Below are positions 1 through 58,800 of a stretch of 58,800 bases of DNA, piece after piece. A program made the position numbers and the translations under genes. The notes below the pieces were generated by a model that had not been told where the DNA came from, did no database searches, and saw only the letters and a program-made list of their open reading frames with translations. Source of the stretch: Terrimicrobiaceae bacterium (GTDB lineage Bacteria; Verrucomicrobiota; Verrucomicrobiia; Chthoniobacterales; JAATET01); contig JAQTOP010000011.1 of the NCBI GenBank assembly GCA_028713285.1, forward strand, positions 1 through 58,800. The letters are read 5' to 3'. Numbering within the stretch: the stretch's first letter is position 1; each line of letters begins with the position of its first letter.

Positions 1-843
1 GGCGAGCGGCTGCCCGCCGAAGAACTCACTCCCCACCTGCTCCATCCGGAGGAATCGATCCGCCGCGCGGCTCTCGAGCTGCTTGAATCCAGCGCCGATC
101 CCGGGAGCGTGCCCGCGCTGCTCGAGGCCGTCGCCGATCCGAACTTTGAAATCAGCGTGGCCGCCACGGAGATCCTGCGATCCCTGCGCGATCCCGCCGC
201 CGCGGAATTTCTTCTCGCGGGTCTCGACCACCCTGCCGCGGAGGTGCGCCTCGCCGCGGTGGTCGCCCTGCGGCAGCATCGCGCGCCGGCGGCCATCGAG
301 CGGTTGATCGCGGGCCTGGGCGATGACGAACCCGCGGTCCGGAGGGAAGTCGTCAACACCCTTGCGCGCTATCGCCGGCCCGATCTGATCGTTGCATTGC
401 GCTCGGCGCTTCGGGACGACACGGCACTCGTGCGTCGCGCGGCCGTCGAGGCTGTGACCGATTTCGAGAGCGCCTTTGTCTTTGACGATCTCATCCACGC
501 GCTCGATGACGAGGATTGGCAGGTGCGTCGCGAGGCCGCGCGCGCGCTGCGGAAATTCCCCGGCCAGGCCGGCCGGGCGGCCCTGCTCGACACCCTTGGC
601 GACGAGGTGGGGCAGGTCGTCCAGGAGGCCGTCCACAGCCTCGGGGTCCAGCGCGCAAAGCTCGACCATCGCGTCCGCCACCTGCTCCACCACAGCGCGC
701 CCGAGCTTCGCAGCGCGGCAGCCGCCGCCGTGGGAGCCTCGGGCGACACCGAGTGGAGTGCCCATCTCGAACCGCTTTTGGACGATCCCGATCCCTCCGT
801 GCGAAAGGCAGCCCGCCGGGCGCACGAACAGCTCACCACCTAG
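1..843 (+). CDS. HEAT-repeat protein, 5' truncated by window edge
   Basis: The frame is open from base 1, so the true start lies outside the window; a GTG at 109 is only an internal codon. The visible 280 residues are a run of about 30-residue helical pairs with the HEAT/PBS-lyase repeat signature (Asp-Pro at the turn, then Val-Arg-Arg-x-Ala-Ala), as in VRREVVNTLARY, VRRAAVEAVTDF, VRREAARALRKF and VRKAARRAHEQL. Such repeats form a scaffold for protein contacts and carry no catalytic residues, so no specific role can be given. It may be the tail of a larger protein with another domain upstream. The DUF2292 gene starts 22 bases downstream in the same direction. Confidence 0.8.
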   Translation, partial: GERLPAEELTPHLLHPEESIRRAALELLESSADPGSVPALLEAVADPNFEISVAATEILRSLRDPAAAEFLLAGLDHPAAEVRLAAVVALRQHRAPAAIERLIAGLGDDEPAVRREVVNTLARYRRPDLIVALRSALRDDTALVRRAAVEAVTDFESAFVFDDLIHALDDEDWQVRREAARALRKFPGQAGRAALLDTLGDEVGQVVQEAVHSLGVQRAKLDHRVRHLLHHSAPELRSAAAAAVGASGDTEWSAHLEPLLDDPDPSVRKAARRAHEQLTT

Positions 844-864
844 CCCACCGTTCAACGATCCGCC

Positions 865-1056
865 ATGAGCACCGTCACTCCCGCCGCCGAGTCACTGAAC
901 CGCCGACAACCGCCGCCCAACGAACCGGACTGGCTCGATGTCGTCGGCCGCCAGGTGCAGTCGCTCAAATTCGGCTCCGTGCACATTACCGTGCACGAGG
1001 GCCGCGTCGTGCAGGTCGAGACGACCGTGCGCGTGCGATTCGACAAGCCGCAATGA
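865..1056 (+). CDS. YezD-like DUF2292 small protein
   Basis: A 63-residue protein whose second half (residues about 27-60) matches the DUF2292/YezD pattern: a short amphipathic helix, then a beta segment around FGSVHITVHEGRVVQVE and a basic end. In other bacteria such proteins often lie near sulfur-assimilation genes, but their biochemical role is unknown. The N-terminal 25 residues are Pro/Asn-rich and probably disordered. It sits between the HEAT protein and the FAD oxidoreductase on the same strand with short gaps, so co-transcription is likely. No sulfur gene is visible here. Confidence 0.75.
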   Translation: MSTVTPAAESLNRRQPPPNEPDWLDVVGRQVQSLKFGSVHITVHEGRVVQVETTVRVRFDKPQ

Positions 1057-1141
1057 CGCCCGCCGCATCGTGCCGTCACGATTGTCCGCCTGGCTGCCGC
1101 AATGACTTGAATCCTCCGCCGAAGCGACAGACCGTGGCCGG

Positions 1142-2536
1142 ATGATTGCCATTGTCGGCGGCGGCGCAAGCGGCGCGATAACCGCCGCGCAAATCGGCCT
1201 CCAGGCGACCGTTCCCTGCCGGGTGATCTTGTTCGATCCGGCCGATCACCTCGGCCAGGGACTCGCCTATGGCACGCGAAACCTCGCGCATCTGCTCAAC
1301 GTCCCCGCAGGAAAAATCAGCGCGCTTCCCGACCAGCCGGGACATTTTCTCGATTGGCTGAATCGCGCCGGAAACGTCGCCGCGCTGCTGCGCGAAGGCC
1401 CGATCGCACCCGGTGATTTCGTTCCGCGCGCGATCTACGGTTGCTACCTCGCATCGCTCGTCGAGGAGGTGTTCTCCCATCCCGCCTGCGTCGCGACCCT
1501 TGACGTCCGGCCGAGCCGGGTGCTGGATTTCATCCCGACCGATTTCGGCGGGACCATCGTCACGGGCGACGGCGACACCGAGGATGTCTCCCACGTCGTG
1601 CTCGCGCTGGGAAACCTGCCACCGCGCGATCCGCTGCCCGGCCGCCATCCATTTTTTCGCAGCCCGCGATATGTGCCGCTTGTCTGGCAGGCCGGTGCGA
1701 TGGCGGCCGATCCCGACGGCGACGTTTTGCTTGTGGGCACCGGGCTTACCGCAGTGGACGTGATTCTCGCGCTTGAGGCCGCGGGGCATCGGGGAAAATA
1801 CATCGCCACCTCCCGCGGAGGACGATGGCCCCAGCCCCACGGCCCGGGCGCGGCATCCGGCGACTATCTGGCGGACCGCCCGCCGCCCGCGACGATTCGG
1901 GAGCTCGTCCGGCTCGTGCGCAAAAAAATCGAAGATACCGGATCCGGGAATTGGCGGGGCGTGATCGATGCGCTTCGCCCCCGCACCCAGACGCTGTGGA
2001 AAAGCCTTCCCCTTCGCGAACGCCAGCGCTTCCTGCGGCATGTGCGGCCCTTCTGGGAGTCGCACCGCCACCGCGTGCCGCCCGATGCGTGGCGCAAATT
2101 GGAACGTCTCCGCGCGGACGGCCGACTGGAGCTGATTCCAGGCCGATTGCGCGATTTCGTGGAAGATCCAAATGGCGTGACGGCCATCCTCGATCCCAGG
2201 CGCCGGCCAGGTCCATGCAAGCTGCGCGTGCAAAAAGTCTTCAACTGCATCGGCCCGGAGTCGAACTTTCGCCAGCACTTCAACGACCCGCTGCTCATCA
2301 ACCTGCTTGCGCGGGGGGTATTGCATCCCGACCCGCTTCTGCTCGGCCTCGAGGCGACCGATGATTTCGAGCCCATCGGCGCGGCGGGGCGAATCTTCTC
2401 GCAGATTTCCCTCATCGGACCGCCGCTCCGCGGGATGCTCTGGGAGACCACGGCCATTCCGGAGATTCGCGCGCAGGGCGCCCGGATCGCCGCGCACGCC
2501 CTGCGGCACTACCTGCACCCGGCGTGGGAAATATAG
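1142..2536 (+). CDS. FAD/NAD(P)-binding oxidoreductase (COG4529-like)
   Basis: A 464-residue protein opening with a dinucleotide-binding strand and glycine loop (IVGGGASG, residues 4-11), followed by the substrate-side motif LGQGLAYGT near 37-45 that is typical of the NAD_binding_9 / COG4529 family. A second Rossmann motif (VGTGLTAVD, about 198-206) and an ALGNLPP segment near 155 fit a two-dinucleotide flavoprotein. The C-terminal part contains an FNCIGPE motif that closes the FAD site in this family. The physiological substrate is not known for most members. It ends 28 bases before the convergent stop of the next gene. Confidence 0.8.
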   Translation: MIAIVGGGASGAITAAQIGLQATVPCRVILFDPADHLGQGLAYGTRNLAHLLNVPAGKISALPDQPGHFLDWLNRAGNVAALLREGPIAPGDFVPRAIYGCYLASLVEEVFSHPACVATLDVRPSRVLDFIPTDFGGTIVTGDGDTEDVSHVVLALGNLPPRDPLPGRHPFFRSPRYVPLVWQAGAMAADPDGDVLLVGTGLTAVDVILALEAAGHRGKYIATSRGGRWPQPHGPGAASGDYLADRPPPATIRELVRLVRKKIEDTGSGNWRGVIDALRPRTQTLWKSLPLRERQRFLRHVRPFWESHRHRVPPDAWRKLERLRADGRLELIPGRLRDFVEDPNGVTAILDPRRRPGPCKLRVQKVFNCIGPESNFRQHFNDPLLINLLARGVLHPDPLLLGLEATDDFEPIGAAGRIFSQISLIGPPLRGMLWETTAIPEIRAQGARIAAHALRHYLHPAWEI

Positions 2537-2563
2537 AGAACGGCCTGCCTCGACGCAGCCCCG

Positions 2564-3367
2564 TTACAGCACGCCCTCTCGCCGCGCCTCACGGGCCGCG
2601 TGGAGGAGGCTGAGCACGAGGGAGATCGCCTCGTTCGCCTGGTCGGCGGGAGATTTCGCGGCAGCGAGGCCGATCGTGATTTCCACCGGCTGGCGATTCC
2701 TGTCGGGCAATGGAGTGAAGGTGCGCGTGTAAATCGGGCTTCCCGGATTCACCCGCCATTTGAAGCCCTCATCGACGGCCGCATAGCGCTTGAGCGCCGC
2801 CGAGATGACGACCTGCTGCTCCCTCGACGGCAGCCACGCCTCGACATCCGCGGCCACCGCGCGCGGATTCTCGCGCAGCAGGATCACATAATCGTAGTCA
2901 TATCGCAGAAGCTCGTTTTCGAGCACCCGCACGTGGTTGCACTGGCTCTCCGACCAGCAGACCGTGCGCGGCGGCTGATCCGGGGTGAGGAAGACGCCTT
3001 CGCGGTAGGCGGCGAGATTCGCGATCGGATACGCCGTGAGCTCGGTATCGGCGGCGAGGGGAACCTGTGCCTCCATGGCGGCGATGAGCCGGGCCAGAGC
3101 GTAGGGACTCACGATTTCCGTGCCGACCCAGCCCGCCACCACCAGCGCGCGGATCGGTTCGTGATCCGCGTTCCTCCCGCAGACATGGAAGTAGGGGATC
3201 ATCTGCGATCGGTCGCCGGGCTGACCGATGCCATAACCCACGACGAGGCTGGCGGAGTCCATCGCCAGCTCGACGAGCGGCGCGATCAGGTCGTCCACCG
3301 CCGTCTGGCCGGCAGCGAAGCGCTCGGAGATCAATAGATCGGTGTGATTGATCATGGCAGCTATCAT
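2564..3367 (-). CDS. Uncharacterised protein, possible degenerate M14 carboxypeptidase-like fold
   Basis: This 267-residue protein is not confidently recognised. The stretch around residues 75-85 (IRALVVAGWVGTE) has the layout of the M14 zinc-carboxypeptidase strand that normally reads aGxHGdE, but Trp stands where the zinc-binding His should be. Further on, YPIANLAAYREG resembles the M14 'yPvaNP-G' segment and DYVILLRENP resembles the strand before the acidic active-site region. If related, it is probably not a standard zinc peptidase. There is no signal peptide. It is a single gene, convergent with the flavoprotein, and 113 bases separate its start from the end of the pump operon. An unrelated family remains quite possible. 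Confidence 0.5.
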   Translation of the reverse strand: MIAAMINHTDLLISERFAAGQTAVDDLIAPLVELAMDSASLVVGYGIGQPGDRSQMIPYFHVCGRNADHEPIRALVVAGWVGTEIVSPYALARLIAAMEAQVPLAADTELTAYPIANLAAYREGVFLTPDQPPRTVCWSESQCNHVRVLENELLRYDYDYVILLRENPRAVAADVEAWLPSREQQVVISAALKRYAAVDEGFKWRVNPGSPIYTRTFTPLPDRNRQPVEITIGLAAAKSPADQANEAISLVLSLLHAAREARREGVL

Positions 3368-3480
3368 GGCCGAAGGCGGCCACCGTTAACCGGGACTCCG
3401 CAAAATTTAGCCGCGCGATTTGGGATGCGCAAATCAATCTCGCGGGATTTTGAAATTAACCTCCGCGGGCCGCCCTCGAG

Positions 3481-6400
3481 TCATGCGGAACGCGCCGGAT
3501 TCAAGCCCGCTTCGATCCCTGCAAGCGGTGCGCCCCGTCGCGAAGTTCCGCGCTTGGATCGTCCGAGCCATGAACGCAGGCGCTCCATCGCAAGGTAGGT
3601 GACCGGCGTGGTGAACAGCGTCAGCGCCTGCGAGACGAGGAGCCCTCCCACGATGGCGATGCCCAGCGGCTGACGGAGTTCCGAACCCACGCCCGAGCCC
3701 AGTGCAAGCGGCAGGGATCCGGCGATCGCGGCCGCCGTCGTCATCAGGATCGGACGAAATCTCACCAGGCACGCTTCGTAGATGGCGGCTTCCGGCGACA
3801 GGCCGCGGTCCCGCTGGCCGGCGATGGCGAAATCCACCATGAGAATCGCATTCTTCTTCACGATGCCGATCAGCAGCAGAATCCCGATCATCGCGACGAT
3901 GGAAAGGTCGAGTTCGAAGGCCCGCAGCGCGAGCAACGCGCCCAGGCCCGCGCTTGGCAGCGTGGAGAGAATCGTCAGCGGATGGATGAGGCTTTCATAG
4001 AGGATTCCCAATACGAGATAGACCGCGACCAGCGCCGCCAGAATGAGCAGCGGCTGCGAGCTGAGTGAGTCGCGGAAGACCTGCGCGTTGCCGGCGAAGC
4101 CGCCCCGAACGGTCGCCGGCATGTGCAGATCGCGCTCGGTCTGCAGGATGAGCTGCGTGGCCTCGCCGAGCGAGATTCCCGGCGCGAGGTTGAACGTGAT
4201 GGTCGAGCACGGAAATTGCCCCTGGTGATTGACTGCGAGCGGCGTGTTCGTTGATTCGAAATGCGCGATGCTGCTGAGCGGTATCATTTGGCCGGCCGCG
4301 GTGCGCACATAAATTTTTTTCAAATAGTCCGGGTCCTCCTGGAAGGCCGGACTCGCCTCCAGAATCACGCGATATTGATTCTGCGAACGATACATGATCG
4401 AGACCTGGCGCTGCCCGAAGGCGCTGTAGAGCGTGGAATCGACGGCGTCGGGCTGAATGCCCAGCCGCCCCGCGGCGTCCCGATCCACGACGACCGTTGT
4501 CTGCAGTCCCTGGAACTGCTGGTCGCTGTTCACGTCCTTGAGCTGGGGCAATTTCTGGAGCGCCTCGACGAGCTTGGGCGCCCAGGTGTTCAGCCCCTGG
4601 AGGTCGGAGTCCTGCAACGCATATTGGAACTGCGCCTTGCCCATGCGGCCCCCCGCGCGGATGTCCTGCACGGACTGAAGAAAAACGCCCACGCCCTCGA
4701 GGCGCGCGAATTGCCTGCGCAAGCGCACGATGACGTTGTCGGCGGATTCCTTGCGTTCCGGACGCGGCTTGAGCGTGATGAACATCCGCCCCGAATTCGA
4801 CGGTCCGCCGCCGCCCGATCCGAGAAACGAACCGACATTCTCGATGGCGGGATCGGCCAGCAGGATGCGCACGACTTCCTCCTGCTTCTTCAGCATCGCG
4901 CTGAAGGAGATGTCCTGCGCCGCTTCGACCTGGCCCATCATGAGCCCCGTGTCCTGTTGGGGAAAAAATCCCTTCGGCACCACGACATACAGCCAGACCG
5001 TTGCCACAAGAATCGCCAGGGCGAGAACCTGCACGGCCCGCCGATGTCCCAGCACCCGGCGCAGGCCCCGCTCGTAACCGCGCTGCAGCGGTCCGAAGAA
5101 CTGCGCGCCGCGCCGCGTGTCCGCGTCGCCAGCCTGGCGCCGCATGAAGTGCCCGCACAACGTGGCCGTGAGCGTGAGGGACACCACGGCGGACACGATG
5201 ATCGCGGCGCACAACGTCACGGCGAACTCCTGAAAGAGCCGTCCGATGATTCCGCCCATCAGCAGAATGGGAATGAAGACGGCAACCAGCGAGAGGCTGA
5301 TCGAAATGACGGTGAACGCGATTTGTCGCGTGCCGGCCAGCGCGGCTTCGAGCGGCGGCACGCCTTCCTCGATGTGGCGCACGATGTTTTCGATCACGAC
5401 GATGGAATCATCGACGAGAAACCCGATGGAGACGGTGAGCGCCATCAGCGAAATGTTGTCGAGGCTGAAGCCGCACAGCCACATCACGCCGAAGGTTCCG
5501 GCCAGTGCGAGCGGCACGGTGACGCCGATGATGAATGTTGGCCAGAATCGGCGAAGGACCAGGAACATCACGACGATGACCAATGCGATGGTCAGCGCGA
5601 GGGTGAATTGCACGTCGCTCACCGAGGCCCGGATCGTCTGCGTCCGGTCGCTGAGCACGCTGAGCTGGACGCCCGGCGGCAGCCACGCGCCGAGCTGCGG
5701 GAGCAGCTTGCGGACGGCATCCACGACCTCGATCACGTTGGCGTCGGGCTGCTTCATCACCGGCAGGATGACGGCCCGCTCCGTGTTGAACCATCCGGCC
5801 TGGCGCGTGTTCTCCGGGCCGTCGATGACCTTGGCGATGGAGTCGAGTTGAACGGCGGTGCCATTGCGCTCGGTGACGACCAATGGACGGTAAGCCGCCG
5901 CGCCGACGAGCTGGTCGTCCGCAGCGACCATGTAATTTTTCCCGCCGCTTTGCAGCCCGCCCTTGGGCAGCATGCGGTTCGTCTGCCCGAGGAAATTGCG
6001 GATGTCCTCGATGCTCAGTCCCATCGCGGCGAGCGCGGCGGGATCGGCCTGCACGCGCACCGCGGATTTCGCGCCGCCGAAAACATACACCTGACTGACG
6101 CCCGGCACCTGGCTCAACCGCTGCGCGACGATTTGCTCCGCGAAATTGTAAACCTCCGACAAAGGCCGCGTCGCAGAGGTCATCGCCAGCACCATCACTG
6201 GAGCGTCCGCGGGGTTCAGTTTCCGGTAGGTCGGCGGGTTCGGCAAATCGGCGGGCAGATCCCTCGCGGCGGCGTTGATGGCCGCCTGCACGTCGCGGGC
6301 CGCGCCGTTGATGTCACGGTTGAGGTCGAACTGCACGGTGACCGATGCGCCGCCGACCGAGCTGGACGAGGTCATTTCGATCACGCCCGGAATTTTTCCG

Positions 6401-6612
6401 AGCCGACGCTCGAGCGGCGCGGCGAGCGAGCTGGCGGCCGTCGCGGGATCGACGCCGGGAAGCGTGGCGCCGACGCTGATCGTCGGGAAATCCACGCGCG
6501 GCAGCGGCGCGATGGGCAATGAGAAATACGCGGCAACACCGAGCAGAAAAAGCCCGATGGCCAGCAGCGACGTCGCGATCGGGCGCCGGATGAAGGGCGC
6601 GGAGACGTTCAC
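3481..6612 (-). CDS. mdtC: RND multidrug efflux permease, MdtC-like
   Basis: A 1043-residue inner-membrane proton/drug antiporter of the AcrB superfamily. The N-terminal membrane helix (about 12-30) is followed by a large periplasmic loop, then helices 2-6, a second loop and helices 8-12, the usual RND duplication. The proton-relay pair Asp401-Asp402 is present in FLVDDSIVVIENI. Sequence style (DFPTISVGATLPG, NRMLPKGGLQSGG, ILYESLIHPLTILSTLPSAG) matches the MdtB/MdtC branch, whose two permeases form a mixed trimer. Its ATG overlaps the stop of the preceding permease by 4 bases. It is the last gene of the operon and no outer-membrane TolC-type gene follows, so the channel is presumably encoded elsewhere. 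Confidence 0.95.
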   Translation of the reverse strand: MNVSAPFIRRPIATSLLAIGLFLLGVAAYFSLPIAPLPRVDFPTISVGATLPGVDPATAASSLAAPLERRLGKIPGVIEMTSSSSVGGASVTVQFDLNRDINGAARDVQAAINAAARDLPADLPNPPTYRKLNPADAPVMVLAMTSATRPLSEVYNFAEQIVAQRLSQVPGVSQVYVFGGAKSAVRVQADPAALAAMGLSIEDIRNFLGQTNRMLPKGGLQSGGKNYMVAADDQLVGAAAYRPLVVTERNGTAVQLDSIAKVIDGPENTRQAGWFNTERAVILPVMKQPDANVIEVVDAVRKLLPQLGAWLPPGVQLSVLSDRTQTIRASVSDVQFTLALTIALVIVVMFLVLRRFWPTFIIGVTVPLALAGTFGVMWLCGFSLDNISLMALTVSIGFLVDDSIVVIENIVRHIEEGVPPLEAALAGTRQIAFTVISISLSLVAVFIPILLMGGIIGRLFQEFAVTLCAAIIVSAVVSLTLTATLCGHFMRRQAGDADTRRGAQFFGPLQRGYERGLRRVLGHRRAVQVLALAILVATVWLYVVVPKGFFPQQDTGLMMGQVEAAQDISFSAMLKKQEEVVRILLADPAIENVGSFLGSGGGGPSNSGRMFITLKPRPERKESADNVIVRLRRQFARLEGVGVFLQSVQDIRAGGRMGKAQFQYALQDSDLQGLNTWAPKLVEALQKLPQLKDVNSDQQFQGLQTTVVVDRDAAGRLGIQPDAVDSTLYSAFGQRQVSIMYRSQNQYRVILEASPAFQEDPDYLKKIYVRTAAGQMIPLSSIAHFESTNTPLAVNHQGQFPCSTITFNLAPGISLGEATQLILQTERDLHMPATVRGGFAGNAQVFRDSLSSQPLLILAALVAVYLVLGILYESLIHPLTILSTLPSAGLGALLALRAFELDLSIVAMIGILLLIGIVKKNAILMVDFAIAGQRDRGLSPEAAIYEACLVRFRPILMTTAAAIAGSLPLALGSGVGSELRQPLGIAIVGGLLVSQALTLFTTPVTYLAMERLRSWLGRSKRGTSRRGAPLAGIEAGLNPARSA

Positions 6613-9600
6613 GATGCAACCGGCTCCAGCGCGGGAGCCTCGGGTTCGCCCTGGTTCCGGGTCCTACCGGCGATCCAGCGCTCGAATCGGTCGAGATACA
6701 GGTAGATCACCGGCGTCGTGTAGAGCGTGAGAAATTGCGAAAGCAGAAGGCCGCCGACGATGGCCACGCCCAGCGGACGGCGAAGCTCGGAACCGGCGCC
6801 GGTTTGCAGCGCGAGCGGCAGCGCGCCGAGCAGCGCGGCAGCCGTCGTCATCATGATCGGGCGGAACCGCAGCAGACAGGCCTGATAGATGGCCTCGGCC
6901 GGCGGCAGCCCCTGCGCCCGCTGCGCATCGAGCGCGAAGTCGATCATCATGATCGCGTTTTTCTTCACAATGCCGATGAGCAGGATGACGCCGATGAGCG
7001 CGACAATCGAAAAATCCATCCGGCACAACCACAGCGCGAGCAGCGCGCCGACGCCCGCGCTGGGCAGCGTCGAGAGGATGGTGAGCGGATGGATGTAGCT
7101 CTCGTAGAGCACGCCGAGCACGATGTAGATGACGACGAGGGCCGCCAGAATGAGGAACGGCTCGCTGCGGAGCGAAGACCGGAACTCCGCGGCGCTGCCG
7201 GCAAACTCCGCCGCGACGGTGTCCGGCACGCCGATTTCCTCGCGCGCTTTTTCGATCGCGCCCACCGCGTCGCCGAGGGAATGACCCGACTGGAGGTTGA
7301 AGGAAATGGTGACCGAGGGAAACTGCCCCTGGTGTGTGATCACGAGCGGCGTGGTGGTGACGCGGGCGGTGGCGAACGCGCTCAATGGAACCAGCCCGCC
7401 CGTGGTGGATTTCACGTAAATTTTATCGAGCGCGTCGGGCGATTCGCGGAACTCGGGCGCGACCTCCAGCACGACGCGATATTGATTGAGCTGCGTGAAG
7501 ATGACGGAAATCTGTCGCTGCCCAAACGCATCGTAGAGTGTGTCGTCGATGGCCTGGATCGGCACATTCAGCCGCGAGGCGCGCGTGCGATCGATGTCCA
7601 CATGGAGCTGCAGCCCGCTGGTCTGCTGGTCGCTGGCGGCGTCCGCGAGCTGAGGCAGCGTCCGCAGCTTCTCCAACAGCTTCGGCGCCCATTCCTGCAG
7701 CTCGGCGGCGCGGGCATCCTCGAGGATGTATTGGTATTGGGTGCGGCTCACGCGGGTATCGATCTGCAAATCCTGCGCGGCCTGCAGGAAGAGCGTGATG
7801 CCCGGCACCTCACGCGTGGCCCTGCGAAGCCGCGTGATGATTTCTCCGGCGCCCGACTTCCGGACATTCCGGGGTTTGAGCACGATGTAAAGCCGGCCGG
7901 TATTCGGTGTGGAGTTGACCGTGCCTGCGCCGACGAAGCCGGCGACCCGATCCACGTCGGGGTCGGCGCGCAGGATGTCCGTGAGCGCCCTCTGCCGATC
8001 CAGCATCGCGGGAAACGAAATGTCCTGCGCGGCGTCGGTGACGCCAATGATAAGTCCCGTATCCTGCAGCGGCAGCAGGCCTTTCGGAATGAGGACGAAT
8101 AGCACGATGGTGGCCACAAGGGCAGAGGCGGCAACGAAAAGCGTCGCGCGCCGGCGCTGCAGCACCCAGACCAGCGAGCGGTCATACCACCGAAGCATGC
8201 CGTCGAAGAAACGCTCCGCGGCGCGCTGGAAGGCGTTTTGACCCTGCTCCTCCTCGCGGCGCAGCATTTTTGCGCACATCATCGGAGCGAGCGTGAGCGA
8301 GACGCACGCCGACACGAGCACCGCGGTGCTGAGCGTGATGGCAAACTCGCGGAACAGGCGGCCGACGATGCCCGTCATGAAAAGCAGCGGGATGAAAACC
8401 GCGATAAGCGAAAGGCTGAGGGAGATGACGGTGAAGCCGATCTGCCGCGAGCCTTTCAACGCGGCCTCGAAGGGACGATCGCCCCGCTCGATGTGGCGGA
8501 AAATATTTTCGACCATCACGATGGCGTCATCCACCACGAAGCCGGTCGAGATCGTGAGCGCCATGAGCGAGAGGTTGTCGAGGCTGAAGCCGGCGAGATA
8601 CATCACGGCGAATGTGCCGAGCAGCGACAGCGGTACCGCGACGCCGGGCATGACGGTCGTGCGCACACGGCGCAGGAAGATCAACAACACGAGGACGACG
8701 AGCGCGACGGTGAGCGCGAGGGTGAACTGCACGTCGCGCACCGAGGCGCGAATCGTCTCGGTGCGGTCGGAAAAGATCGCGACGTGAATGCCCGGCGGAA
8801 TCGAGGCGGTGAGCCGGGTGAGCAGCGTCTTCACGCGCTCGACCGTCTCGATGATGTTCGCGCCCGGCTGGCGCTGGATGTCGAGCAGGACGCAGGGCCG
8901 GTAGGCGCTCGACGGCGTGGAAATCCAGGCGGCGAGCTGGCTGTTCTCGACGCCGTCCTCGACGGAGGCCACGTCCTGCAGGCGCACGGGCGCGCCGTTG
9001 CGATACGTGAGGATGAGCGGCTTGAAATCCGCCGCGGTGAGAATTTGATCGTTCGATCCGATGGTGAACGACTGCTTCCGCCCGTCGAAGCTGCCCTTCG
9101 GAGCGTTCACGTTCGCCTGGGTGATGACCGTCCGCACGTCTTCGAGCGCGAGCCCCTGGCCGGAGAGCGCGGCGGGGTTCATGCGCACCCGCACGGCCGG
9201 TTTTTGGTTGCCCTGGATCGTCACCAGGCCGACTCCGGTGACTTCGCTGAGCTTTTGTGCGAGCACGGAATCGGCGTAGTCGTTGATCTTGTCCAGCGGC
9301 AGATTGTCCGACGTGATCGCCAGCGTGAGGATCGGCGTGTCGGCGGGGTTGACCTTGTTGAAAACCGGCGGGTTCGGCATGGTCGGGGGCAGCAGGCCGC
9401 CAGCCGCGTTGATCGCCGCCTGCACGTCCTGCCCGGCCTCGTCGATCTTCCGGCTGAGCACGAATTGAAGCGTGATGACCGATGTCCCGAAGGAACTCAC
9501 CGACGTCATCGAGGCGAGCCCGCTGATCTGGCCAAACTGCTTCTCGAGCGGCGCGGTTACGAGCGAGGCCATCACGTCCGGGTCGGCGCCGGGATATTGC

Positions 9601-9746
9601 GAGACGATCTGGATCGTCGGGAAATCGACGGTCGGCAGCGCCGAGATGGGCAGAAAGCGATAAGCGAGCAGGCCGGCGAGCACGATCGCAGCCATCAACA
9701 ACGAGGTCGCGATCGGACGCCGGATGAATGGCTCGGAAACGTTCAC
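6609..9746 (-). CDS. mdtB: RND multidrug efflux permease, MdtB-like
   Basis: A 1045-residue RND permease, paralogous to the one that follows. The first helix is at about 13-31, and the proton-relay Asp406-Asp407 lies in helix 4 (FVVDDAIVMVENI). It has the typical MdtB/MdtC features DFPTIQIVSQYPG near residue 41 and LYESYIHPLTILSTLPSAG in the second half. Two adjacent but different permeases with one adaptor is the MdtABC / MuxABC arrangement, in which both subunits are needed for full export of substrates such as bile salts or novobiocin; the actual substrate here is not readable. Start and stop both overlap the neighbours by 4 bases, implying translational coupling. Confidence 0.95.
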   Translation of the reverse strand: MNVSEPFIRRPIATSLLMAAIVLAGLLAYRFLPISALPTVDFPTIQIVSQYPGADPDVMASLVTAPLEKQFGQISGLASMTSVSSFGTSVITLQFVLSRKIDEAGQDVQAAINAAGGLLPPTMPNPPVFNKVNPADTPILTLAITSDNLPLDKINDYADSVLAQKLSEVTGVGLVTIQGNQKPAVRVRMNPAALSGQGLALEDVRTVITQANVNAPKGSFDGRKQSFTIGSNDQILTAADFKPLILTYRNGAPVRLQDVASVEDGVENSQLAAWISTPSSAYRPCVLLDIQRQPGANIIETVERVKTLLTRLTASIPPGIHVAIFSDRTETIRASVRDVQFTLALTVALVVLVLLIFLRRVRTTVMPGVAVPLSLLGTFAVMYLAGFSLDNLSLMALTISTGFVVDDAIVMVENIFRHIERGDRPFEAALKGSRQIGFTVISLSLSLIAVFIPLLFMTGIVGRLFREFAITLSTAVLVSACVSLTLAPMMCAKMLRREEEQGQNAFQRAAERFFDGMLRWYDRSLVWVLQRRRATLFVAASALVATIVLFVLIPKGLLPLQDTGLIIGVTDAAQDISFPAMLDRQRALTDILRADPDVDRVAGFVGAGTVNSTPNTGRLYIVLKPRNVRKSGAGEIITRLRRATREVPGITLFLQAAQDLQIDTRVSRTQYQYILEDARAAELQEWAPKLLEKLRTLPQLADAASDQQTSGLQLHVDIDRTRASRLNVPIQAIDDTLYDAFGQRQISVIFTQLNQYRVVLEVAPEFRESPDALDKIYVKSTTGGLVPLSAFATARVTTTPLVITHQGQFPSVTISFNLQSGHSLGDAVGAIEKAREEIGVPDTVAAEFAGSAAEFRSSLRSEPFLILAALVVIYIVLGVLYESYIHPLTILSTLPSAGVGALLALWLCRMDFSIVALIGVILLIGIVKKNAIMMIDFALDAQRAQGLPPAEAIYQACLLRFRPIMMTTAAALLGALPLALQTGAGSELRRPLGVAIVGGLLLSQFLTLYTTPVIYLYLDRFERWIAGRTRNQGEPEAPALEPVAS

Positions 9747-11002
9747 GGACTCTTCGCGTCGCGCCCCGATTTCCGCGACGGGCCGGCGCCGAGCGTCACC
9801 GTGGAGTCCGGCTTCAACCGATACTGGCCGTCCACGACGACGCGGTTTCCGGCGCTCAGGCCTTGTTCGATGAGCGTCCAGTCGCCGTCCGAATCGCCCG
9901 GTTGGACGACTGCCATTTTCACGGTCGAGTCAGGCTGGATCACGTAAACGAAAGCGCCGTCCGGTCCGCGCTGGATCGCGGCGGTTGGGACGCAGACGGC
10001 CGCCTTCCTGATGCCGAGCAGCAGGCGCACGTTTACGAACTGCCCCGGCCAAAGCCTGAGGTCCTCGTTCGCGAAGGTCGCCTTCAGCTTCACGGTGGCC
10101 GTCGTGGAATCGATCTGGTTGTCCATCACCGTCAGCTCGCCTTCGCTGAGCGTCGTGAGGTTGTCCCGATCCACGGCGATGACTTTGAGCGTCTGCTTTT
10201 GCAACAAGGCATCGCGCACCGGGGCGAGTTGCTGCTGCGGGAGCGTAAAGACCACGGAGATCGGCTGCACCTGATTGATGACCACGATGCCTGTGGCGTC
10301 GCCGGCGCGCACGATGTTGCCTTCATCGACGAGTCGGATGCCGGCGCGGCCTGAAATGGGGGAGAGCAGGCGCGTGTAGTCGAGCTGGGTCTGCGCGTTG
10401 TTGATGGCGGCCTGATCGGCGTTCACGAGGGCCGCGAGCTGAGCAACGCTGAACTTTTGCGTGTCGTAGGTTTGCTGGTCGATGACGCGGCTTTTCATCA
10501 GCGTGTCGTTGCGGGCGAGCATGAGGCGGGCGTTCGCGAGCTGCGCCTCGTCCTGTGCCTTCTTTGCGGCCGCCTGGTCGTATTGGGATTGATACGTGCG
10601 GGGGTCGATCTGCGCGAGTTGATCGCCCTTTTTCACCTCCTGGCCTTCGCGGAAAAGTATTTGCTGGATCTCGCCGTCCACGCGCGCCCGCACCGTCACG
10701 CTATTGAATGCCTGGGCGGTGCCGAGCGCCTGGAGGTAGATCGGAAAATCGCGTTGCTCGGCCGCGCCGGCCACCACGGGAATCGGCCGCGTGGCGTCGT
10801 CGTCCGCCCGAAGGCCATGCGCCTTCGCGCCGGCGACCGAAAGTGTGAACGCCTTCCAGACGGAAAACGTTCCCGCAATCGCAAGCAGCAGCAGGATCCA
10901 TCGGCCGGCCCGGAAGCGCTTTTCGGATGGGGGAGCGATCGGCGAATCGGGAGCCGCGGGCGGCAGTGCGGGCTCCGCGCGTTTTTCGTTGGTGACCATC
11001 AT
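9743..11002 (-). CDS. mdtA: RND periplasmic adaptor (membrane fusion protein), MdtA-like
   Basis: A 419-residue adaptor that bridges the inner-membrane RND pump and an outer-membrane channel. A cytoplasmic Pro/Ala-rich head (residues 1-30) is followed by one membrane anchor (about 32-50). A split lipoyl domain comes next (VRARVDGEIQQILFREGQEV and SPISGRAGIRLVDEG), interrupted by an alpha-helical hairpin rich in Gln, Ala and Asp, and then beta-barrel and membrane-proximal domains. DYTRLLSPISG is the classic HlyD/AcrA motif. The Ser/Arg-rich C-terminal tail is variable. It lies 7 bases after the Spy-like gene and overlaps the first permease by 4 bases. Confidence 0.93.
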   Translation of the reverse strand: MMVTNEKRAEPALPPAAPDSPIAPPSEKRFRAGRWILLLLAIAGTFSVWKAFTLSVAGAKAHGLRADDDATRPIPVVAGAAEQRDFPIYLQALGTAQAFNSVTVRARVDGEIQQILFREGQEVKKGDQLAQIDPRTYQSQYDQAAAKKAQDEAQLANARLMLARNDTLMKSRVIDQQTYDTQKFSVAQLAALVNADQAAINNAQTQLDYTRLLSPISGRAGIRLVDEGNIVRAGDATGIVVINQVQPISVVFTLPQQQLAPVRDALLQKQTLKVIAVDRDNLTTLSEGELTVMDNQIDSTTATVKLKATFANEDLRLWPGQFVNVRLLLGIRKAAVCVPTAAIQRGPDGAFVYVIQPDSTVKMAVVQPGDSDGDWTLIEQGLSAGNRVVVDGQYRLKPDSTVTLGAGPSRKSGRDAKSP

Positions 11003-11009
11003 GATACTT

Positions 11010-11396
11010 TTACTTCCCCGGGTTGTTCAATCGCTGGCGATGCTCGCTCTCGATTTGAGCCAGCCTGCGCCTTTGCTCCGCGCTCAGCGCGGCGGGCCCG
11101 GCGATCCGGGCATGGAACTCGACAAAGATCGCCCCGACCTGCCGCATCGTTTCCCGATGGATCGCTTCGAGCCGCGCCGCCGTGGTCTCGATGGTGGCGT
11201 CTATTTTTTGAATCTGGTCGGAGCTAAGGCCGGCGCGGCTCTGGAGGTGCTCGCGGATTTTTTGCGCGATTTCCGACTGGCTTGGAATCGCGGTGACCGA
11301 GTGCCTGGCAAGATTTAACCCGAGGATTCCCCCAGCCAGGCCGCCGGCCACGAAGATTGCCGCCGCGTAGGCGAGCATTTTCCATTTCGCGTTCAT
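11010..11396 (-). CDS. Spy/CpxP-like periplasmic protein (putative envelope-stress sensor)
   Basis: A 128-residue protein with an N-terminal membrane anchor or uncleaved signal (about 7-28, rich in Ala/Gly/Leu) and a helical, charged periplasmic part. Residues 55-125 contain repeated LS-x-x-Q segments (LSSDQIQKIDATIE and LSAEQRRRLAQIE), the spacing expected in the LTxxQ / heavy-metal-resistance (Spy, CpxP, CnrX-like) families. In those families the protein acts as a chaperone or as a stress sensor that restrains a regulator. Here it is encoded between a sigma factor module and an RND pump, so sensing for that pump is an attractive inference. Its ATG overlaps the stop of the upstream gene. Confidence 0.7.
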   Translation of the reverse strand: MNAKWKMLAYAAAIFVAGGLAGGILGLNLARHSVTAIPSQSEIAQKIREHLQSRAGLSSDQIQKIDATIETTAARLEAIHRETMRQVGAIFVEFHARIAGPAALSAEQRRRLAQIESEHRQRLNNPGK

Positions 11397-11686
11397 CGAT
11401 TCAGCGCGGTGAGAAAAGCCTCGTCGGCAATCTGCGTGGTCGGATCCGCATCGTCATTGAGGCGGTTGTATTCCCACGCGCCGACTACGCAAACGAGCGC
11501 GAGCGAGCAGATCAGCGCGCGCCGGAAGATCGCCAGCGCATCCGGCGAAAAAGTCCCGCCGCCCGAGGAGCTGCGCCACGACGCAAGCACCCGGCTTTCC
11601 AAGCCATGCGGCGGGCTCCCGGGTTCCCGCGCCGCGGACGCCGCCGCGCGAAAGAGACGCTCCAAAATATCCTCTTTCCGATTCAC
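11393..11686 (-). CDS. Small single-span membrane protein, candidate anti-sigma factor
   Basis: A 97-residue protein with an Arg/Ser-rich cytoplasmic head and one membrane helix at about 56-72 (RRALICSLALVCVVGAWEY), leaving about 25 residues on the far side. No zinc-binding His/Cys cluster of the classical ZAS anti-sigma domain is present. Its placement, translationally coupled to the preceding ECF sigma gene and to the following Spy-like gene by 4-base overlaps, is that of an anti-sigma factor. The function is inferred from position only. Confidence 0.6.
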   Translation of the reverse strand: MNRKEDILERLFRAAASAAREPGSPPHGLESRVLASWRSSSGGGTFSPDALAIFRRALICSLALVCVVGAWEYNRLNDDADPTTQIADEAFLTALNR

Positions 11687-12270
11687 GACTTTGCCTCCTT
11701 CTCAATCCGGTCAAACCTCGCCCGCAGCTTTTGTCGCGCGCGAAATGCCCGCACCTTGACGACCGCGGGATTCCAGCCGGTCATCGCGGATACTTCCCGC
11801 ACGGAGCGCTCCTCGAGATGCAGGAAAGTGATTACCAAACGCTCCTTCGGCGCGAGGCCCGAGAGAAGCTGCTCGACCAGCTCGCGGGCGGCTTCCGCGT
11901 CGCTATCCGGCAACGCGCGGGCATCCCCCGTCAATTGATCGAGCATCCGCCCGGCGCTTTCGCCGAGGTCGGCATGGCGGATTTCCGGCCGGCGCTTTTC
12001 GTGCCGGAGCTGGTTCAGGCAGGTATTCACCGCGATCCGTGCCAGCCAATGAGCGAACGAGCCGTTCCCCGTGTATTGGTCCAGGCAGGAAAATAGTTTC
12101 ACGAAGATCATCTGACACAAATCCTCCTCGTCGGTTCGGGCGGGAAGGTGAGCCCGCACGATAGCCAGGACGTAGGGATAAAACTGCCGGAATAACTCGC
12201 GCGCCGCAGCTTCGTCGCCGCCGCGGACGCGCTGCAGGCAGCCCGGCAGATCAAACTCCGCTCCATCCAT
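11683..12270 (-). CDS. ECF-type RNA polymerase sigma factor
   Basis: A 195-residue sigma-70 family protein with only regions 2 and 4. Region 2 (about 20-90) contains FRQFYPYVLAIVRAHLP, the core-binding DLCQMIFVKLF helix and the -10 recognition HWLARIAVNTCLNQLR. Region 4 (about 130-185) shows LAPKERLVITFLHLEERS and a helix-turn-helix ending VVKVRAFRARQKLR. It is the first gene of the six-gene operon ending in the RND pump, so it most likely directs its own operon in response to a signal passed by the membrane protein and Spy-like protein. A divergent CBS gene lies 181 bases upstream. Confidence 0.9.
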   Translation of the reverse strand: MDGAEFDLPGCLQRVRGGDEAAARELFRQFYPYVLAIVRAHLPARTDEEDLCQMIFVKLFSCLDQYTGNGSFAHWLARIAVNTCLNQLRHEKRRPEIRHADLGESAGRMLDQLTGDARALPDSDAEAARELVEQLLSGLAPKERLVITFLHLEERSVREVSAMTGWNPAVVKVRAFRARQKLRARFDRIEKEAKS

Positions 12271-12451
12271 CCATCAATCCTCGCACGCACATCATCTAAA
12301 GACACCGCGAAGCGCATTGCGGTTACGTCGAAGTGACGAAAGGTGCTTCAACCGCCCGTTTCAAGCAGACTCGTTATGAGAAGGGCATGGCACGGCGTGC
12401 GGCGGGATCCATCCATCGGCCCTGTGACATTCGATCTCCTTCACCCGGCGA
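12271..12451. promoter_or_regulatory. Divergent intergenic region between the sigma/RND operon and the CBS gene
   Basis: This 181-base gap separates the starts of two divergent transcription units and must contain both promoters. No confident -35/-10 pair or operator could be picked by eye. An ECF-type promoter would be expected on the minus strand if the sigma factor is autoregulated. Confidence 0.4.
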
Positions 12452-12856
12452 ATGAAAACCAATCAAAAAACCCTCGGCAAACGCGCAAAGGAGGGCGCCG
12501 CAAAGCGTCCAAAGCCGCTGCAGAAGGAGAGTTCGCTGCACGAGGCCGGCGAGCAAATGCGTCGGCTGGGGACGGAGCGGTATCCGGTGGCGGCGGGAGA
12601 CCGGCTCGTGGGAACCGTGGAGGGAAAATTTCCCGACCGCAAGGCCGCCGGATACGGCCACGATCCCTCGACAACGCTCGTTGGCGACCACATGTCCCGG
12701 AAAAAATACTTTTGTCACGCGAACCAGTCCATTGAGGAGGCGAGAGACATCATGCGGGAGAATGGACTGCAACACCTGCCCGTCGTCGATGACGATCTCC
12801 ACATCATCGGAATCGTTGCGTTCGAAGAACTGCGCATGCCGGCTGCCGACGGCTGA
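12452..12856 (+). CDS. CBS-domain protein
   Basis: A 134-residue soluble protein. After a Lys-rich head (1-27) come two CBS motifs: a short, weakened first one (SLHEAGEQMRRLGTERYPVA, then DRLVGTVEG) and a clear second one at about 80-128 (VGDHMSRK, then IEEARDIMRENGLQHLPVV and IIGIVAFEEL). CBS pairs bind adenosyl ligands and regulate partner proteins; stand-alone versions are common in stress loci. It precedes the trehalose gene treZ by 105 bases on the same strand, so a stress-related role is plausible but not shown. Confidence 0.8.
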   Translation: MKTNQKTLGKRAKEGAAKRPKPLQKESSLHEAGEQMRRLGTERYPVAAGDRLVGTVEGKFPDRKAAGYGHDPSTTLVGDHMSRKKYFCHANQSIEEARDIMRENGLQHLPVVDDDLHIIGIVAFEELRMPAADG

Positions 12857-12961
12857 AAGTTTTCCAGCGCCAGGGGGGAATGCGCCCGTGCAACGTGCCG
12901 GGAATCGTTTCAGATCCGTGCGAGGATTGTCGCCTCCGCGCGGGAAACAGGTGGATGATAA

Positions 12962-14794
12962 ATGATCGATCGGGGTGCTGAACTTGGCGCACAAGGCGTG
13001 GAATATTGCGTGTGGTCTCCGCATACCGCGCGCGCCGTGGCGGAGATCGAGCCGGCAAACGGGGAGGCGCTTCGCCGCATTGCCCTGCAAAAAGACCAGG
13101 ACGGTTTTCATCGGGGAACGGATCCCGCGGGCCGGGCGGGGGATGCCTATGGATTCCGTCTGGACGGAGGGAGGCTGCTGCCGGATCCGGCCTCCCGGGC
13201 CCAGCGCGATGACGTGCATGGGCCGTCCCTGGTGGTTGACCCGCGGCGCTACGCGTGGCGGGACGCGGCGTGGGTTCGCCCACCATTTCGCGATCTCGTC
13301 CTCTACGAGCTGCATGTGGGAACGTTTACGCGGGAAGGGACTTTCCGTTCGGCGGCCGAGAAACTTGCGCACCTCGCGGCATTGGGACTAACGGCCATCG
13401 AATTGATGCCGGTGGCGGATTTTCCCGGGAGCCGCAACTGGGGTTACGACGGCGTGTTGATGTACGCGCCCGCGCGCTGCTATGGAACGCCGGATGATTT
13501 GCGCGCGCTGGTCGATGCCGCCCACGCCCTCGGCCTCGCGGTCATCCTGGATGTCGTTTACAATCACTTCGGACCGGCCGGGAACTACCTATCCGCCTAC
13601 AGCCCGCTGTATTTCAGCCCGCGCCATCACACGCCGTGGGGGAATGGTTTCAATTTTGACTTGGATTCCTGCGGGGCCGTGCGCCGATTTTTTTTGGGCA
13701 ATCCCGTTTTCTGGATGGAGGAATACCACCTCGACGGGTTCCGTTTGGACGCCACGCACGAGATACGGGATGACTCCCATCCGCCGCTCCTTGCGGAAAT
13801 GGCGGCTGCGATTCATGCCCGCGGCGGGTATGTCATGGCCGAGGATCCACGCAACGACGCCGGGCTGATTTCGCCGGACGGGCTCGGATTCGATGCCGTG
13901 TGGGCGGATGATTTTCATCATGTCGTCCGGGTGGGGCAGACGGAAGAGCGGTTTTCTTATTTTCAGGATTTTGCGGGAACGCGGGAGGAGGTGGCCAGCG
14001 TGCTGCGGCACGGCTGGCTTTACCGGGGGAGGATTTCGCAATTTCGCAACGCTCCCCGGGGGACCGAATGCCGGCATTTGCCGCCTGCGCGATTCATTCA
14101 TTGCCTTTCCAACCACGACCAGACGGGCAACCGCGCGCTCGGCGAGCGCCTTCATCATTTGATTTCACCCGAGGCCTACCGCGCGCTTTCCGTCCTGCTT
14201 TGTCTCACGCCGTACACGCCGTTGCTGTTCATGGGCCAGGAATGGGCGGCCTCCACACCGTTCCAATTTTTTACCGATCACGAAAAGGAACTGGGCGAAG
14301 AAATCACGCGGGGACGCCGCCGGGAATTTTCCGCATTCCCGGAGTTTTCGGCGGGGGGCGGTGTTCCAGATCCGCAGGACGAGAATACATTCCAGTGCTC
14401 CAAGCTCGACTGGGAGGAAATCCATGAGGCCGCGCACCGGGGCGTCCTCGCCCTGTACCGCGCGTGTCTTTCCCTGCGCCGGGACGATCCCTTGTGGCGT
14501 CCGGCCGATCGCGGGACATGGAGGGTTTTTCCCGCCGACTCCAAAGCCGATGCCGTGGTGTTGGCGAATTCCGGATACTCCCTGATCGTGAACTTGCGCG
14601 GCTCCGGCACGTTCGTGCCGCAGCAGGCGTTGGAGCGGGTGCTCTCCAGCGAGGAAGCCCGATTCGGAGGCTCGGGCGGCAGCGCATGGCAGGGGCAGGA
14701 AAATTCGATTCGCTTCACCGGTCCCGAGGCCCTGCTGCTTCGGAAAATCTCGCGCCGTTCGTCTCCGCGGGCCGCGAAGGCAGCGGTACCGTGA
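12962..14794 (+). CDS. treZ: Malto-oligosyltrehalose trehalohydrolase TreZ
   Basis: A 610-residue GH13 enzyme that hydrolyses the alpha-1,4 bond next to the terminal trehalosyl unit of maltooligosyl-trehalose, releasing trehalose. A short N-terminal beta domain (1-100) leads into the barrel: region I DVVYNHFG (197-204), nucleophile Asp263 in GFRLDATHEI, acid/base Glu294 in VMAEDPRND and transition-state Asp386 in CLSNHDQTGNR. The ED and NHDQ motifs are specific to TreZ within GH13. A good ribosome-binding site (aggtgg) lies 8 bases upstream of the ATG. The partner enzyme TreY is encoded convergently 0.7 kb away. Confidence 0.95.
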   Translation: MIDRGAELGAQGVEYCVWSPHTARAVAEIEPANGEALRRIALQKDQDGFHRGTDPAGRAGDAYGFRLDGGRLLPDPASRAQRDDVHGPSLVVDPRRYAWRDAAWVRPPFRDLVLYELHVGTFTREGTFRSAAEKLAHLAALGLTAIELMPVADFPGSRNWGYDGVLMYAPARCYGTPDDLRALVDAAHALGLAVILDVVYNHFGPAGNYLSAYSPLYFSPRHHTPWGNGFNFDLDSCGAVRRFFLGNPVFWMEEYHLDGFRLDATHEIRDDSHPPLLAEMAAAIHARGGYVMAEDPRNDAGLISPDGLGFDAVWADDFHHVVRVGQTEERFSYFQDFAGTREEVASVLRHGWLYRGRISQFRNAPRGTECRHLPPARFIHCLSNHDQTGNRALGERLHHLISPEAYRALSVLLCLTPYTPLLFMGQEWAASTPFQFFTDHEKELGEEITRGRRREFSAFPEFSAGGGVPDPQDENTFQCSKLDWEEIHEAAHRGVLALYRACLSLRRDDPLWRPADRGTWRVFPADSKADAVVLANSGYSLIVNLRGSGTFVPQQALERVLSSEEARFGGSGGSAWQGQENSIRFTGPEALLLRKISRRSSPRAAKAAVP

Positions 14795-14875
14795 TCGCTT
14801 CTGCGGGCGGGAAGACCGCCGGACTTTTCGATTCCCGGGAAACAGCCGAAGGCGCGTCGGGAGCGATTTCCTTAT

Positions 14876-15058
14876 ATGCCGGCAAGATCTCAAAAACAGC
14901 GAATGGCGGCGGGCGCTGCACTGGCTGCAAAGCGGGGCGAAACGAAGAAATCCCAGCTCAAGGGCGCCTCGAAGGACATGTATGCCTCGATGAGCGAACG
15001 GGAGCTTCGCGATATGGCGAAGACCAAACGCAGAAAACTTCCGGCCAAAAAGTCATGA
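14876..15058 (+). CDS. DUF3008 small basic protein
   Basis: A 60-residue, strongly basic protein with the conserved DUF3008 layout: MPARSQKQRMAAGAALAAKR at the start, then a KGASKDMYASMSERELRDMA core and a Lys/Arg-rich end. The family is widespread as tiny stress- or stationary-phase-associated proteins with no known activity. Its stop overlaps the start of the next gene by 4 bases, so the two are translated together. Confidence 0.85.
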   Translation: MPARSQKQRMAAGAALAAKRGETKKSQLKGASKDMYASMSERELRDMAKTKRRKLPAKKS

Positions 15059-15207
15059 ATCTCCTTCTGCTCATCATCCTGGCGATCGTTCTCGTCTCGG
15101 TCCTTCCCACATGGCCCTACAGTTCGGGGTGGGGCTATTATCCAAGCGGCGGACTCGGTTTTCTCCTCGTCATTCTGCTGATTCTCCTCCTTCTGGGGGT
15201 GATATGA
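15055..15207 (+). CDS. DUF3309 small membrane protein
   Basis: A 50-residue hydrophobic protein with two membrane segments (residues 2-17 and 33-50) around a Trp/Tyr/Gly-rich linker, LPTWPYSSGWGYYPSGG, the hallmark of DUF3309. Its function is unknown; members are often found among stress genes. It is translationally coupled to the DUF3008 gene by an ATGA overlap. Confidence 0.85.
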   Translation: MNLLLLIILAIVLVSVLPTWPYSSGWGYYPSGGLGFLLVILLILLLLGVI

Positions 15208-15325
15208 CGCTCCGGGCGAAGCCGGGTCAAATCTTGGCCGAGTGGTTTCCTTTTCACGGAAAATCAGGTCGGCATACGGCCATCTCGAATGCCGGTTGCG
15301 ATAATTTTTTGAAACACTTCACGCC

Positions 15326-15505
15326 ATGAGAACCCTTCACCTTGCCTTTTTATTCGCTGCCACTTCCGCCGCCCTCGTTTTCGGCGGATGCGTCAACGTC
15401 AGACACGAGCCCGAGCCGTCCACCACGACGACCACCACCACAAGCACCCTGCGGCCGGCTGTTTCCCCGTCCACCACGACGGTGGAGCGCACGACCACCT
15501 ACTAA
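15326..15505 (+). CDS. Small Thr-rich lipoprotein
   Basis: A 59-residue reading frame with a lipoprotein signal: basic Arg2, a hydrophobic core LAFLFAATSAALVF and a lipobox ending FGGC (Cys22). The mature part is about 37 residues, nearly all Thr, Ser, Pro and charged residues, with a run of seven Thr. It is probably an exported envelope peptide of unknown role. Its TAA stop overlaps the stop of treY on the opposite strand. Confidence 0.6.
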   Translation: MRTLHLAFLFAATSAALVFGGCVNVRHEPEPSTTTTTTTSTLRPAVSPSTTTVERTTTY

Positions 15506-18267
15506 CTTGTCTTTGCTTTCGGGACGAAAACCCCGAGCGGAAAATCGGCAAGCCACGTGGCCGCGAGGGCCTTGTTTTCCACGGGATGGGCCGTTGTTGC
15601 GGCGAGGATGTTTTCCCACGGGCCGGCGGATCCGGGGATCCCCGGCACCGCCGTGTCCGCCCACGCCTCGCCCCGGGGAAATGTCCCCAGCGGCCCGGTG
15701 AGCCGTGGCACCATGACCACGAGATGCCCGCCATTCCAGCTTCGGGAAAAGGCGATGAGACGCGAGGCATGAGTCCCCGTGGTCTCGAGCGGATGGTAGC
15801 CGGCATGGCGGAAAAAATCGGCGCGGGCGTGGCGGAGGCGCAGGAGCCTTTGCGTGACATGCAATTTAATCTGGCCGGACTTCCAGGTTTCCACCAGTTC
15901 GCCGGGCGTGGTGCCAACGAGTGAGGCAAGCCCTTGGCGGCGCGCCGCGTAGTCCACCGGCCGGCGGTTGTCGGGATCGACCAGGCTGAAATCCCACAAT
16001 TCCGTTCCCTGATAAAAATCCGGAACCCCGGGCGTGGTGCATTTCAACACGAGCTGGGCGAGCGAATTCATGGCGCCGAGCGGAGCCAGCCTTTCCACGA
16101 GGCGGCTGAAGCCCGCGAGAAATTCCGCGGAGCGGTTTGCATCGAGGATGCCGTCGATGAAATCCATCACGGCCTTTTCCCACTCCTCGTTCGGCTCCGT
16201 CCAGCTGCTGTTGATCTTGGCCTCCTTGAGGGCCTTCGTCATGTATTGCTGGATGCGGCCGGCGTAGGCGGAAGGCTCCTCCGGCGCGAGCGGCCACGAG
16301 CCCGCGAGCGTTTGATACAGCAGGTATTCCTCGTTGCGCGAGGGGGCGTAGTCGCCATTGATTCTGGCGCGAAGCCTCCTGTTCAGCCTGCTCCACTTTT
16401 TGAGGCCCTGCCGCCATTCCTCGGGAATTTCCGAGAGGGCGACGATGCGCATGCGCACGTCTTCGCTGCGCTTGGTGTCGTGCGTGGACGTGGCGAGTAG
16501 GGCGTGGGGGTGCCGTTCGAGGCGCGTGGCGCAGAGGTGATGGAACTCGCCGGGATCGAGGCCGAAAAGATCGGGATTGCCGCCCACCTCATTGAGGGCG
16601 ACGAGGCGGTTGTAGATGTAGAAAACCGTATCCTCCACGCCCTTGGCCATGACGGGACCGCTGTTTTGCTGGAACCTCATGACGAAGCGGACATGGGCCT
16701 CGCGCTGTTCGGGGGTGAGGTGGCCGGGCAGCCGGAGCAGCAGGACGCCGCGAAGGAAATCGAAAACCGATTTTTCCATCGAGGGATTACGCCGCCGCGC
16801 GGCGTGGATGGCGCGCAGAATCACCTTTTCCTCCTCGGCGGAGGGAGCGGTCTCGCCGGTGACATAGGTGCGATAAACGGGAAAGCAGGCAATGACTTCG
16901 CGCACGGCGGCGGTGAGGGTGTTGAGCGTGAAGTCGCGGAACTGGCGGTGCATTTCCGAAAGCCCGTCCAGCATGCGTCCGAGGGTGGCGATCTCGCTGC
17001 GGAGCGAGATTTGCATGGTGAGTTTTTTCTTTTCATAAACGAGCTCGGCGTAGTCGGGGTGGAGTCCGGTGAACTTCCCGTAGAGATTCGTCATGCGCTT
17101 CGCGGCGGCGGAATCGGTGAAGAGCTGGACGGCCTGGCAGGCGAATTCGTAGCCCGTGGCGCCATGCACCGGCCAGTCGGAGGGGATCTGCTCTCGGGCC
17201 GGATCGAGGATTTTTTCGACCAGGAGATAAAGCGGCCGTCCGCAGAGCTGGGCGTAGCGTTCCTGCACGCGGCGAAGGTAGGCGAGGGGATCCCAGAGCC
17301 CGTCGATGTGGTCGATCCGCAGGCCCGTCACGTCGCCGCGGGCCAGGAGCTCGAAGACGAGCAGGTGCGCGGCCTCGAAAACCTCGGGAATTTCGACGCG
17401 GATGGCGGCGAGCGTATTGATATCGAAAAAGCGGCGGTAATTGATTTCCTCGGCCGCCACGCGCCAGTAGCTTAGGCGGTAGAATTGCGCCTCGAGCAAT
17501 TCGTGAAGCGGGTCGAAGCTTTCCGTCCGTCCGACCTGCCCTTCGAAAAAGCGGAGAGTTTCGTCAATGGCATGGCGGATCGCGGCGTCCGTCGTGAGTT
17601 CACGCAGGGCATTTTTTGCCTCCGCGGCGGAAGCGCATTCGGCGCAGATTTCCAGCACGCGGCGCATCTGCTCTGCGGCGCCGCCGCGCAAGCGGCCGAG
17701 GGCGCGGCGCAGGATGAGGGGATAGCTGCGGGGATTGATCGGAAGACGGGTTTCGTAATAGAGGAGAAAAAACCCTCCGTCTTCCAGGCCGAGCCGAAAG
17801 GCGCCTTCTTCGAGCACCTTGCCGTAACGGTCGCCGAGAAGGGGAAGCAGGACGCGGTCGGAGAGCGCGTCCCTGCCGGGATGCCAATCGATATCGAAAA
17901 ATTTCGCATACGGCGAGGCGAGGCCTTCCTCCAGCACGGCCATCCACCAGCCATTGAGCGACTGACCGATGCCCATGTGATTCGGGACAAAATCCAGGAT
18001 CTGGCCCATGCCGCGCTGGCGCAGACCCGAGGTGAAGGCGCGGTGATCCGAATCATCTCCGATGGCGGGATTAAGGCGGTTGTGATTGGCGACGTCGTAG
18101 CCATGGGTGCTCTCGGGCGAGGCCTGAAAATAGGGCGAGGCATAAATGTCGCTGATGCCGAGCTCGTCGAGATAATCGAGCAGGGCGAGCGCGTCGCGAA
18201 AGGTGAACCCGGCGTGGAATTGCAGGCGATAGGTCGCCGACGGGATGCGTGCCGCCGCGAGGTTCAT
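15502..18267 (-). CDS. treY: Malto-oligosyltrehalose synthase TreY
   Basis: A 921-residue GH13 enzyme that isomerises the reducing-end alpha-1,4 bond of a maltodextrin to alpha,alpha-1,1, making maltooligosyl-trehalose for TreZ. The ATG at 18267 was chosen because the family begins IPSATYRLQFHAGFTF and this ATG overlaps the glgX stop by 4 bases; the frame stays open further upstream inside glgX but without homology. Motifs: region I LDFVPNHMG (91-99), nucleophile Asp319 in GLRIDHIDG, acid/base Glu351 in LVEKIL, and a THDTKRSEDVR segment for the third carboxylate. Length is normal for TreY. Confidence 0.95.
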   Translation of the reverse strand: MNLAAARIPSATYRLQFHAGFTFRDALALLDYLDELGISDIYASPYFQASPESTHGYDVANHNRLNPAIGDDSDHRAFTSGLRQRGMGQILDFVPNHMGIGQSLNGWWMAVLEEGLASPYAKFFDIDWHPGRDALSDRVLLPLLGDRYGKVLEEGAFRLGLEDGGFFLLYYETRLPINPRSYPLILRRALGRLRGGAAEQMRRVLEICAECASAAEAKNALRELTTDAAIRHAIDETLRFFEGQVGRTESFDPLHELLEAQFYRLSYWRVAAEEINYRRFFDINTLAAIRVEIPEVFEAAHLLVFELLARGDVTGLRIDHIDGLWDPLAYLRRVQERYAQLCGRPLYLLVEKILDPAREQIPSDWPVHGATGYEFACQAVQLFTDSAAAKRMTNLYGKFTGLHPDYAELVYEKKKLTMQISLRSEIATLGRMLDGLSEMHRQFRDFTLNTLTAAVREVIACFPVYRTYVTGETAPSAEEEKVILRAIHAARRRNPSMEKSVFDFLRGVLLLRLPGHLTPEQREAHVRFVMRFQQNSGPVMAKGVEDTVFYIYNRLVALNEVGGNPDLFGLDPGEFHHLCATRLERHPHALLATSTHDTKRSEDVRMRIVALSEIPEEWRQGLKKWSRLNRRLRARINGDYAPSRNEEYLLYQTLAGSWPLAPEEPSAYAGRIQQYMTKALKEAKINSSWTEPNEEWEKAVMDFIDGILDANRSAEFLAGFSRLVERLAPLGAMNSLAQLVLKCTTPGVPDFYQGTELWDFSLVDPDNRRPVDYAARRQGLASLVGTTPGELVETWKSGQIKLHVTQRLLRLRHARADFFRHAGYHPLETTGTHASRLIAFSRSWNGGHLVVMVPRLTGPLGTFPRGEAWADTAVPGIPGSAGPWENILAATTAHPVENKALAATWLADFPLGVFVPKAKTS

Positions 18268-20432
18268 GGCGATTTGCGCCGTCCGAGGCCGTGCCGCAGG
18301 ACGACGAGCGAACGTCCGGCGACCGGGATCTCGTCCGAGACATGATGGCGGCTTGCCGGCACGAGAAAGCCGGCCTCGTGGCTGGTGTCGAGGATCCTTT
18401 CCCAGCCGGCGCGGCTGGATTTCACCCGGGGGAGCTTGAAGGAAACGCTTTCGTGATGGGCGTTGAAAAGCAGGACGAAGGAGTCGTCCGTGACAGGATT
18501 CCCCAGCGCGTCCTGCACGTCCATGGCCTGACCATTGAGCAATACGCCGATCGAGCGGGCGAAGCCGTTGGACCATTCGTCGTCGCTCATCTCCCGGCCG
18601 GTGGGATTGATCCACAGGATGTCCTTGGTCTCGGTGCCGCGGATGGGCTGGCCCTGAAAAAATTTCGGACGGCGGAAGACGGGATGCTCGCGCCGGAAAC
18701 GGACGAGCTGGGAAACAAAGGCCGTAAGCGTCTCATCTTCGGGAGCGCGGTCCCAGGAATACCAGGTGATTTCGTTGTCCTGGCAATAGGCGTTGTTGTT
18801 GCCCTGCTGCGAACGGGCGAATTCATCGCCGCCGGCGAGCATGGGGACCCCTTGGGAAAGGAGCAGGGTGGCCAGGAAATTCCGCATCTGGCGCCGCCGC
18901 AGGGCCCGCATGTCGTCATCGTCCGTGGGCCCCTCGGCGCCGCAATTCCACGAATTGTTGTTCGTGTCGCCATCGCTGTTGTCCTCGCCATTGGCTTCGT
19001 TGTGCTTTTCGTTGAAGCTGACGAGATCGCCCAGCGTGAAGCCATCGTGGGCGGTGATGAAATTGATGCTGGCGTAGGGGCGCTTGCCATCATGCCGGTA
19101 AAGATCCGAGCTGCCGGTGAGGCGGGCGGCGAATTCGCCGATCCTGCCTTCGTCCCCCTTCCAGTATTTGCGAATGCAGTCGCGGTATTTTCCGTTCCAT
19201 TCCGTCCACAGCACGGGGAAATTTCCGACTTGGTAGCCGCCTTCGCCGACATCCCAGGGCTCGGCGATCAATTTGACCTGCGAGAGGACGGGATCCTGAT
19301 GGATGATGTCGAAGAAGGCGGAAAGGCGGCTGACTTCGTGGAGCTCGCGGGCGAGCGTGGAAGCGAGATCGAATCGGAAGCCGTCCACGTGCATTTCCAG
19401 CACCCAGTAGCGGAGGCTGTCCATGATCAGCTGAAGGACGCGGGGATGCATCATGTTGAGCGAATTCCCGCAGCCCGTGTAATCCATGTAATAGCGCTTG
19501 TTGTCGGGAACGAGGCGGTAGTAGGCGGCATTGTCCGCCCCGCGAAAGCTCAGCGTCGGGCCCATGTGATTGCCTTCGCCGGTGTGATTGTAAACCACGT
19601 CGAGGATGACTTCGATGCCCGCGGAATGGAGCCGTCGGACCATTTCCTTGAACTCCGTCACCTGCTGGCCGGCGGCTCCGCTGCTGGAATAGAGCGCGTG
19701 GGGGGCAAAATAGCCGATCGAGTTGTAGCCCCAGTAATTGGCGAGGCCTTTTTTCTCGAGGTAGTCGTCGTTGACGAAATGGTGGACGGGCAGCAGCTCG
19801 ACCGCCGTGATTCCCAGCCTGCGAAAATATGCGAGCGCAAAGTCGCTGGCCAGGCCGGCGTAGGTGCCGCGCGCCGGCTCGGACACTTCAGGGCAGAGCT
19901 TGGAAAACCCCCTCACATGCACTTCATAAATGACGGATTCCGCAAGCGGCGTGTCCGGGGGGCGGTCGCCCGCCCAATCGAAGGCATTGTCCACGGTGAC
20001 GCATTTGGGCATGCCCGCGGCGTTGTCGCGGGTGTCCCTGTTCAGGTCGAGATCCTCGCCGCCGAGTGGGTAGGCGAACATTTCATCGCGCCATTGGATC
20101 AGGCCGGTGATGGCGCGGGCGTAGGGATCGAGGAGAAGTTTGCTGTCGTTGAAGCGGTGGCCGGCGCTGGGTTCGTAAGGCCCGGAGACCCGGTAACCGT
20201 AGAGCAGCCCGTGGCCGGTGCCGGGGAGCAGGCAATGCCAGACGCCGTCCGTATGCTCGCGCACGGCGATGCGCGCCGACGGCCGCCCGTCGCCGGGATT
20301 GTCGAACAGGCACAGCTCCACCGCGGTGGCATTTTCCGAGAAGAGGGCGAAGTTCACGCCCTCCGGCGTGAGCGTGGCGCCCAGCGGGTAGGGTTTTCCG
20401 GGCCTGACGGTCCTTTTGGAGTCGAAGGGCAT
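18264..20432 (-). CDS. glgX: Glycogen debranching enzyme GlgX (isoamylase type)
   Basis: A 722-residue GH13 isoamylase-type enzyme that cleaves alpha-1,6 branch points of glycogen and so supplies linear maltodextrins to TreY. The N-terminal CBM48-like domain (about 14-105) contains GVNFALFSENATAVELCLFD. The catalytic barrel has region I DVVYNHTGEG (278-287), nucleophile Asp355 in DGFRFDLAS, acid/base Glu391 in LIAEPWD and the third Asp in FITAHDGFTL. The CNWNCGAEG-type segment is present as NNSWNCGAEGPTDD. It lies 7 bases after treS and overlaps treY, so the three are one operon. Confidence 0.95.
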   Translation of the reverse strand: MPFDSKRTVRPGKPYPLGATLTPEGVNFALFSENATAVELCLFDNPGDGRPSARIAVREHTDGVWHCLLPGTGHGLLYGYRVSGPYEPSAGHRFNDSKLLLDPYARAITGLIQWRDEMFAYPLGGEDLDLNRDTRDNAAGMPKCVTVDNAFDWAGDRPPDTPLAESVIYEVHVRGFSKLCPEVSEPARGTYAGLASDFALAYFRRLGITAVELLPVHHFVNDDYLEKKGLANYWGYNSIGYFAPHALYSSSGAAGQQVTEFKEMVRRLHSAGIEVILDVVYNHTGEGNHMGPTLSFRGADNAAYYRLVPDNKRYYMDYTGCGNSLNMMHPRVLQLIMDSLRYWVLEMHVDGFRFDLASTLARELHEVSRLSAFFDIIHQDPVLSQVKLIAEPWDVGEGGYQVGNFPVLWTEWNGKYRDCIRKYWKGDEGRIGEFAARLTGSSDLYRHDGKRPYASINFITAHDGFTLGDLVSFNEKHNEANGEDNSDGDTNNNSWNCGAEGPTDDDDMRALRRRQMRNFLATLLLSQGVPMLAGGDEFARSQQGNNNAYCQDNEITWYSWDRAPEDETLTAFVSQLVRFRREHPVFRRPKFFQGQPIRGTETKDILWINPTGREMSDDEWSNGFARSIGVLLNGQAMDVQDALGNPVTDDSFVLLFNAHHESVSFKLPRVKSSRAGWERILDTSHEAGFLVPASRHHVSDEIPVAGRSLVVLRHGLGRRKSP

Positions 20433-20439
20433 GGGGCGA

Positions 20440-23400
20440 TTACGAGGGGTTCGGTTCCCGGGAACCCGGGCCAGGTTCCGGCGCTTCCTCGTCGCCGAGG
20501 AGACGCGCGACCGCGCCGAGGGGGATGGAAAGAAAGGCGGGGCGATAGCTCAATTCGTAGCCGGTTTCGTAAACCGCCTTGTCGAGAAGGAAGAGCTTGA
20601 GCAGCAATTGAAATTCCTCCCCGGCGGGAGGGAGGAACGCCGTTCCCCGGACGGCTTCGCGATACCCGGTGAGGAACTCGCGGCGAATGGCGGACAGCCA
20701 GCGCGCCGCCCAGGGCCGGAGCCGCGTGCGATCGTCCTCCTTTTGCTGGAGCAGGCTGGTTTCCATGGCGTAATCGAACGATCGCAGCATGCCGGCGACA
20801 TCCACGAGCGGGGAACGTTTGAGCAGGCGCTCGCCCAGGCTGCGGCGCGGCTCGCCCTCAAAATCCACAATGACAAAATCGTTGCCGGTATTCAGCACCT
20901 GCCCCAGGTGGTAGTCGCCATGGACACGAATCTTCGCGGCATGGAATCGTCTTTGAAGCAGCACGGCGTAGGTCCCGAGCACGCGCGGGAGGGCGTCGGT
21001 CCAGGCCTTGACCTGCTGGCGGAGGTCCGGATCAAGGGCGGACAGCCGGGCGGTGACCTCGCGTTCTGTCCTGCGGAGCAGGCTGCGCATGCTCTGGTAA
21101 AGCGAGCGCTGGTAAAGCGGCGTAAAGGGCTCAGGCGAAAAATCGGCGCGGGCATCGAAGCCCTCGAGGCAGCGGTGCAGGGCGCCGGTGCGGTCTCCGA
21201 GCTGGCGAGCGCGCCCGGGATAATGCGCTCCCAGCAGCTCCTCGAACGAGACGGACGGTTCCTGCATCTGCGCGGCGATCACGCGCTCGAAAAATCGCGA
21301 AATGGCGTCGAGCGTAAACGTCCAGCCATCGCCGTCGTTTTTGACATATGTCGTGAGCATGGCGAGCAGGCCGTCCTCCTGGCCGCAGCGGCAGCGGATT
21401 TCCGCCGCGAGACGTGGCGCGTGGGGAAACTCCCGCTCGCCGAGAGCCCGCAGGATTTCGGCATCGGGGTGCGGGCCGGGTTCGAACCGGCGCAGGAACT
21501 TGAGCAGAAAGAGTTCGTCATATGCGATCGTGGTGTTCGATTGTTCGCCGCCCAGCAGGTGCGAAGCGGCGGGAGTCGCGGTGGAGGCGGCGGGATCCAT
21601 CCGGCCGCTCAGCGAGGCATTTGGCGATTTCCAGGATTCGCCGCGCAGCATCAGCTTCCACAAGCGCGCGCGGCATGCGGGCACGGACAGGGCGTCCCAA
21701 AGCACGGCGCCATCGCGAAAGCGCGCCACGATGGCCTCGCTGGAGGCGGCATCGCCTTCCTCTTCCCGGCCAAAGGCCAAGGGTAGTACCTGGGTGACCG
21801 TGGTGCCGTCGGTAAACGCGACGTCCAGCAGGAGGACGTGCAGCATGCCGTCGGGATCGCTGAAATTCTGCGCGATGCGGAGAACGCGGACGACGCCCTG
21901 CTTGTGGCCGAACCACCGGCATTGCGCGAGGTAACGCGGAAGCGCGGTGAAGCGGAGCACGGCGAGCAGTTCATCCGACCATTCGGGCTCCAGTTCGAGC
22001 GGGGGGATTTCCGGATCGGGCCCGCTTTCCGAAACCCCGGATGCAGTAAGGGACAGCCAGTAGAATCCGTGCGGTCCGATGGTGAACGCCGTCGGCTGTT
22101 CCGTGATATCCACAAAACGGCTGCCGCCGAACATCTCGATGGCCGAGCAGCCCTTGTAGGCGGGGAGGTCGAGCGCGACGGCCTGGGAAAAGCGGGAGAG
22201 ATTCGCCACGACGAGGATCGTCTCCCCGGCGCCCCCCTTGCGCAGGAAGGCCAGGATCTTGGCATTCGCGGGACGCAGAAACTCGATGGCGCCGCGGGAA
22301 AAGGCCGGGTGGCGTTTGCGGATGTCAACAATGCGGCGCATCCACCAAAAGAGCGAGGAGAGGTTCCTCACCTGCACATCGACGTTCACCGCTTCGTAGT
22401 GGAACTCGGGGTCGATGATGATCGGGAGAAAAAGCTGCTGGGGATTGGCCTGGGAAAAGCCGGCGTTGCGATCCGAACTCCACTGCATCGGGGTCCGCAC
22501 GCCATTACGGTCACCCAGATAGAAGTTGTCGCCCATGCCGATTTCATCGCCGTAATAGAGGATGGGCGTGCCGGGCAGGGAGAGGAGGAGCGAGTTGATG
22601 AGATCGATCTTCCGGCGATTGTTGCCGAGCAACGGGGCCAGGCGGCGGCGGATGCCTAGATTGATCCGGGCGCGCGGCTCCTCGGCATAGAGGCGATACA
22701 TGTAGTCGCGCTCCTCGTCGGTTACCATTTCGAGGGTGAGCTCATCGTGGTTGCGCAGGAAGACAGCCCACTGGCAGGAGACGGGTATTTCCGGCGTCTG
22801 TTCCAGGATGTCGATGATGGGGAACCGGTCCTCCATTTGAAGGCCCATGAACAGGCGTGGCATGAGTGGAAAATGGAAGGCCATGTGGCATTCGTCCCCG
22901 CTGCCAAAATAGCGCGCGGCATCCTCCGGCCACTGGTTGGCTTCGGCAAGGAGCATGCGGCCCGGATGGCGGGCATCGACATGTCGGCGCAATTCCCTGA
23001 GGTAGGCATGCGTTTCGGGAAGATTCTCGCACGAGGTGCCCTCACGTTCGAAAAGGTAGGGCACCGCGTCGAGCCGCAAACCGTCCACGCCCATCTCGAG
23101 CCAGAAATCCACGACCTGAAAAACGGCCTCCCGCACGCGAGGGTTGTCGAAATTCAGGTCAGGCTGGTGGGAGTAGAAGCGGTGCCAGAAATAGGCATGG
23201 GCGAGGGGATCCCACGACCAGTTTGAACTCTCGAAATCCTGGAAGATGATGCGCGCTTCCTCGAAGCGGCGCGGCGTGTCGCTCCAGACATAGAAATCTC
23301 TTTCGGGCGAACCCGGTGCCGCCCGGCGTGCGCGCTGGAACCACTGGTGCTGGTCGGAGGTGTGGTTGATGACGAGTTCGGTAATGACGCGAAGGCGCCG

Positions 23401-23673
23401 CCGGTGGGCCTCGTCGAGGAATTCCCGGAAATCCTCGACGGTGCCGTAGGCGGAATGGACCGAGAAGTAATCCGCAATGTCATAGCCGTCGTCGCGCAGC
23501 GGCGAGGGATAAAATGGCAGCACCCAGAGGGCGTTGACGCCGAGGTTTTCAAGATAGTCCAGCTTGCCCGTCAACCCGTGGAAATCGCCCACGCCGTCGC
23601 CGGTGCTGTCGCAGAAGGACCGGACATGGAGTTCATAAATGATGGCGTCCTTAAACCAGAGGGTGTCCTGCAT
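20440..23673 (-). CDS. treS: Trehalose synthase - maltokinase fusion (TreS-Mak)
   Basis: A 1077-residue two-domain protein. Residues 1-560 are a GH13 trehalose synthase interconverting maltose and trehalose: region [10 protein letters not shown], nucleophile Asp202 in [11 protein letters not shown], Glu244 in [11 protein letters not shown] and Asp310 in [11 protein letters not shown]. Residues about 630-1060 are a maltokinase of the aminoglycoside-phosphotransferase fold, with catalytic VHGDYHLGQ (917-925) and metal-binding IVDFEGEP (935-942); it phosphorylates maltose to maltose-1-phosphate, normally used by GlgE. The start [11 protein letters not shown] was chosen from the family; the frame is open 49 codons further but without homology. 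No glgE or glgB is visible nearby. Confidence 0.93.
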
Positions 23674-23834
23674 CGGCGCGAGATGTCGCTTCACCGAGAG
23701 TTTCGCATCCCGACGGGCTTTCGCGTGTCCTTTGCCGGACTCATCGCGGATCCGGGGAGACCCGATGGTGGCGGTTTTGACTTCGCCGATTGCAAGGGAC
23801 ATCCCGTGATGCGAGAACATCCCGACATATCGTG
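23674..23834. promoter_or_regulatory. Divergent region between treS and the hybrid kinase
   Basis: This roughly 160-base gap lies between the starts of the treS-glgX-treY operon (minus) and the hybrid sensor kinase (plus) and should carry both promoters. No clear promoter or operator was identified. The divergent layout suggests the kinase may regulate, or be co-regulated with, the trehalose operon. Confidence 0.35.
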
Positions 23835-26009
23835 AGGGGGCCCATTTTTCGATTGTGGGGGATTTTCGCGACCATGGCCTTTGTGCTGGTGGTCAGCATC
23901 CTCGTGACTTTTTTGGCCGGCCGCCAGGTGCTGGTCGCGCGCGACCAGATCCAACAGCACGACGCCGTGCTGGCCCAACTGCAGGCAACGTTTTCCGCCA
24001 TTCAGGATGCGGAGACGGGCCAGCGCGGCTATTTGCTGACGGGGGATGGCCCCTACCTCGATCCCTACCGGACGGCGAACCAAGCCATCCGCAAACACCT
24101 CGATGGCCTGCGCGAGCTGGCGGATGCCGGGCAATTACCGGCGCCGGCCGTCCAGGTGCTTCACGACGTCATTCTGCGCAAGGTGGACGAAATGCAGCGG
24201 ACCATCGATTTCGCCGAAGCCGGCCAGCGGGCGGCCGCCATGGCCATCGTCAGGCGGAATACCGGCAGGAAAATGATGGAAGCCATTCGCGCGCAGATCG
24301 ACGCCCTCGAGACGGAGGAAGGCCGGGCGCGCTCGAGGGCGCACGAAGCGGACGCCCGCGCGACGATGCAGCGCACGGTGGTGTTTGTTTTCGCCGCGTT
24401 GGTCAATCTGGCCTTTCTCGTCTGGACCTATAAGCGCATTCGCCGGGAAGTGTCCCTCCAGCATTTGGCGACGCTGGAGATCGAACGGCAGCGGGAGATT
24501 CTGGCGGTGACGCTGGCGAGCATCGGCGATGCCGTGATCCTTACGGATTTGACCGGCCACATCACCTTCGTCAATCAGGTGGCCGAGGATCTCACCGGTT
24601 GGACGGCGTCGGAGGCGAAGGGCCAGCCGTGCGCGAAGGTTTTTCGCATCATCAACGAGGACAGCCGCAAGCCGGTGGACAGTCCGGTGGAAAAGGTGCT
24701 GGCATCCGGGGCCATCGTCGGATTGGCCAACCACACCCTGCTCATTCGCAAGGACGGCAGCGAACTGCCGATTGACGACAGCGGCGCCCCGATCCGCGAG
24801 ACGGACGGCAGCGTGCGGGGCGTGGTCTTGGTGTTCCGGGATTTCACCAGCCACAAGGAGACCGAGCGCCATCTCGTGCAGGCCAAGCAGCAGGTCGAGG
24901 AGGCCAGCCGGGCAAAGGACAAATTTCTGGCCACCCTCTCGCACGACCTGCGCACGCCGCTGACGCCCGTGCTGGCCGCCCTCTCGACCTGGGAGGCGAA
25001 TGAGGCGCTGCCCGAGGCCCTGCGGCCCGATCTCAGACTCATCCGGCGCAACATCGAACTCGAGGCGAAACTCATCGACGATTTGCTCGACATCACGCGC
25101 ATCGAGCACGGAAAGCTTTTTCTAGAGCGGGACACGACGGACGTGCACGGGCTGATCGAGGGCGTCATTGCCATCTTCAAGCCCGCGTGCGAGGCGAACG
25201 GGGTGGAGATTTCCTTGTCGGCCCGGGCTGGGGAGACCCATGCCCATGTCGATCCCGCCCGGCTGCAGCAGGTATTTTGGAACATCATCGGCAACGCGGT
25301 GAAATTCACCATGAAGGGCGACCGCATCACCGTCACAACGCGCAACCTGCCTGGCGAAAAACTCGAGATCTCGATCGCCGATACTGGCGTGGGCATGACG
25401 AGGGAGACGATGGACATCCTTTTCCAGAGTTTCCGGCAAGGCAATCCCGCTCCGCATCATAAGCCGCGCGGGCTGGGCCTGGGGCTCTCCATCGCGGATG
25501 CGCTGGTGGAGGCCCACGGCGGCACCTTGCGGGCGGACAGTCCGGGACCGGGCAAGGGATCCACCTTCACCATCGTTCTGCCGGCCGTTCCGTCTCCGGC
25601 GGCGCAGGTTCAGCCGGTCCCGCGCGAGACGGCTGCCGGGAGAAGCCTGAGGATTCTGTTGCTGGAGGACCATGAGGACACCGCCCGGGTGCTGGGTCAA
25701 GTGCTCGGCGGCATCGGGCACACCGTGGAAACGTGCGGCACCGTGGCAGCGGCTCTCGAAAAAATATCGGATGCGAAATTCGATCTCATCCTGAGCGATC
25801 TGGGTCTTCCCGATGGCAGTGGCCTGGATTTTGTCCGCGCCGTGCGCGAGGCCTCGCAGGTTCCCGCCGTCGCGCTAACCGGTTACGGAATGTCCGAAGA
25901 CATCGAGGAATGCCTGGAGGCTGGCTTCGATGAGCACCTCACCAAGCCGGTGGATTTTGAAAAGCTGCAGATGGCCCTGCGCACGCAAAGACGGACCGCG
26001 AGGGAATAG
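23835..26009 (+). CDS. Hybrid sensor histidine kinase (CHASE3-PAS-HisKA-HATPase-REC)
   Basis: About 724 residues from the GTG used here; TTG at 23790 and ATG at 23874 are alternatives. A membrane helix at 11-31 and another at about 182-200 flank a helical CHASE3 sensor carrying [12 protein letters not shown] (60-71). Then come a PAS domain (about 225-340), a HisKA dimerisation helix with phospho-accepting His371 in TLSHDLRTP, and an ATPase domain with N box [18 protein letters not shown] and [14 protein letters not shown]-terminal receiver has an acidic LLLEDHED start, phospho-Asp655 in [11 protein letters not shown] and Lys in LTKPVD. It is a phosphorelay protein with no dedicated output protein alongside. 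Confidence 0.9.
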
Positions 26010-26147
26010 AGCACGCTCGATTCGGGCGCGGCTGATTTCAATCGCAATCGGTCCGACACGTGCGCGCAGGCCCATACCGCCGCCGGCCGGCTGGCGGACG
26101 ATTTCTTTGCAAAGGGCTTCCCTTGGCGCCTCATTCGCCGAAATGCC

Positions 26148-26564
26148 ATGAAGACTTCCCGACCCAGCTCGCTTTTTACCCGATTTGCCAAATGGAGCGC
26201 CCGGACCGCCGGCCGGCCTGGCACCTTCGTCATTGCCGTCTGTGTCCTGCTGGCATGGGCGCTTTGCGGACCATTCTTCGGCTTCAACGACACCTGGCAG
26301 CTCCTCATTAACACGAGCACGACGATCGTCACCTTCCTGATGGTGTTCGTGATCCAAAGCACGCAAAACCGCGACACCGAAGCGATGCAGGTGAAGCTCG
26401 ATGAACTCATCCGCACGCATATCGGGGCGCAAAATGCGCTTCTGGACCTGGAGGAAATGGAAGAGGAGGAACTCGATCGCATTCATGCCACTTACGAAAA
26501 GCTGGCGCAGAAGGCCCGCGACGAGATTCAACGCAAAAGAAGGAGTCTTTCTCCGAAAGACTAA
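26148..26564 (+). CDS. Low-affinity iron permease-family small membrane protein
   Basis: A 138-residue protein with two membrane helices (about 25-45 and 52-72) and the family signature LLINTSTTIVTFLMVFVIQ followed by NRDTEAMQVKLDELI, as in the bacterial Iron_permease (PF04120) group. The C-terminal 55 residues form an acidic then basic coiled-coil-like helix. Although named after a yeast low-affinity iron permease, iron transport has not been shown for most bacterial members. It follows the kinase by 138 bases on the same strand. Confidence 0.75.
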   Translation: MKTSRPSSLFTRFAKWSARTAGRPGTFVIAVCVLLAWALCGPFFGFNDTWQLLINTSTTIVTFLMVFVIQSTQNRDTEAMQVKLDELIRTHIGAQNALLDLEEMEEEELDRIHATYEKLAQKARDEIQRKRRSLSPKD

Positions 26565-26597
26565 ACCGGACGATTCTTCATGCGCCGCCGCCGTATT

Positions 26598-26623
26598 CGA
26601 TTCTTCGCGAGCACTATTCCAGC
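26598..26623 (+). repeat. 26-bp perfect direct repeat, copy 1
   Basis: This 26-base stretch is identical to 28058-28083, which lies inside the receiver-like gene. The same reading frame here gives the short ILREHYSS peptide also found in that gene. It looks like a leftover of a partial duplication of the receiver gene end. Confidence 0.75.
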
Positions 26624-26668
26624 TCAACAGGCCACCGCAAAAAAATCGTCCCTCGGTGGAGGGGACGT

Positions 26669-26699
26669 GAGGCGACGAAAATAAATGGAGCGGGTGAGG
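26669..26699 (-). repeat. tRNA-Gly 3'-end remnant with flank, copy 1 (putative old att site)
   Basis: These 31 bases match 28451-28481 with 4 mismatches and include the 14 bases that read, on the minus strand, as the last part of a tRNA-Gly acceptor stem with encoded CCA (CCTCACCCGCTCCA). The rest of the tRNA is absent. It is interpreted as a displaced tRNA end left by an earlier integration. Confidence 0.6.
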
Positions 26700-26766
26700 A
26701 TGCCGTGAGAACGAGCGGCTCGATGGACGAAATGCTGATGAGGAAGATCTTCAGATTCGGGTTCAG

Positions 26767-26793
26767 CGCCTCGAGGGACGAGGCGTTTTTTTT
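26767..26793 (+). terminator. Rho-independent terminator
   Basis: A 7-bp stem CGCCTCG / CGAGGCG with loop AGGGA is followed directly by eight T on the plus strand. It lies about 200 bases beyond the small membrane protein gene and could end that transcript. It also sits inside the out-of-family tail of the minus-strand pseudogene, arguing that this tail is not natural coding sequence. Confidence 0.65.
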
Positions 26794-27938
26794 GCGAGAT
26801 TCGGTGCGTTTCCTGCCGTTCCCGAACCCGTCTTTGTCGTGCGAAGCTATTTGCGGGCCGAGGGATTGCCCAGACTTCAACGACTGGTGGACGCGAATCT
26901 GTGGCATCAAGTCGCAGGGTGAAGTCGCGGTCATCCACACCTTCGACCATGACAATCAAGGCGTTCCCTGCACCGATGAGGGGGGCGGGAGCTCGCAAAC
27001 AGCCTGCTGTGTCCCAAAGTGTTACGTGAATGTTTGCAAGATCGGCCGGACCGCTAAAAAGAAAGATAACCGACCGAAGCCCCTTCGGCAGGCCGAGGTG
27101 GATGGGCTTTTTCCCCGGCGACAAGCCAGTCGTGGGATCGCGGTCGAGCAGTTCGGCTGGCGCTTCACGGAGGTTGAAGATGGGGGAAATTTGAAACGTC
27201 AGGACGATGTCGCGCGTCTGGCCAGGAAGCACAATTTGGCCGTTTTGCGCCTCGTTCGCCGGCCGGAAAAAGCGGCGGCCCTCCGCCCATTTGTTTCCCG
27301 CGTCCGCCACGACGAGACGACCGGCGCGATAAGCGCTCTCGCTCATTTTCGACGCGCGAAGGGAATAACCAGGGATCGTCCGGGCTAGGTATTTGACATA
27401 GCGGGAGCTCTCGATCCTTGTCGTGGGATCGAAGGATTTTTCGAAAACCTCGGCGGCGAGTGTCCAATTCTCATGGGGCACGAACTGGAACGTGCGCAGG
27501 GAAGGGACAATCCGCTGCGTGAGATCGATCACCACCAGGCTGATCCCTCGAGCGAACGCAGGTTCGGTGCGCAGCAGAGCCCCAGCGAAAAAATTCCCGC
27601 AAAAGCAAAGGGCACGAAGCCGAAGTTCGCCATCCGCACGGGACTGGTGCGAATGTAGAGCAGCAGGCCGAAGAAGCTGACTGCAGCCGCCATGAAAACT
27701 TTGCGTCCGAGCGCCTCGCGGTCTATGATTTCACCGTTTTCCCGCCAATGAACCGCATTCAGGCAACGCGCGCAGGAGGAGTGACTAGGCTCGGTCGTTT
27801 GGAATCCAAGCGCGCCATCGGGACCGACGACCCCCGTGAGGTCACCGGATTTTCGAATCCATGCGGGATGTCGGGAAGGCGGCAGTCATTCCTTGCGCCC
27901 AACCACCGATCCACGAACGATTCCACTCGGGAGGAATC

Positions 27939-28370
27939 ATGACGGATGCCCATCCAACCCAGCGATTGCCAACGCGGCAAAGTCTGCCGGACCCCGCTGG
28001 CATTCCGCGCATTGCCTTGTTCATTTCCGACCCGGAGTTGCTCCTGGAGACGGAAACGATTCTTCGCGAGCACTATTCCAGCCTGCTGCTCATAACGGAG
28101 CAGGACAAACTGAAGGAGTTTTCCCTTCCCCTCATCATCATTCTCGACTCCGTCCGTAACGTGGCGGCGCTTGGAGCCATGCATCTTCCCGAAGGCACGC
28201 AAATTCTTGTTCTCCGCGATCCAGCGGACAGTGAGGCCACGGCGGCGGCGTTCGAGGTGGGAGCGACCGACTACCTGCCCCTACCGCTCTCGCGGGAAAA
28301 CGTCATTGTCAAGACCGAGAGCTATCTTGAGGCATTTCGCTCTCCGCCGTCCGGTGCTCAGGCGCCGTGA
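27939..28370 (+). CDS. Degenerate receiver (response-regulator-like) protein
   Basis: A 143-residue protein with a strong ribosome-binding site (ggaggaa) just before its ATG. Residues about 22-135 follow the receiver fold: first strand PRIALFISDPE where a normal receiver has an acidic DD pair, a central strand LIIILDSVRN with one Asp at the phospho-site position, QILVLRDP, and a last strand ATDYLPLPLS where the conserved Lys-Pro is replaced by Leu-Pro. Lacking the acid pair and Lys, it is probably a pseudo-receiver that is not regulated by ordinary phosphorylation. No output domain. It starts 53 bases from the divergent pseudogene. Confidence 0.65.
   Translation: MTDAHPTQRLPTRQSLPDPAGIPRIALFISDPELLLETETILREHYSSLLLITEQDKLKEFSLPLIIILDSVRNVAALGAMHLPEGTQILVLRDPADSEATAAAFEVGATDYLPLPLSRENVIVKTESYLEAFRSPPSGAQAP
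28058..28083 (+). repeat. 26-bp perfect direct repeat, copy 2
   Basis: Identical to 26598-26623, 1460 bases away, and located within codons of the receiver-like gene. With the tRNA-end repeats further right in each case, the order repeat then tRNA end is the same in both places, pointing to duplication of one ancestral junction. Confidence 0.75.
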
Positions 28371-28450
28371 GTCAGGAAGCAGCGCGGAATCCACGCGCAT
28401 TCGAAAACTGCCGGGATTGCATATCATCTGCCTCGGCGCGATGGAGGCGC

Positions 28451-28496
28451 GAGTCGATGAAAACAAGTGGAGCGGGTGAGGGGAATCGAACCCCCG
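28451..28496 (-). repeat. Displaced tRNA-Gly 3' end with flank, copy 2 (putative attL of the Wadjet island)
   Basis: These 46 bases match 36775-36820, the 3' end and flank of the intact tRNA-Gly(CCC), at 39 positions. On the minus strand they contain a T-arm (GGGGG-TTCGATT-CCCCT), acceptor strand CACCCGC, discriminator T and an encoded CCA, but no anticodon or D arm follows. This is the usual trace of integration into a tRNA 3' end: the original end is pushed aside while the element rebuilds the gene. Confidence 0.75.
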
Positions 28497-28570
28497 TTTT
28501 GAGTTGAGTGGTGCAGAGTGGTTTTAAGTGGTTGATTATCAGTGTAGTGCGACTTGCGCAATCTACGATT

Positions 28571-28587
28571 TTGGTGCACTTGGTGCA
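28571..28587 (+). promoter_or_regulatory. Paired TTGGTGCA motifs, left end of island (possible integrase arm sites)
   Basis: Two direct copies of TTGGTGCA begin at 28571 and 28580, just before the tyrosine-recombinase fragment. The same octamer occurs twice (36746 and 36757) just inside the other end of the island. Short repeated sites close to both ends are what integrase arm-binding sites look like; the role is inferred. Confidence 0.45.
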
Positions 28588-28589
28588 GT

Positions 28590-28775
28590 ATGGCATCTCT
28601 CATTCCCAAAAATGGTTCACGTTTCTGGCACAAGAAATTCAAGGACGCCGAGGGCATCTGGCGATCTCGCTCAACAGGCCTGCTCCGCGTGGACGCGAGA
28701 CAGACAGCGGACGCCCGCGTCATGAAGGCGGAACTCGACGCCGTGCAGATCAACCAGTCCGTAGACATCTTCAAC
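28590..28775 (+). pseudogene. Tyrosine recombinase (integrase) N-terminal fragment
   Basis: The ATG at 28590 opens a frame whose first 60 or so residues look like the N-terminal part of phage-type integrases (MASLIPKNGSRFWHKKFKD, then a STGLL strand and a helical VMKAELDAVQINQSV). After about residue 62 the frame continues only as the antisense of a serine-recombinase fragment, so the core-binding and catalytic domains are lost. Its place immediately beside the displaced tRNA end is the standard position for an integrase gene, identifying it as the probable former integrase of this island. Confidence 0.6.
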
Positions 28776-28969
28776 AATGCTTTGCGGCCTCGAGCATTCA
28801 GCCCACTTTTCCCGGCGTCGGAATATGTCCGAACGATGGTCATTCCGCGACGGGCGGCCCATGCCTCGATAGCGTCCATCTGGTTGGCCGTGGAATATTG
28901 CTGATGCTCCGTGGACATCCGCACATAGGCGACCGCCCGTATTTTGGATTCAGATATATCGGCAGTCAT
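28775..28969 (-). pseudogene. Serine recombinase N-terminal fragment
   Basis: From the ATG at 28969 the minus strand encodes the start of a resolvase/invertase-type recombinase: RAVAYVRMSTEHQQYSTANQ holds the catalytic Ser in the VRMST motif, followed by an Asn-Gln helix and TYSDAGKSGLNARGRKAL. Homology stops abruptly at about 28775, where it meets the tyrosine-recombinase fragment. Only about 65 of the several hundred residues of a large serine recombinase remain, so it cannot be active. Confidence 0.7.
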
Positions 28970-29202
28970 CTGCGGCAAAAATGAAGAGTTGACCGGTGAA
29001 AAGTGCCGACGCCGCCGGACGCCCACCGTGGCCGTGGTCGCAGATGGCTGAATGAATTTCGACTCCCGGCATTGCCAATGGTGCCGATCGGGAATTCGGA
29101 AAATTCTGCCGCAGGAAACTGTCGGATAGGCCTTTCATCGAGCTGGAGCAAGTGTCCGCTCACTTTTTCCGTCTGCAAATAAACAAGATGTGTGGACTTG
29201 AC

Positions 29203-29763
29203 CTATATCTCGCCTTCGCAGCGGTTCGGAACGTGGCACCGGTAACGACCAAAAAGCGTGATTTGAAAATCACTCGTGAGTCTCGCGGTCGCGCTCGATA
29301 GTGAGCCGGCCCAAATGACAACCTGCCTCCAATACGCGGCGGCATCCTCCGAGGGAGGAGAAAGGCCGATCCCCGGAACTGACTGGCGGAGGAGGGGAAG
29401 CCAGAAACAGAACCGTTTCCAATAACGCCGAAGGTAGATGATCCACCATTCGACATCGGGATGGTAGATGTCGCCGGCGGCGAAAGCCTGAATGGTCGCG
29501 TTTAGAACAATGCGGTAGGGTTGGGCAAACGAAGGCAAAAGGCTGACGGTCTTCCCACAGACGATGCAGCGAAAACGGCGAACTGAGATCCTGACGTAGC
29601 CCTTCTCATTTAGACGAGAAACATCCCGATCATAGTAACCCAGCGCTCGCAGAACCTGTTTCGAATTGCAGTGTGGACAGGGAGACGGAGGACGCATGCT
29701 CCGCTGCTTCTCATTTGAGAAGTAGTCGTCGGACGATCCTTCAACCATGCAGATAATCTGCAT
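29203..29763 (-). CDS. Zinc-ribbon protein, DUF6431-like
   Basis: A 186-residue protein; starts at 29748 or 29697 are also possible. Two Cys pairs (CPHC, about 29-32, and CIVCG, about 66-70) separated by a GYYDRDVSRLNEKG turn and an RRFRC strand form a zinc ribbon, followed by VSLLPSFAQPYR, the signature of the DUF6431 group. The C-terminal half is Trp/Tyr-rich and helical and ends ITLFGRYRCH. Such proteins resemble the DNA-binding head of transposases and are frequent in mobile regions; their activity is unknown. It sits between the recombinase remnants and the Wadjet operon, facing away from it. Confidence 0.6.
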   Translation of the reverse strand: MQIICMVEGSSDDYFSNEKQRSMRPPSPCPHCNSKQVLRALGYYDRDVSRLNEKGYVRISVRRFRCIVCGKTVSLLPSFAQPYRIVLNATIQAFAAGDIYHPDVEWWIIYLRRYWKRFCFWLPLLRQSVPGIGLSPPSEDAAAYWRQVVIWAGSLSSATARLTSDFQITLFGRYRCHVPNRCEGEI

Positions 29764-30028
29764 GTCGGGGCTCTCTACCAGTAAATCAGAAAATATGCGA
29801 TGCAGGAGAACGCCCAGCGTCGCCCAAGCAAGTTGAGCACAGCTTCCAAACCAAAAGCGGATCAGGTTCCCTGGTCATACGCTCTTGGAGAGGATTTGGG
29901 GGGGATCGCATGCGACGAGGTAAAAAGCGATCCTATTGAGTGTGGCATGATGTTGCGAAATCCGGCCTAGCGACCGGCGTTGAATTACGCAGGCTTCTCT
30001 GCGTATAAATGAGCCGGTTTTGTGACGA
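29764..30028. other. Intergenic region upstream of jetA
   Basis: A 265-base gap between the divergent zinc-ribbon gene and jetA. The right end carries a clear promoter (separate entry). No further gene was recognised in the remainder. Confidence 0.5.
29980..30009 (+). promoter_or_regulatory. Putative jetA promoter with palindrome in the spacer
   Basis: TTGAAT (29980-29985) and TATAAA (30004-30009) are separated by 18 bases, a good housekeeping-type promoter ending 19 bases before the jetA ATG. The spacer contains a perfect 6+6 inverted repeat, ACGCAG-gcttct-CTGCGT (29987-30004), whose right arm touches the -10 box. A dimeric repressor bound there would block transcription. The regulator is not identified. 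Confidence 0.5.
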
Positions 30029-31528
30029 ATGATTTCTTTCTCCCACTTTGAAAGTGACCCGGCGCAATTGTTGAGCCAGCGTCTGGGACCGCTTTTCAAG
30101 CAGGGGTTTTTTCGCCCACTGGCGCGTCCTTCCGCGCCGGTTTATGTGGATTTTATTGACCGTTTTGACGCACGGAGCAACGAAGATGGACAGCTTTCTC
30201 ATGAGGAGACGCTCGCGCTGATTCGCGACACATTGATGCTGAATCCCTCCGCGGAACTCGATCTTGACGAAGGGGGAGACACTCAGGATCTGCGCCTGAA
30301 GGCAGGCAAGCTTTTCAACAACTTGCTTCAGGCGCAGTGGATTCAACAGCGGCGCGTGAGCATTGATGAGCGTTGGGTTACTCTTTCTCCTCAAGTGCGA
30401 CCGTTGATCCGCAGTCTGCGCGAGATTGCCCAAGATGACGTCGCGGAGCTCAAGGATTTTGCGGCAACGATTCGCTCAATCTGTGAAACCCTGCTCGCCG
30501 AGGGGACTCTTGATCCTCACCGACGAACCCCCGAAGAATTGCGGCAGGTCATCAAGGAAATCACGGATCGCGTCCTACACGCTGGCGATCAAATGCTTGC
30601 CTTGGAGAGTCTCGTGCTCAAATACGAGCGCCAGCAGCGTGAGAGCAAAAGCGCCGGCGAAACCCTGGATCGGCTCCTCGTGGAATTCCATGAAGGCGAT
30701 CATATGATCTGCTATGACACACTCCAAAAAGGCGGACTTCTGCCGAAGCTGAAGCAGGCCCGCTTGGTGGTCCAGGATGCGATCTCCAATCCCTTTCTAA
30801 AAGAGCACCTAGCCAAAGCCATCGCGACGCACAAAGGGTTGACGGAGATGGATGCCTATGGAAAGGCGGAACAAAGCCTGTCGCGGCTGGACCGGGAGCT
30901 GGGGGGGCTTCCTTCCAAACAGCGAATCGTGGATGGACGCGTGGCCGACTTCAGCCGACTCTCCGCGCAACGCTACCGTTACCAAACCGAAGTCCGCGGT
31001 CGGCGACCGGAGCAGGTTAAGGAATATCTCCAGGCTGCGGCAGAAAAGTATGCCGGATCTTCATTCGCCGATTTAGCCAGAGAGACGGGGATGCAACTGC
31101 TCAGCCCCGAAGTGGAGATTTATTTTGGACGCGATGCTTTGTCGCGACCGCGAAAGGCCAAACTGCCGGTGGATCTGACGATGGCCAGCACCCCGCGCCT
31201 TGGGGATCCTTTCGATGTGCAGGAAATGATTCGCAGCCGGAACCGCACGAGCATCACGCCCCAGCGCGCAGCGCGGTTGATCGAGGAGAGGCTGCCCAAC
31301 GTTGGCGACAAGATCACAACCGCCGATTTTCATCTGGTCTCGGAGGACGACGATCTCCTCGATCTGCTCGCTGTCCTTTCCTTCCATCGCGCCAACACCA
31401 AGGGACACAAACTGCGTTGGCGCATTCACAGCAGTCGTAAAGAGCACGGCTTGCACCCGGAAAACATCCCTTTGGATAGGCAGGCGGGCCATCTCATCGA
31501 GCGAATTACTATCGAACGCCTCGCATGA
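30029..31528 (+). CDS. jetA: Wadjet anti-plasmid system protein JetA (DUF3375)
   Basis: A 499-residue protein of the DUF3375 family, the MukF/kleisin-like subunit of type I Wadjet systems. Visible features: an N-terminal winged-helix-like region (FESDPAQLLSQRLGPLFKQG and YVDFIDRF), a helical middle with LFNNLLQAQWIQQRRV, and a C-terminal part with DPFDVQEMIRSRN. In the known complex JetA links the two JetC ATPase heads and recruits JetB, and the machine extrudes DNA loops to recognise small circular DNA. It is the first gene of four, all joined by 4-base ATGA overlaps. Base composition is less GC-rich than the flanking chromosome. Confidence 0.9.
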   Translation: MISFSHFESDPAQLLSQRLGPLFKQGFFRPLARPSAPVYVDFIDRFDARSNEDGQLSHEETLALIRDTLMLNPSAELDLDEGGDTQDLRLKAGKLFNNLLQAQWIQQRRVSIDERWVTLSPQVRPLIRSLREIAQDDVAELKDFAATIRSICETLLAEGTLDPHRRTPEELRQVIKEITDRVLHAGDQMLALESLVLKYERQQRESKSAGETLDRLLVEFHEGDHMICYDTLQKGGLLPKLKQARLVVQDAISNPFLKEHLAKAIATHKGLTEMDAYGKAEQSLSRLDRELGGLPSKQRIVDGRVADFSRLSAQRYRYQTEVRGRRPEQVKEYLQAAAEKYAGSSFADLARETGMQLLSPEVEIYFGRDALSRPRKAKLPVDLTMASTPRLGDPFDVQEMIRSRNRTSITPQRAARLIEERLPNVGDKITTADFHLVSEDDDLLDLLAVLSFHRANTKGHKLRWRIHSSRKEHGLHPENIPLDRQAGHLIERITIERLA

Positions 31529-32145
31529 ATATCTGGCCCACATTTTGGGAACACATCCCGGAAACGGACCGTCCGTCGATCCGCTCCATCATTGCCGAAC
31601 TCCTCAGCACGGGTGTTCTTTTTGGTGATATGGGACGGGAACGCGAGCTGTTCCTCGTTACGCGGGAATATCAGACCGAACTTTCCGATTACCTTGCGGT
31701 CGCTGGGTTGGAACTATTCGTTGATCCGGACCGCCCGATCTTCCAAGCCCGCCCCATCCCGAGCGAGTGCGGCCTTATGGCGAAGTTCGGCAAGGACGAA
31801 ACACTCGTCGTGCTGACGCTCTGGCGGATTTATGACGAGATGAGGATGGAGCAGACCAGCGAAGCGATCGTCATCACCGCAAACGACCTTGATGCTCGCC
31901 TGAAGCTATATTTCGAAAGCGTCGTTCCACCAACGGACGGACATCTTGAGCGCATGCTGACAAAGTTTCGGCAACGGCGATTTATCAGGTTTCAAAAAGA
32001 CGAGGTGAAACTTGGTGAGTCGCGAATTGAGATTCTGCCGACTCTGGCGCGGGCTATCCCTTTCGACAGTCCGGATGATTGGGCCAGTCATGCCAACCTT
32101 TTCCAGAAAAGCGACACTGCCCCAGCGCAAACTTCCGAGGAATGA
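31525..32145 (+). CDS. jetB: Wadjet protein JetB (DUF4194)
   Basis: A 206-residue protein matching the MukE-like DUF4194 subunit. It consists of two winged-helix-like units: an N-terminal one (TDRPSIRSIIAELLSTGVLF, then LFLVTREYQTELSDYLAVAG) and a second containing FGKDETLVVLTLWRIYDEM and a long helix HLERMLTKFRQRRFIRF. In the Wadjet complex it binds JetA and stabilises the DNA-loading state. The acidic C-terminal tail overlaps the jetC start by 4 bases. The family assignment also rests on its position between jetA and jetC. Confidence 0.88.
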   Translation: MNIWPTFWEHIPETDRPSIRSIIAELLSTGVLFGDMGRERELFLVTREYQTELSDYLAVAGLELFVDPDRPIFQARPIPSECGLMAKFGKDETLVVLTLWRIYDEMRMEQTSEAIVITANDLDARLKLYFESVVPPTDGHLERMLTKFRQRRFIRFQKDEVKLGESRIEILPTLARAIPFDSPDDWASHANLFQKSDTAPAQTSEE

Positions 32146-35100
32146 ACCCACGCATTTCGCTCAGTCGCATCATCGCGATCAATTGGTATGGATTTCGGCA
32201 GATCATTGACGTTGAGGAGACGATCCTCATGTCCGGCGTGTCAGGCACTGGGAAGTCGGCTCTGCTCGATTTGGTTCAACGTGTTATGCTCGGCGAAAAC
32301 TGGCGCCCGAACCGGGCGGCAGCCGGTGCGGCCCGGGGTCGCACCGAGGTCAGCTATGTCCTTTGCGATACCAATACCACCCGCGATGGTGAGCCTCACT
32401 ACACTCGTCGCAGTGGCGCTTCCTATATTGCTTTAGAATTCACCTGGCCGGTGGAAAAAGGTGAGCCACGCAAGGAAACCTGGGGTTGGCGCATTCAGTA
32501 TGACAGCCCGACCTCGGATGCGAGCCGAGTTTATTTCAGCATGCCGGAACGGGCTGATTGGACGACCTTCACCAAGGGCAACGAATTGCTCGGTGAAGAC
32601 GAGTTTAAAACATTCATCCGCCGGGAATACGGGAACGATCACCTCTATTCTCAACGGGAATATTTGGCGGAAATGGCAACGCCCCACCATCTCTGGTTCA
32701 ACGAGGATCGGCTCCACAAGACCATGCCCAAGGCGATCGCTTTTGAGCCCGAGGCCAATATGGAAACGTTCATCCGGGAGTTCATTCTCGAAGAAGCGCC
32801 CATTGATGTAAAAGACGTCCGGAAATCCGTGATCGCCTACCGCGAAACGCAGGAACGACTTTTGAAGCAGGAGGATGAAGCCGCGTTCTTGCGCCGAATA
32901 CGTGAATTTCACTCGGTTTTTGAAATCGAAAATCGGGCTGCAGCACTCTTCTCCCATCTCCGTATCGTTCTGGAATGCACACGCCTGAAGGAGGTGCTCA
33001 CCGGCCACGAGGCCAAACTGGTGTCCCTCGACGCAAGGCATGCGGAAGATAACCTGGCCTACGAGGCGAAAACGACGGAAGTGGCCCGACTGCAGACAGC
33101 CATCAAAGAGTTCAATCTGGATGCGGATGAGTCCGAGTTGGTGGCCAAACGGAGCGAGCAGCACCGCAAACTTCTGGAGCGAAATAAACTTGTCGAGGCA
33201 CAGCAGTCGATCCGGCAGCGGCTCCGCACTTTGGCTCAACGGTGGCGGGAGTGGCTCGAGCGTGGGCGTCAGCAGAAACTCGATGGTCTCCGCGAGGCGT
33301 TGACCGTAGATGTGAATCTGCTCGATGCGCTCAGTGCCACTGATGAAGCAGTGGGTCTCGACGCACTGCCCAAGGTGGCTGCGCGCTTCGAGGAACTCTT
33401 TACGGCCGTCAGAGGGCTGCTCGAACCCATCGACACTGAAATCAAAACGGTGGATGCAACTTTGCGGAGCATCGCTGCCTCGCTGGAAAGATTGGATGCC
33501 GGCCAAACGCCCGGTGAGTTTCCGCTTTTCCAAGCCGTCAAACAGGCGCTCGCCAGATCGCCCACACCACCGGAACAGCTTTGCCGAATGATCGAAGTCA
33601 AACCGGAGGCGGAAACGGACGGATGGCGAAGGGCATTGGAACTAGTTCTTGGCCGCAATCGATTTTCGATCGTGGTTGGATCGATGGATGATTATCGCAT
33701 CGCGATGGATCAACTGCGCCGGCAGCCGCGTGGTGACGAATCGATCGTCCACCCCCGCGAAGCCCTGGACCTGGGGTCAAAGGCGATGCCGGGATCACTC
33801 GCCGAAAAAGTCGAGATCGGTGCCGCAGGCAGCGAACAGAGAACCATCGCCGCATTATTTGTTTTTCATCTGATCGGCCGGATCACTGCAGCAGAAAACA
33901 TCGATGAGTTAGACAATGCTCCGGATCGTGCGGTCACTCGGGATGGAATTTTTAAACAAAAGCCCATCCGGCGGAAGTTGACTCAGCCTGAACGGCTCGA
34001 TTTTACCTTGGGCAAAGAAGGTCTCAAAAGGCTCCGTGAGACATTGCTTCGCGAGCAGCAGGAACTTATGGCGCTGCGCTCCGCCAGATTTGCGCTCCGC
34101 AGTGAAATTCACACGTGGATTGATCTCGGGAAGAGTTGGGAGCTTGGCAACGCCAGGCTGCCAGACCGGAGTAGTGAACTCCATCGTTTGCCGGAGTTGC
34201 AAAGCGAACTCGCTGACCTGTCCTCGCGCCTTGAATTTCTGGAGACTCCAGAGCGTGCCGAGCGGATTGAGAAACGCGAGGAATTGCGCCGACAAGAAAC
34301 AGCCGCCAATATCGCAATCGGCCAACTCACAACTTCCCGGCAGGGTTACAGCCAGCAGCGCCTAGGGATCGAAGAAGCCATCGCCTCGGCTTCGACGCGT
34401 TTAAAAAACCAGGAACTTGAGGCTGGCATCAGTCGCGGTAAGCTGCCGGCGGACGTGGGAGACACCGAGGTTCTCGCTCAAGTGGAGGCTTTTCAGTCCG
34501 AGTGGAAGTCATGGGATGAGAGAAAAGATGCCGCTGAGAAGCATGAAGGTGCCGCCATCAAAAAATCCGCTGACGCCCGCCGCGCTCGCGACAACGAACG
34601 CCGTGCCTTGATTGCCGCTGTGAACAAGGACGGGCGACTCCGGCACCCGGAGTATCGCCATGACTATAATCCCGACGACGAAGACAACAACCAATGGACG
34701 GCGCGCCTCCGAACGCTCGAGGAATTTGAATTGGATAAATTCCGCGGTCTCGCCGCAGATCGCCGCCGCGATTGGGAGCGGAGGTTGAAGGAGCACGTTT
34801 TGAATCGTCTCAATGACAATATTCAAGCGGCGGAGCGGACGGTGAAGGATTTGCGCAAATACCTGGATCGCCAGGTTCGCGGTCACCGTTACGAAATAAG
34901 CCAAAAACGTGACCCCGCGTTTAGCACGCTTTTTAGCCTCCTCGATACTGGATTTGAGCTTTCGGATGACCTTGCGGCCGTTGGACGGGCTAACGAGGTG
35001 CAACAGGCGATGGACGAACTCATGGCCGCCGTCGAAGCCACCGCCGACAAAACTGACGACCGCGCCAAGCGGCTATTGGATTATCGATACTACCACCGCT

Positions 35101-35534
35101 ACGACCTTGAGATGATCAATGTTGGCGGTAGCCATGGAGTTAAAGCACAGCCGATCTCGCTCGGGCGAAGTGGCGTAAATCTTTCGGGCGGCGAGAACCA
35201 AGCACCTTTCTTTATTTCGATGCTCGCGGCCTTCCGTCGGGTGTATGACCTCGGCAGCGGTCGTTCGAATCACCTCGGCCTCGTGGTCATGGACGAAGCG
35301 TTCGCCAAGCTCTCTGGCGATGGCGTCGAAGACTGTCTGGAACTTGCCAAGGAATTTGATCTTCAACTCCTCATGGCTTTCCCGGTGGATCGACTTGGAG
35401 TCATGGCCCCCTTCGCGCAAACAATCATCCTTTGCGAAAAAGAGGAAGAGCGCGACGCGGCGGGATATGTAACCCGCGTCGATAACATCCCGACTCGACT
35501 CACCTCCGAACAGACTCTCGAATCCCTTGCATGA
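32142..35534 (+). CDS. jetC: Wadjet SMC-like ATPase JetC
   Basis: A 1130-residue SMC/MukB-type ATPase that drives loop extrusion in the Wadjet complex. The Walker A motif GVSGTGKS is at 32-39, the ABC signature LSGGENQ at about 1014-1020 and Walker B LGLVVMDEA at 1045-1053 with Asp1051-Glu1052. Between them lie long charged coiled-coil arms (about 250-420 and 620-960) and a central hinge-like region around residues 480-600. The ATG at 32142 was chosen because it overlaps the jetB stop and gives the family N-terminus ISLSRIIAINWYGF; an upstream in-frame ATG lies within jetB. Confidence 0.93.
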   Translation: MNPRISLSRIIAINWYGFRQIIDVEETILMSGVSGTGKSALLDLVQRVMLGENWRPNRAAAGAARGRTEVSYVLCDTNTTRDGEPHYTRRSGASYIALEFTWPVEKGEPRKETWGWRIQYDSPTSDASRVYFSMPERADWTTFTKGNELLGEDEFKTFIRREYGNDHLYSQREYLAEMATPHHLWFNEDRLHKTMPKAIAFEPEANMETFIREFILEEAPIDVKDVRKSVIAYRETQERLLKQEDEAAFLRRIREFHSVFEIENRAAALFSHLRIVLECTRLKEVLTGHEAKLVSLDARHAEDNLAYEAKTTEVARLQTAIKEFNLDADESELVAKRSEQHRKLLERNKLVEAQQSIRQRLRTLAQRWREWLERGRQQKLDGLREALTVDVNLLDALSATDEAVGLDALPKVAARFEELFTAVRGLLEPIDTEIKTVDATLRSIAASLERLDAGQTPGEFPLFQAVKQALARSPTPPEQLCRMIEVKPEAETDGWRRALELVLGRNRFSIVVGSMDDYRIAMDQLRRQPRGDESIVHPREALDLGSKAMPGSLAEKVEIGAAGSEQRTIAALFVFHLIGRITAAENIDELDNAPDRAVTRDGIFKQKPIRRKLTQPERLDFTLGKEGLKRLRETLLREQQELMALRSARFALRSEIHTWIDLGKSWELGNARLPDRSSELHRLPELQSELADLSSRLEFLETPERAERIEKREELRRQETAANIAIGQLTTSRQGYSQQRLGIEEAIASASTRLKNQELEAGISRGKLPADVGDTEVLAQVEAFQSEWKSWDERKDAAEKHEGAAIKKSADARRARDNERRALIAAVNKDGRLRHPEYRHDYNPDDEDNNQWTARLRTLEEFELDKFRGLAADRRRDWERRLKEHVLNRLNDNIQAAERTVKDLRKYLDRQVRGHRYEISQKRDPAFSTLFSLLDTGFELSDDLAAVGRANEVQQAMDELMAAVEATADKTDDRAKRLLDYRYYHRYDLEMINVGGSHGVKAQPISLGRSGVNLSGGENQAPFFISMLAAFRRVYDLGSGRSNHLGLVVMDEAFAKLSGDGVEDCLELAKEFDLQLLMAFPVDRLGVMAPFAQTIILCEKEEERDAAGYVTRVDNIPTRLTSEQTLESLA

Positions 35535-36604
35535 CGCCGGACGATTCATGCTGGCGAAAGTTTCCAGTCTTCCGTGAATTCTTTGTCCAGTGGCGGGCGG
35601 CACGGGGAACGGCCGAGCAGGGAACCCACAAGAAAGTATTCTCTCGCGACTGGGAGGAGTTGCTCCGTGACGCCGGCCTGCTGTCGGCGGTAGATCGGCG
35701 CGAGGCGATTCGTGACGTTCGTTTGCTGGAGAGCGTCCGCTTGCTCAGGCTGAAGACACCCGCCCAAAGACCGGAGGAGATTCTACGTGTCCTGCTTCCG
35801 CTTGATGCTGAGCCCCGGTTACGTCAGCTTTTTGCCGATGAACTGCCGCAGAAAGTGCCGGCATTCGATTTTGGCTCCGTCGAATGGGTGCCAGAACTCG
35901 CCTTCCTCAAAGCGGGTGGCGTCAACGTAGCGGTCGAAGACTTGATCAAGTTAAACGAATTTTTCCGCAACGGCCGCAGTGAAATCGAGATCAACATTAA
36001 AGAACGGTCTCTCCAGATTTTTGGCGATGAGAAACGCCTCGATTCACTCCGAGCCACGACCCTTCTTCGCGATGATCGCCTAACCCTGCGCGCATTGCGC
36101 TGCTACACAGTCGCCGAGCCACTCGGCTGGAAACGCGGCCCAAATACTGCGGGGCCAGTGCTCGTAATCGAAAACGCCTGCACCTGGGACACCTATTGTC
36201 GTTGGAACTGCGAGGTGGCTGAGTTTGCCGGGATCGTGTATGGCGGAGGGAATCGCTTCATGGACAGCGTGAGTCGTTTGAGCGACGTGTTTTCCGAGAT
36301 CGGCGGTATCCGGCGCGTTCTCTACTTTGGAGACCTCGATCCGCAGGGCCTGCACATTCCCAAGGCCGCATCCAAGGTTGCCACACGATGCGGCCTTCCT
36401 CCCGTCGAGCCGGACCTGTGGAGTTACGCCCACCTTTTAACGGTAGGTCAACAGAGCCCGTTGGGGGACGTGAATGATGCGACTAAAATCGAGATGGAAT
36501 GGATCGGGAGCCTCACTCAAAGCGTCCGAGAGGTGTTCAGTCGCGGACTTCGGATCGCTCAAGAAGGCATCAATTGGGAATGGCTCAGCCACCAAAAAAG
36601 GTAA
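35531..36604 (+). CDS. jetD: Wadjet nuclease JetD (DUF3322/DUF2220, TOPRIM)
   Basis: A 357-residue protein with an N-terminal DUF3322-type region (1-190; FPVFREFFVQWRAARG and a VEWVPELAFLKAGG segment) and a C-terminal TOPRIM-like DUF2220 domain. The metal-binding residues are visible: Glu214 in VLVIENACTWD and Asp268/Asp270 in YFGDLDPQGLHIP. JetD cleaves the circular DNA once the loop-extruding JetABC complex has stalled on it. All catalytic residues appear intact, so the system is likely functional. Its start overlaps jetC by 4 bases. Only about 170 bases remain before the right-end repeat. Confidence 0.9.
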   Translation: MTPDDSCWRKFPVFREFFVQWRAARGTAEQGTHKKVFSRDWEELLRDAGLLSAVDRREAIRDVRLLESVRLLRLKTPAQRPEEILRVLLPLDAEPRLRQLFADELPQKVPAFDFGSVEWVPELAFLKAGGVNVAVEDLIKLNEFFRNGRSEIEINIKERSLQIFGDEKRLDSLRATTLLRDDRLTLRALRCYTVAEPLGWKRGPNTAGPVLVIENACTWDTYCRWNCEVAEFAGIVYGGGNRFMDSVSRLSDVFSEIGGIRRVLYFGDLDPQGLHIPKAASKVATRCGLPPVEPDLWSYAHLLTVGQQSPLGDVNDATKIEMEWIGSLTQSVREVFSRGLRIAQEGINWEWLSHQKR

Positions 36605-36774
36605 CCAGGATGCCCTCCTTCTCTCGCCTCAAGCCCTGCCGAAAATTACCGCCGCACGAATGGAAATCTCACCAGAAAGACCGTCCCTGTAGATCGAATT
36701 GAGTGGCTGCCCAAAAATATTTTCTGCGCGGCCAAAAAATCTTATTTGGTGCAGTCTTGGTGCAGAGACCGCGT
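36605..36774. other. Right end of island: no gene, paired TTGGTGCA motifs
   Basis: Contains no convincing gene. Two direct TTGGTGCA octamers begin at 36746 and 36757, mirroring those near the left end. They are candidate integrase arm sites next to the tRNA attachment core. Confidence 0.45.
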
Positions 36775-36820
36775 AAGTCGTTGAAAATAAGGAGAGCGGG
36801 TGAAGGGAATCGAACCCTCG
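36775..36820 (-). repeat. tRNA-Gly 3' end with flank, copy 3 (putative attR)
   Basis: These 46 bases match 28451-28496 at 39 positions; the uninterrupted identical core is GGGAATCGAACCC, the T-arm of the tRNA. It marks the boundary between the island and the chromosome. Confidence 0.7.
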
Positions 36821-36865
36821 TATGCAGCTTGGGAAGCTGCCGTTCTACCATTGAACTACACCCGC
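36795..36865 (-). tRNA. tRNA-Gly (anticodon CCC)
   Basis: The minus strand folds as a cloverleaf: acceptor GCGGGTG / CACCCGC, D-arm with AGTTCAATGGTAGA, anticodon stem GCAGC / GCTGC with loop TTCCCAA giving anticodon CCC, and T-arm GAGGG-TTCGATT-CCCTT. The discriminator base is T and CCA is not encoded. The 3' end faces the Wadjet island, which fits integration at this site. Confidence 0.95.
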
Positions 36866-36875
36866 AGTGCGACAG

Positions 36876-37439
36876 CTACTCCCACGACTTGATGAACTTT
36901 TTGACGTCGCTGTTGGGCTGATTGCCCTTCGGCTTTCCGGTGGACCAGACGAGGACGGTCTTGCGGACCGGGTTGCCGTCGGGCCCATTGACTTCATTAT
37001 CGTAGTTGCCATCGACCCAGATTTGGTAGTCCTGCTTCCAGGGATCCTTGTAGCCGGAGGTGTATCCGCCGCCGCCCGTGGATTCGGCCCCGTTCGCTCC
37101 GGATTTTGCGCGAGGCACCTCCAGAAATACGATCGCACGCGGGTTGTCGGCATTCGTGGTGACTCCGCTCAAGACGTTCATGAGAGCACCCCCAGCATCG
37201 TTGATTTGTAAGTCGCTACCGGCAGCCGCCATCGGCACCTTCCCATACTCCGTAACGTAGGCGTTGATCGCCGTGGCGATTTGCGTCGCATCATTTTTTG
37301 CCTGCGCCCTCTTGGTCGCGTCGAGGGCCGCCTGAATCGCGGGGAACAGCAGCGTCATCAGGATGCCTATGATGGCGATGACGACGAGCAACTCGATGAG
37401 CGTAAAGGCGCGGCGGGGGGATACGGAGGGTGCGGTCAT
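36876..37439 (-). CDS. Prepilin / type II pseudopilin-like protein
   Basis: About 187 residues from the ATG at 37439; the open frame runs further but this start gives a normal short leader. It opens with a class III signal: basic SPRRA, then [16 protein letters not shown], with Glu5 of the mature protein present, cleaved and methylated by a prepilin peptidase. The rest is a globular domain with an alpha-helical spine ([19 protein letters not shown]) and the [18 protein letters not shown] segment typical of GspG-like or PVC-group pseudopilins. No secretion or pilus genes surround it. Divergent to rnr. Confidence 0.85.
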
Positions 37440-37513
37440 TCGGAGAAAGCGGATGCGTAAATGTCGCCTGCGGCCATGGGCAGGCAAGCATTTTCTTGTC
37501 ATCGAGCGCCGCG

Positions 37514-39709
37514 ATGAAGAAAGTGGCTGGCGTGTCAGGGAATTCGCGGCGAAGAGGCAACCCCCCAGCCGCCGCGCCAGCCGGCGGCGCGAAATCGTTG
37601 CGGCAACGCATCCTCGATCTCGTGCGGAGCCAGGCGCTCGACAAGGTCGAGATTTCCAAGCGGCTGAATCTACCTGAGGGCGACCGGCGGAAGTTGCGCG
37701 ATCTGCTCGGGGAGATGGAGACGTCCGGCCAGATCGCCCGGGTGCGGAAAGATCGCTACGTCGTGCCGCAGGACGCCGACCTCTTCACCGGCACGATCCA
37801 GTTCCACGCCAGCGGCGCGGCGCATGTCCTCAATGAGGAGCGGGGCGCGCCCGACCTCTACGTGAGCGCGGAGAATACCTGGACCGCGATGCACGGCGAC
37901 CGCGTCGTGGCGCGCATCATCAAGGACCGCCCGGCGCCCGACAGCCTGCGCCGGCCCGTTGCCGGAGCCTCGGCGCCGAAGCGCGAAGGCCGCGTGATCC
38001 GCATCCTCAAGCGGGCGAACGAGACGCTCGTCGGCACGCTGCAAAAATCGAAAAACTTTTACTATCTTGCGGCGGACGATCCGCGCTTCGTCCACAACCT
38101 CTATGTGCCCGAGCCCCCCGCCGCGCTGGGCGCGCACATCGGGGACAAGGTCGTCGCCAAACTCGAGGAATGGCCGTCCCGCCACGTGAATCCCGAGGGC
38201 CGCGTGATCGAGGTGCTCGGCCGCGCGGGCGCGCCGGGTGTCGATATCCTCTCGATCATTCGCAAATACAACCTGCCGGAAAAATTCCCCGGCGACGTGG
38301 TGCGCGAGGCGGAGGGGATCTCGCCGCTCGTGGCTGCGGCGGACGCCGCGCACCGCACCGACCTGCGCGACCGGTTCATCGTGACGATCGACCCGGACGA
38401 CGCGAAGGACTTCGACGACGCCATCGAAGTGCAGCGCACGAAAAGCGGCTGGGCCGTGAGCGTGCATATCGCGGACGTGTCGCATTACGTGCGCCCGCGC
38501 ACCGCGCTGGACCGCGAGGCGGTCGTGCGCGGGAACAGCGTGTATCTCGCCGACCGCGTGATCCCCATGCTGCCCGAGGCGCTCAGCAACGGCATCTGCA
38601 GCCTCAAGCCCGCGGTGGATCGGCTCGCGTTCTCGGTTTTCGCCGAGGTTTCGCAGCAGGGGAAAGTTCACGGCGTCCGCTTCGCGAAATCCATCATCCG
38701 CAGTGCGGCGCGCCTCACCTACAAGCAGGCGTTTGCCATCCTGCAAAAGCCGCCGGCGGACGAAGTCGCCCATCGGGTGCATACGGCGTGGGAGCTTTCC
38801 TCGCTGCTGCGCACGCGGCGATTCGAGAAGGGCTCGCTCGATCTTGATTTTCCCGAGGTGAAGGTGTGGCTCGACGAGCTGGGCCATCCCGTGCGCCTCG
38901 AAAAGGTCGAAAACGACATCTCGCACCAGCTCGTCGAGGAATTGATGCTCTTCGCGAACGAGTGTGTCGCCCGCGAGCTGAAGCTCGCCCGGCAGCCGAC
39001 GATCTATCGCGTCCACGAAGATCCCGATCCCGACAAGCTCGCCGAGTATCGGCAGATCGCGCTCACCTACGGGGTGAAATGCGGCGACCTCACGCAGCGC
39101 GAAAATCTCGTGCGGCTCATCGCGGCGACGCGGGGGAAGCCGTTCGAGAATGCCATCAAGATCGCCCTGCTCAAGAGCCTGAAGCGGGCCACTTACGGGC
39201 CCGACCCCCTCGGCCACTACGGCCTCGCGAAGCAGAACTACACGCATTTCACGAGCCCGATCCGCCGCTATGCGGACCTCGTCGTCCACCGCTCGCTCGA
39301 GCGGCATCTGGGCCTCACCAAAAGCGGCCCGGCATCGACCGAACTCGCCGGACTCGCTGAGTATATTTCCACCACCGAGCGCGTTGCCACGGATGCGGAA
39401 CGCGAATCGACACGGCTGAAGAAGCTGGAGTTTTTCCAGGGGCAGGCGTCCACTCGCGGGGGCAAGCCTTTCCCTGCCCGCATCCTCGAGGTGCGCAACT
39501 ACGGCCTGCTCGTCGAGCTCCCGGAGTTCCTGCTCACCGGGCTGGTCCACGTCTCGACGCTCGACGACGATTTCTACCTGCACGACGCCGCGCGCGGACG
39601 ATTCGTCGGGCGCAAGACGCGCCGGACCTATCAGGCCGGGCAGGAAATCGAGGTGATTGTCGCGCGGGTGGACATGCTCAAGCAACAGGTGGACTTCAAG
39701 GCTGTTTGA
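37514..39709 (+). CDS. rnr: Ribonuclease R (RNB family exoribonuclease)
   Basis: A 731-residue 3'-5' exoribonuclease that degrades structured RNA. From the ATG at 37514 there is a helix-turn-helix head (about 28-85), two cold-shock/OB domains (to about 275), the RNB catalytic domain with the metal cluster in [16 protein letters not shown] (291-306), and a C-terminal S1 domain ([20 protein letters not shown] onward). The [21 protein letters not shown] motif is diagnostic. The frame is open 28 codons upstream but overlaps the pseudopilin gene region, so the later ATG is preferred. Confidence 0.95.
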
Positions 39710-39794
39710 CCTGATCCCGCGACTTTACACTTGTGGGCCGCGCGGGCCGCACGATATTGCGGGGTCTCAGCGTCATCGTCGTAACCCAATAGGA

Positions 39795-40007
39795 ATGGAC
39801 AATATCATCCTGGCTCGTGACTTGCAGATCGAGCGCAAGCACTTCTTCATCGAATATCGCGAGAACGAGCGCGGAAAGTTCGTGCGCATCACCGAGGAGG
39901 CGCATGGGCGCCGAAACTCGATCATCATTCCGAGCACGGGCCTTGCGGATTTCGTCCGCTATTTCGACGAGGTTGCGGCTGCCGCAGTCGAGTCGCAGCC
40001 GGCCTGA
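39795..40007 (+). CDS. PUR-alpha-like nucleic-acid-binding protein (DUF3276-type)
   Basis: A 70-residue protein with the PUR repeat pattern: a strand [19 protein letters not shown], then [20 protein letters not shown] and a closing helix [12 protein letters not shown]. Bacterial PUR proteins of this size dimerise and bind single-stranded DNA or RNA; they are typical of Bacteroidota and PVC bacteria. It starts 86 bases after rnr, consistent with an RNA-related role. Confidence 0.8.
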
Positions 40008-40134
40008 GCGCGCTTCCAGCATCCGATCCCGCCGCCTTCCTGCCGCGGGTGTTTCGTCAACGCCATCCCTTTGCGCGCCGTTGACACCGCCGGCCCGCCT
40101 GTTATCAAGGACGGCTCCCTCTTTTCCTGAATTC

Positions 40135-42924
40135 ATGTCCAAAAAATCCACGAAGAAACTGGCCAAGGCATCCTCCGCAGGCGGCAAAAAATCGAAATAC
40201 GTTTACACTTGGGGCGACGGCAAAGCGGATGGCGACGGCTCCATGAAGCCGCTCCTCGGCGGCAAGGGCGCGAACCTCGCCGAGATGACGCGCATCGGCC
40301 TCCCCGTGCCTCCCGGCTTCACGATTACGACCGAAGTCTGCACCTATTTCTACGACCACAAGCGCAGCTATCCCGCCGAACTCCAGGCGCAGATCGAAAA
40401 GGGCATCGCGAACATGGAGAAGATTATGGGCTGCAAATTCGGCGACGCGTCGGGCTTCCCGCTGCTCGTCGCGGTGCGCTCCGGCGCGCGCGACTCGATG
40501 CCGGGCATGATGGACACGATCCTCAACCTCGGCCTCAACGAGCAGACCGTCCTCTCGCTTGCCACCGCGACGAAAAACGAGCGCTTCGCGTGGGATTGCT
40601 ACCGCCGGTTCATCCAGATGTATGGCGATGTCGTTCTCGGCCTGCAAAAGGAGGAAGGCGAGGATCACGAGCCGTTCGAGGTCGTCATCGAAGCATTCAA
40701 GCAGGAGAAATATCACAAGCATTTTCTCGACAGCGAACTCACCGCCGAAGACCAGCAGGAGCTGGTGAAGCGGTTCAAGGCGCTCGTGAAGGAGCGGACC
40801 GGGCACAGCTTTCCGGATGACCCGTGGGAGCAGCTCAAGGGCGCGGCCGGCGCCGTGTTCGGCTCGTGGATGAACGACCGCGCGATCGTCTATCGCCGCA
40901 AATACAACATCCCGAGCGAGTGGGGCACCGCGGTGAACGTGCAGGCCATGGTCTATGGCAACACGGGCGAGACCTCCGGGAGCGGCGTCGCGTTCACCCG
41001 CAACCCCGCGAACGGCGCGAACGAATTCTACGGCGAGTTCCTCATCAACGCGCAGGGCGAGGATGTCGTCGCCGGGGTGCGCACGCCGGAGCCCGTCGCG
41101 AAGCTCAAGGACCAGATGCCAAAATCCTACGCCGAGCTGTTGAAGGTCCGCAGGATTCTCGAGAAGCATTTCAAGGACGTGCAGGACGTCGAGTTCACCA
41201 TCCAGGACGGCAAGCTGTTCATGCTGCAGACGCGCAACGGCAAGCGCACCGCCGCCGCCGCGCTGAAGTTCTCCATCGACATGCACAAGGAGAAGCTCAT
41301 CGACTGGGAGACAGCCGTGCTGCGCAACCCCGCCGACCAGCTCGATCAGCTCCTCGCGCCGATCTTCGACGCGGTCGAGGTCGGGAATGCCACCTCCATT
41401 GCCACCGGCCTGCCCGCAGGCCCCGGTGCCGCGTCAGGCAAGGTTTATCTCAATGCCGACCGCGCCGCCGCGGCCGCCGCGCGGGGCGAAAAGGTCCTGC
41501 TCGTGCGCAACGAGACCTCCCCGGAGGATTTGCGCGGCATGATCGCGGCGGAGGGCATCCTCACCGCGAAGGGCGGCGTGAGTTCGCACGCCGCGCTCGT
41601 CGCGCGCCAGATGGGCAAGGTCTGCATCTGCGGCGCCAGCGCGCTGCACATCGACTACGAAAAGCGGACGGTCACCGCCAGCGGCCAGACCTTTGCGGAA
41701 GGCGACTTCCTCTCCATCGACGGCACCGCAGGCACTGTCTATGCAGGCCAGGTTGCCACCGCACCGTCGGAAATCGTCAGCGGCACCCTCGAAGGGGACC
41801 AGGCCGCCCGAAAGACCGAGAAATTCAGGAACTTCACGCAACTGATGAAATGGTGCGCGGAGGCGACCCGGCTCGACGTGCGCACGAACGCCGACACGCC
41901 CCAGCAGACCGTGAACGCCCTGGCCTTCGGCGCGACGGGCATCGGCCTCACCCGCACCGAGCACATGTTCTTCGAGGGCGAGCGGATCGACGCGATGCGC
42001 GAGATGATCCTCGCGGACAACGTCGCGGACCGCAAAGCCGCCCTCGCGAAGCTGCTCCCGTATCAGCGCGAGGATTTCACCGGCATCTTCAAGGCGCTCA
42101 AAGGCTACCCTGCCACGATCCGGCTACTCGATCCGCCGCTTCACGAGTTCCTGCCGCACAGCGAGGACCAACAGCGCGACCTATCGGCGAAAATCGGCAT
42201 CCCCGTCGAGAAGATCCAGGCCCGCGTCCACGCGCTCCACGAGTTCAATCCCATGCTGGGCCACCGCGGCTGCCGCCTGGGCATCGCTTATCCCGAGATC
42301 ACCGAGATGCAGGCGCGCGCCATCTTCGAGGCCGCAGCCGAGGTCGCGAAGAAAAAGATCAAGGTCCATCCCGAGGTCATGATTCCCCTCGTGGGCTTCA
42401 AGCGGGAGCTGGATCTCCAGGTCGAGATCGTCCACCGCGTCGCGAAGGAAGTGCAGCGCGAGAAGGGGATAAAGTTCGATTACCTCGTCGGCACGATGAT
42501 CGAGGTGCCGCGCGGTGCGCTCACCGCCGACGAGATCGCGAAGACGGCGGAGTTCTTCAGCTTCGGAACGAACGACCTCACCCAGACCGCGCTCGGCATC
42601 AGCCGCGACGACATGGGCTCGTTTCTGGTGCCCTACACCGAGAACGAAATCTTCAAGAAAAACCCCTTTGCCTCGCTGGACCAGACCGGCGTCGGCCAGC
42701 TCATGGAAATTGCCACCGTCAAAGGCCGCGCCAGCCGCCCGGGCATCAAGCTCGGCATCTGCGGCGAGCACGGCGGCGATCCCGACAGCGTGAAATTCTG
42801 CCACAAACTCGGCCTGAATTACGTCTCCTGCTCGCCCTACCGCGTTCCCGTCGCGCGACTCGCCGCGGCCCAGGCCGCCATCGAAGAGAAGCGCGCCAGC
42901 AAGCCGGCGAAGAAGAAAAAATAG
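40135..42924 (+). CDS. ppdK: Pyruvate, phosphate dikinase
   Basis: A 929-residue enzyme interconverting pyruvate + ATP + phosphate and PEP + AMP + PPi. Order of domains: ATP-grasp nucleotide-binding region (about 25-360; [27 protein letters not shown]), phosphohistidine swivel domain with catalytic His485 in [18 protein letters not shown], and PEP/pyruvate barrel with [12 protein letters not shown] and catalytic Cys876 in [11 protein letters not shown]. The start was set at 40135 because the frame is open upstream only through unrelated sequence. The Lys-rich ends are lineage-specific. In glycolysing bacteria it can act in either direction. Confidence 0.97.
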
Positions 42925-42937
42925 CCGCCCCGCGTCG

Positions 42938-43708
42938 ATGACCACTCCCCTGCGCATCACGGTTTGGGGCGAATATCGCCACGAAAACAAAAACCCGAAG
43001 GTCGCCGCCCTCTATCCGCAGGGCATGCACGAGACCATCGCGGGATTCCTCCGCGCACAGCCGGAGGTTTCGGTGCGCACCGCGACGCTCGACGAACCGG
43101 AGCACGGTTTGACCGAGACCGTGCTGGCGGAAACCGATGTGCTCGTCTGGTGGGGACACATGGCCCACGGCGAGGTGCGGGACGAAGTCGTCGAGCGGGC
43201 GAAGAAGCGCGTGCTCGAGGGGATGGGCCTCATCATGCTGCACTCCGGCCACTACGCGAAACTCTTCAAGGCGCTGCTGGGCACGACCTGTTCGCTGAAA
43301 TGGCGCGAAGCCAACGACAAGGAGCGGCTCTGGAACATTCGTCCCGACCATCCGATCACCCAGGGCATCGGCGAGTATTTCGAGATCCCGTCGGAGGAAA
43401 TGTATGGCGAGCCGTTCGGAATCCCGACGCCGGACGAATTGATTTTCATCTCCTGGTTCACCGGCGGCGAGGTCTTCCGCAGCGGTTGCACGTGGGTTCG
43501 CGGAAACGGGCGCATTTTCTACTTCCGGCCCGGACACGAAACCTACCCGACGTATCATCAGCCCGAGGTGCAGCGGGTCATCACGAATGCCGTGCGCTGG
43601 GCGAAGCCCACCGTCTGCATCCCGGATGTCTGCCCGAACTCCCCGCCCATCGAGGCGCTCCCCGAGGATCCGGAGCGGCAGTTCCGCTCGACCGTGGGGC
43701 ATAAATAG
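42938..43708 (+). CDS. ThuA-like (trehalose-utilisation family) protein
   Basis: A 256-residue member of the ThuA family, a glutamine-amidotransferase-like fold. It has an opening strand [45 protein letters not shown] and a C-terminal [30 protein letters not shown]. Many ThuA proteins act with Gfo/Idh/MocA dehydrogenases in oxidative conversion of sugars, and exactly such a gene follows 18 bases later. The precise substrate is unknown; the family name should not be taken as proof of trehalose use. Confidence 0.88.
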
Positions 43709-43726
43709 CCCGCGCCGGAGCCGGAA

Positions 43727-44782
43727 ATGAGCAAAAGGAAAGTTCGACTCGCCGTCATCGGCACCGGCGGCATGGCCAACGTGCATGCCTCGAAGTTCGC
43801 GGAGATTTCGGCCTGCCAGGTGGTCGCTGCCGTCGATATCGACGCGACCCGGGTCGGCGAATTTTGCCGCAAGCACACGATCCTGTCGGCCTTCGCGAGC
43901 GTGGACGGATTGCTGGCCGGGGCGGATTTCGACGCCGTCACCATCGTCACGCCGGATGCCTCCCACGCTCCGCTGGCCATCCGGTGCCTGAAGGCGGGAA
44001 AGCACGTCCTCTGCGAAAAGCCCCTCGCGGCGAATTACCCGGACGCACGCCGCATGGTGGCCGCCGCGCGGAAGGCTGGCGTCATCAACATGGTGAATTT
44101 TTCATATCGCGACTGGCCCTGCATCCAGGCCGTGGCGACGCTCATCCGGCGCGGGGGGCTCGGCGAGATCCGCCACGTGGAAGCCAGCTACCTCCAAGCC
44201 TGGCTCGCGAGCAAGATCTGGGGCGATTGGAGAACGACGCCGGCCTGGCTCTGGCGGCTTTCCTCCCGCCATGGCAGCCTGGGAGTGCTCGGCGACGTCG
44301 GCGTGCATATCGTCGATTTTGCCACCTATCCCGCCGGTCCGATCTCGTCGGTCCATTGCCGGCTGAAGACCTTTCCAAAGGCCCCGGACGACCGCGTGGG
44401 AGAATACATCCTCGATGCGAACGATTCCGCCGTCCTCGACGTGGAGTTTCGCAACGGCGCAATCGGAACGATCCAAACCACCCGCTGGGCCGGCGGACAC
44501 GCCAATCGCCTGTTCCTTAAAATTTACGGAACCAAGGGCTCGGTGGAAATCGATTCCGACCGCACGACCACGGGATACCGGTTGTGCGCCGGCAAGGATC
44601 TCGATCTCGGGAAATGGAAGGAAGTCGAAGCGCGCGCCGTTCCGAACAACTACCAGCGCTTCGTCAAATCCATCCTCACCGGAGTCCAGGATCAGCCCGA
44701 TTTCGCCCGCGGCGCCGAGGTTCAGAAAATCCTCGACGTCTGCTTCAAGTCCGACGCGGCGCACAAGCCCCTGGCCGTTTGA
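43727..44782 (+). CDS. Gfo/Idh/MocA-family NAD(P)-dependent dehydrogenase
   Basis: A 351-residue two-domain oxidoreductase. The Rossmann half has the dinucleotide loop AVIGTGGMANVHASKF, VAAVDID, the DAVTIVTPDASHAPLA strand and the family signature AGKHVLCEKPLAAN with the catalytic Lys. The C-terminal alpha/beta domain contains GVLGDVGVHIVDFATY and the sheet that holds the sugar. Substrates in this family are sugars, inositols or sugar derivatives. Pairing with ThuA suggests a keto-sugar pathway. It ends 37 bases from the convergent M20 gene. Confidence 0.9.
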   Translation: MSKRKVRLAVIGTGGMANVHASKFAEISACQVVAAVDIDATRVGEFCRKHTILSAFASVDGLLAGADFDAVTIVTPDASHAPLAIRCLKAGKHVLCEKPLAANYPDARRMVAAARKAGVINMVNFSYRDWPCIQAVATLIRRGGLGEIRHVEASYLQAWLASKIWGDWRTTPAWLWRLSSRHGSLGVLGDVGVHIVDFATYPAGPISSVHCRLKTFPKAPDDRVGEYILDANDSAVLDVEFRNGAIGTIQTTRWAGGHANRLFLKIYGTKGSVEIDSDRTTTGYRLCAGKDLDLGKWKEVEARAVPNNYQRFVKSILTGVQDQPDFARGAEVQKILDVCFKSDAAHKPLAV

Positions 44783-44818
44783 ATCGGACGTTGCCGTGGA
44801 AGGCCGACGGCCCGGCCC

Positions 44819-45919
44819 CTAGATCTCTCGCAGGAATCTCTTGAAAAACGCCACGCCGGCTTCGAGATCGGCGACGGCCAGGAATTCGTCCTTTGTGTGC
44901 GCCTGGGCGATGGAGCCCGGCCCCAGCGCCACCGCCGGCACGCCCCGCTCCGCAAAACTCGCGGCGTCGCAAAACCACGCCGCCGTCGCCAGGCCCGCAC
45001 CCGAGCGCTCGAGCGCGTGAATCACCGGATGCTCCGGCTCGGTGAACATCGGCTGCGCCTGCCAGCTCTCGATCTCCAGCCCGGCGCTGGCGGCGCGCAG
45101 TCGCTCGAAGACCGGATCGAGATTTTGCCCTGGGATCGTGCGAATATCCACCGCCGCCTCGCAGGCATCCGGGACGATGTTCGACTTCGTGCCGCCGCGA
45201 ATCGTGCCCGCGCTGATCGTCGGCGAGCCGAGCGCCGGATGCCGGAAGGTCGCGAGCGACGGCGCGATCTCGTCGCGAATGCACCGCAGCACGTCGGCCA
45301 TCTTGTAGAGCGCATTCTCGCCCAGCTCCGGGGCCGACGCATGGACCGCCCTGCCGCGCGTGCGCAGCGTGAGCCACGCCGAGCCCTTGGTCGCGTTGAC
45401 CACCTGGAGCCCGGTCGGTTCGCCGACGATCACAAAATCAAATCGTTCGCTCGCTGCCAGCGCCCTCGAGCCGTGCAGGCAGGCCTCCTCGCCCATCAGC
45501 CCGGCGAACCAGATTTCGCAGGATCGGCTGGCAAGCAAATCGCGGCTCTCCCCGAGCGCCCACAGCATCGCCGCCAGCGAGCCCTTGGTATCCGAGGCGC
45601 CCCGGCCCCAGATCTTTTCGTCCCGCAGCCCTCCGTCGAAGGGATCGATCGTCATGCCGCCCACGCTCACGGTGTCGGTATGGGGCGCGAGCAGCAGGCG
45701 GGCTTTGTCCGAACGATCCGACGGAAACCGCGCCACGACATTCGGCCTCCCCGGCAGGATTTCGGTCAGCGTCACCTCCGCGCCAAGGTTGCGCAGAAAT
45801 GCGGCAATAAATTCCGCGATTTGCCCTTCGCCGACGTGCGGCGTGCCGGGATCGCCATCCGGATTCACGCTTGGAATACGGATCAACTCCTGAAGCAGCT
45901 CAATGACGTTCGCGGGCAT
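44819..45919 (-). CDS. M20-family zinc deacylase (ArgE/DapE-like)
   Basis: A 366-residue co-catalytic zinc hydrolase. Metal and catalytic residues are in place: His80 and Asp82 in LLLAPHTDTV, bridging Asp110 in WGRGASDTKG, Glu144-Glu145 in MGEEACLHG, Glu in VGEPTGLQV and a late His (about 341) in AHTKDEF. Residues about 175-285 form the lid/dimerisation domain. Family members remove N-acyl groups from amino acids (acetylornithine, succinyl-diaminopimelate) or cleave small peptides; which one cannot be told here and no arginine or lysine genes adjoin. It lies 68 bases downstream of the epimerase gene on the same strand. Confidence 0.88.
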   Translation of the reverse strand: MPANVIELLQELIRIPSVNPDGDPGTPHVGEGQIAEFIAAFLRNLGAEVTLTEILPGRPNVVARFPSDRSDKARLLLAPHTDTVSVGGMTIDPFDGGLRDEKIWGRGASDTKGSLAAMLWALGESRDLLASRSCEIWFAGLMGEEACLHGSRALAASERFDFVIVGEPTGLQVVNATKGSAWLTLRTRGRAVHASAPELGENALYKMADVLRCIRDEIAPSLATFRHPALGSPTISAGTIRGGTKSNIVPDACEAAVDIRTIPGQNLDPVFERLRAASAGLEIESWQAQPMFTEPEHPVIHALERSGAGLATAAWFCDAASFAERGVPAVALGPGSIAQAHTKDEFLAVADLEAGVAFFKRFLREI

Positions 45920-45987
45920 GGTTCCGGCCTCAGACGCAGGTCACAAAGGGCCTCCCCGCGGGCTCCATTGTGTCTTCGCGCGAGTCC

Positions 45988-46938
45988 TCACGACTTTTTC
46001 AGCCCCCGATACCACTCGACGAATTTCGGAATCCCTTCGGCGATCTTCGTGCGCGGATCGTAGCCAAGCAGGCGGCGTGCCTTGGATATATCGGCGCAGG
46101 TGAGCGGCATGTCGCCCTTCTGCTCGGGAAGCTGGCGGATTGCGGCCTTTTTCCCGAGGGCGTTTTCGAGCGCGGCGATGAGTTCGTTGAGCGTGGTCGT
46201 CTCGCTTTCGCCGAGGTTGAAAATCGCGAACGGCTCGTCGCGATACGCGATGGCGCCCAGCACGCCCTGCACGATGTCGTCGATATACGTGTAGTCGCGC
46301 CGCGTGCCGCCATCGCCGAATTTCGGGATCGCCTCCCCGCGCTCGATCATGTCCGTGAATTTGTAGATCGCGAGGTCCGGCCGCTGGCCCGGCCCATAGA
46401 CCGTAAAGAAGCGCAGGCACACGACGCGCATCCCGTGCAGATACGAAAAGTTCCCGCAGAGCTGCTCTCCGGCAAGCTTCGTGGCCGCATAGGGGCTGAG
46501 CGTCTGCGGGAGCGCGAGCTCCTCGGAAAAGGGCACGGTCTTCGCGAGGCCATAGACGGACGAGCTGGATGCGAAGATGAATTGATTCGTCCCGGCAGCC
46601 CGCGCGCCCTCGAGCAAGTTGTAGGTGCCCGTGACATTCGTCTCGATGTAGCCCCGGGGATCCTCAATCGACGGGCGCACCCCCGCCCGCGCGGCAAGGT
46701 GGGCGATGGCGTCGAATTTTCCTTCTGCGAGAATGCGCTGCACCCCGGCGAAGTCGGTAATATCGACGTCGAAGATCTGCGCGCGTCCGCCAAAGCTCTC
46801 GACGTTTGCCCGCTTGATCCCGGGCGCGTAGAAGTCCGTGAAATTGTCGATCACCCCGACCTCGTGACCCTCGTCCAGCAAACGGCGGACCAGGTGCGAG
46901 CCGATAAACCCGGCCCCGCCGGTTACAACGATCTTCAT
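45988..46938 (-). CDS. NAD-dependent nucleotide-sugar epimerase (UDP-glucuronate 4-epimerase-like)
   Basis: A 316-residue extended short-chain dehydrogenase. NAD is bound by VTGGAGFIGSHLVRRL (5-20) and an acidic VIDNF end of the second strand. The catalytic triad is Ser around 126 in FASSSSVYG and Tyr150-x3-Lys154 in YAATKLAGEQL. RFFTVYGPGQRPDLAIYKF and GTRRDYTYIDDIVQG follow the UDP-glucuronate 4-epimerase branch, which makes UDP-galacturonate for polysaccharides. A UDP-glucose or related epimerase cannot be excluded. No other sugar-nucleotide genes are adjacent. Confidence 0.88.
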   Translation of the reverse strand: MKIVVTGGAGFIGSHLVRRLLDEGHEVGVIDNFTDFYAPGIKRANVESFGGRAQIFDVDITDFAGVQRILAEGKFDAIAHLAARAGVRPSIEDPRGYIETNVTGTYNLLEGARAAGTNQFIFASSSSVYGLAKTVPFSEELALPQTLSPYAATKLAGEQLCGNFSYLHGMRVVCLRFFTVYGPGQRPDLAIYKFTDMIERGEAIPKFGDGGTRRDYTYIDDIVQGVLGAIAYRDEPFAIFNLGESETTTLNELIAALENALGKKAAIRQLPEQKGDMPLTCADISKARRLLGYDPRTKIAEGIPKFVEWYRGLKKS

Positions 46939-47007
46939 CGACGCACCCTACCGGGCGCGAAAAAATGCCGGCAAGGATTTTCCCCGGGGAACAATGTTGT
47001 CCGCGCG

Positions 47008-47727
47008 ATGCGGCGCGCTACGCTGCGGCGGATGGATCGGCGCTTTACGGCAGCCAGCGCGAGCCGCTTCGCGATTCTGCTCACCGTTTGCGGGGCGCTC
47101 CTTTTGCTCATCGGCGCGCTCACGGTGCGTTACATCGTGGTGGACCTGCCGGCGATGGTCGCTCAACGCACGATGCACGGTGCGGCGGATACCGCCCGCG
47201 AGATCGCGACGCAGGTCGCCGCGGCGTTCCAGGTGCAGCCGAAGGTCGTTCTTGGTGGCAGGATCCTGGTTGCGCAACGCAGCGAAGTCCTGAAGCTCGT
47301 GACGCTGGAGCAATCGCTCACCGAGCGGCAGCGGCTCGACGAATCGTGGCTCCACAGCACCAAGACCCTCGAAATCGAAGGCGACTTCGTGATCCGCGCG
47401 GGATTCGACCTCGCAAAGCCGTTTGTGGTCGAGATCGACGAATCCTCGGGCGTGCTGCGCGTCACTCTGCCGCCCGCCGAGATTCTCGCGACCGATCTGC
47501 AGGACGTGCGATTTCTCCATGACGAGGATGGGCTTTGGAACCGGCTCACCGCCGACGACCGCGAGCGGGCGCTTCGCGACCTGCGGCTGCGCGTGGCCCG
47601 GCGCGCCGCGGAGTCGGACCTGCGCGATCGCGCCCGGGCCAGCGCGGAGAAACGCCTCACCGACCTGCTTTCACGGGATGGACACACCGTCACGTTTCAA
47701 ACCGGCAAGAGATCGAAAGCGCCCTGA
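47008..47727 (+). CDS. DUF4230-like membrane-anchored protein
   Basis: About 239 residues from the ATG at 47008; an in-frame ATG at 47032 is equally possible. A basic head precedes one membrane helix (about 19-41, FAILLTVCGALLLLIGALTV), after which the protein is probably exported. The core (about 75-190) contains LKLVTLEQSLTERQ, a segment LEIEGDFVIRAGFDLAKPF and VTLPPAEILATDLQDVRFLHDEDGLWN-like strands (given here in part), the DUF4230 arrangement. The charged helical tail follows. Function is unknown. Divergent from the epimerase gene with 69 bases between. Confidence 0.7.
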   Translation: MRRATLRRMDRRFTAASASRFAILLTVCGALLLLIGALTVRYIVVDLPAMVAQRTMHGAADTAREIATQVAAAFQVQPKVVLGGRILVAQRSEVLKLVTLEQSLTERQRLDESWLHSTKTLEIEGDFVIRAGFDLAKPFVVEIDESSGVLRVTLPPAEILATDLQDVRFLHDEDGLWNRLTADDRERALRDLRLRVARRAAESDLRDRARASAEKRLTDLLSRDGHTVTFQTGKRSKAP

Positions 47728-47910
47728 GGGAAGCCCCGCTCTTCCCCCCAGATGACCGCCCGGCAGGCATCCAGGACCGGTGAGTCCGCGCATACCTCTG
47801 AGAGACAACGACTATGGGAATCTTCGCCGCCCGGGCCCGACGCCCTTTGGGGTTGACTCCGCGGGGCGGCCGAGAGTTGCCTCTCCCCTGCCGCTGCGAT
47901 TACCAAAATC
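47728..47910. other. Intergenic region without recognised gene
   Basis: A 183-base, very GC-rich stretch before the anti-sigma-like gene. Several short inverted repeats are possible because of the composition, but no riboswitch or terminator is recognised. It presumably contains the promoter of the next gene. Confidence 0.4.
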
Positions 47911-48141
47911 ATGATCAATGAAGCCAAACAGGATCTCGCGACTCAATACGTGCTCGGCCAACTCGAGCCCGAAGAAGAGGCGCGCCTTCGTGCGATGCTA
48001 AGCGGCGATCCGGAGTTGCAACGCTTCATTTCCGAGCTCCGGGAGGCGGCCGCCAAAATGGCGCTTGCGACCCCGCCGCAGACCCCGCCACCGGAGTTGA
48101 TCCGCCGGATTCTCGATCAAGTCCGCAAGGACGCGGAATAG
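47911..48141 (+). CDS. Small anti-sigma-like helical protein
   Basis: A 76-residue soluble protein. TQYVLGQLEPEEEARLRAML, followed by a helix FISELREAAAKMA and a Pro-rich linker, resembles the N-terminal sigma-binding unit of RskA/ChrR-type anti-sigma factors (the cupin anti-sigma gene at 52.2 kb has a matching HAIGTLEPDEAAQLEALL stretch). It lacks the zinc-binding His/Cys residues and any membrane or sensor domain. No sigma gene is next to it. It may be a stand-alone sigma-binding or adaptor protein; function is inferred. Confidence 0.55.
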   Translation: MINEAKQDLATQYVLGQLEPEEEARLRAMLSGDPELQRFISELREAAAKMALATPPQTPPPELIRRILDQVRKDAE

Positions 48142-48387
48142 AACGATCCTTCGGCTCCTACGCTTTGGACGCGGCGATCCTAAGTGCGCCTTTGTCCGGT
48201 GTGATCCCCCAACGACAACTATTTTTTGATCCATTGCGAAGTGGAGGACGAAAAAGAGGGTGCATCCAAACTCGATGTGCCTGCGCACTCCTCAACACAA
48301 CGGAACATCGGACAAAGCGACCTCGAAACAAGGCTGGGTTGAACCGGTTTCGTTAAACCAAACACAAACAATAAACCAACACACATC
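48142..48387. other. Leader / intergenic region upstream of the fasciclin gene
   Basis: A 246-base non-coding region. The last 50 bases are A/C-rich (repeated aaacaa and aacaca), unlike the GC-rich surroundings, and would be an unstructured mRNA leader. A 9-bp inverted repeat (CTTTGTCCG at 48190, CGGACAAAG at 48309) is present but widely spaced. No confident promoter was assigned. Confidence 0.4.
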
Positions 48388-48939
48388 ATGATCAAAAACA
48401 TCAAATCCATTGCAATCGTCCTCGCGTTGAGTTCGTCCTCGATCTTCGCGGCAAACACGGTCGTCGTCGGCGGCCAGAATATGTTCCCGGCACGGGACAT
48501 CATCGACAACGCCGTGAATTCGGCGGACCACACCACGCTCGTCGCAGCCGTCAAGGCCGCCGGCCTCGTGGAAACCTTGAAGGGCCCCGGCCCGTTCACC
48601 GTCCTTGCGCCGACGAACGCCGCGTTCAACAAACTGCCCGCGGGCACCGTCGAGACGCTCGTGAAGCCGGAAAACAAGGCGACGCTCACCAAAATCCTCA
48701 CCTACCACGTCATTCCCGGCAGGCTGGATTTTGCCGCGCTCTCCGAGCAGATCAAGAAGAGCCACGGCTCGGCGAAACTCAAGACGGCGGCCGGTGAAAC
48801 GCTTAAGTTCACGATGAATGGCCCGCACAACATCCAGATCAAGGATGAAAAAGGCGACACGGCCAACATCTCGACCTACGACGTCTATCAATCCAACGGC
48901 GTGATCCAGGTCATCGACTCGGTTCTCCTGCCCAAGTAA
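48388..48939 (+). CDS. Secreted fasciclin-domain protein
   Basis: A 183-residue protein with a signal peptide (basic MIKNIKS, hydrophobic IAIVLALSSSSIFA, cleavage after Ala near residue 21) and a single fasciclin (FAS1) domain. Conserved boxes are visible: FTVLAPTNAAFNKLPAG (H1-like), LTKILTYHVIPG and the closing NGVIQVIDSVLLP. FAS1 domains mediate adhesion or act as small exported proteins of the matrix; in bacteria single-domain versions are common and poorly understood. A strong hairpin 27 bases after the stop probably ends the transcript. Confidence 0.9.
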   Translation: MIKNIKSIAIVLALSSSSIFAANTVVVGGQNMFPARDIIDNAVNSADHTTLVAAVKAAGLVETLKGPGPFTVLAPTNAAFNKLPAGTVETLVKPENKATLTKILTYHVIPGRLDFAALSEQIKKSHGSAKLKTAAGETLKFTMNGPHNIQIKDEKGDTANISTYDVYQSNGVIQVIDSVLLPK

Positions 48940-48965
48940 TCAACACCAGGGAACTCCATGCGAGC

Positions 48966-48993
48966 GCGGGCGATTCGGAAACGGATCGCCCGC
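48966..48993 (+). terminator. 12-bp hairpin with GAAA tetraloop after the fasciclin gene
   Basis: A perfect 12-bp stem (GCGGGCGATTCG against CGGATCGCCCGC with one G-U pair) closes a GAAA tetraloop and is followed by TTCGTC. The stem is very stable but the U tract is weak, so it may act as a terminator or as an mRNA 3'-end stabiliser. Confidence 0.6.
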
Positions 48994-49031
48994 TTCGTCA
49001 TGCTAATACCCGGAAGAGCACTGCCCTCGCC

Positions 49032-49994
49032 ATGCATATCGTCGTCCCTCCGACCTGGTCGCTTCCCGATTCCTCCGTCGCGCCGGAGGCGATTTATCGC
49101 GGCAGGCGCGACTTTCTCAAGCTATTAGGCTTCGGGGTCGCGGCTGCCGCCATCGCGCCTGAGGATTTGCTCGCCAGCGCGGCGGAAATTCCCGCGCGAC
49201 TCAATCCTGCTCATCGCCTCGACGGGCTGAGACTAACGAAGGAAAACGCGATTCTCGGCTACAACAATTATATTGAATTCTCGCTGGTCAAGGAGGGTCC
49301 GCGCATCGAGGCGAACAAGGGATTCCGGGCTCGTCCCTGGTCGGTGGACATTACCGGGCTCGTCGAAAAGCCGCTTAGCCTGGATGTGGACGAGCTGGTC
49401 CGGACAATGGGTGGCATCGAGCAGCGCAACTACCGGCACCGCTGCGTCGAAACCTGGTCGATGGTCATTCCATGGGACGGCTTTCCACTCAGCCGGCTCA
49501 TTCAGCTCGTCCAGCCAAAGCCGGAAGCCAGATTCGTCAAATTTACCTCGTTTCTGGATACGGATGCGGCGCCGAACCAGAACAATCCGCTGATCCCCTG
49601 GCCCTACACCGAGGGCCTGACGATCGCGGAGGCGGCGAACGAGCTGACCTTTCTGGCGACCGGCATTTACGGCAAGCCGCTGGCCAATCAAAATGGCGCG
49701 CCTCTGCGGCTTGTAGTGCCGTGGAAATATGGCTTCAAGGGCATCAAGGCGATCACCGAGATCGCGTTCACCGACGGGCAGCCGGCGACGCTTTGGAACC
49801 AGGTCGCTCCGGCGGAATATGGCTTCTACGCCAATGTGAATCCGACAGTGGATCATCCGCGCTGGTCGCAGGCGCGCGAATTCGTGCTGGGCGGAGGGAT
49901 ATTCGACGGCAAGAAGCCGACGCTCATGTTTAACGGCTACGCCAGCGAAGTCGCCGGGCTGTATCGGGGTCTCGACCTTCGGAAAAACTATTGA
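49032..49994 (+). CDS. msrP: Periplasmic methionine sulfoxide reductase catalytic subunit MsrP
   Basis: A 320-residue molybdenum enzyme that repairs oxidised methionine in envelope proteins. The N-terminus has a twin-arginine signal (RRDFLKLLGFGVAAAA, 25-40), as required for export of the folded molybdopterin protein. The molybdenum-binding Cys138 sits in YRHRCVETWSMVIPWDGFPL. Other family segments are IEFSLVKEGPRIE, WSVDITGLVEKPL, PYTEGLTIAEAANELTFLA and the C-terminal MFNGYASEVAGLY. It is directly coupled to the fused electron-supply gene that follows. Confidence 0.95.
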   Translation: MHIVVPPTWSLPDSSVAPEAIYRGRRDFLKLLGFGVAAAAIAPEDLLASAAEIPARLNPAHRLDGLRLTKENAILGYNNYIEFSLVKEGPRIEANKGFRARPWSVDITGLVEKPLSLDVDELVRTMGGIEQRNYRHRCVETWSMVIPWDGFPLSRLIQLVQPKPEARFVKFTSFLDTDAAPNQNNPLIPWPYTEGLTIAEAANELTFLATGIYGKPLANQNGAPLRLVVPWKYGFKGIKAITEIAFTDGQPATLWNQVAPAEYGFYANVNPTVDHPRWSQAREFVLGGGIFDGKKPTLMFNGYASEVAGLYRGLDLRKNY

Positions 49995-50005
49995 GGGCCG
50001 GCGGC

Positions 50006-51682
50006 ATGGAGAAGGCCTCGAAAATCATTGGCTCGCGCTGGTTTGCGTGGCCGCTTCTCACCCTGCCTGCGCTCTTGCGGCTGGTCATCCCCGCCCTCAC
50101 CGACGGGCTTGGATTCAACCCGTTGCAGGAACTGCTGCACCGCACCGGGCAAATCGCCGTCTGGACCCTGGCAGCGGTGCTCTGCCTCACGCCGCTCAAG
50201 ACCCTCTTTCCGAAGAGCCGGCTCGCCGGCGCGCTGAACCGTCACCGTCGCACCGTGGGAGTGGCCGCGTGCGTCTATGCCGCGCTCCACGTCACCGCGA
50301 ACTTTCTCTACGAGGGCCAGTTCCAGAGCTACCTGGACGGCGTTTGGAAGCCGTTTCTTCTCTCGGGAACCACCGGCTTCCTGATCCTGCTCGCGCTCGC
50401 CGTGACGAGCAATGCCTGGTCCGTGCGGCACCTTGGCTATCGCCTGTGGAAATGGATTCACCGTCTCGCCTACGTCGCGGCGGTTGTGTTGTTCTATCAC
50501 CAGGGCACCTCCGGCAAGGGCAACTGGCCGGCGGCGCAATGGATTTTCTTCCCGCTGGCCGGCTTTGAAATCCTGCGCCTGGGCAAATCGCTCGCGGACC
50601 TCTGCTGGCGGGGGATTCGGCGCCGGCGGGGCGCGTGGAGCGGCTGGCGGGATTTCGAAGTCCTGCACCGCGAGGAGGAGAGCGCGACAATTACGTCGTT
50701 TCACCTGCGACCGGTGGATGGACGACGTCTGCCGCCGCACCAGCCCGGCCAGTTCCTCACGGTCGAGGTGACCATTCCGAATGAACCGCGTCCCTTGGTG
50801 CGCACCTACACGATTTCCGACTCGCCGAACGGACGGACTTATCGGCTGAGCATCAAGCGCGAGCCGCGCGGCGTGGTTTCCAATTATTTTCACGATTCGC
50901 TGGCCGAGGGGGCGCGCCTCCGGGCGAGGCCGCCGGCCGGCGGATTCTGCCTCGACCCATCCGCCCCAGGCCCGATCATTCTCCTCAGCGCGGGCGTCGG
51001 CATCACGCCGATGATCGCGATGCTCGATGCGCTCGTCGCGAGCGGACGGAGCCGGCCCGTGTGGTTCCTTCACGGCGCGCGCAACCGCCGCGAACACGCC
51101 TTTGCATCGCACGTTCGCTCACTCGCCGCGCGCCATGCGCATGTGCGCGCGCACATTGCCTACAGCCAGCCCGAGCCCGGCGACGAAGGATCGTCCGCTC
51201 CGGCCAGCACGGGCCGCGTGGACATGGAACTGGTCAAAAAGTTGCTGCCATCCAGCGAGGGAGAATTCTACCTTTGCGGGCCCGGGGCGTTCATGCAATC
51301 CCTCCACTCCGGCCTGATCGAGTGGGGAGTGACGCCAGCGCGGATCCATTACGAATCCTTCGGCCCGGCGACGGTGATGGCCAATGGGGCGGCCAGTCCA
51401 TCCGGACCGCGCGCCAGCAGGCAGGTGAGCGTCGAGTTTTTGCCGTCTGGCGTCCAGGCCGCCTGGGATGGAGGCCCCGCGAACCTGCTCGAACTCGCGC
51501 TCACACGCGGGTTGAAGCCGGCCTACGGCTGCCGGGCGGGCGTCTGCGGCGCCTGCTCCCACCGGCTCATCCAGGGCTCCGTGGCCTGCGTGCAGGAACC
51601 TGCGTGGCCCGCTGAACCCGGTCGCGTCCTGCTGTGCAGCGCCTTCCCGGTTACGGACGTGCAAATCGACATCGCCGGCTAA
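50006..51682 (+). CDS. msrQ: MsrQ - ferredoxin reductase - 2Fe-2S ferredoxin fusion
   Basis: A 558-residue protein from the ATG at 50006 (gaggg upstream); a TTG at 49991 overlapping the msrP stop is an alternative. Residues 1-200 are the MsrQ/ferric-reductase haem membrane domain with about six helices and the conserved His in LNRHRRTVG, YAALHVTANFLYEG and YRLWKWIHRLAYVAAV. Residues about 215-455 are a ferredoxin-NAD(P) reductase: FAD motif RTYTISDSP, VSNYF, NAD motif SAGVGITPMIAML and FYLCGPGAFM. Residues 470-558 are a 2Fe-2S ferredoxin with YGCRAGVCGACSHRL and a final Cys near LLCSAFP. It can thus pass electrons from NAD(P)H to MsrP in one chain. Confidence 0.9.
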   Translation: MEKASKIIGSRWFAWPLLTLPALLRLVIPALTDGLGFNPLQELLHRTGQIAVWTLAAVLCLTPLKTLFPKSRLAGALNRHRRTVGVAACVYAALHVTANFLYEGQFQSYLDGVWKPFLLSGTTGFLILLALAVTSNAWSVRHLGYRLWKWIHRLAYVAAVVLFYHQGTSGKGNWPAAQWIFFPLAGFEILRLGKSLADLCWRGIRRRRGAWSGWRDFEVLHREEESATITSFHLRPVDGRRLPPHQPGQFLTVEVTIPNEPRPLVRTYTISDSPNGRTYRLSIKREPRGVVSNYFHDSLAEGARLRARPPAGGFCLDPSAPGPIILLSAGVGITPMIAMLDALVASGRSRPVWFLHGARNRREHAFASHVRSLAARHAHVRAHIAYSQPEPGDEGSSAPASTGRVDMELVKKLLPSSEGEFYLCGPGAFMQSLHSGLIEWGVTPARIHYESFGPATVMANGAASPSGPRASRQVSVEFLPSGVQAAWDGGPANLLELALTRGLKPAYGCRAGVCGACSHRLIQGSVACVQEPAWPAEPGRVLLCSAFPVTDVQIDIAG

Positions 51683-52269
51683 GCGGCCAGCGCGGGGCAA
51701 AGAATCAACAGGGCCACGCAGCCATCGGGCGAACTCGCCTCGTAGTGGTGGCTGCCCGCATCGGCCTTGAGGTAATCACCCGGTCCCAACAGACGGCCTT
51801 CGGTCTGCAAATGACCCGAGAGCATATAGATCTCCTCGGTCCCTTCGTGATCGTGATCCGGCACGCTCGCGCCCCGGTCCAGCGCAATCAACATCACCTG
51901 GTAACCCGGCTGCGGGCCGCTCGACAGCGGCTTCGTTCGAAATCCCGGGATGTCCGTGCCGGTCCATCCCTCGTCACTGCGCGAGACGATGCGATAGGCT
52001 GCGGGCAACTCCGGTGGCGCTGCGGCCTCGCTGGCTGCCTGCGGCGTCGCGACAATATCGGTAAGAATCTGCGCGCGCAGCCGCGGGGACGGCGGGACGC
52101 CAGGACTCGCGGCGGCGGCGATCGCCGCCGCAGTGTCGATGAAGGCTCCAACTTCCTCCCGCGCTTCGGCATCATGGATCAGCAGGGCCTCGAGTTGAGC
52201 GGCTTCGTCCGGCTCCAAGGTCCCGATTGCGTGTCCCAGCGCGAGTTGTTCGAGTGTCTTGCGAGTCAT
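51679..52269 (-). CDS. ChrR-like anti-sigma factor with cupin sensor domain
   Basis: A 196-residue protein. Residues 1-70 form the sigma-binding helical domain (LALGHAIGTLEPDEAAQLEALL), without an obvious zinc His-x3-Cys cluster. Residues about 90-190 are a ChrR-type cupin: GYQVMLIALDRGASVPDHDHEGTEE (quoted in part; metal ligands His-x-His and Glu) and GPGDYLKADAGSHHYEAS. In ChrR the cupin releases the sigma factor on oxidative or singlet-oxygen stress. Its start overlaps the sigma gene stop by 4 bases; its stop overlaps the msrQ stop on the other strand. Confidence 0.85.
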   Translation of the reverse strand: MTRKTLEQLALGHAIGTLEPDEAAQLEALLIHDAEAREEVGAFIDTAAAIAAAASPGVPPSPRLRAQILTDIVATPQAASEAAAPPELPAAYRIVSRSDEGWTGTDIPGFRTKPLSSGPQPGYQVMLIALDRGASVPDHDHEGTEEIYMLSGHLQTEGRLLGPGDYLKADAGSHHYEASSPDGCVALLILCPALAA

Positions 52270-52853
52270 AATTGCTCCTCGAGCACGTCGCGCATCGCAA
52301 GCATGCCCCTGCGAATGCGAGCTTTGATCGTGCCCAGCGGTTCACCGAGCTGGGTTGCGACTTCCGTTTGAGAGAGTCCCGTGAAAAAGGCGAGTTCGAT
52401 GGCCAGCCTCTGCTCGCCGGGCAGGCGGGCCAGCGCTCCGCGAAGCAGGTCGGCAGTCTCGTTTGCAAACGCCTCGACCGGCGTCTGATGCGTCGCGGCC
52501 GAAAAGTCCGCCGCCGCTTCCTGTGTCAGCCTGGCAATGGTTTCGTTCTTTCGCTTCAGCACGCGCAGACGGTCGATGGCCTTGTTCCGCGTGATCACCA
52601 CGGCCCAAGACGCCGGCTTGCCCAGCGACGGATTGTAAAGTGGTGCGCGTTCCCAGACGAGGCGCACCGCGTCCTGCAGGACCTCCTCCGCCTCGTGCAA
52701 ATCTCCCAGCACCTTGACTGCGATGGAAAACAGCAGCGTGGAATGCCGGTCGTAAAATTCGCCGAATGCCGCCGTGTCTCCGGTTCCGATGCGACGCAGC
52801 AATTCCCCATCCGTCTCCGAAGGTTGCGCGAAGGTCTCGTTGTCCGCGATCAT
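52266..52853 (-). CDS. ECF sigma factor, partner of the ChrR-like anti-sigma
   Basis: A 195-residue ECF sigma from the ATG at 52853. Region 2: FGEFYDRHSTLLFSIAVKVL, HEAEEVLQDAVRLVWERA and WAVVITRNKAIDRLR. Region 4: LPGEQRLAIELAFFTGLSQTEVA and LGTIKARIRRGMLAMRD. The frame is open to a possible start at 53045 that overlaps the stop of the upstream sigma gene, but that added 64-residue head is Arg/Ser/Pro-rich and unlike sigma factors, so it is not preferred. It is coupled to the cupin anti-sigma gene and is its likely target. Confidence 0.9.
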   Translation of the reverse strand: MIADNETFAQPSETDGELLRRIGTGDTAAFGEFYDRHSTLLFSIAVKVLGDLHEAEEVLQDAVRLVWERAPLYNPSLGKPASWAVVITRNKAIDRLRVLKRKNETIARLTQEAAADFSAATHQTPVEAFANETADLLRGALARLPGEQRLAIELAFFTGLSQTEVATQLGEPLGTIKARIRRGMLAMRDVLEEQL

Positions 52854-53041
52854 CGCCTGCAAACACCACGGCACCAGCAGCCGGGCATCCGCGGTCCGCG
52901 ACGGAAATCGGGAAGCGTATCGGAGGCACGAGTGCGCACGAAAACAGTCGGTAACGAAATTACCGGCGGAGGGCAAACTCCTTCTCCCTGCGCGCCGCGG
53001 GCTGGTGCGGAAAGGAACAGAGCGGTCTCGTGCAAGGGTGA

Positions 53042-53626
53042 TCATCGAGCCTCCATGACGAGGTCGCGCAAGCGGACCAGGCCCCGCCGAATGCGTGCCT
53101 TGATCGTGCCGAGCGGAGCGCCGAGGCGTTCTGCAATTTCCTCGTGGGTGAACCCGCCGAAAAACGCGAGTTCCAGCGCCTGGCGTTGTTCCCCGGGCAG
53201 CCGCGCGAGCGCGGAGCGCACCATCGCCCGCTCTTCGCGCAGGACCGGCTCCCTGGCGGACAGCTCGTCGGTATCCGCCACATGGGAGGACTCCGCGGTC
53301 GCGCTCTCGACGATCCTGTCGATCCGCTGCCGCGACCGAATGCGATCGATGGCCTTGTGCCGCACGATCATCACGGCCCAGGAAAACGGGCTGCTGAGCT
53401 GCGCGTTGTAAGCCGCGGCCTTGCGCCAGATGTAGAGGAAGGCGTCCTGCAGGACATCTTCGGCCTCCTTCTCATTCTTGAGCATTTTCACGGCAAGGCC
53501 AAACAGCGGGGGCGAAAAGCGGTCGTAAAACAGGGCCAGCGCCGCCTCCTCACCGGCGCCCATTCTCCCGAGCCATCCTTCGGCCTCCTGCCTGGCGGAG
53601 TCCTCGTCGGGAGCAATCTTCGACAC
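53042..53626 (-). CDS. Second ECF sigma factor, paralogue of the neighbour
   Basis: About 194 residues from a GTG at 53626; longer starts (GTG 53776, ATG 53767) add a 50-residue head without sigma homology. Region 2 reads ALFYDRFSPPLFGLAVKML, KEAEDVLQDAFLYIWRKA and WAVMIVRHKAIDRIR; region 4 reads LPGEQRQALELAFFGGFTHEEIA and LGTIKARIRRGLVRLRD. Region 4 is very close to that of the next gene, so the pair arose by tandem duplication. With only one anti-sigma gene in the operon, either both share it or this copy is controlled otherwise. Confidence 0.88.
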   Translation of the reverse strand: MSKIAPDEDSARQEAEGWLGRMGAGEEAALALFYDRFSPPLFGLAVKMLKNEKEAEDVLQDAFLYIWRKAAAYNAQLSSPFSWAVMIVRHKAIDRIRSRQRIDRIVESATAESSHVADTDELSAREPVLREERAMVRSALARLPGEQRQALELAFFGGFTHEEIAERLGAPLGTIKARIRRGLVRLRDLVMEAR

Positions 53627-53776
53627 ACTCCGCAGCCTGGCCGGCGCGACAGCGGCGCATCCTTCCGACGTTTGCCCGAACTCTCCGGCAACCCTGGCGT
53701 CACCGCACTCGGCAACGACGTCCCCGAGGGCGATTGTTTGCAGGGCGAGCGTGATGGCCACTTTCATGGCCTGCAC

Positions 53777-54008
53777 GGGATCGCTGAAGTTTTCGCCATC
53801 GGAACTGACTCGGTGAAGTATCCTGTGAAAGTCGCGGTGTTGCGGTCACGTTTCATATTTCCCCTCCGGTTAACTTGGTTTTGTTTTGGAAGCCGCCCTT
53901 GCAGCCGCGGAGCGGATGGTGGCGTCGGAAGGATGAACGAAATCTTTTCCGGATCGGATGCAGGCTTTGGGAATTTTTTTCCCGTGGACCTCTTTTGCGG
54001 GTGGAGGG
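53777..54008. other. Intergenic region upstream of the sigma pair
   Basis: Holds no recognisable gene. It lies between the end of the minus-strand glycosidase-like gene and the sigma operon start and must carry the sigma operon promoter. No ECF-type -35/-10 pair was assigned with confidence. Confidence 0.4.
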
Positions 54009-56444
54009 TTACGCCATTATTTCCAATTTCATTTTGCCCTTGTGGGGAAATGGAATGGAAATGGTTCCCGTCGAAGCCTCGCCGACGCTTTGGATTAACT
54101 GGCCGTTAACCGTTGCCTTGGCTTCCGCAATGGCCTGAATCACAACTTCGCCGGTCATGTCCCCGTCGATAACAGCCTCCAATCGTCCCGGTTTGCATTC
54201 GATCCCGGTCACGCGCAATCCATCGGCGCGGACGATGACCGGATGGTCCGGCGCTTTTTCACTTCGCGTGAGATGGATGCGTGCGGTTTTGCCTTTGAGT
54301 TGCTTCCAGGGGATTTTTCGTGAACCTGGCGGCAGCGGTTTTCCGTTGAGTTTGATTGATCCCACATGCCTGCCTTTGCCACGGATGCGCAGATCAATGG
54401 ACACACCGCGCAGACGCAATCCGAGAATCTCGATCTGCCTGTCGCCCCAAGGCGTCCACGTGATGCCTTCGTGATCGAAATCCAGTCCCGCCAGTCCCGT
54501 ATAGAGCGACGCATACCAGGTGGTGGCGGCCTGAGTTTGCTTGCCGCCATGGTTGTCCGGGCCGAATGCATCCTCGTTTTCCGCCTCGGGGGTGAATGCC
54601 TCCGGGACCGTATGGAATTTCCAGAACCATTCCACGTCCCCAAGCCAGGTTTCCAAGGCGCGGTCTTCGCCGAGCAGCTTGTGGATGTTGAGATAAAAGG
54701 AGTCGGCCGGTGGAAAGCTCGATCCGAGTTGGTTGCCGTCCGCCATCCACGCGGTATCCCACTGCGGGAGGGACAGCAGGCACCGGGCGGCGCGCAGATG
54801 GGTGTGCATGAACGATGCGATGCGTCCCGGGGCGTGCGCCACCAATTCGCGGGCAAACGGGGTGACCCAAAACACCGTCTGGCAGCCGTAGTGCTTGCGC
54901 GGCGAGAAATCCTTCGAGGAACAGGAGGTGATGAAATATCCCTTTTCCTCGTCGAACAGATATTTGACGAAGTTTGTCCGCACTGTCGCGGCCCATTCCC
55001 GGCATTCCTCCGCCAGCTCCGCTTCGCGCAGCGCGCCCGCGATGTATTCCAAAGACCGCAGTCCTTGATACAAAAGGGAATTGTTCAGCGCGCTGATGTC
55101 ATCGCCCGTTTCCTCCATCGCTTCGGGAAAATCGGGCCACAAAGCGTTGCTGGCGACCAGCCCGGTGTCCCCCACGAGCCTCTCCCGGCATTTTTCCAAA
55201 ATGCGTTTGCAAGTCGGCAAGACCTCCGTGGCGAACGCCAGGTCGCCCGTGGTGGCAATGTAATGATACAACCCGGTGATGTATTGCGCCTGGGCCGGGA
55301 ACGGTTCCCTGATCCTGGGCTGAAACGTCGTGGTGAACTGGAGCGGAAGACCAATGACCGGATCCCAGCTTTCCTGGAAAAAACGAAGGATGTCCGCGGA
55401 CAACTCCGGTTCATTGGCCAGCGGGCTGGACGAGAGCGGCGTCATGCCGTCCCATCCCCAGACACCACTGCGTTCGATACCCGCGCGAACGGCGCCGGGC
55501 CGGTCGGAGATGTTCATGAACCGAATGAATTCCGGATACTGGCCGAAGGCCGAGTTTAGCACGGGATTTCCCACGTCGATACGGGGACGGGAGAGGAGCC
55601 GTTTGTTGTATCCGCCCACCAGCGCATCGCATTCCCGATGGACGCTCTTCGACAATTCCCGGAGCCGCTGTTCCAGTTTTTCCCTGCTGGCCGCAAACAC
55701 CAGGAAGAACGCGACGTCCCTGCCCTTGATTGGTTCGCTGGTGAGATAGATTTTGAAATCATTGAAAGATATTCGTGTCTTCATGGGCGCGTCGCACCCG
55801 ATGCCGATCCACGTGGTCGCGTGAGGCGCGTCTTTCACGACGAGGCCAAGCCCTTGCTGCGACATCGAGTCGCCCGCGCCCGTAAAGATATCCGGGTTTT
55901 CATCCACGCAACTGGCGGTCATCGCGTTGAGTTTCGGATCGAATTCGAATTGCGACCACGCGCGGTTTTTCTGCTGTATCCGGCAGACCTTCTCCTGATG
56001 AAACATCTCGATGAACACGGGAAGCTTCCGGGGAGTGCGCACGACGCCGAATCGCTGCACCAGAGCATCGGGCAGCAACAACAATTCCTGGTCGAAATCC
56101 ACGCCGATCACGCGGCTTTGTCCGCCGACGCCGAAGGGATAGAGCTTCGCATCCCGCCAGGGCAGATAGTAACGCTTTGACCCAAGCCCCACGCAGGCGC
56201 GAAAGAGCTTGAACCACGCGGTTTCCAACCCCGTCTGGAAAAATCCCAGGGCGCTCAGATGCTGGTTGCCGCAATACGAAACATGCGTCAGCCCGCCATG
56301 CCACCCCACTGTCGCAAATAACCGGCCATTGGTGAAACGATCCATAAGCAATCCCCCCATGCCTTCCGGTGCGGTGGGCGTGATCTGGCGGAATTCAAGG
56401 GCGCCGTTCGTCGGCGGGACGGAGATTTTTTTAGCCGTGATCAT
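54009..56444 (-). CDS. Six-hairpin glycosidase-like protein
   Basis: About 811 residues from the ATG at 56444. The first 330 residues form a beta-rich domain (VGWHGGLTHVSYCGNQ, VIGVDFDQELLLLPD). The middle (about 345-690) is an alpha/alpha-barrel of paired helices with GVWGWDGMTPLSSSPL, AQAQYITGLYHYIATTGD, NALWPDFPEAMEETGDDI and PQWDTAWMADGNQLGSS, as in bacterial six-hairpin glycosidases (amylo-glucosidase, GH94 or rhamnosidase-like). A beta domain closes it. Asp and Glu candidates for acid/base lie in the GWDG and PEAMEETGDD segments. No signal peptide. Substrate unknown. The stop of the esterase gene overlaps its start. Confidence 0.75.
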   Translation of the reverse strand: MITAKKISVPPTNGALEFRQITPTAPEGMGGLLMDRFTNGRLFATVGWHGGLTHVSYCGNQHLSALGFFQTGLETAWFKLFRACVGLGSKRYYLPWRDAKLYPFGVGGQSRVIGVDFDQELLLLPDALVQRFGVVRTPRKLPVFIEMFHQEKVCRIQQKNRAWSQFEFDPKLNAMTASCVDENPDIFTGAGDSMSQQGLGLVVKDAPHATTWIGIGCDAPMKTRISFNDFKIYLTSEPIKGRDVAFFLVFAASREKLEQRLRELSKSVHRECDALVGGYNKRLLSRPRIDVGNPVLNSAFGQYPEFIRFMNISDRPGAVRAGIERSGVWGWDGMTPLSSSPLANEPELSADILRFFQESWDPVIGLPLQFTTTFQPRIREPFPAQAQYITGLYHYIATTGDLAFATEVLPTCKRILEKCRERLVGDTGLVASNALWPDFPEAMEETGDDISALNNSLLYQGLRSLEYIAGALREAELAEECREWAATVRTNFVKYLFDEEKGYFITSCSSKDFSPRKHYGCQTVFWVTPFARELVAHAPGRIASFMHTHLRAARCLLSLPQWDTAWMADGNQLGSSFPPADSFYLNIHKLLGEDRALETWLGDVEWFWKFHTVPEAFTPEAENEDAFGPDNHGGKQTQAATTWYASLYTGLAGLDFDHEGITWTPWGDRQIEILGLRLRGVSIDLRIRGKGRHVGSIKLNGKPLPPGSRKIPWKQLKGKTARIHLTRSEKAPDHPVIVRADGLRVTGIECKPGRLEAVIDGDMTGEVVIQAIAEAKATVNGQLIQSVGEASTGTISIPFPHKGKMKLEIMA

Positions 56445-57607
56445 ACGTCGCGAAGGGTTAGTTTTTCGACGAGATACTCTTCCACGTTCGCGTGTTTCAC
56501 ATCGGGCGCGCCGGGATGGACAAGCTCGCATTCGACGCCGAGGCCAAGGAGTTTCTCCTGCAGGATCGGGCCGAAGTTTGCCGTGTGGGTCGGATCTTCC
56601 TTCTCCTCCCCGAACGCGGGTGAGTCGTGACCGTAAAAAAGATAAACGGGCGGTGCGCTTGCGTCCGCCAGGGCCCAGGGCGAGAACTCCCGTATCCAGG
56701 GCAAAATGACCTCCCTGTGTTTGAAGGATTCTTGAAATTCCGCGCGTTGGTTTTTGGGATCCCAGGCGAAACCGAATGCATGGCCGCCATACCGGCTGTT
56801 CGGCGTCCACTCCTTCATTTGTCTGGGGTCGAGGGTGGTCTGCGCCTCCATCACCGCGACGCACCACGGACGGGTGGATTCGCGCGACACGGAGTCGGCG
56901 CTTGTCGTGTCGGCCAGGTCGTCGTGAAACGCCAGCCAGAGCGCCGAACAGGCCCCCGCCGAAGCGCCCGACAGGCCGATGCGGGCCTTGTCGATATTCC
57001 AGTCGGCGGCTTTGCGGCGAACGAATTGCAGCGCGCGGGCGGCATCGCCCAACGGCGTCAGCACCGGAGCCTCTTCACAGGCGACTTTGGCGGCCGTAAT
57101 GACGGGAAGCGGAATGGTCTCATCGGTGAGAATCGTCTGCGGAAGATAACGGTAGTTGATGGAGACAACGGAAATTCCCGCCGCGAGAAATCCGTCAACG
57201 CCCCCTGGCAGCTCGATGCGCGATTTGTCACCCGAGTTCCAGCCGCCGCCATGGATGTAGAACACCACCGGCGTCGGTTTGGATGAGGACGCCTTCCAAA
57301 AATCGAGTGTCTGCCGTTCCTCGCCACCATAAGGAACATTCGCCATCGTCGGCATCCGCGAGGCGGAGACAGGGGCCTCGGAGGAGGCATCGGTGTTTGG
57401 TTTCATCGAGGGGGCGGCCGCCGAGAGCTTGAGCATGGATGGCCCGCGGCGTCCATGTCGAAGAAAGGTCTCCGGGGGATGGGGAATCGGGCTTGCTTCT
57501 GCTGCGCGGGCCGGTTGAATCGCCATCGAGAGCGATGGGATGAGCAGGGACAAGATCGAGGATTTGCGAGTGGAACCCCGGGACGAAGCGCCGCTGGCTT
57601 CGCCCAT
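56441..57607 (-). CDS. Alpha/beta-hydrolase esterase, probably exported
   Basis: A carboxylesterase/acetylxylan-esterase-like protein of 332-389 residues depending on start. The oxyanion-hole motif HGGGWNSG and the nucleophile elbow GLSGASAGACSALWLA are clear; YLFYGHDSPAF near the C-terminus supplies the acidic residue region and the late PDVKHANVEEYL the His. The ATG at 57607 includes a likely Sec signal (LSLLIPSLSMAIQPARA then AEA), but it overlaps the glutaminase fragment on the other strand; ATGs at 57526 and 57436 are alternatives. Coupled by overlap to the glycosidase-like gene, it may remove esters from the same polysaccharide. Confidence 0.8.
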   Translation of the reverse strand: MGEASGASSRGSTRKSSILSLLIPSLSMAIQPARAAEASPIPHPPETFLRHGRRGPSMLKLSAAAPSMKPNTDASSEAPVSASRMPTMANVPYGGEERQTLDFWKASSSKPTPVVFYIHGGGWNSGDKSRIELPGGVDGFLAAGISVVSINYRYLPQTILTDETIPLPVITAAKVACEEAPVLTPLGDAARALQFVRRKAADWNIDKARIGLSGASAGACSALWLAFHDDLADTTSADSVSRESTRPWCVAVMEAQTTLDPRQMKEWTPNSRYGGHAFGFAWDPKNQRAEFQESFKHREVILPWIREFSPWALADASAPPVYLFYGHDSPAFGEEKEDPTHTANFGPILQEKLLGLGVECELVHPGAPDVKHANVEEYLVEKLTLRDV

Positions 57608-57890
57608 CCAGGCCGTCATTGACGACCTCCATCGGCAGATCGCGAAAGAGCATTCCGGCAACGTCGCCACCTACATTCCCGAGTTGGGACGCGCAAATCC
57701 CGACTGGTTCGGCGTCTGCGTCGTCACCGCCGACGGAAAAATCTACGAGGCCGGCGATACGCAGCAGGAGTTTACCGTTCAGTCGATTTCGAAGCCTTTC
57801 GTGTATGGAAGGGCCTCGAGGACAGCGGGAGCAAGACGGTGCTCGAGAAGATCTGGATGGAGCCATCGGGCGCCGTCGAGATGAATAACC
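57540..57890 (+). pseudogene. glsA: Truncated, frameshifted glutaminase
   Basis: From an ATG at 57540 the plus strand encodes the N-terminal third of a GlsA-type glutaminase: SPIQAVIDDLHRQIAKEHSG, then NVATYIPELGRANPDWFGV and FTVQSISKPFVYG, which includes the catalytic Ser-x-x-Lys (QSISK). Just after that the frame is lost, but the shifted frame continues with the expected KGLEDSG and KIWMEPSGAVEMNN. Homology ends near 57890. The remaining 180 or so residues of a normal 300-residue enzyme are absent, replaced by the HupE-like gene on the opposite strand. Confidence 0.8.
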
Positions 57891-57922
57891 CTAGGCGTCG
57901 CTGGATTCGACCGCCAGGCCGC

Positions 57923-58800
57923 CTAGTTGAGGCCAAAGCCCGCGACACGCTCGACCAGCCACCATGCGCCTGCCAGGGCGACGAGTTGCGAGCACGCCGG
58001 CACCCAGCGGGTCAGCCAGACCGGGTGGTCGCCGAGCTTCCAGAAGATCGGCAGCACAACGGCCGCGACTCCGATTTGTCCCAGCTCGACTCCGACATTG
58101 AAACCGAGCAGCGGCACGAGGACGCCGCTGCCATGCGCTCCGACGCCCATTTCCCGCAGCACGGTCGCAAAGCCCAGTCCATGCACCAATCCAAACGAAA
58201 AGGTAAGCAGGTAACGGCCCGTGGGTTCTCCGCGGCGCAGGAGGTTTTCGATGCCCACATAGACAATCGAGGCGGCGATGAGCGGCTCGACGAGGCGCGG
58301 GGCGAGATGCACGAGATCCAGCGTGGCGAGCGCGAGCGTGATCGAGTGCCCGAGCGTGAAGCAGCTGATGATCTTGAGCGACGACGCGAGATTGCGCGCA
58401 ACGAGCAGGAGCGCGCAGAGGAACAGGAGGTGGTCGTAGCCGGTGAGGATGTGATTGATGCCGAGGCCTGCAAATCCCCAGAACGACGTCGGCGGGATGG
58501 GATCGTCCGCGGTCGCGGGACGGGAGTCGATTTCCAGCGAATCGGCGCCGGCCCGAAGGAGCTGCTCCGCTCGCAAGCGTCCGCCGGCATCCTGCACGGA
58601 AACGTATTGCCGATGGCCCGGAGCCAGCCGGCCGATCAACGTCGAGCGCACCGCAAGTTCTTCTCCCCCGGCGGCCGGGAACGTGAACCGGAAATTCACG
58701 TTGTTGCTTTGCGGATCGACATCCACCGTCGTGCTCGTCGAGCGCAGCGGGCGTCCGCCCGCGGTGAACCGAAGGACATCCGGCGCGAGCCGCAGGAGCT
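57923..58800 (-). CDS. HupE/UreJ-family membrane protein, 5' truncated by window edge
   Basis: The frame is open to the end of the window, so the N-terminus lies outside; the GTG at 58726 is internal. The visible 292 residues comprise a beta-rich exported part and then a membrane domain of six or seven helices starting GFAGLGINHILTGYDHLLFL, followed by CFTLGHSITLALATL and SFGLVHGLGFATVLREMG. The His/Asp residues in these motifs are typical of HupE/UreJ-2 proteins, proposed metal (nickel or cobalt) permeases. No hydrogenase or urease genes are visible. Confidence 0.85.
   Translation of the reverse strand, partial: LLRLAPDVLRFTAGGRPLRSTSTTVDVDPQSNNVNFRFTFPAAGGEELAVRSTLIGRLAPGHRQYVSVQDAGGRLRAEQLLRAGADSLEIDSRPATADDPIPPTSFWGFAGLGINHILTGYDHLLFLCALLLVARNLASSLKIISCFTLGHSITLALATLDLVHLAPRLVEPLIAASIVYVGIENLLRRGEPTGRYLLTFSFGLVHGLGFATVLREMGVGAHGSGVLVPLLGFNVGVELGQIGVAAVVLPIFWKLGDHPVWLTRWVPACSQLVALAGAWWLVERVAGFGLN

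Follow-up and report, generated by a model that had tools for sequence, protein, structure and literature searches.

An MsrQ-type membrane domain fused to an NAD(P)H reductase and a [2Fe-2S] ferredoxin next to msrP in a Terrimicrobiaceae genome

We identified a gene in a Terrimicrobiaceae bacterium whose single product joins an MsrQ-type membrane domain, a flavin-dependent NAD(P)H reductase, and a plant-type [2Fe-2S] ferredoxin, and that begins 11 bp after the stop codon of msrP. The gene lies in a 58,800-nucleotide stretch of contig JAQTOP010000011.1 (GenBank assembly GCA_028713285.1), which we refer to as the window. A search of the host genome matched msrP once, and the fusion was the sole match of the MsrQ-type profile. 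Given this one-to-one pairing, the likeliest role of the fusion is to supply MsrP with electrons from NAD(P)H.

The first-pass annotation placed the fusion at 49032-51682. The locus was correct, but this interval holds two genes, with msrP occupying the first part and the fusion the remainder (Table 1). The claim that the fusion sits beside msrP held, and the upstream gene is a bona fide msrP. Its product scored 406.6 bits on the MsrP equivalog model NF003767 (cut-off, 207), matched TAT_signal_seq as a twin-arginine signal, and was 50% identical to E. coli MsrP, with Cys138 inside an invariant block. We take Cys138 to be the Mo ligand. An alternative TTG start for the fusion is possible at 49991. 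The ChrR-like protein encoded convergently with the fusion scored 48 bits on NF051881, under the cut-off of 300, and the 76-aa translation of a small upstream open reading frame (ORF) had no Pfam match.

Table 1. Features of the msrP-fusion locus, with positions counted from the first nucleotide of the window
Feature	Coordinates	Strand	Description
Fasciclin-domain protein	48388..48939	+	PF02469; separate gene upstream of msrP
msrP	49032..49994	+	320 aa; periplasmic molybdenum methionine-sulfoxide reductase; Tat signal; PF00174
Fused MsrQ-reductase-ferredoxin	50006..51682	+	558 aa; ATG start; single open frame; four Pfam domains
MsrQ-type ferric-reductase-like membrane domain	50006..50620	+	Residues 1-205; PF01794; Arg81, His95, His152, His165
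Hmp-type FAD/NAD(P)H reductase	50636..51379	+	About residues 211-458; PF00970, PF00175
Plant-type [2Fe-2S] domain	51440..51682	+	About residues 479-558; PF00111; Cys509-x4-Cys514-x2-Cys517-x26-Cys544
ChrR-like cupin anti-sigma factor	51679..52269	-	PF12973; convergent with the fusion, 4-base overlap
ECF sigma factor	52266..53045	-	PF04542, PF04545
Second ECF sigma factor	53042..53776	-	PF04542, PF08281

The order of parts proposed in the first-pass annotation, membrane domain, reductase, and then ferredoxin, was confirmed by four Pfam domains in one frame: Ferric_reduct (46-161), FAD_binding_6 (217-313), NAD_binding_1 (325-432), and Fer2 (491-547), where residues are counted from 50009 and fall one behind all other numbering used here. 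With its ferric-reductase domain (FRD), FAD domain, and NAD(P)H domain in one chain, the protein has the layout of the NOX/FRE long forms. Its membrane domain has Arg81, His95, His152, and His165 in columns that were invariant in 10 aligned sequences, which is the MsrQ signature of an arginine and three histidines and not the four canonical histidines of NOX/FRE proteins. An arginine replaces the first haem histidine in YedZ/STEAP proteins, while bacterial long forms keep all four, according to PMC3591440 (in excerpt). By this rule, the arginine at the first position marks the haem domain as YedZ type, and the fusion, as judged from its sequence, combines a haem domain of that type with the architecture of a long form. 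Residue 80, just before this arginine, is a histidine (His80) in the window fusion and a phenylalanine in the fusion of a relative (G076).

The membrane domain scored 89.9 bits on the MsrQ model NF003831, below the cut-off of 130. We dropped this score as a ground against MsrQ identity, as five short MsrQs of the phylum that are linked to msrP also fell below the cut-off (75, 78.5, 78.8, 83.1, and 92.8 bits) and the window value lies within their range. E. coli MsrQ scored 240.8 bits. The highest identity, 52% over 190 columns, was to an MsrQ-type domain beside msrP in genome G075 (L126, cut by a contig end), and the membrane domain grouped with the msrP-linked MsrQs of the phylum and not with four-histidine ferric reductases. 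Both the ligand signature and this grouping speak against the domain being a different ferric reductase. At 558 aa including the reductase and Fer2, the fusion is not the membrane-domain-only protein that MsrQ usually denotes.

The three-part fusion is rare in the genomes we searched. A whole-protein search of 97 relatives found one further place, in G076, that matched over the full length. In samples that overlap one another, 18 of 213 genomes of the order had a profile match, two of them fusions (the window's own genome, G000, and G076), and 9 of 288 genomes of the phylum had one, again with two fusions (G000 and G223). A full-length profile was run on a 387-genome sample of the phylum, and among the matches listed, all three parts were present only in G000 (1014 bits) and G223 (987 bits); the next among them scored 405 bits and covered the reductase and Fer2 only. 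This search, and the corresponding one of 398 genomes from the phylum of an alphaproteobacterium (G493), scored up to three candidates per genome, and misses are possible. Among the matches listed for the 398 genomes, none spanned the membrane part and the reductase, and the best (389 bits) began at profile position 195. The best membrane-domain match in 244 genomes from the phylum of a cyanobacterium (G494) scored 81 bits, in a 195-aa frame, and the window membrane domain had no match at an E value of 1e-4 in a contig scan of the best 80 of 532 relatives' loci. One of these 80 loci (L075) has a weak MsrP-like frame.

Several candidates for further fusions were rejected. Lower-scoring matches listed for the 387-genome sample include ten frames, each 444 to 477 aa long, whose alignment covers the membrane part and the whole reductase, and Pfam confirmed the FRD-reductase makeup for three of them. 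All ten have histidine pairs at both haem sites, none has a Fer2 motif, and no MsrP-like frame was found in the stretches fetched around them; for these reasons we regard them as ordinary NOX/FRE-type long forms. Among the weaker cyanobacterial matches, five frames roughly 370 to 480 aa long were examined; they carry the membrane domain near the C-terminal end, with no reductase match after it and no MsrP-like frame. A 614-aa open frame in G106 merely runs through upstream sequence and contains no reductase.

Unfused MsrQ-type domains adjoined msrP in 21 of 21 Verrucomicrobiota loci (15/15 in the order sample and 6/6 in the phylum sample). Twenty of these genes have a visible stop; the other (L157, counted among the 15 and the 21) is the same gene as L126 and runs off its contig with its end out of sight. 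Neither this count nor that of three fusions includes the weak FRD matches (L119, L156, and the FRD-Rieske protein L155) or L158, L159, and L160, which come from other phyla; L158 adjoins an MsrP-like frame, and L159 and L160 do not. Since the unfused domains adjoin msrP at every one of the 21 loci, this type of membrane domain appears to go with MsrP. Three genomes of the same genus as the host, one of them 84% complete, had no msrP match and no strong MsrQ-type match, so that msrP and the MsrQ-type domain are present or absent together in the four same-genus genomes. A weak MsrQ-type match in one of these genomes, G001, is an FRD-Rieske protein.

The link to msrP was looser for the fused domains. 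The window fusion adjoins msrP, as had been proposed, but it is the only one of the three fusions found to do so. The G076 fusion is preceded by 235 bp before its contig ends, and msrP had no match in the G076 genome (completeness, 95%; contamination, 9%) or in the genome of G223 (99% complete). With two of three fusions in genomes without an msrP match, an MsrP partner cannot be presumed from the three-part layout. In G223, the fusion belongs to a same-strand row that also encodes a 680-aa multihaem cytochrome with a c554-like domain and a 531-aa protein lacking Pfam matches.

The G223 row favors reading the fusion as an all-purpose exporter that uses NAD(P)H to drive electrons across the membrane, such as a ferric or cytochrome reductase or a NOX-like oxidase, and that lies beside msrP by chance. 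A short-form reductase-ferredoxin cassette at L095 likewise adjoins a divergent c554-like cytochrome gene, the same type of neighbor, and SpNOX can reduce cytochrome c (PMC5676040, in excerpt). We nevertheless consider a chance neighborhood unlikely. The window fusion lies immediately downstream of the sole msrP found and holds the sole MsrQ-type domain found, it has the MsrQ/YedZ set of haem ligands where the ten FRD-reductases examined in the phylum have four histidines, and the G223 copy stands apart from it in the cassette tree described below.

The fused reductase was called FNR type in the first-pass annotation. An FAD/NAD(P)H reductase is indeed present, but it resembles Hmp rather than Fre. 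Its best model was the NO-inducible flavohaemoprotein NF009805 (292.8 bits; cut-off, 432), the closest solved structures by sequence were the Hmp proteins 1cqx, 3ozu, and 1gvh, and a fold search with the predicted model placed Hmp 1gvh at the top and E. coli Fre (1qfj) only at rank 45. The predicted model also matched reductase-ferredoxin structures. The reductase has the motifs RTYT (266-269), GVGITP (330-335), and CGP (424-426), the first two of which we take to be the FAD and nucleotide motifs, respectively. The four Fer2 cysteines were invariant in a 32-row alignment, and the FAD motif, the nucleotide motif, and the C-x4-C-x2-C-x(n)-C pattern that together define the reductase-[2Fe-2S] cassette were all present. 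In the AlphaFold prediction of the fusion, confidence was mostly >90 for the reductase blocks, 77 to 90 for Fer2, and 34 to 76 for the MsrQ part, where the input alignment rows had no depth. These values for the membrane part were too poor, and we dropped the model as a means to assess contact between the ferredoxin and the membrane domain.

Cassettes of this kind also occur with other partners. One is fused to MOSC in L003 and another to a pyridoxamine-phosphate-oxidase (PNPOx) domain in L031, and in L070 and L057 the cassette follows a short N-terminal stretch that looks anchor-like by eye. L012 is Hmp itself, a globin and reductase without Fer2. In a cassette tree of 72 of 99 rows, from which the long-branched L192 and L071 had been removed after an earlier tree, the window and G076 fusions paired (SH-aLRT, 90; not starred) with G223 apart, and at least two changes are required by the starred branches. 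Constraining the three fusions to a single clade cost 25 log-likelihood units, with a borderline AU P value of 0.0497, in a test that we ran after an earlier cassette tree was known. A tree of the membrane domains again paired the window with G076 (support, 96/94) and placed G223 elsewhere, but it has long branches and did not reject one clade of the three fusions (P = 0.505). Together, the trees lend moderate support to two captures of the cassette. The cassette tree also sets L172 (G232, from the same class as the host) next to L090, an Opitutaceae record, in keeping with a Verrucomicrobiota host.

This variety of partner domains would also suit a reading in which the quinone pool or a free-standing flavin reductase feeds the membrane domain, leaving the fused reductase to other work, for example, cytosolic flavin or ferric reduction. 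The donor of MsrQ is stated differently in the accessible parts of two papers, as the quinone pool (PMC11564096) or as Fre (PMC11031084), and either donor would fit such a division of labor. We find this reading very improbable. Four intact redox domains lie in one chain, their layout is kept in relatives at 49% and 40% identity, and it would be unusual for domains to be fused without working together. The natural fusion makes the donor question directly testable, because a single polypeptide together with MsrP should need no electron source other than NAD(P)H.

The first-pass annotation had also raised the possibility that the reductase is a separate gene that only seems to be joined through a missed frameshift. 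A whole-genome search with the fusion protein at an E value of ≤0.001 returned a single place with no stop inside, the full layout is kept in one frame in both relatives (G076 and G223), and the GC content at third codon positions (GC3) is alike along the gene (0.83, 0.79, and 0.84). With a single open frame, the same layout in two relatives, and even GC3, a missed frameshift is very unlikely, and although the assembly is a draft of 157 contigs, we give practically no credence to the idea that misassembly or a frameshift has artificially joined separate genes.

Our preferred explanation, which we hold with good confidence, is that the fusion is a self-sufficient MsrQ. In the proposed mechanism, cytosolic NAD(P)H would reduce FAD in the Hmp-type reductase, and the tethered [2Fe-2S] domain would then hand electrons singly to the MsrQ domain on its cytoplasmic side. 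From there, the haem or haems of this domain would move the electrons across the membrane to MsrP, which would spend them outside the membrane in converting methionine sulfoxide to methionine. The fusion would thereby take the place of Fre/flavin or quinol, which serve as separate donors in the two-gene system. Inferred rather than seen in the sequence are the order from FAD through [2Fe-2S] to haem, the delivery of electrons to MsrP, and any role under oxidative stress.

An oxidative-stress setting is plausible by analogy. The Brucella homologues of msrPQ are regulated by an ECF sigma/anti-sigma pair (PMC8315932, in excerpt), and a table in a Rhodobacter singlet-oxygen paper lists a fasciclin gene, RSP_1409, near rpoHII with values of 2.8 and 4.5, with what the values measure not stated in the excerpt (PMC7074977). 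No shared ECF-type promoter signal rose above shuffled sequences before the fasciclin, msrP, and sigma genes and the small upstream ORF. The window's fasciclin, ChrR-like, and sigma genes had no match at an E value of 1e-3 in 12 stretches, which included eight msrP loci of relatives and one of E. coli and several of which were short or cut by contig ends.

More broadly, we tentatively suggest that a few Verrucomicrobiota MsrQ-type domains have captured the cassette at least twice, which in one line may have freed methionine repair from the quinone pool and soluble flavin reductase and in another may feed multihaem c cytochromes. If this is true, MsrQ would be a general outlet that can be replugged to new donors and acceptors, and the tethered ferredoxin would be a one-electron gate. 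To our knowledge, NOX enzymes have no tethered ferredoxin.

The closest known system is MsrPQ (YedYZ) with Fre of E. coli, where, as in the window, MsrP is encoded next to an MsrQ-type membrane domain. E. coli MsrQ, however, has 211 aa and neither reductase nor ferredoxin, and the fused reductase is of the Hmp type, unlike the separate Fre. MsrQ with Fre has been presented as a two-part NOX-like system, and many FRD-FNR fusions are described in prokaryotes (PMC5676040 and PMC11031084, both in excerpt). NOX/FRE long forms such as SpNOX resemble the window fusion in that a single chain runs from a haem-bearing membrane domain into an FAD/NAD(P)H reductase. They have four histidines (PMC3591440, in excerpt, and 10/10 of those examined in the phylum), whereas in the window fusion the first is an arginine and a C-terminal Fer2 is added. 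The fusion offers a one-chain MsrQ-type form to place between the two-component MsrQ/Fre system and the NOX enzymes. Hmp modules and the PNPOx- or MOSC-linked reductase-ferredoxin proteins have the same kind of cassette but lack the MsrQ domain.

Other published systems resemble the fusion in part. Bacterial FRD proteins can carry further domains, ferredoxin being one of them (PMC3591440, in excerpt), and model M8 of Zhang 2013 likewise combines a bacterial ferric-reductase domain with a ferredoxin domain; the excerpt does not say whether the membrane domain of M8 is of the MsrQ type and mentions no msrP neighbor. The title of von Rozycki 2004 announces YedZ fusions to electron carriers, and the window layout may overlap with these, a comparison made by title only. 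MsrQ-like proteins with a C-terminal NAD-binding domain are known from flavinylation clusters, with PF01794 and PF00175 in 1437 clusters; these carry ApbE and FMN-binding genes, come mainly from Actinobacteria, and have no msrP neighbor mentioned in the excerpt (PMC8238504). The nSor system of Acidocella resembles MsrPQ and, like the window, has an MsrP-like enzyme beside a membrane cytochrome b, but it is proposed to be a quinone reductase, and the excerpt mentions no fused NAD(P)H reductase (PMC10715153). Judged by title and the opening of the abstract, no paper that we found in one open-access library reports an MsrQ-reductase-ferredoxin fusion beside msrP. As kinds, an FRD joined to a reductase and an FRD joined to Fer2 are already published, and the window fusion is a rare rearrangement of these known parts.

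Between the fasciclin gene and msrP, an inverted repeat able to form a hairpin was found by eye and may mark the end of the fasciclin transcript. Beside the fused MsrQ-reductase-ferredoxin gene, a ChrR-like anti-sigma gene lies in a row with two successive ECF sigma factor genes, adjoining genes of the row overlapping by 4 bases. The tandem sigma factor genes are possibly a duplication. Elsewhere in the window, PADLOC identified a Wadjet defence operon with clear matches for JetB, JetC and JetD and a weak one for JetA, and one gene of an alpha-amylase-family cluster carries maltogenic-amylase and maltokinase-cap domains.

Locations of features in the window and at compared loci
Feature	Location	Strand	Remark
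Alpha-amylase-family cluster	12962-23820		
Wadjet operon jetABCD	30029-36604	+	
tRNA-Gly gene	36794-36865	-	Wadjet operon stops short of it
Inverted repeat	48965-48995		
ECF sigma/anti-sigma row	51679-53776	-	
Cytochrome-fusion row (G223)	L121:6558-11925		
MOSC fusion (G023)	L003:1498-3321		
Rieske fusion (G001)	L155:1363-3165		

In the Verrucomicrobiota genome G223, the fused MsrQ-reductase-ferredoxin gene follows, on the same strand, genes for a multihaem cytochrome of c554-like type and for a protein that no Pfam family matches, a row that could form an outward electron route driven by NAD(P)H. A single frame in G023 joins a MOSC domain to the same reductase-ferredoxin cassette as in the window fusion and may encode a self-sufficient molybdenum reductase. 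The protein from G001, of the same genus as the window's host, combines Rieske and ferric-reductase domains and is a membrane haem fusion of another kind than the MsrQ-reductase-ferredoxin protein of the window.
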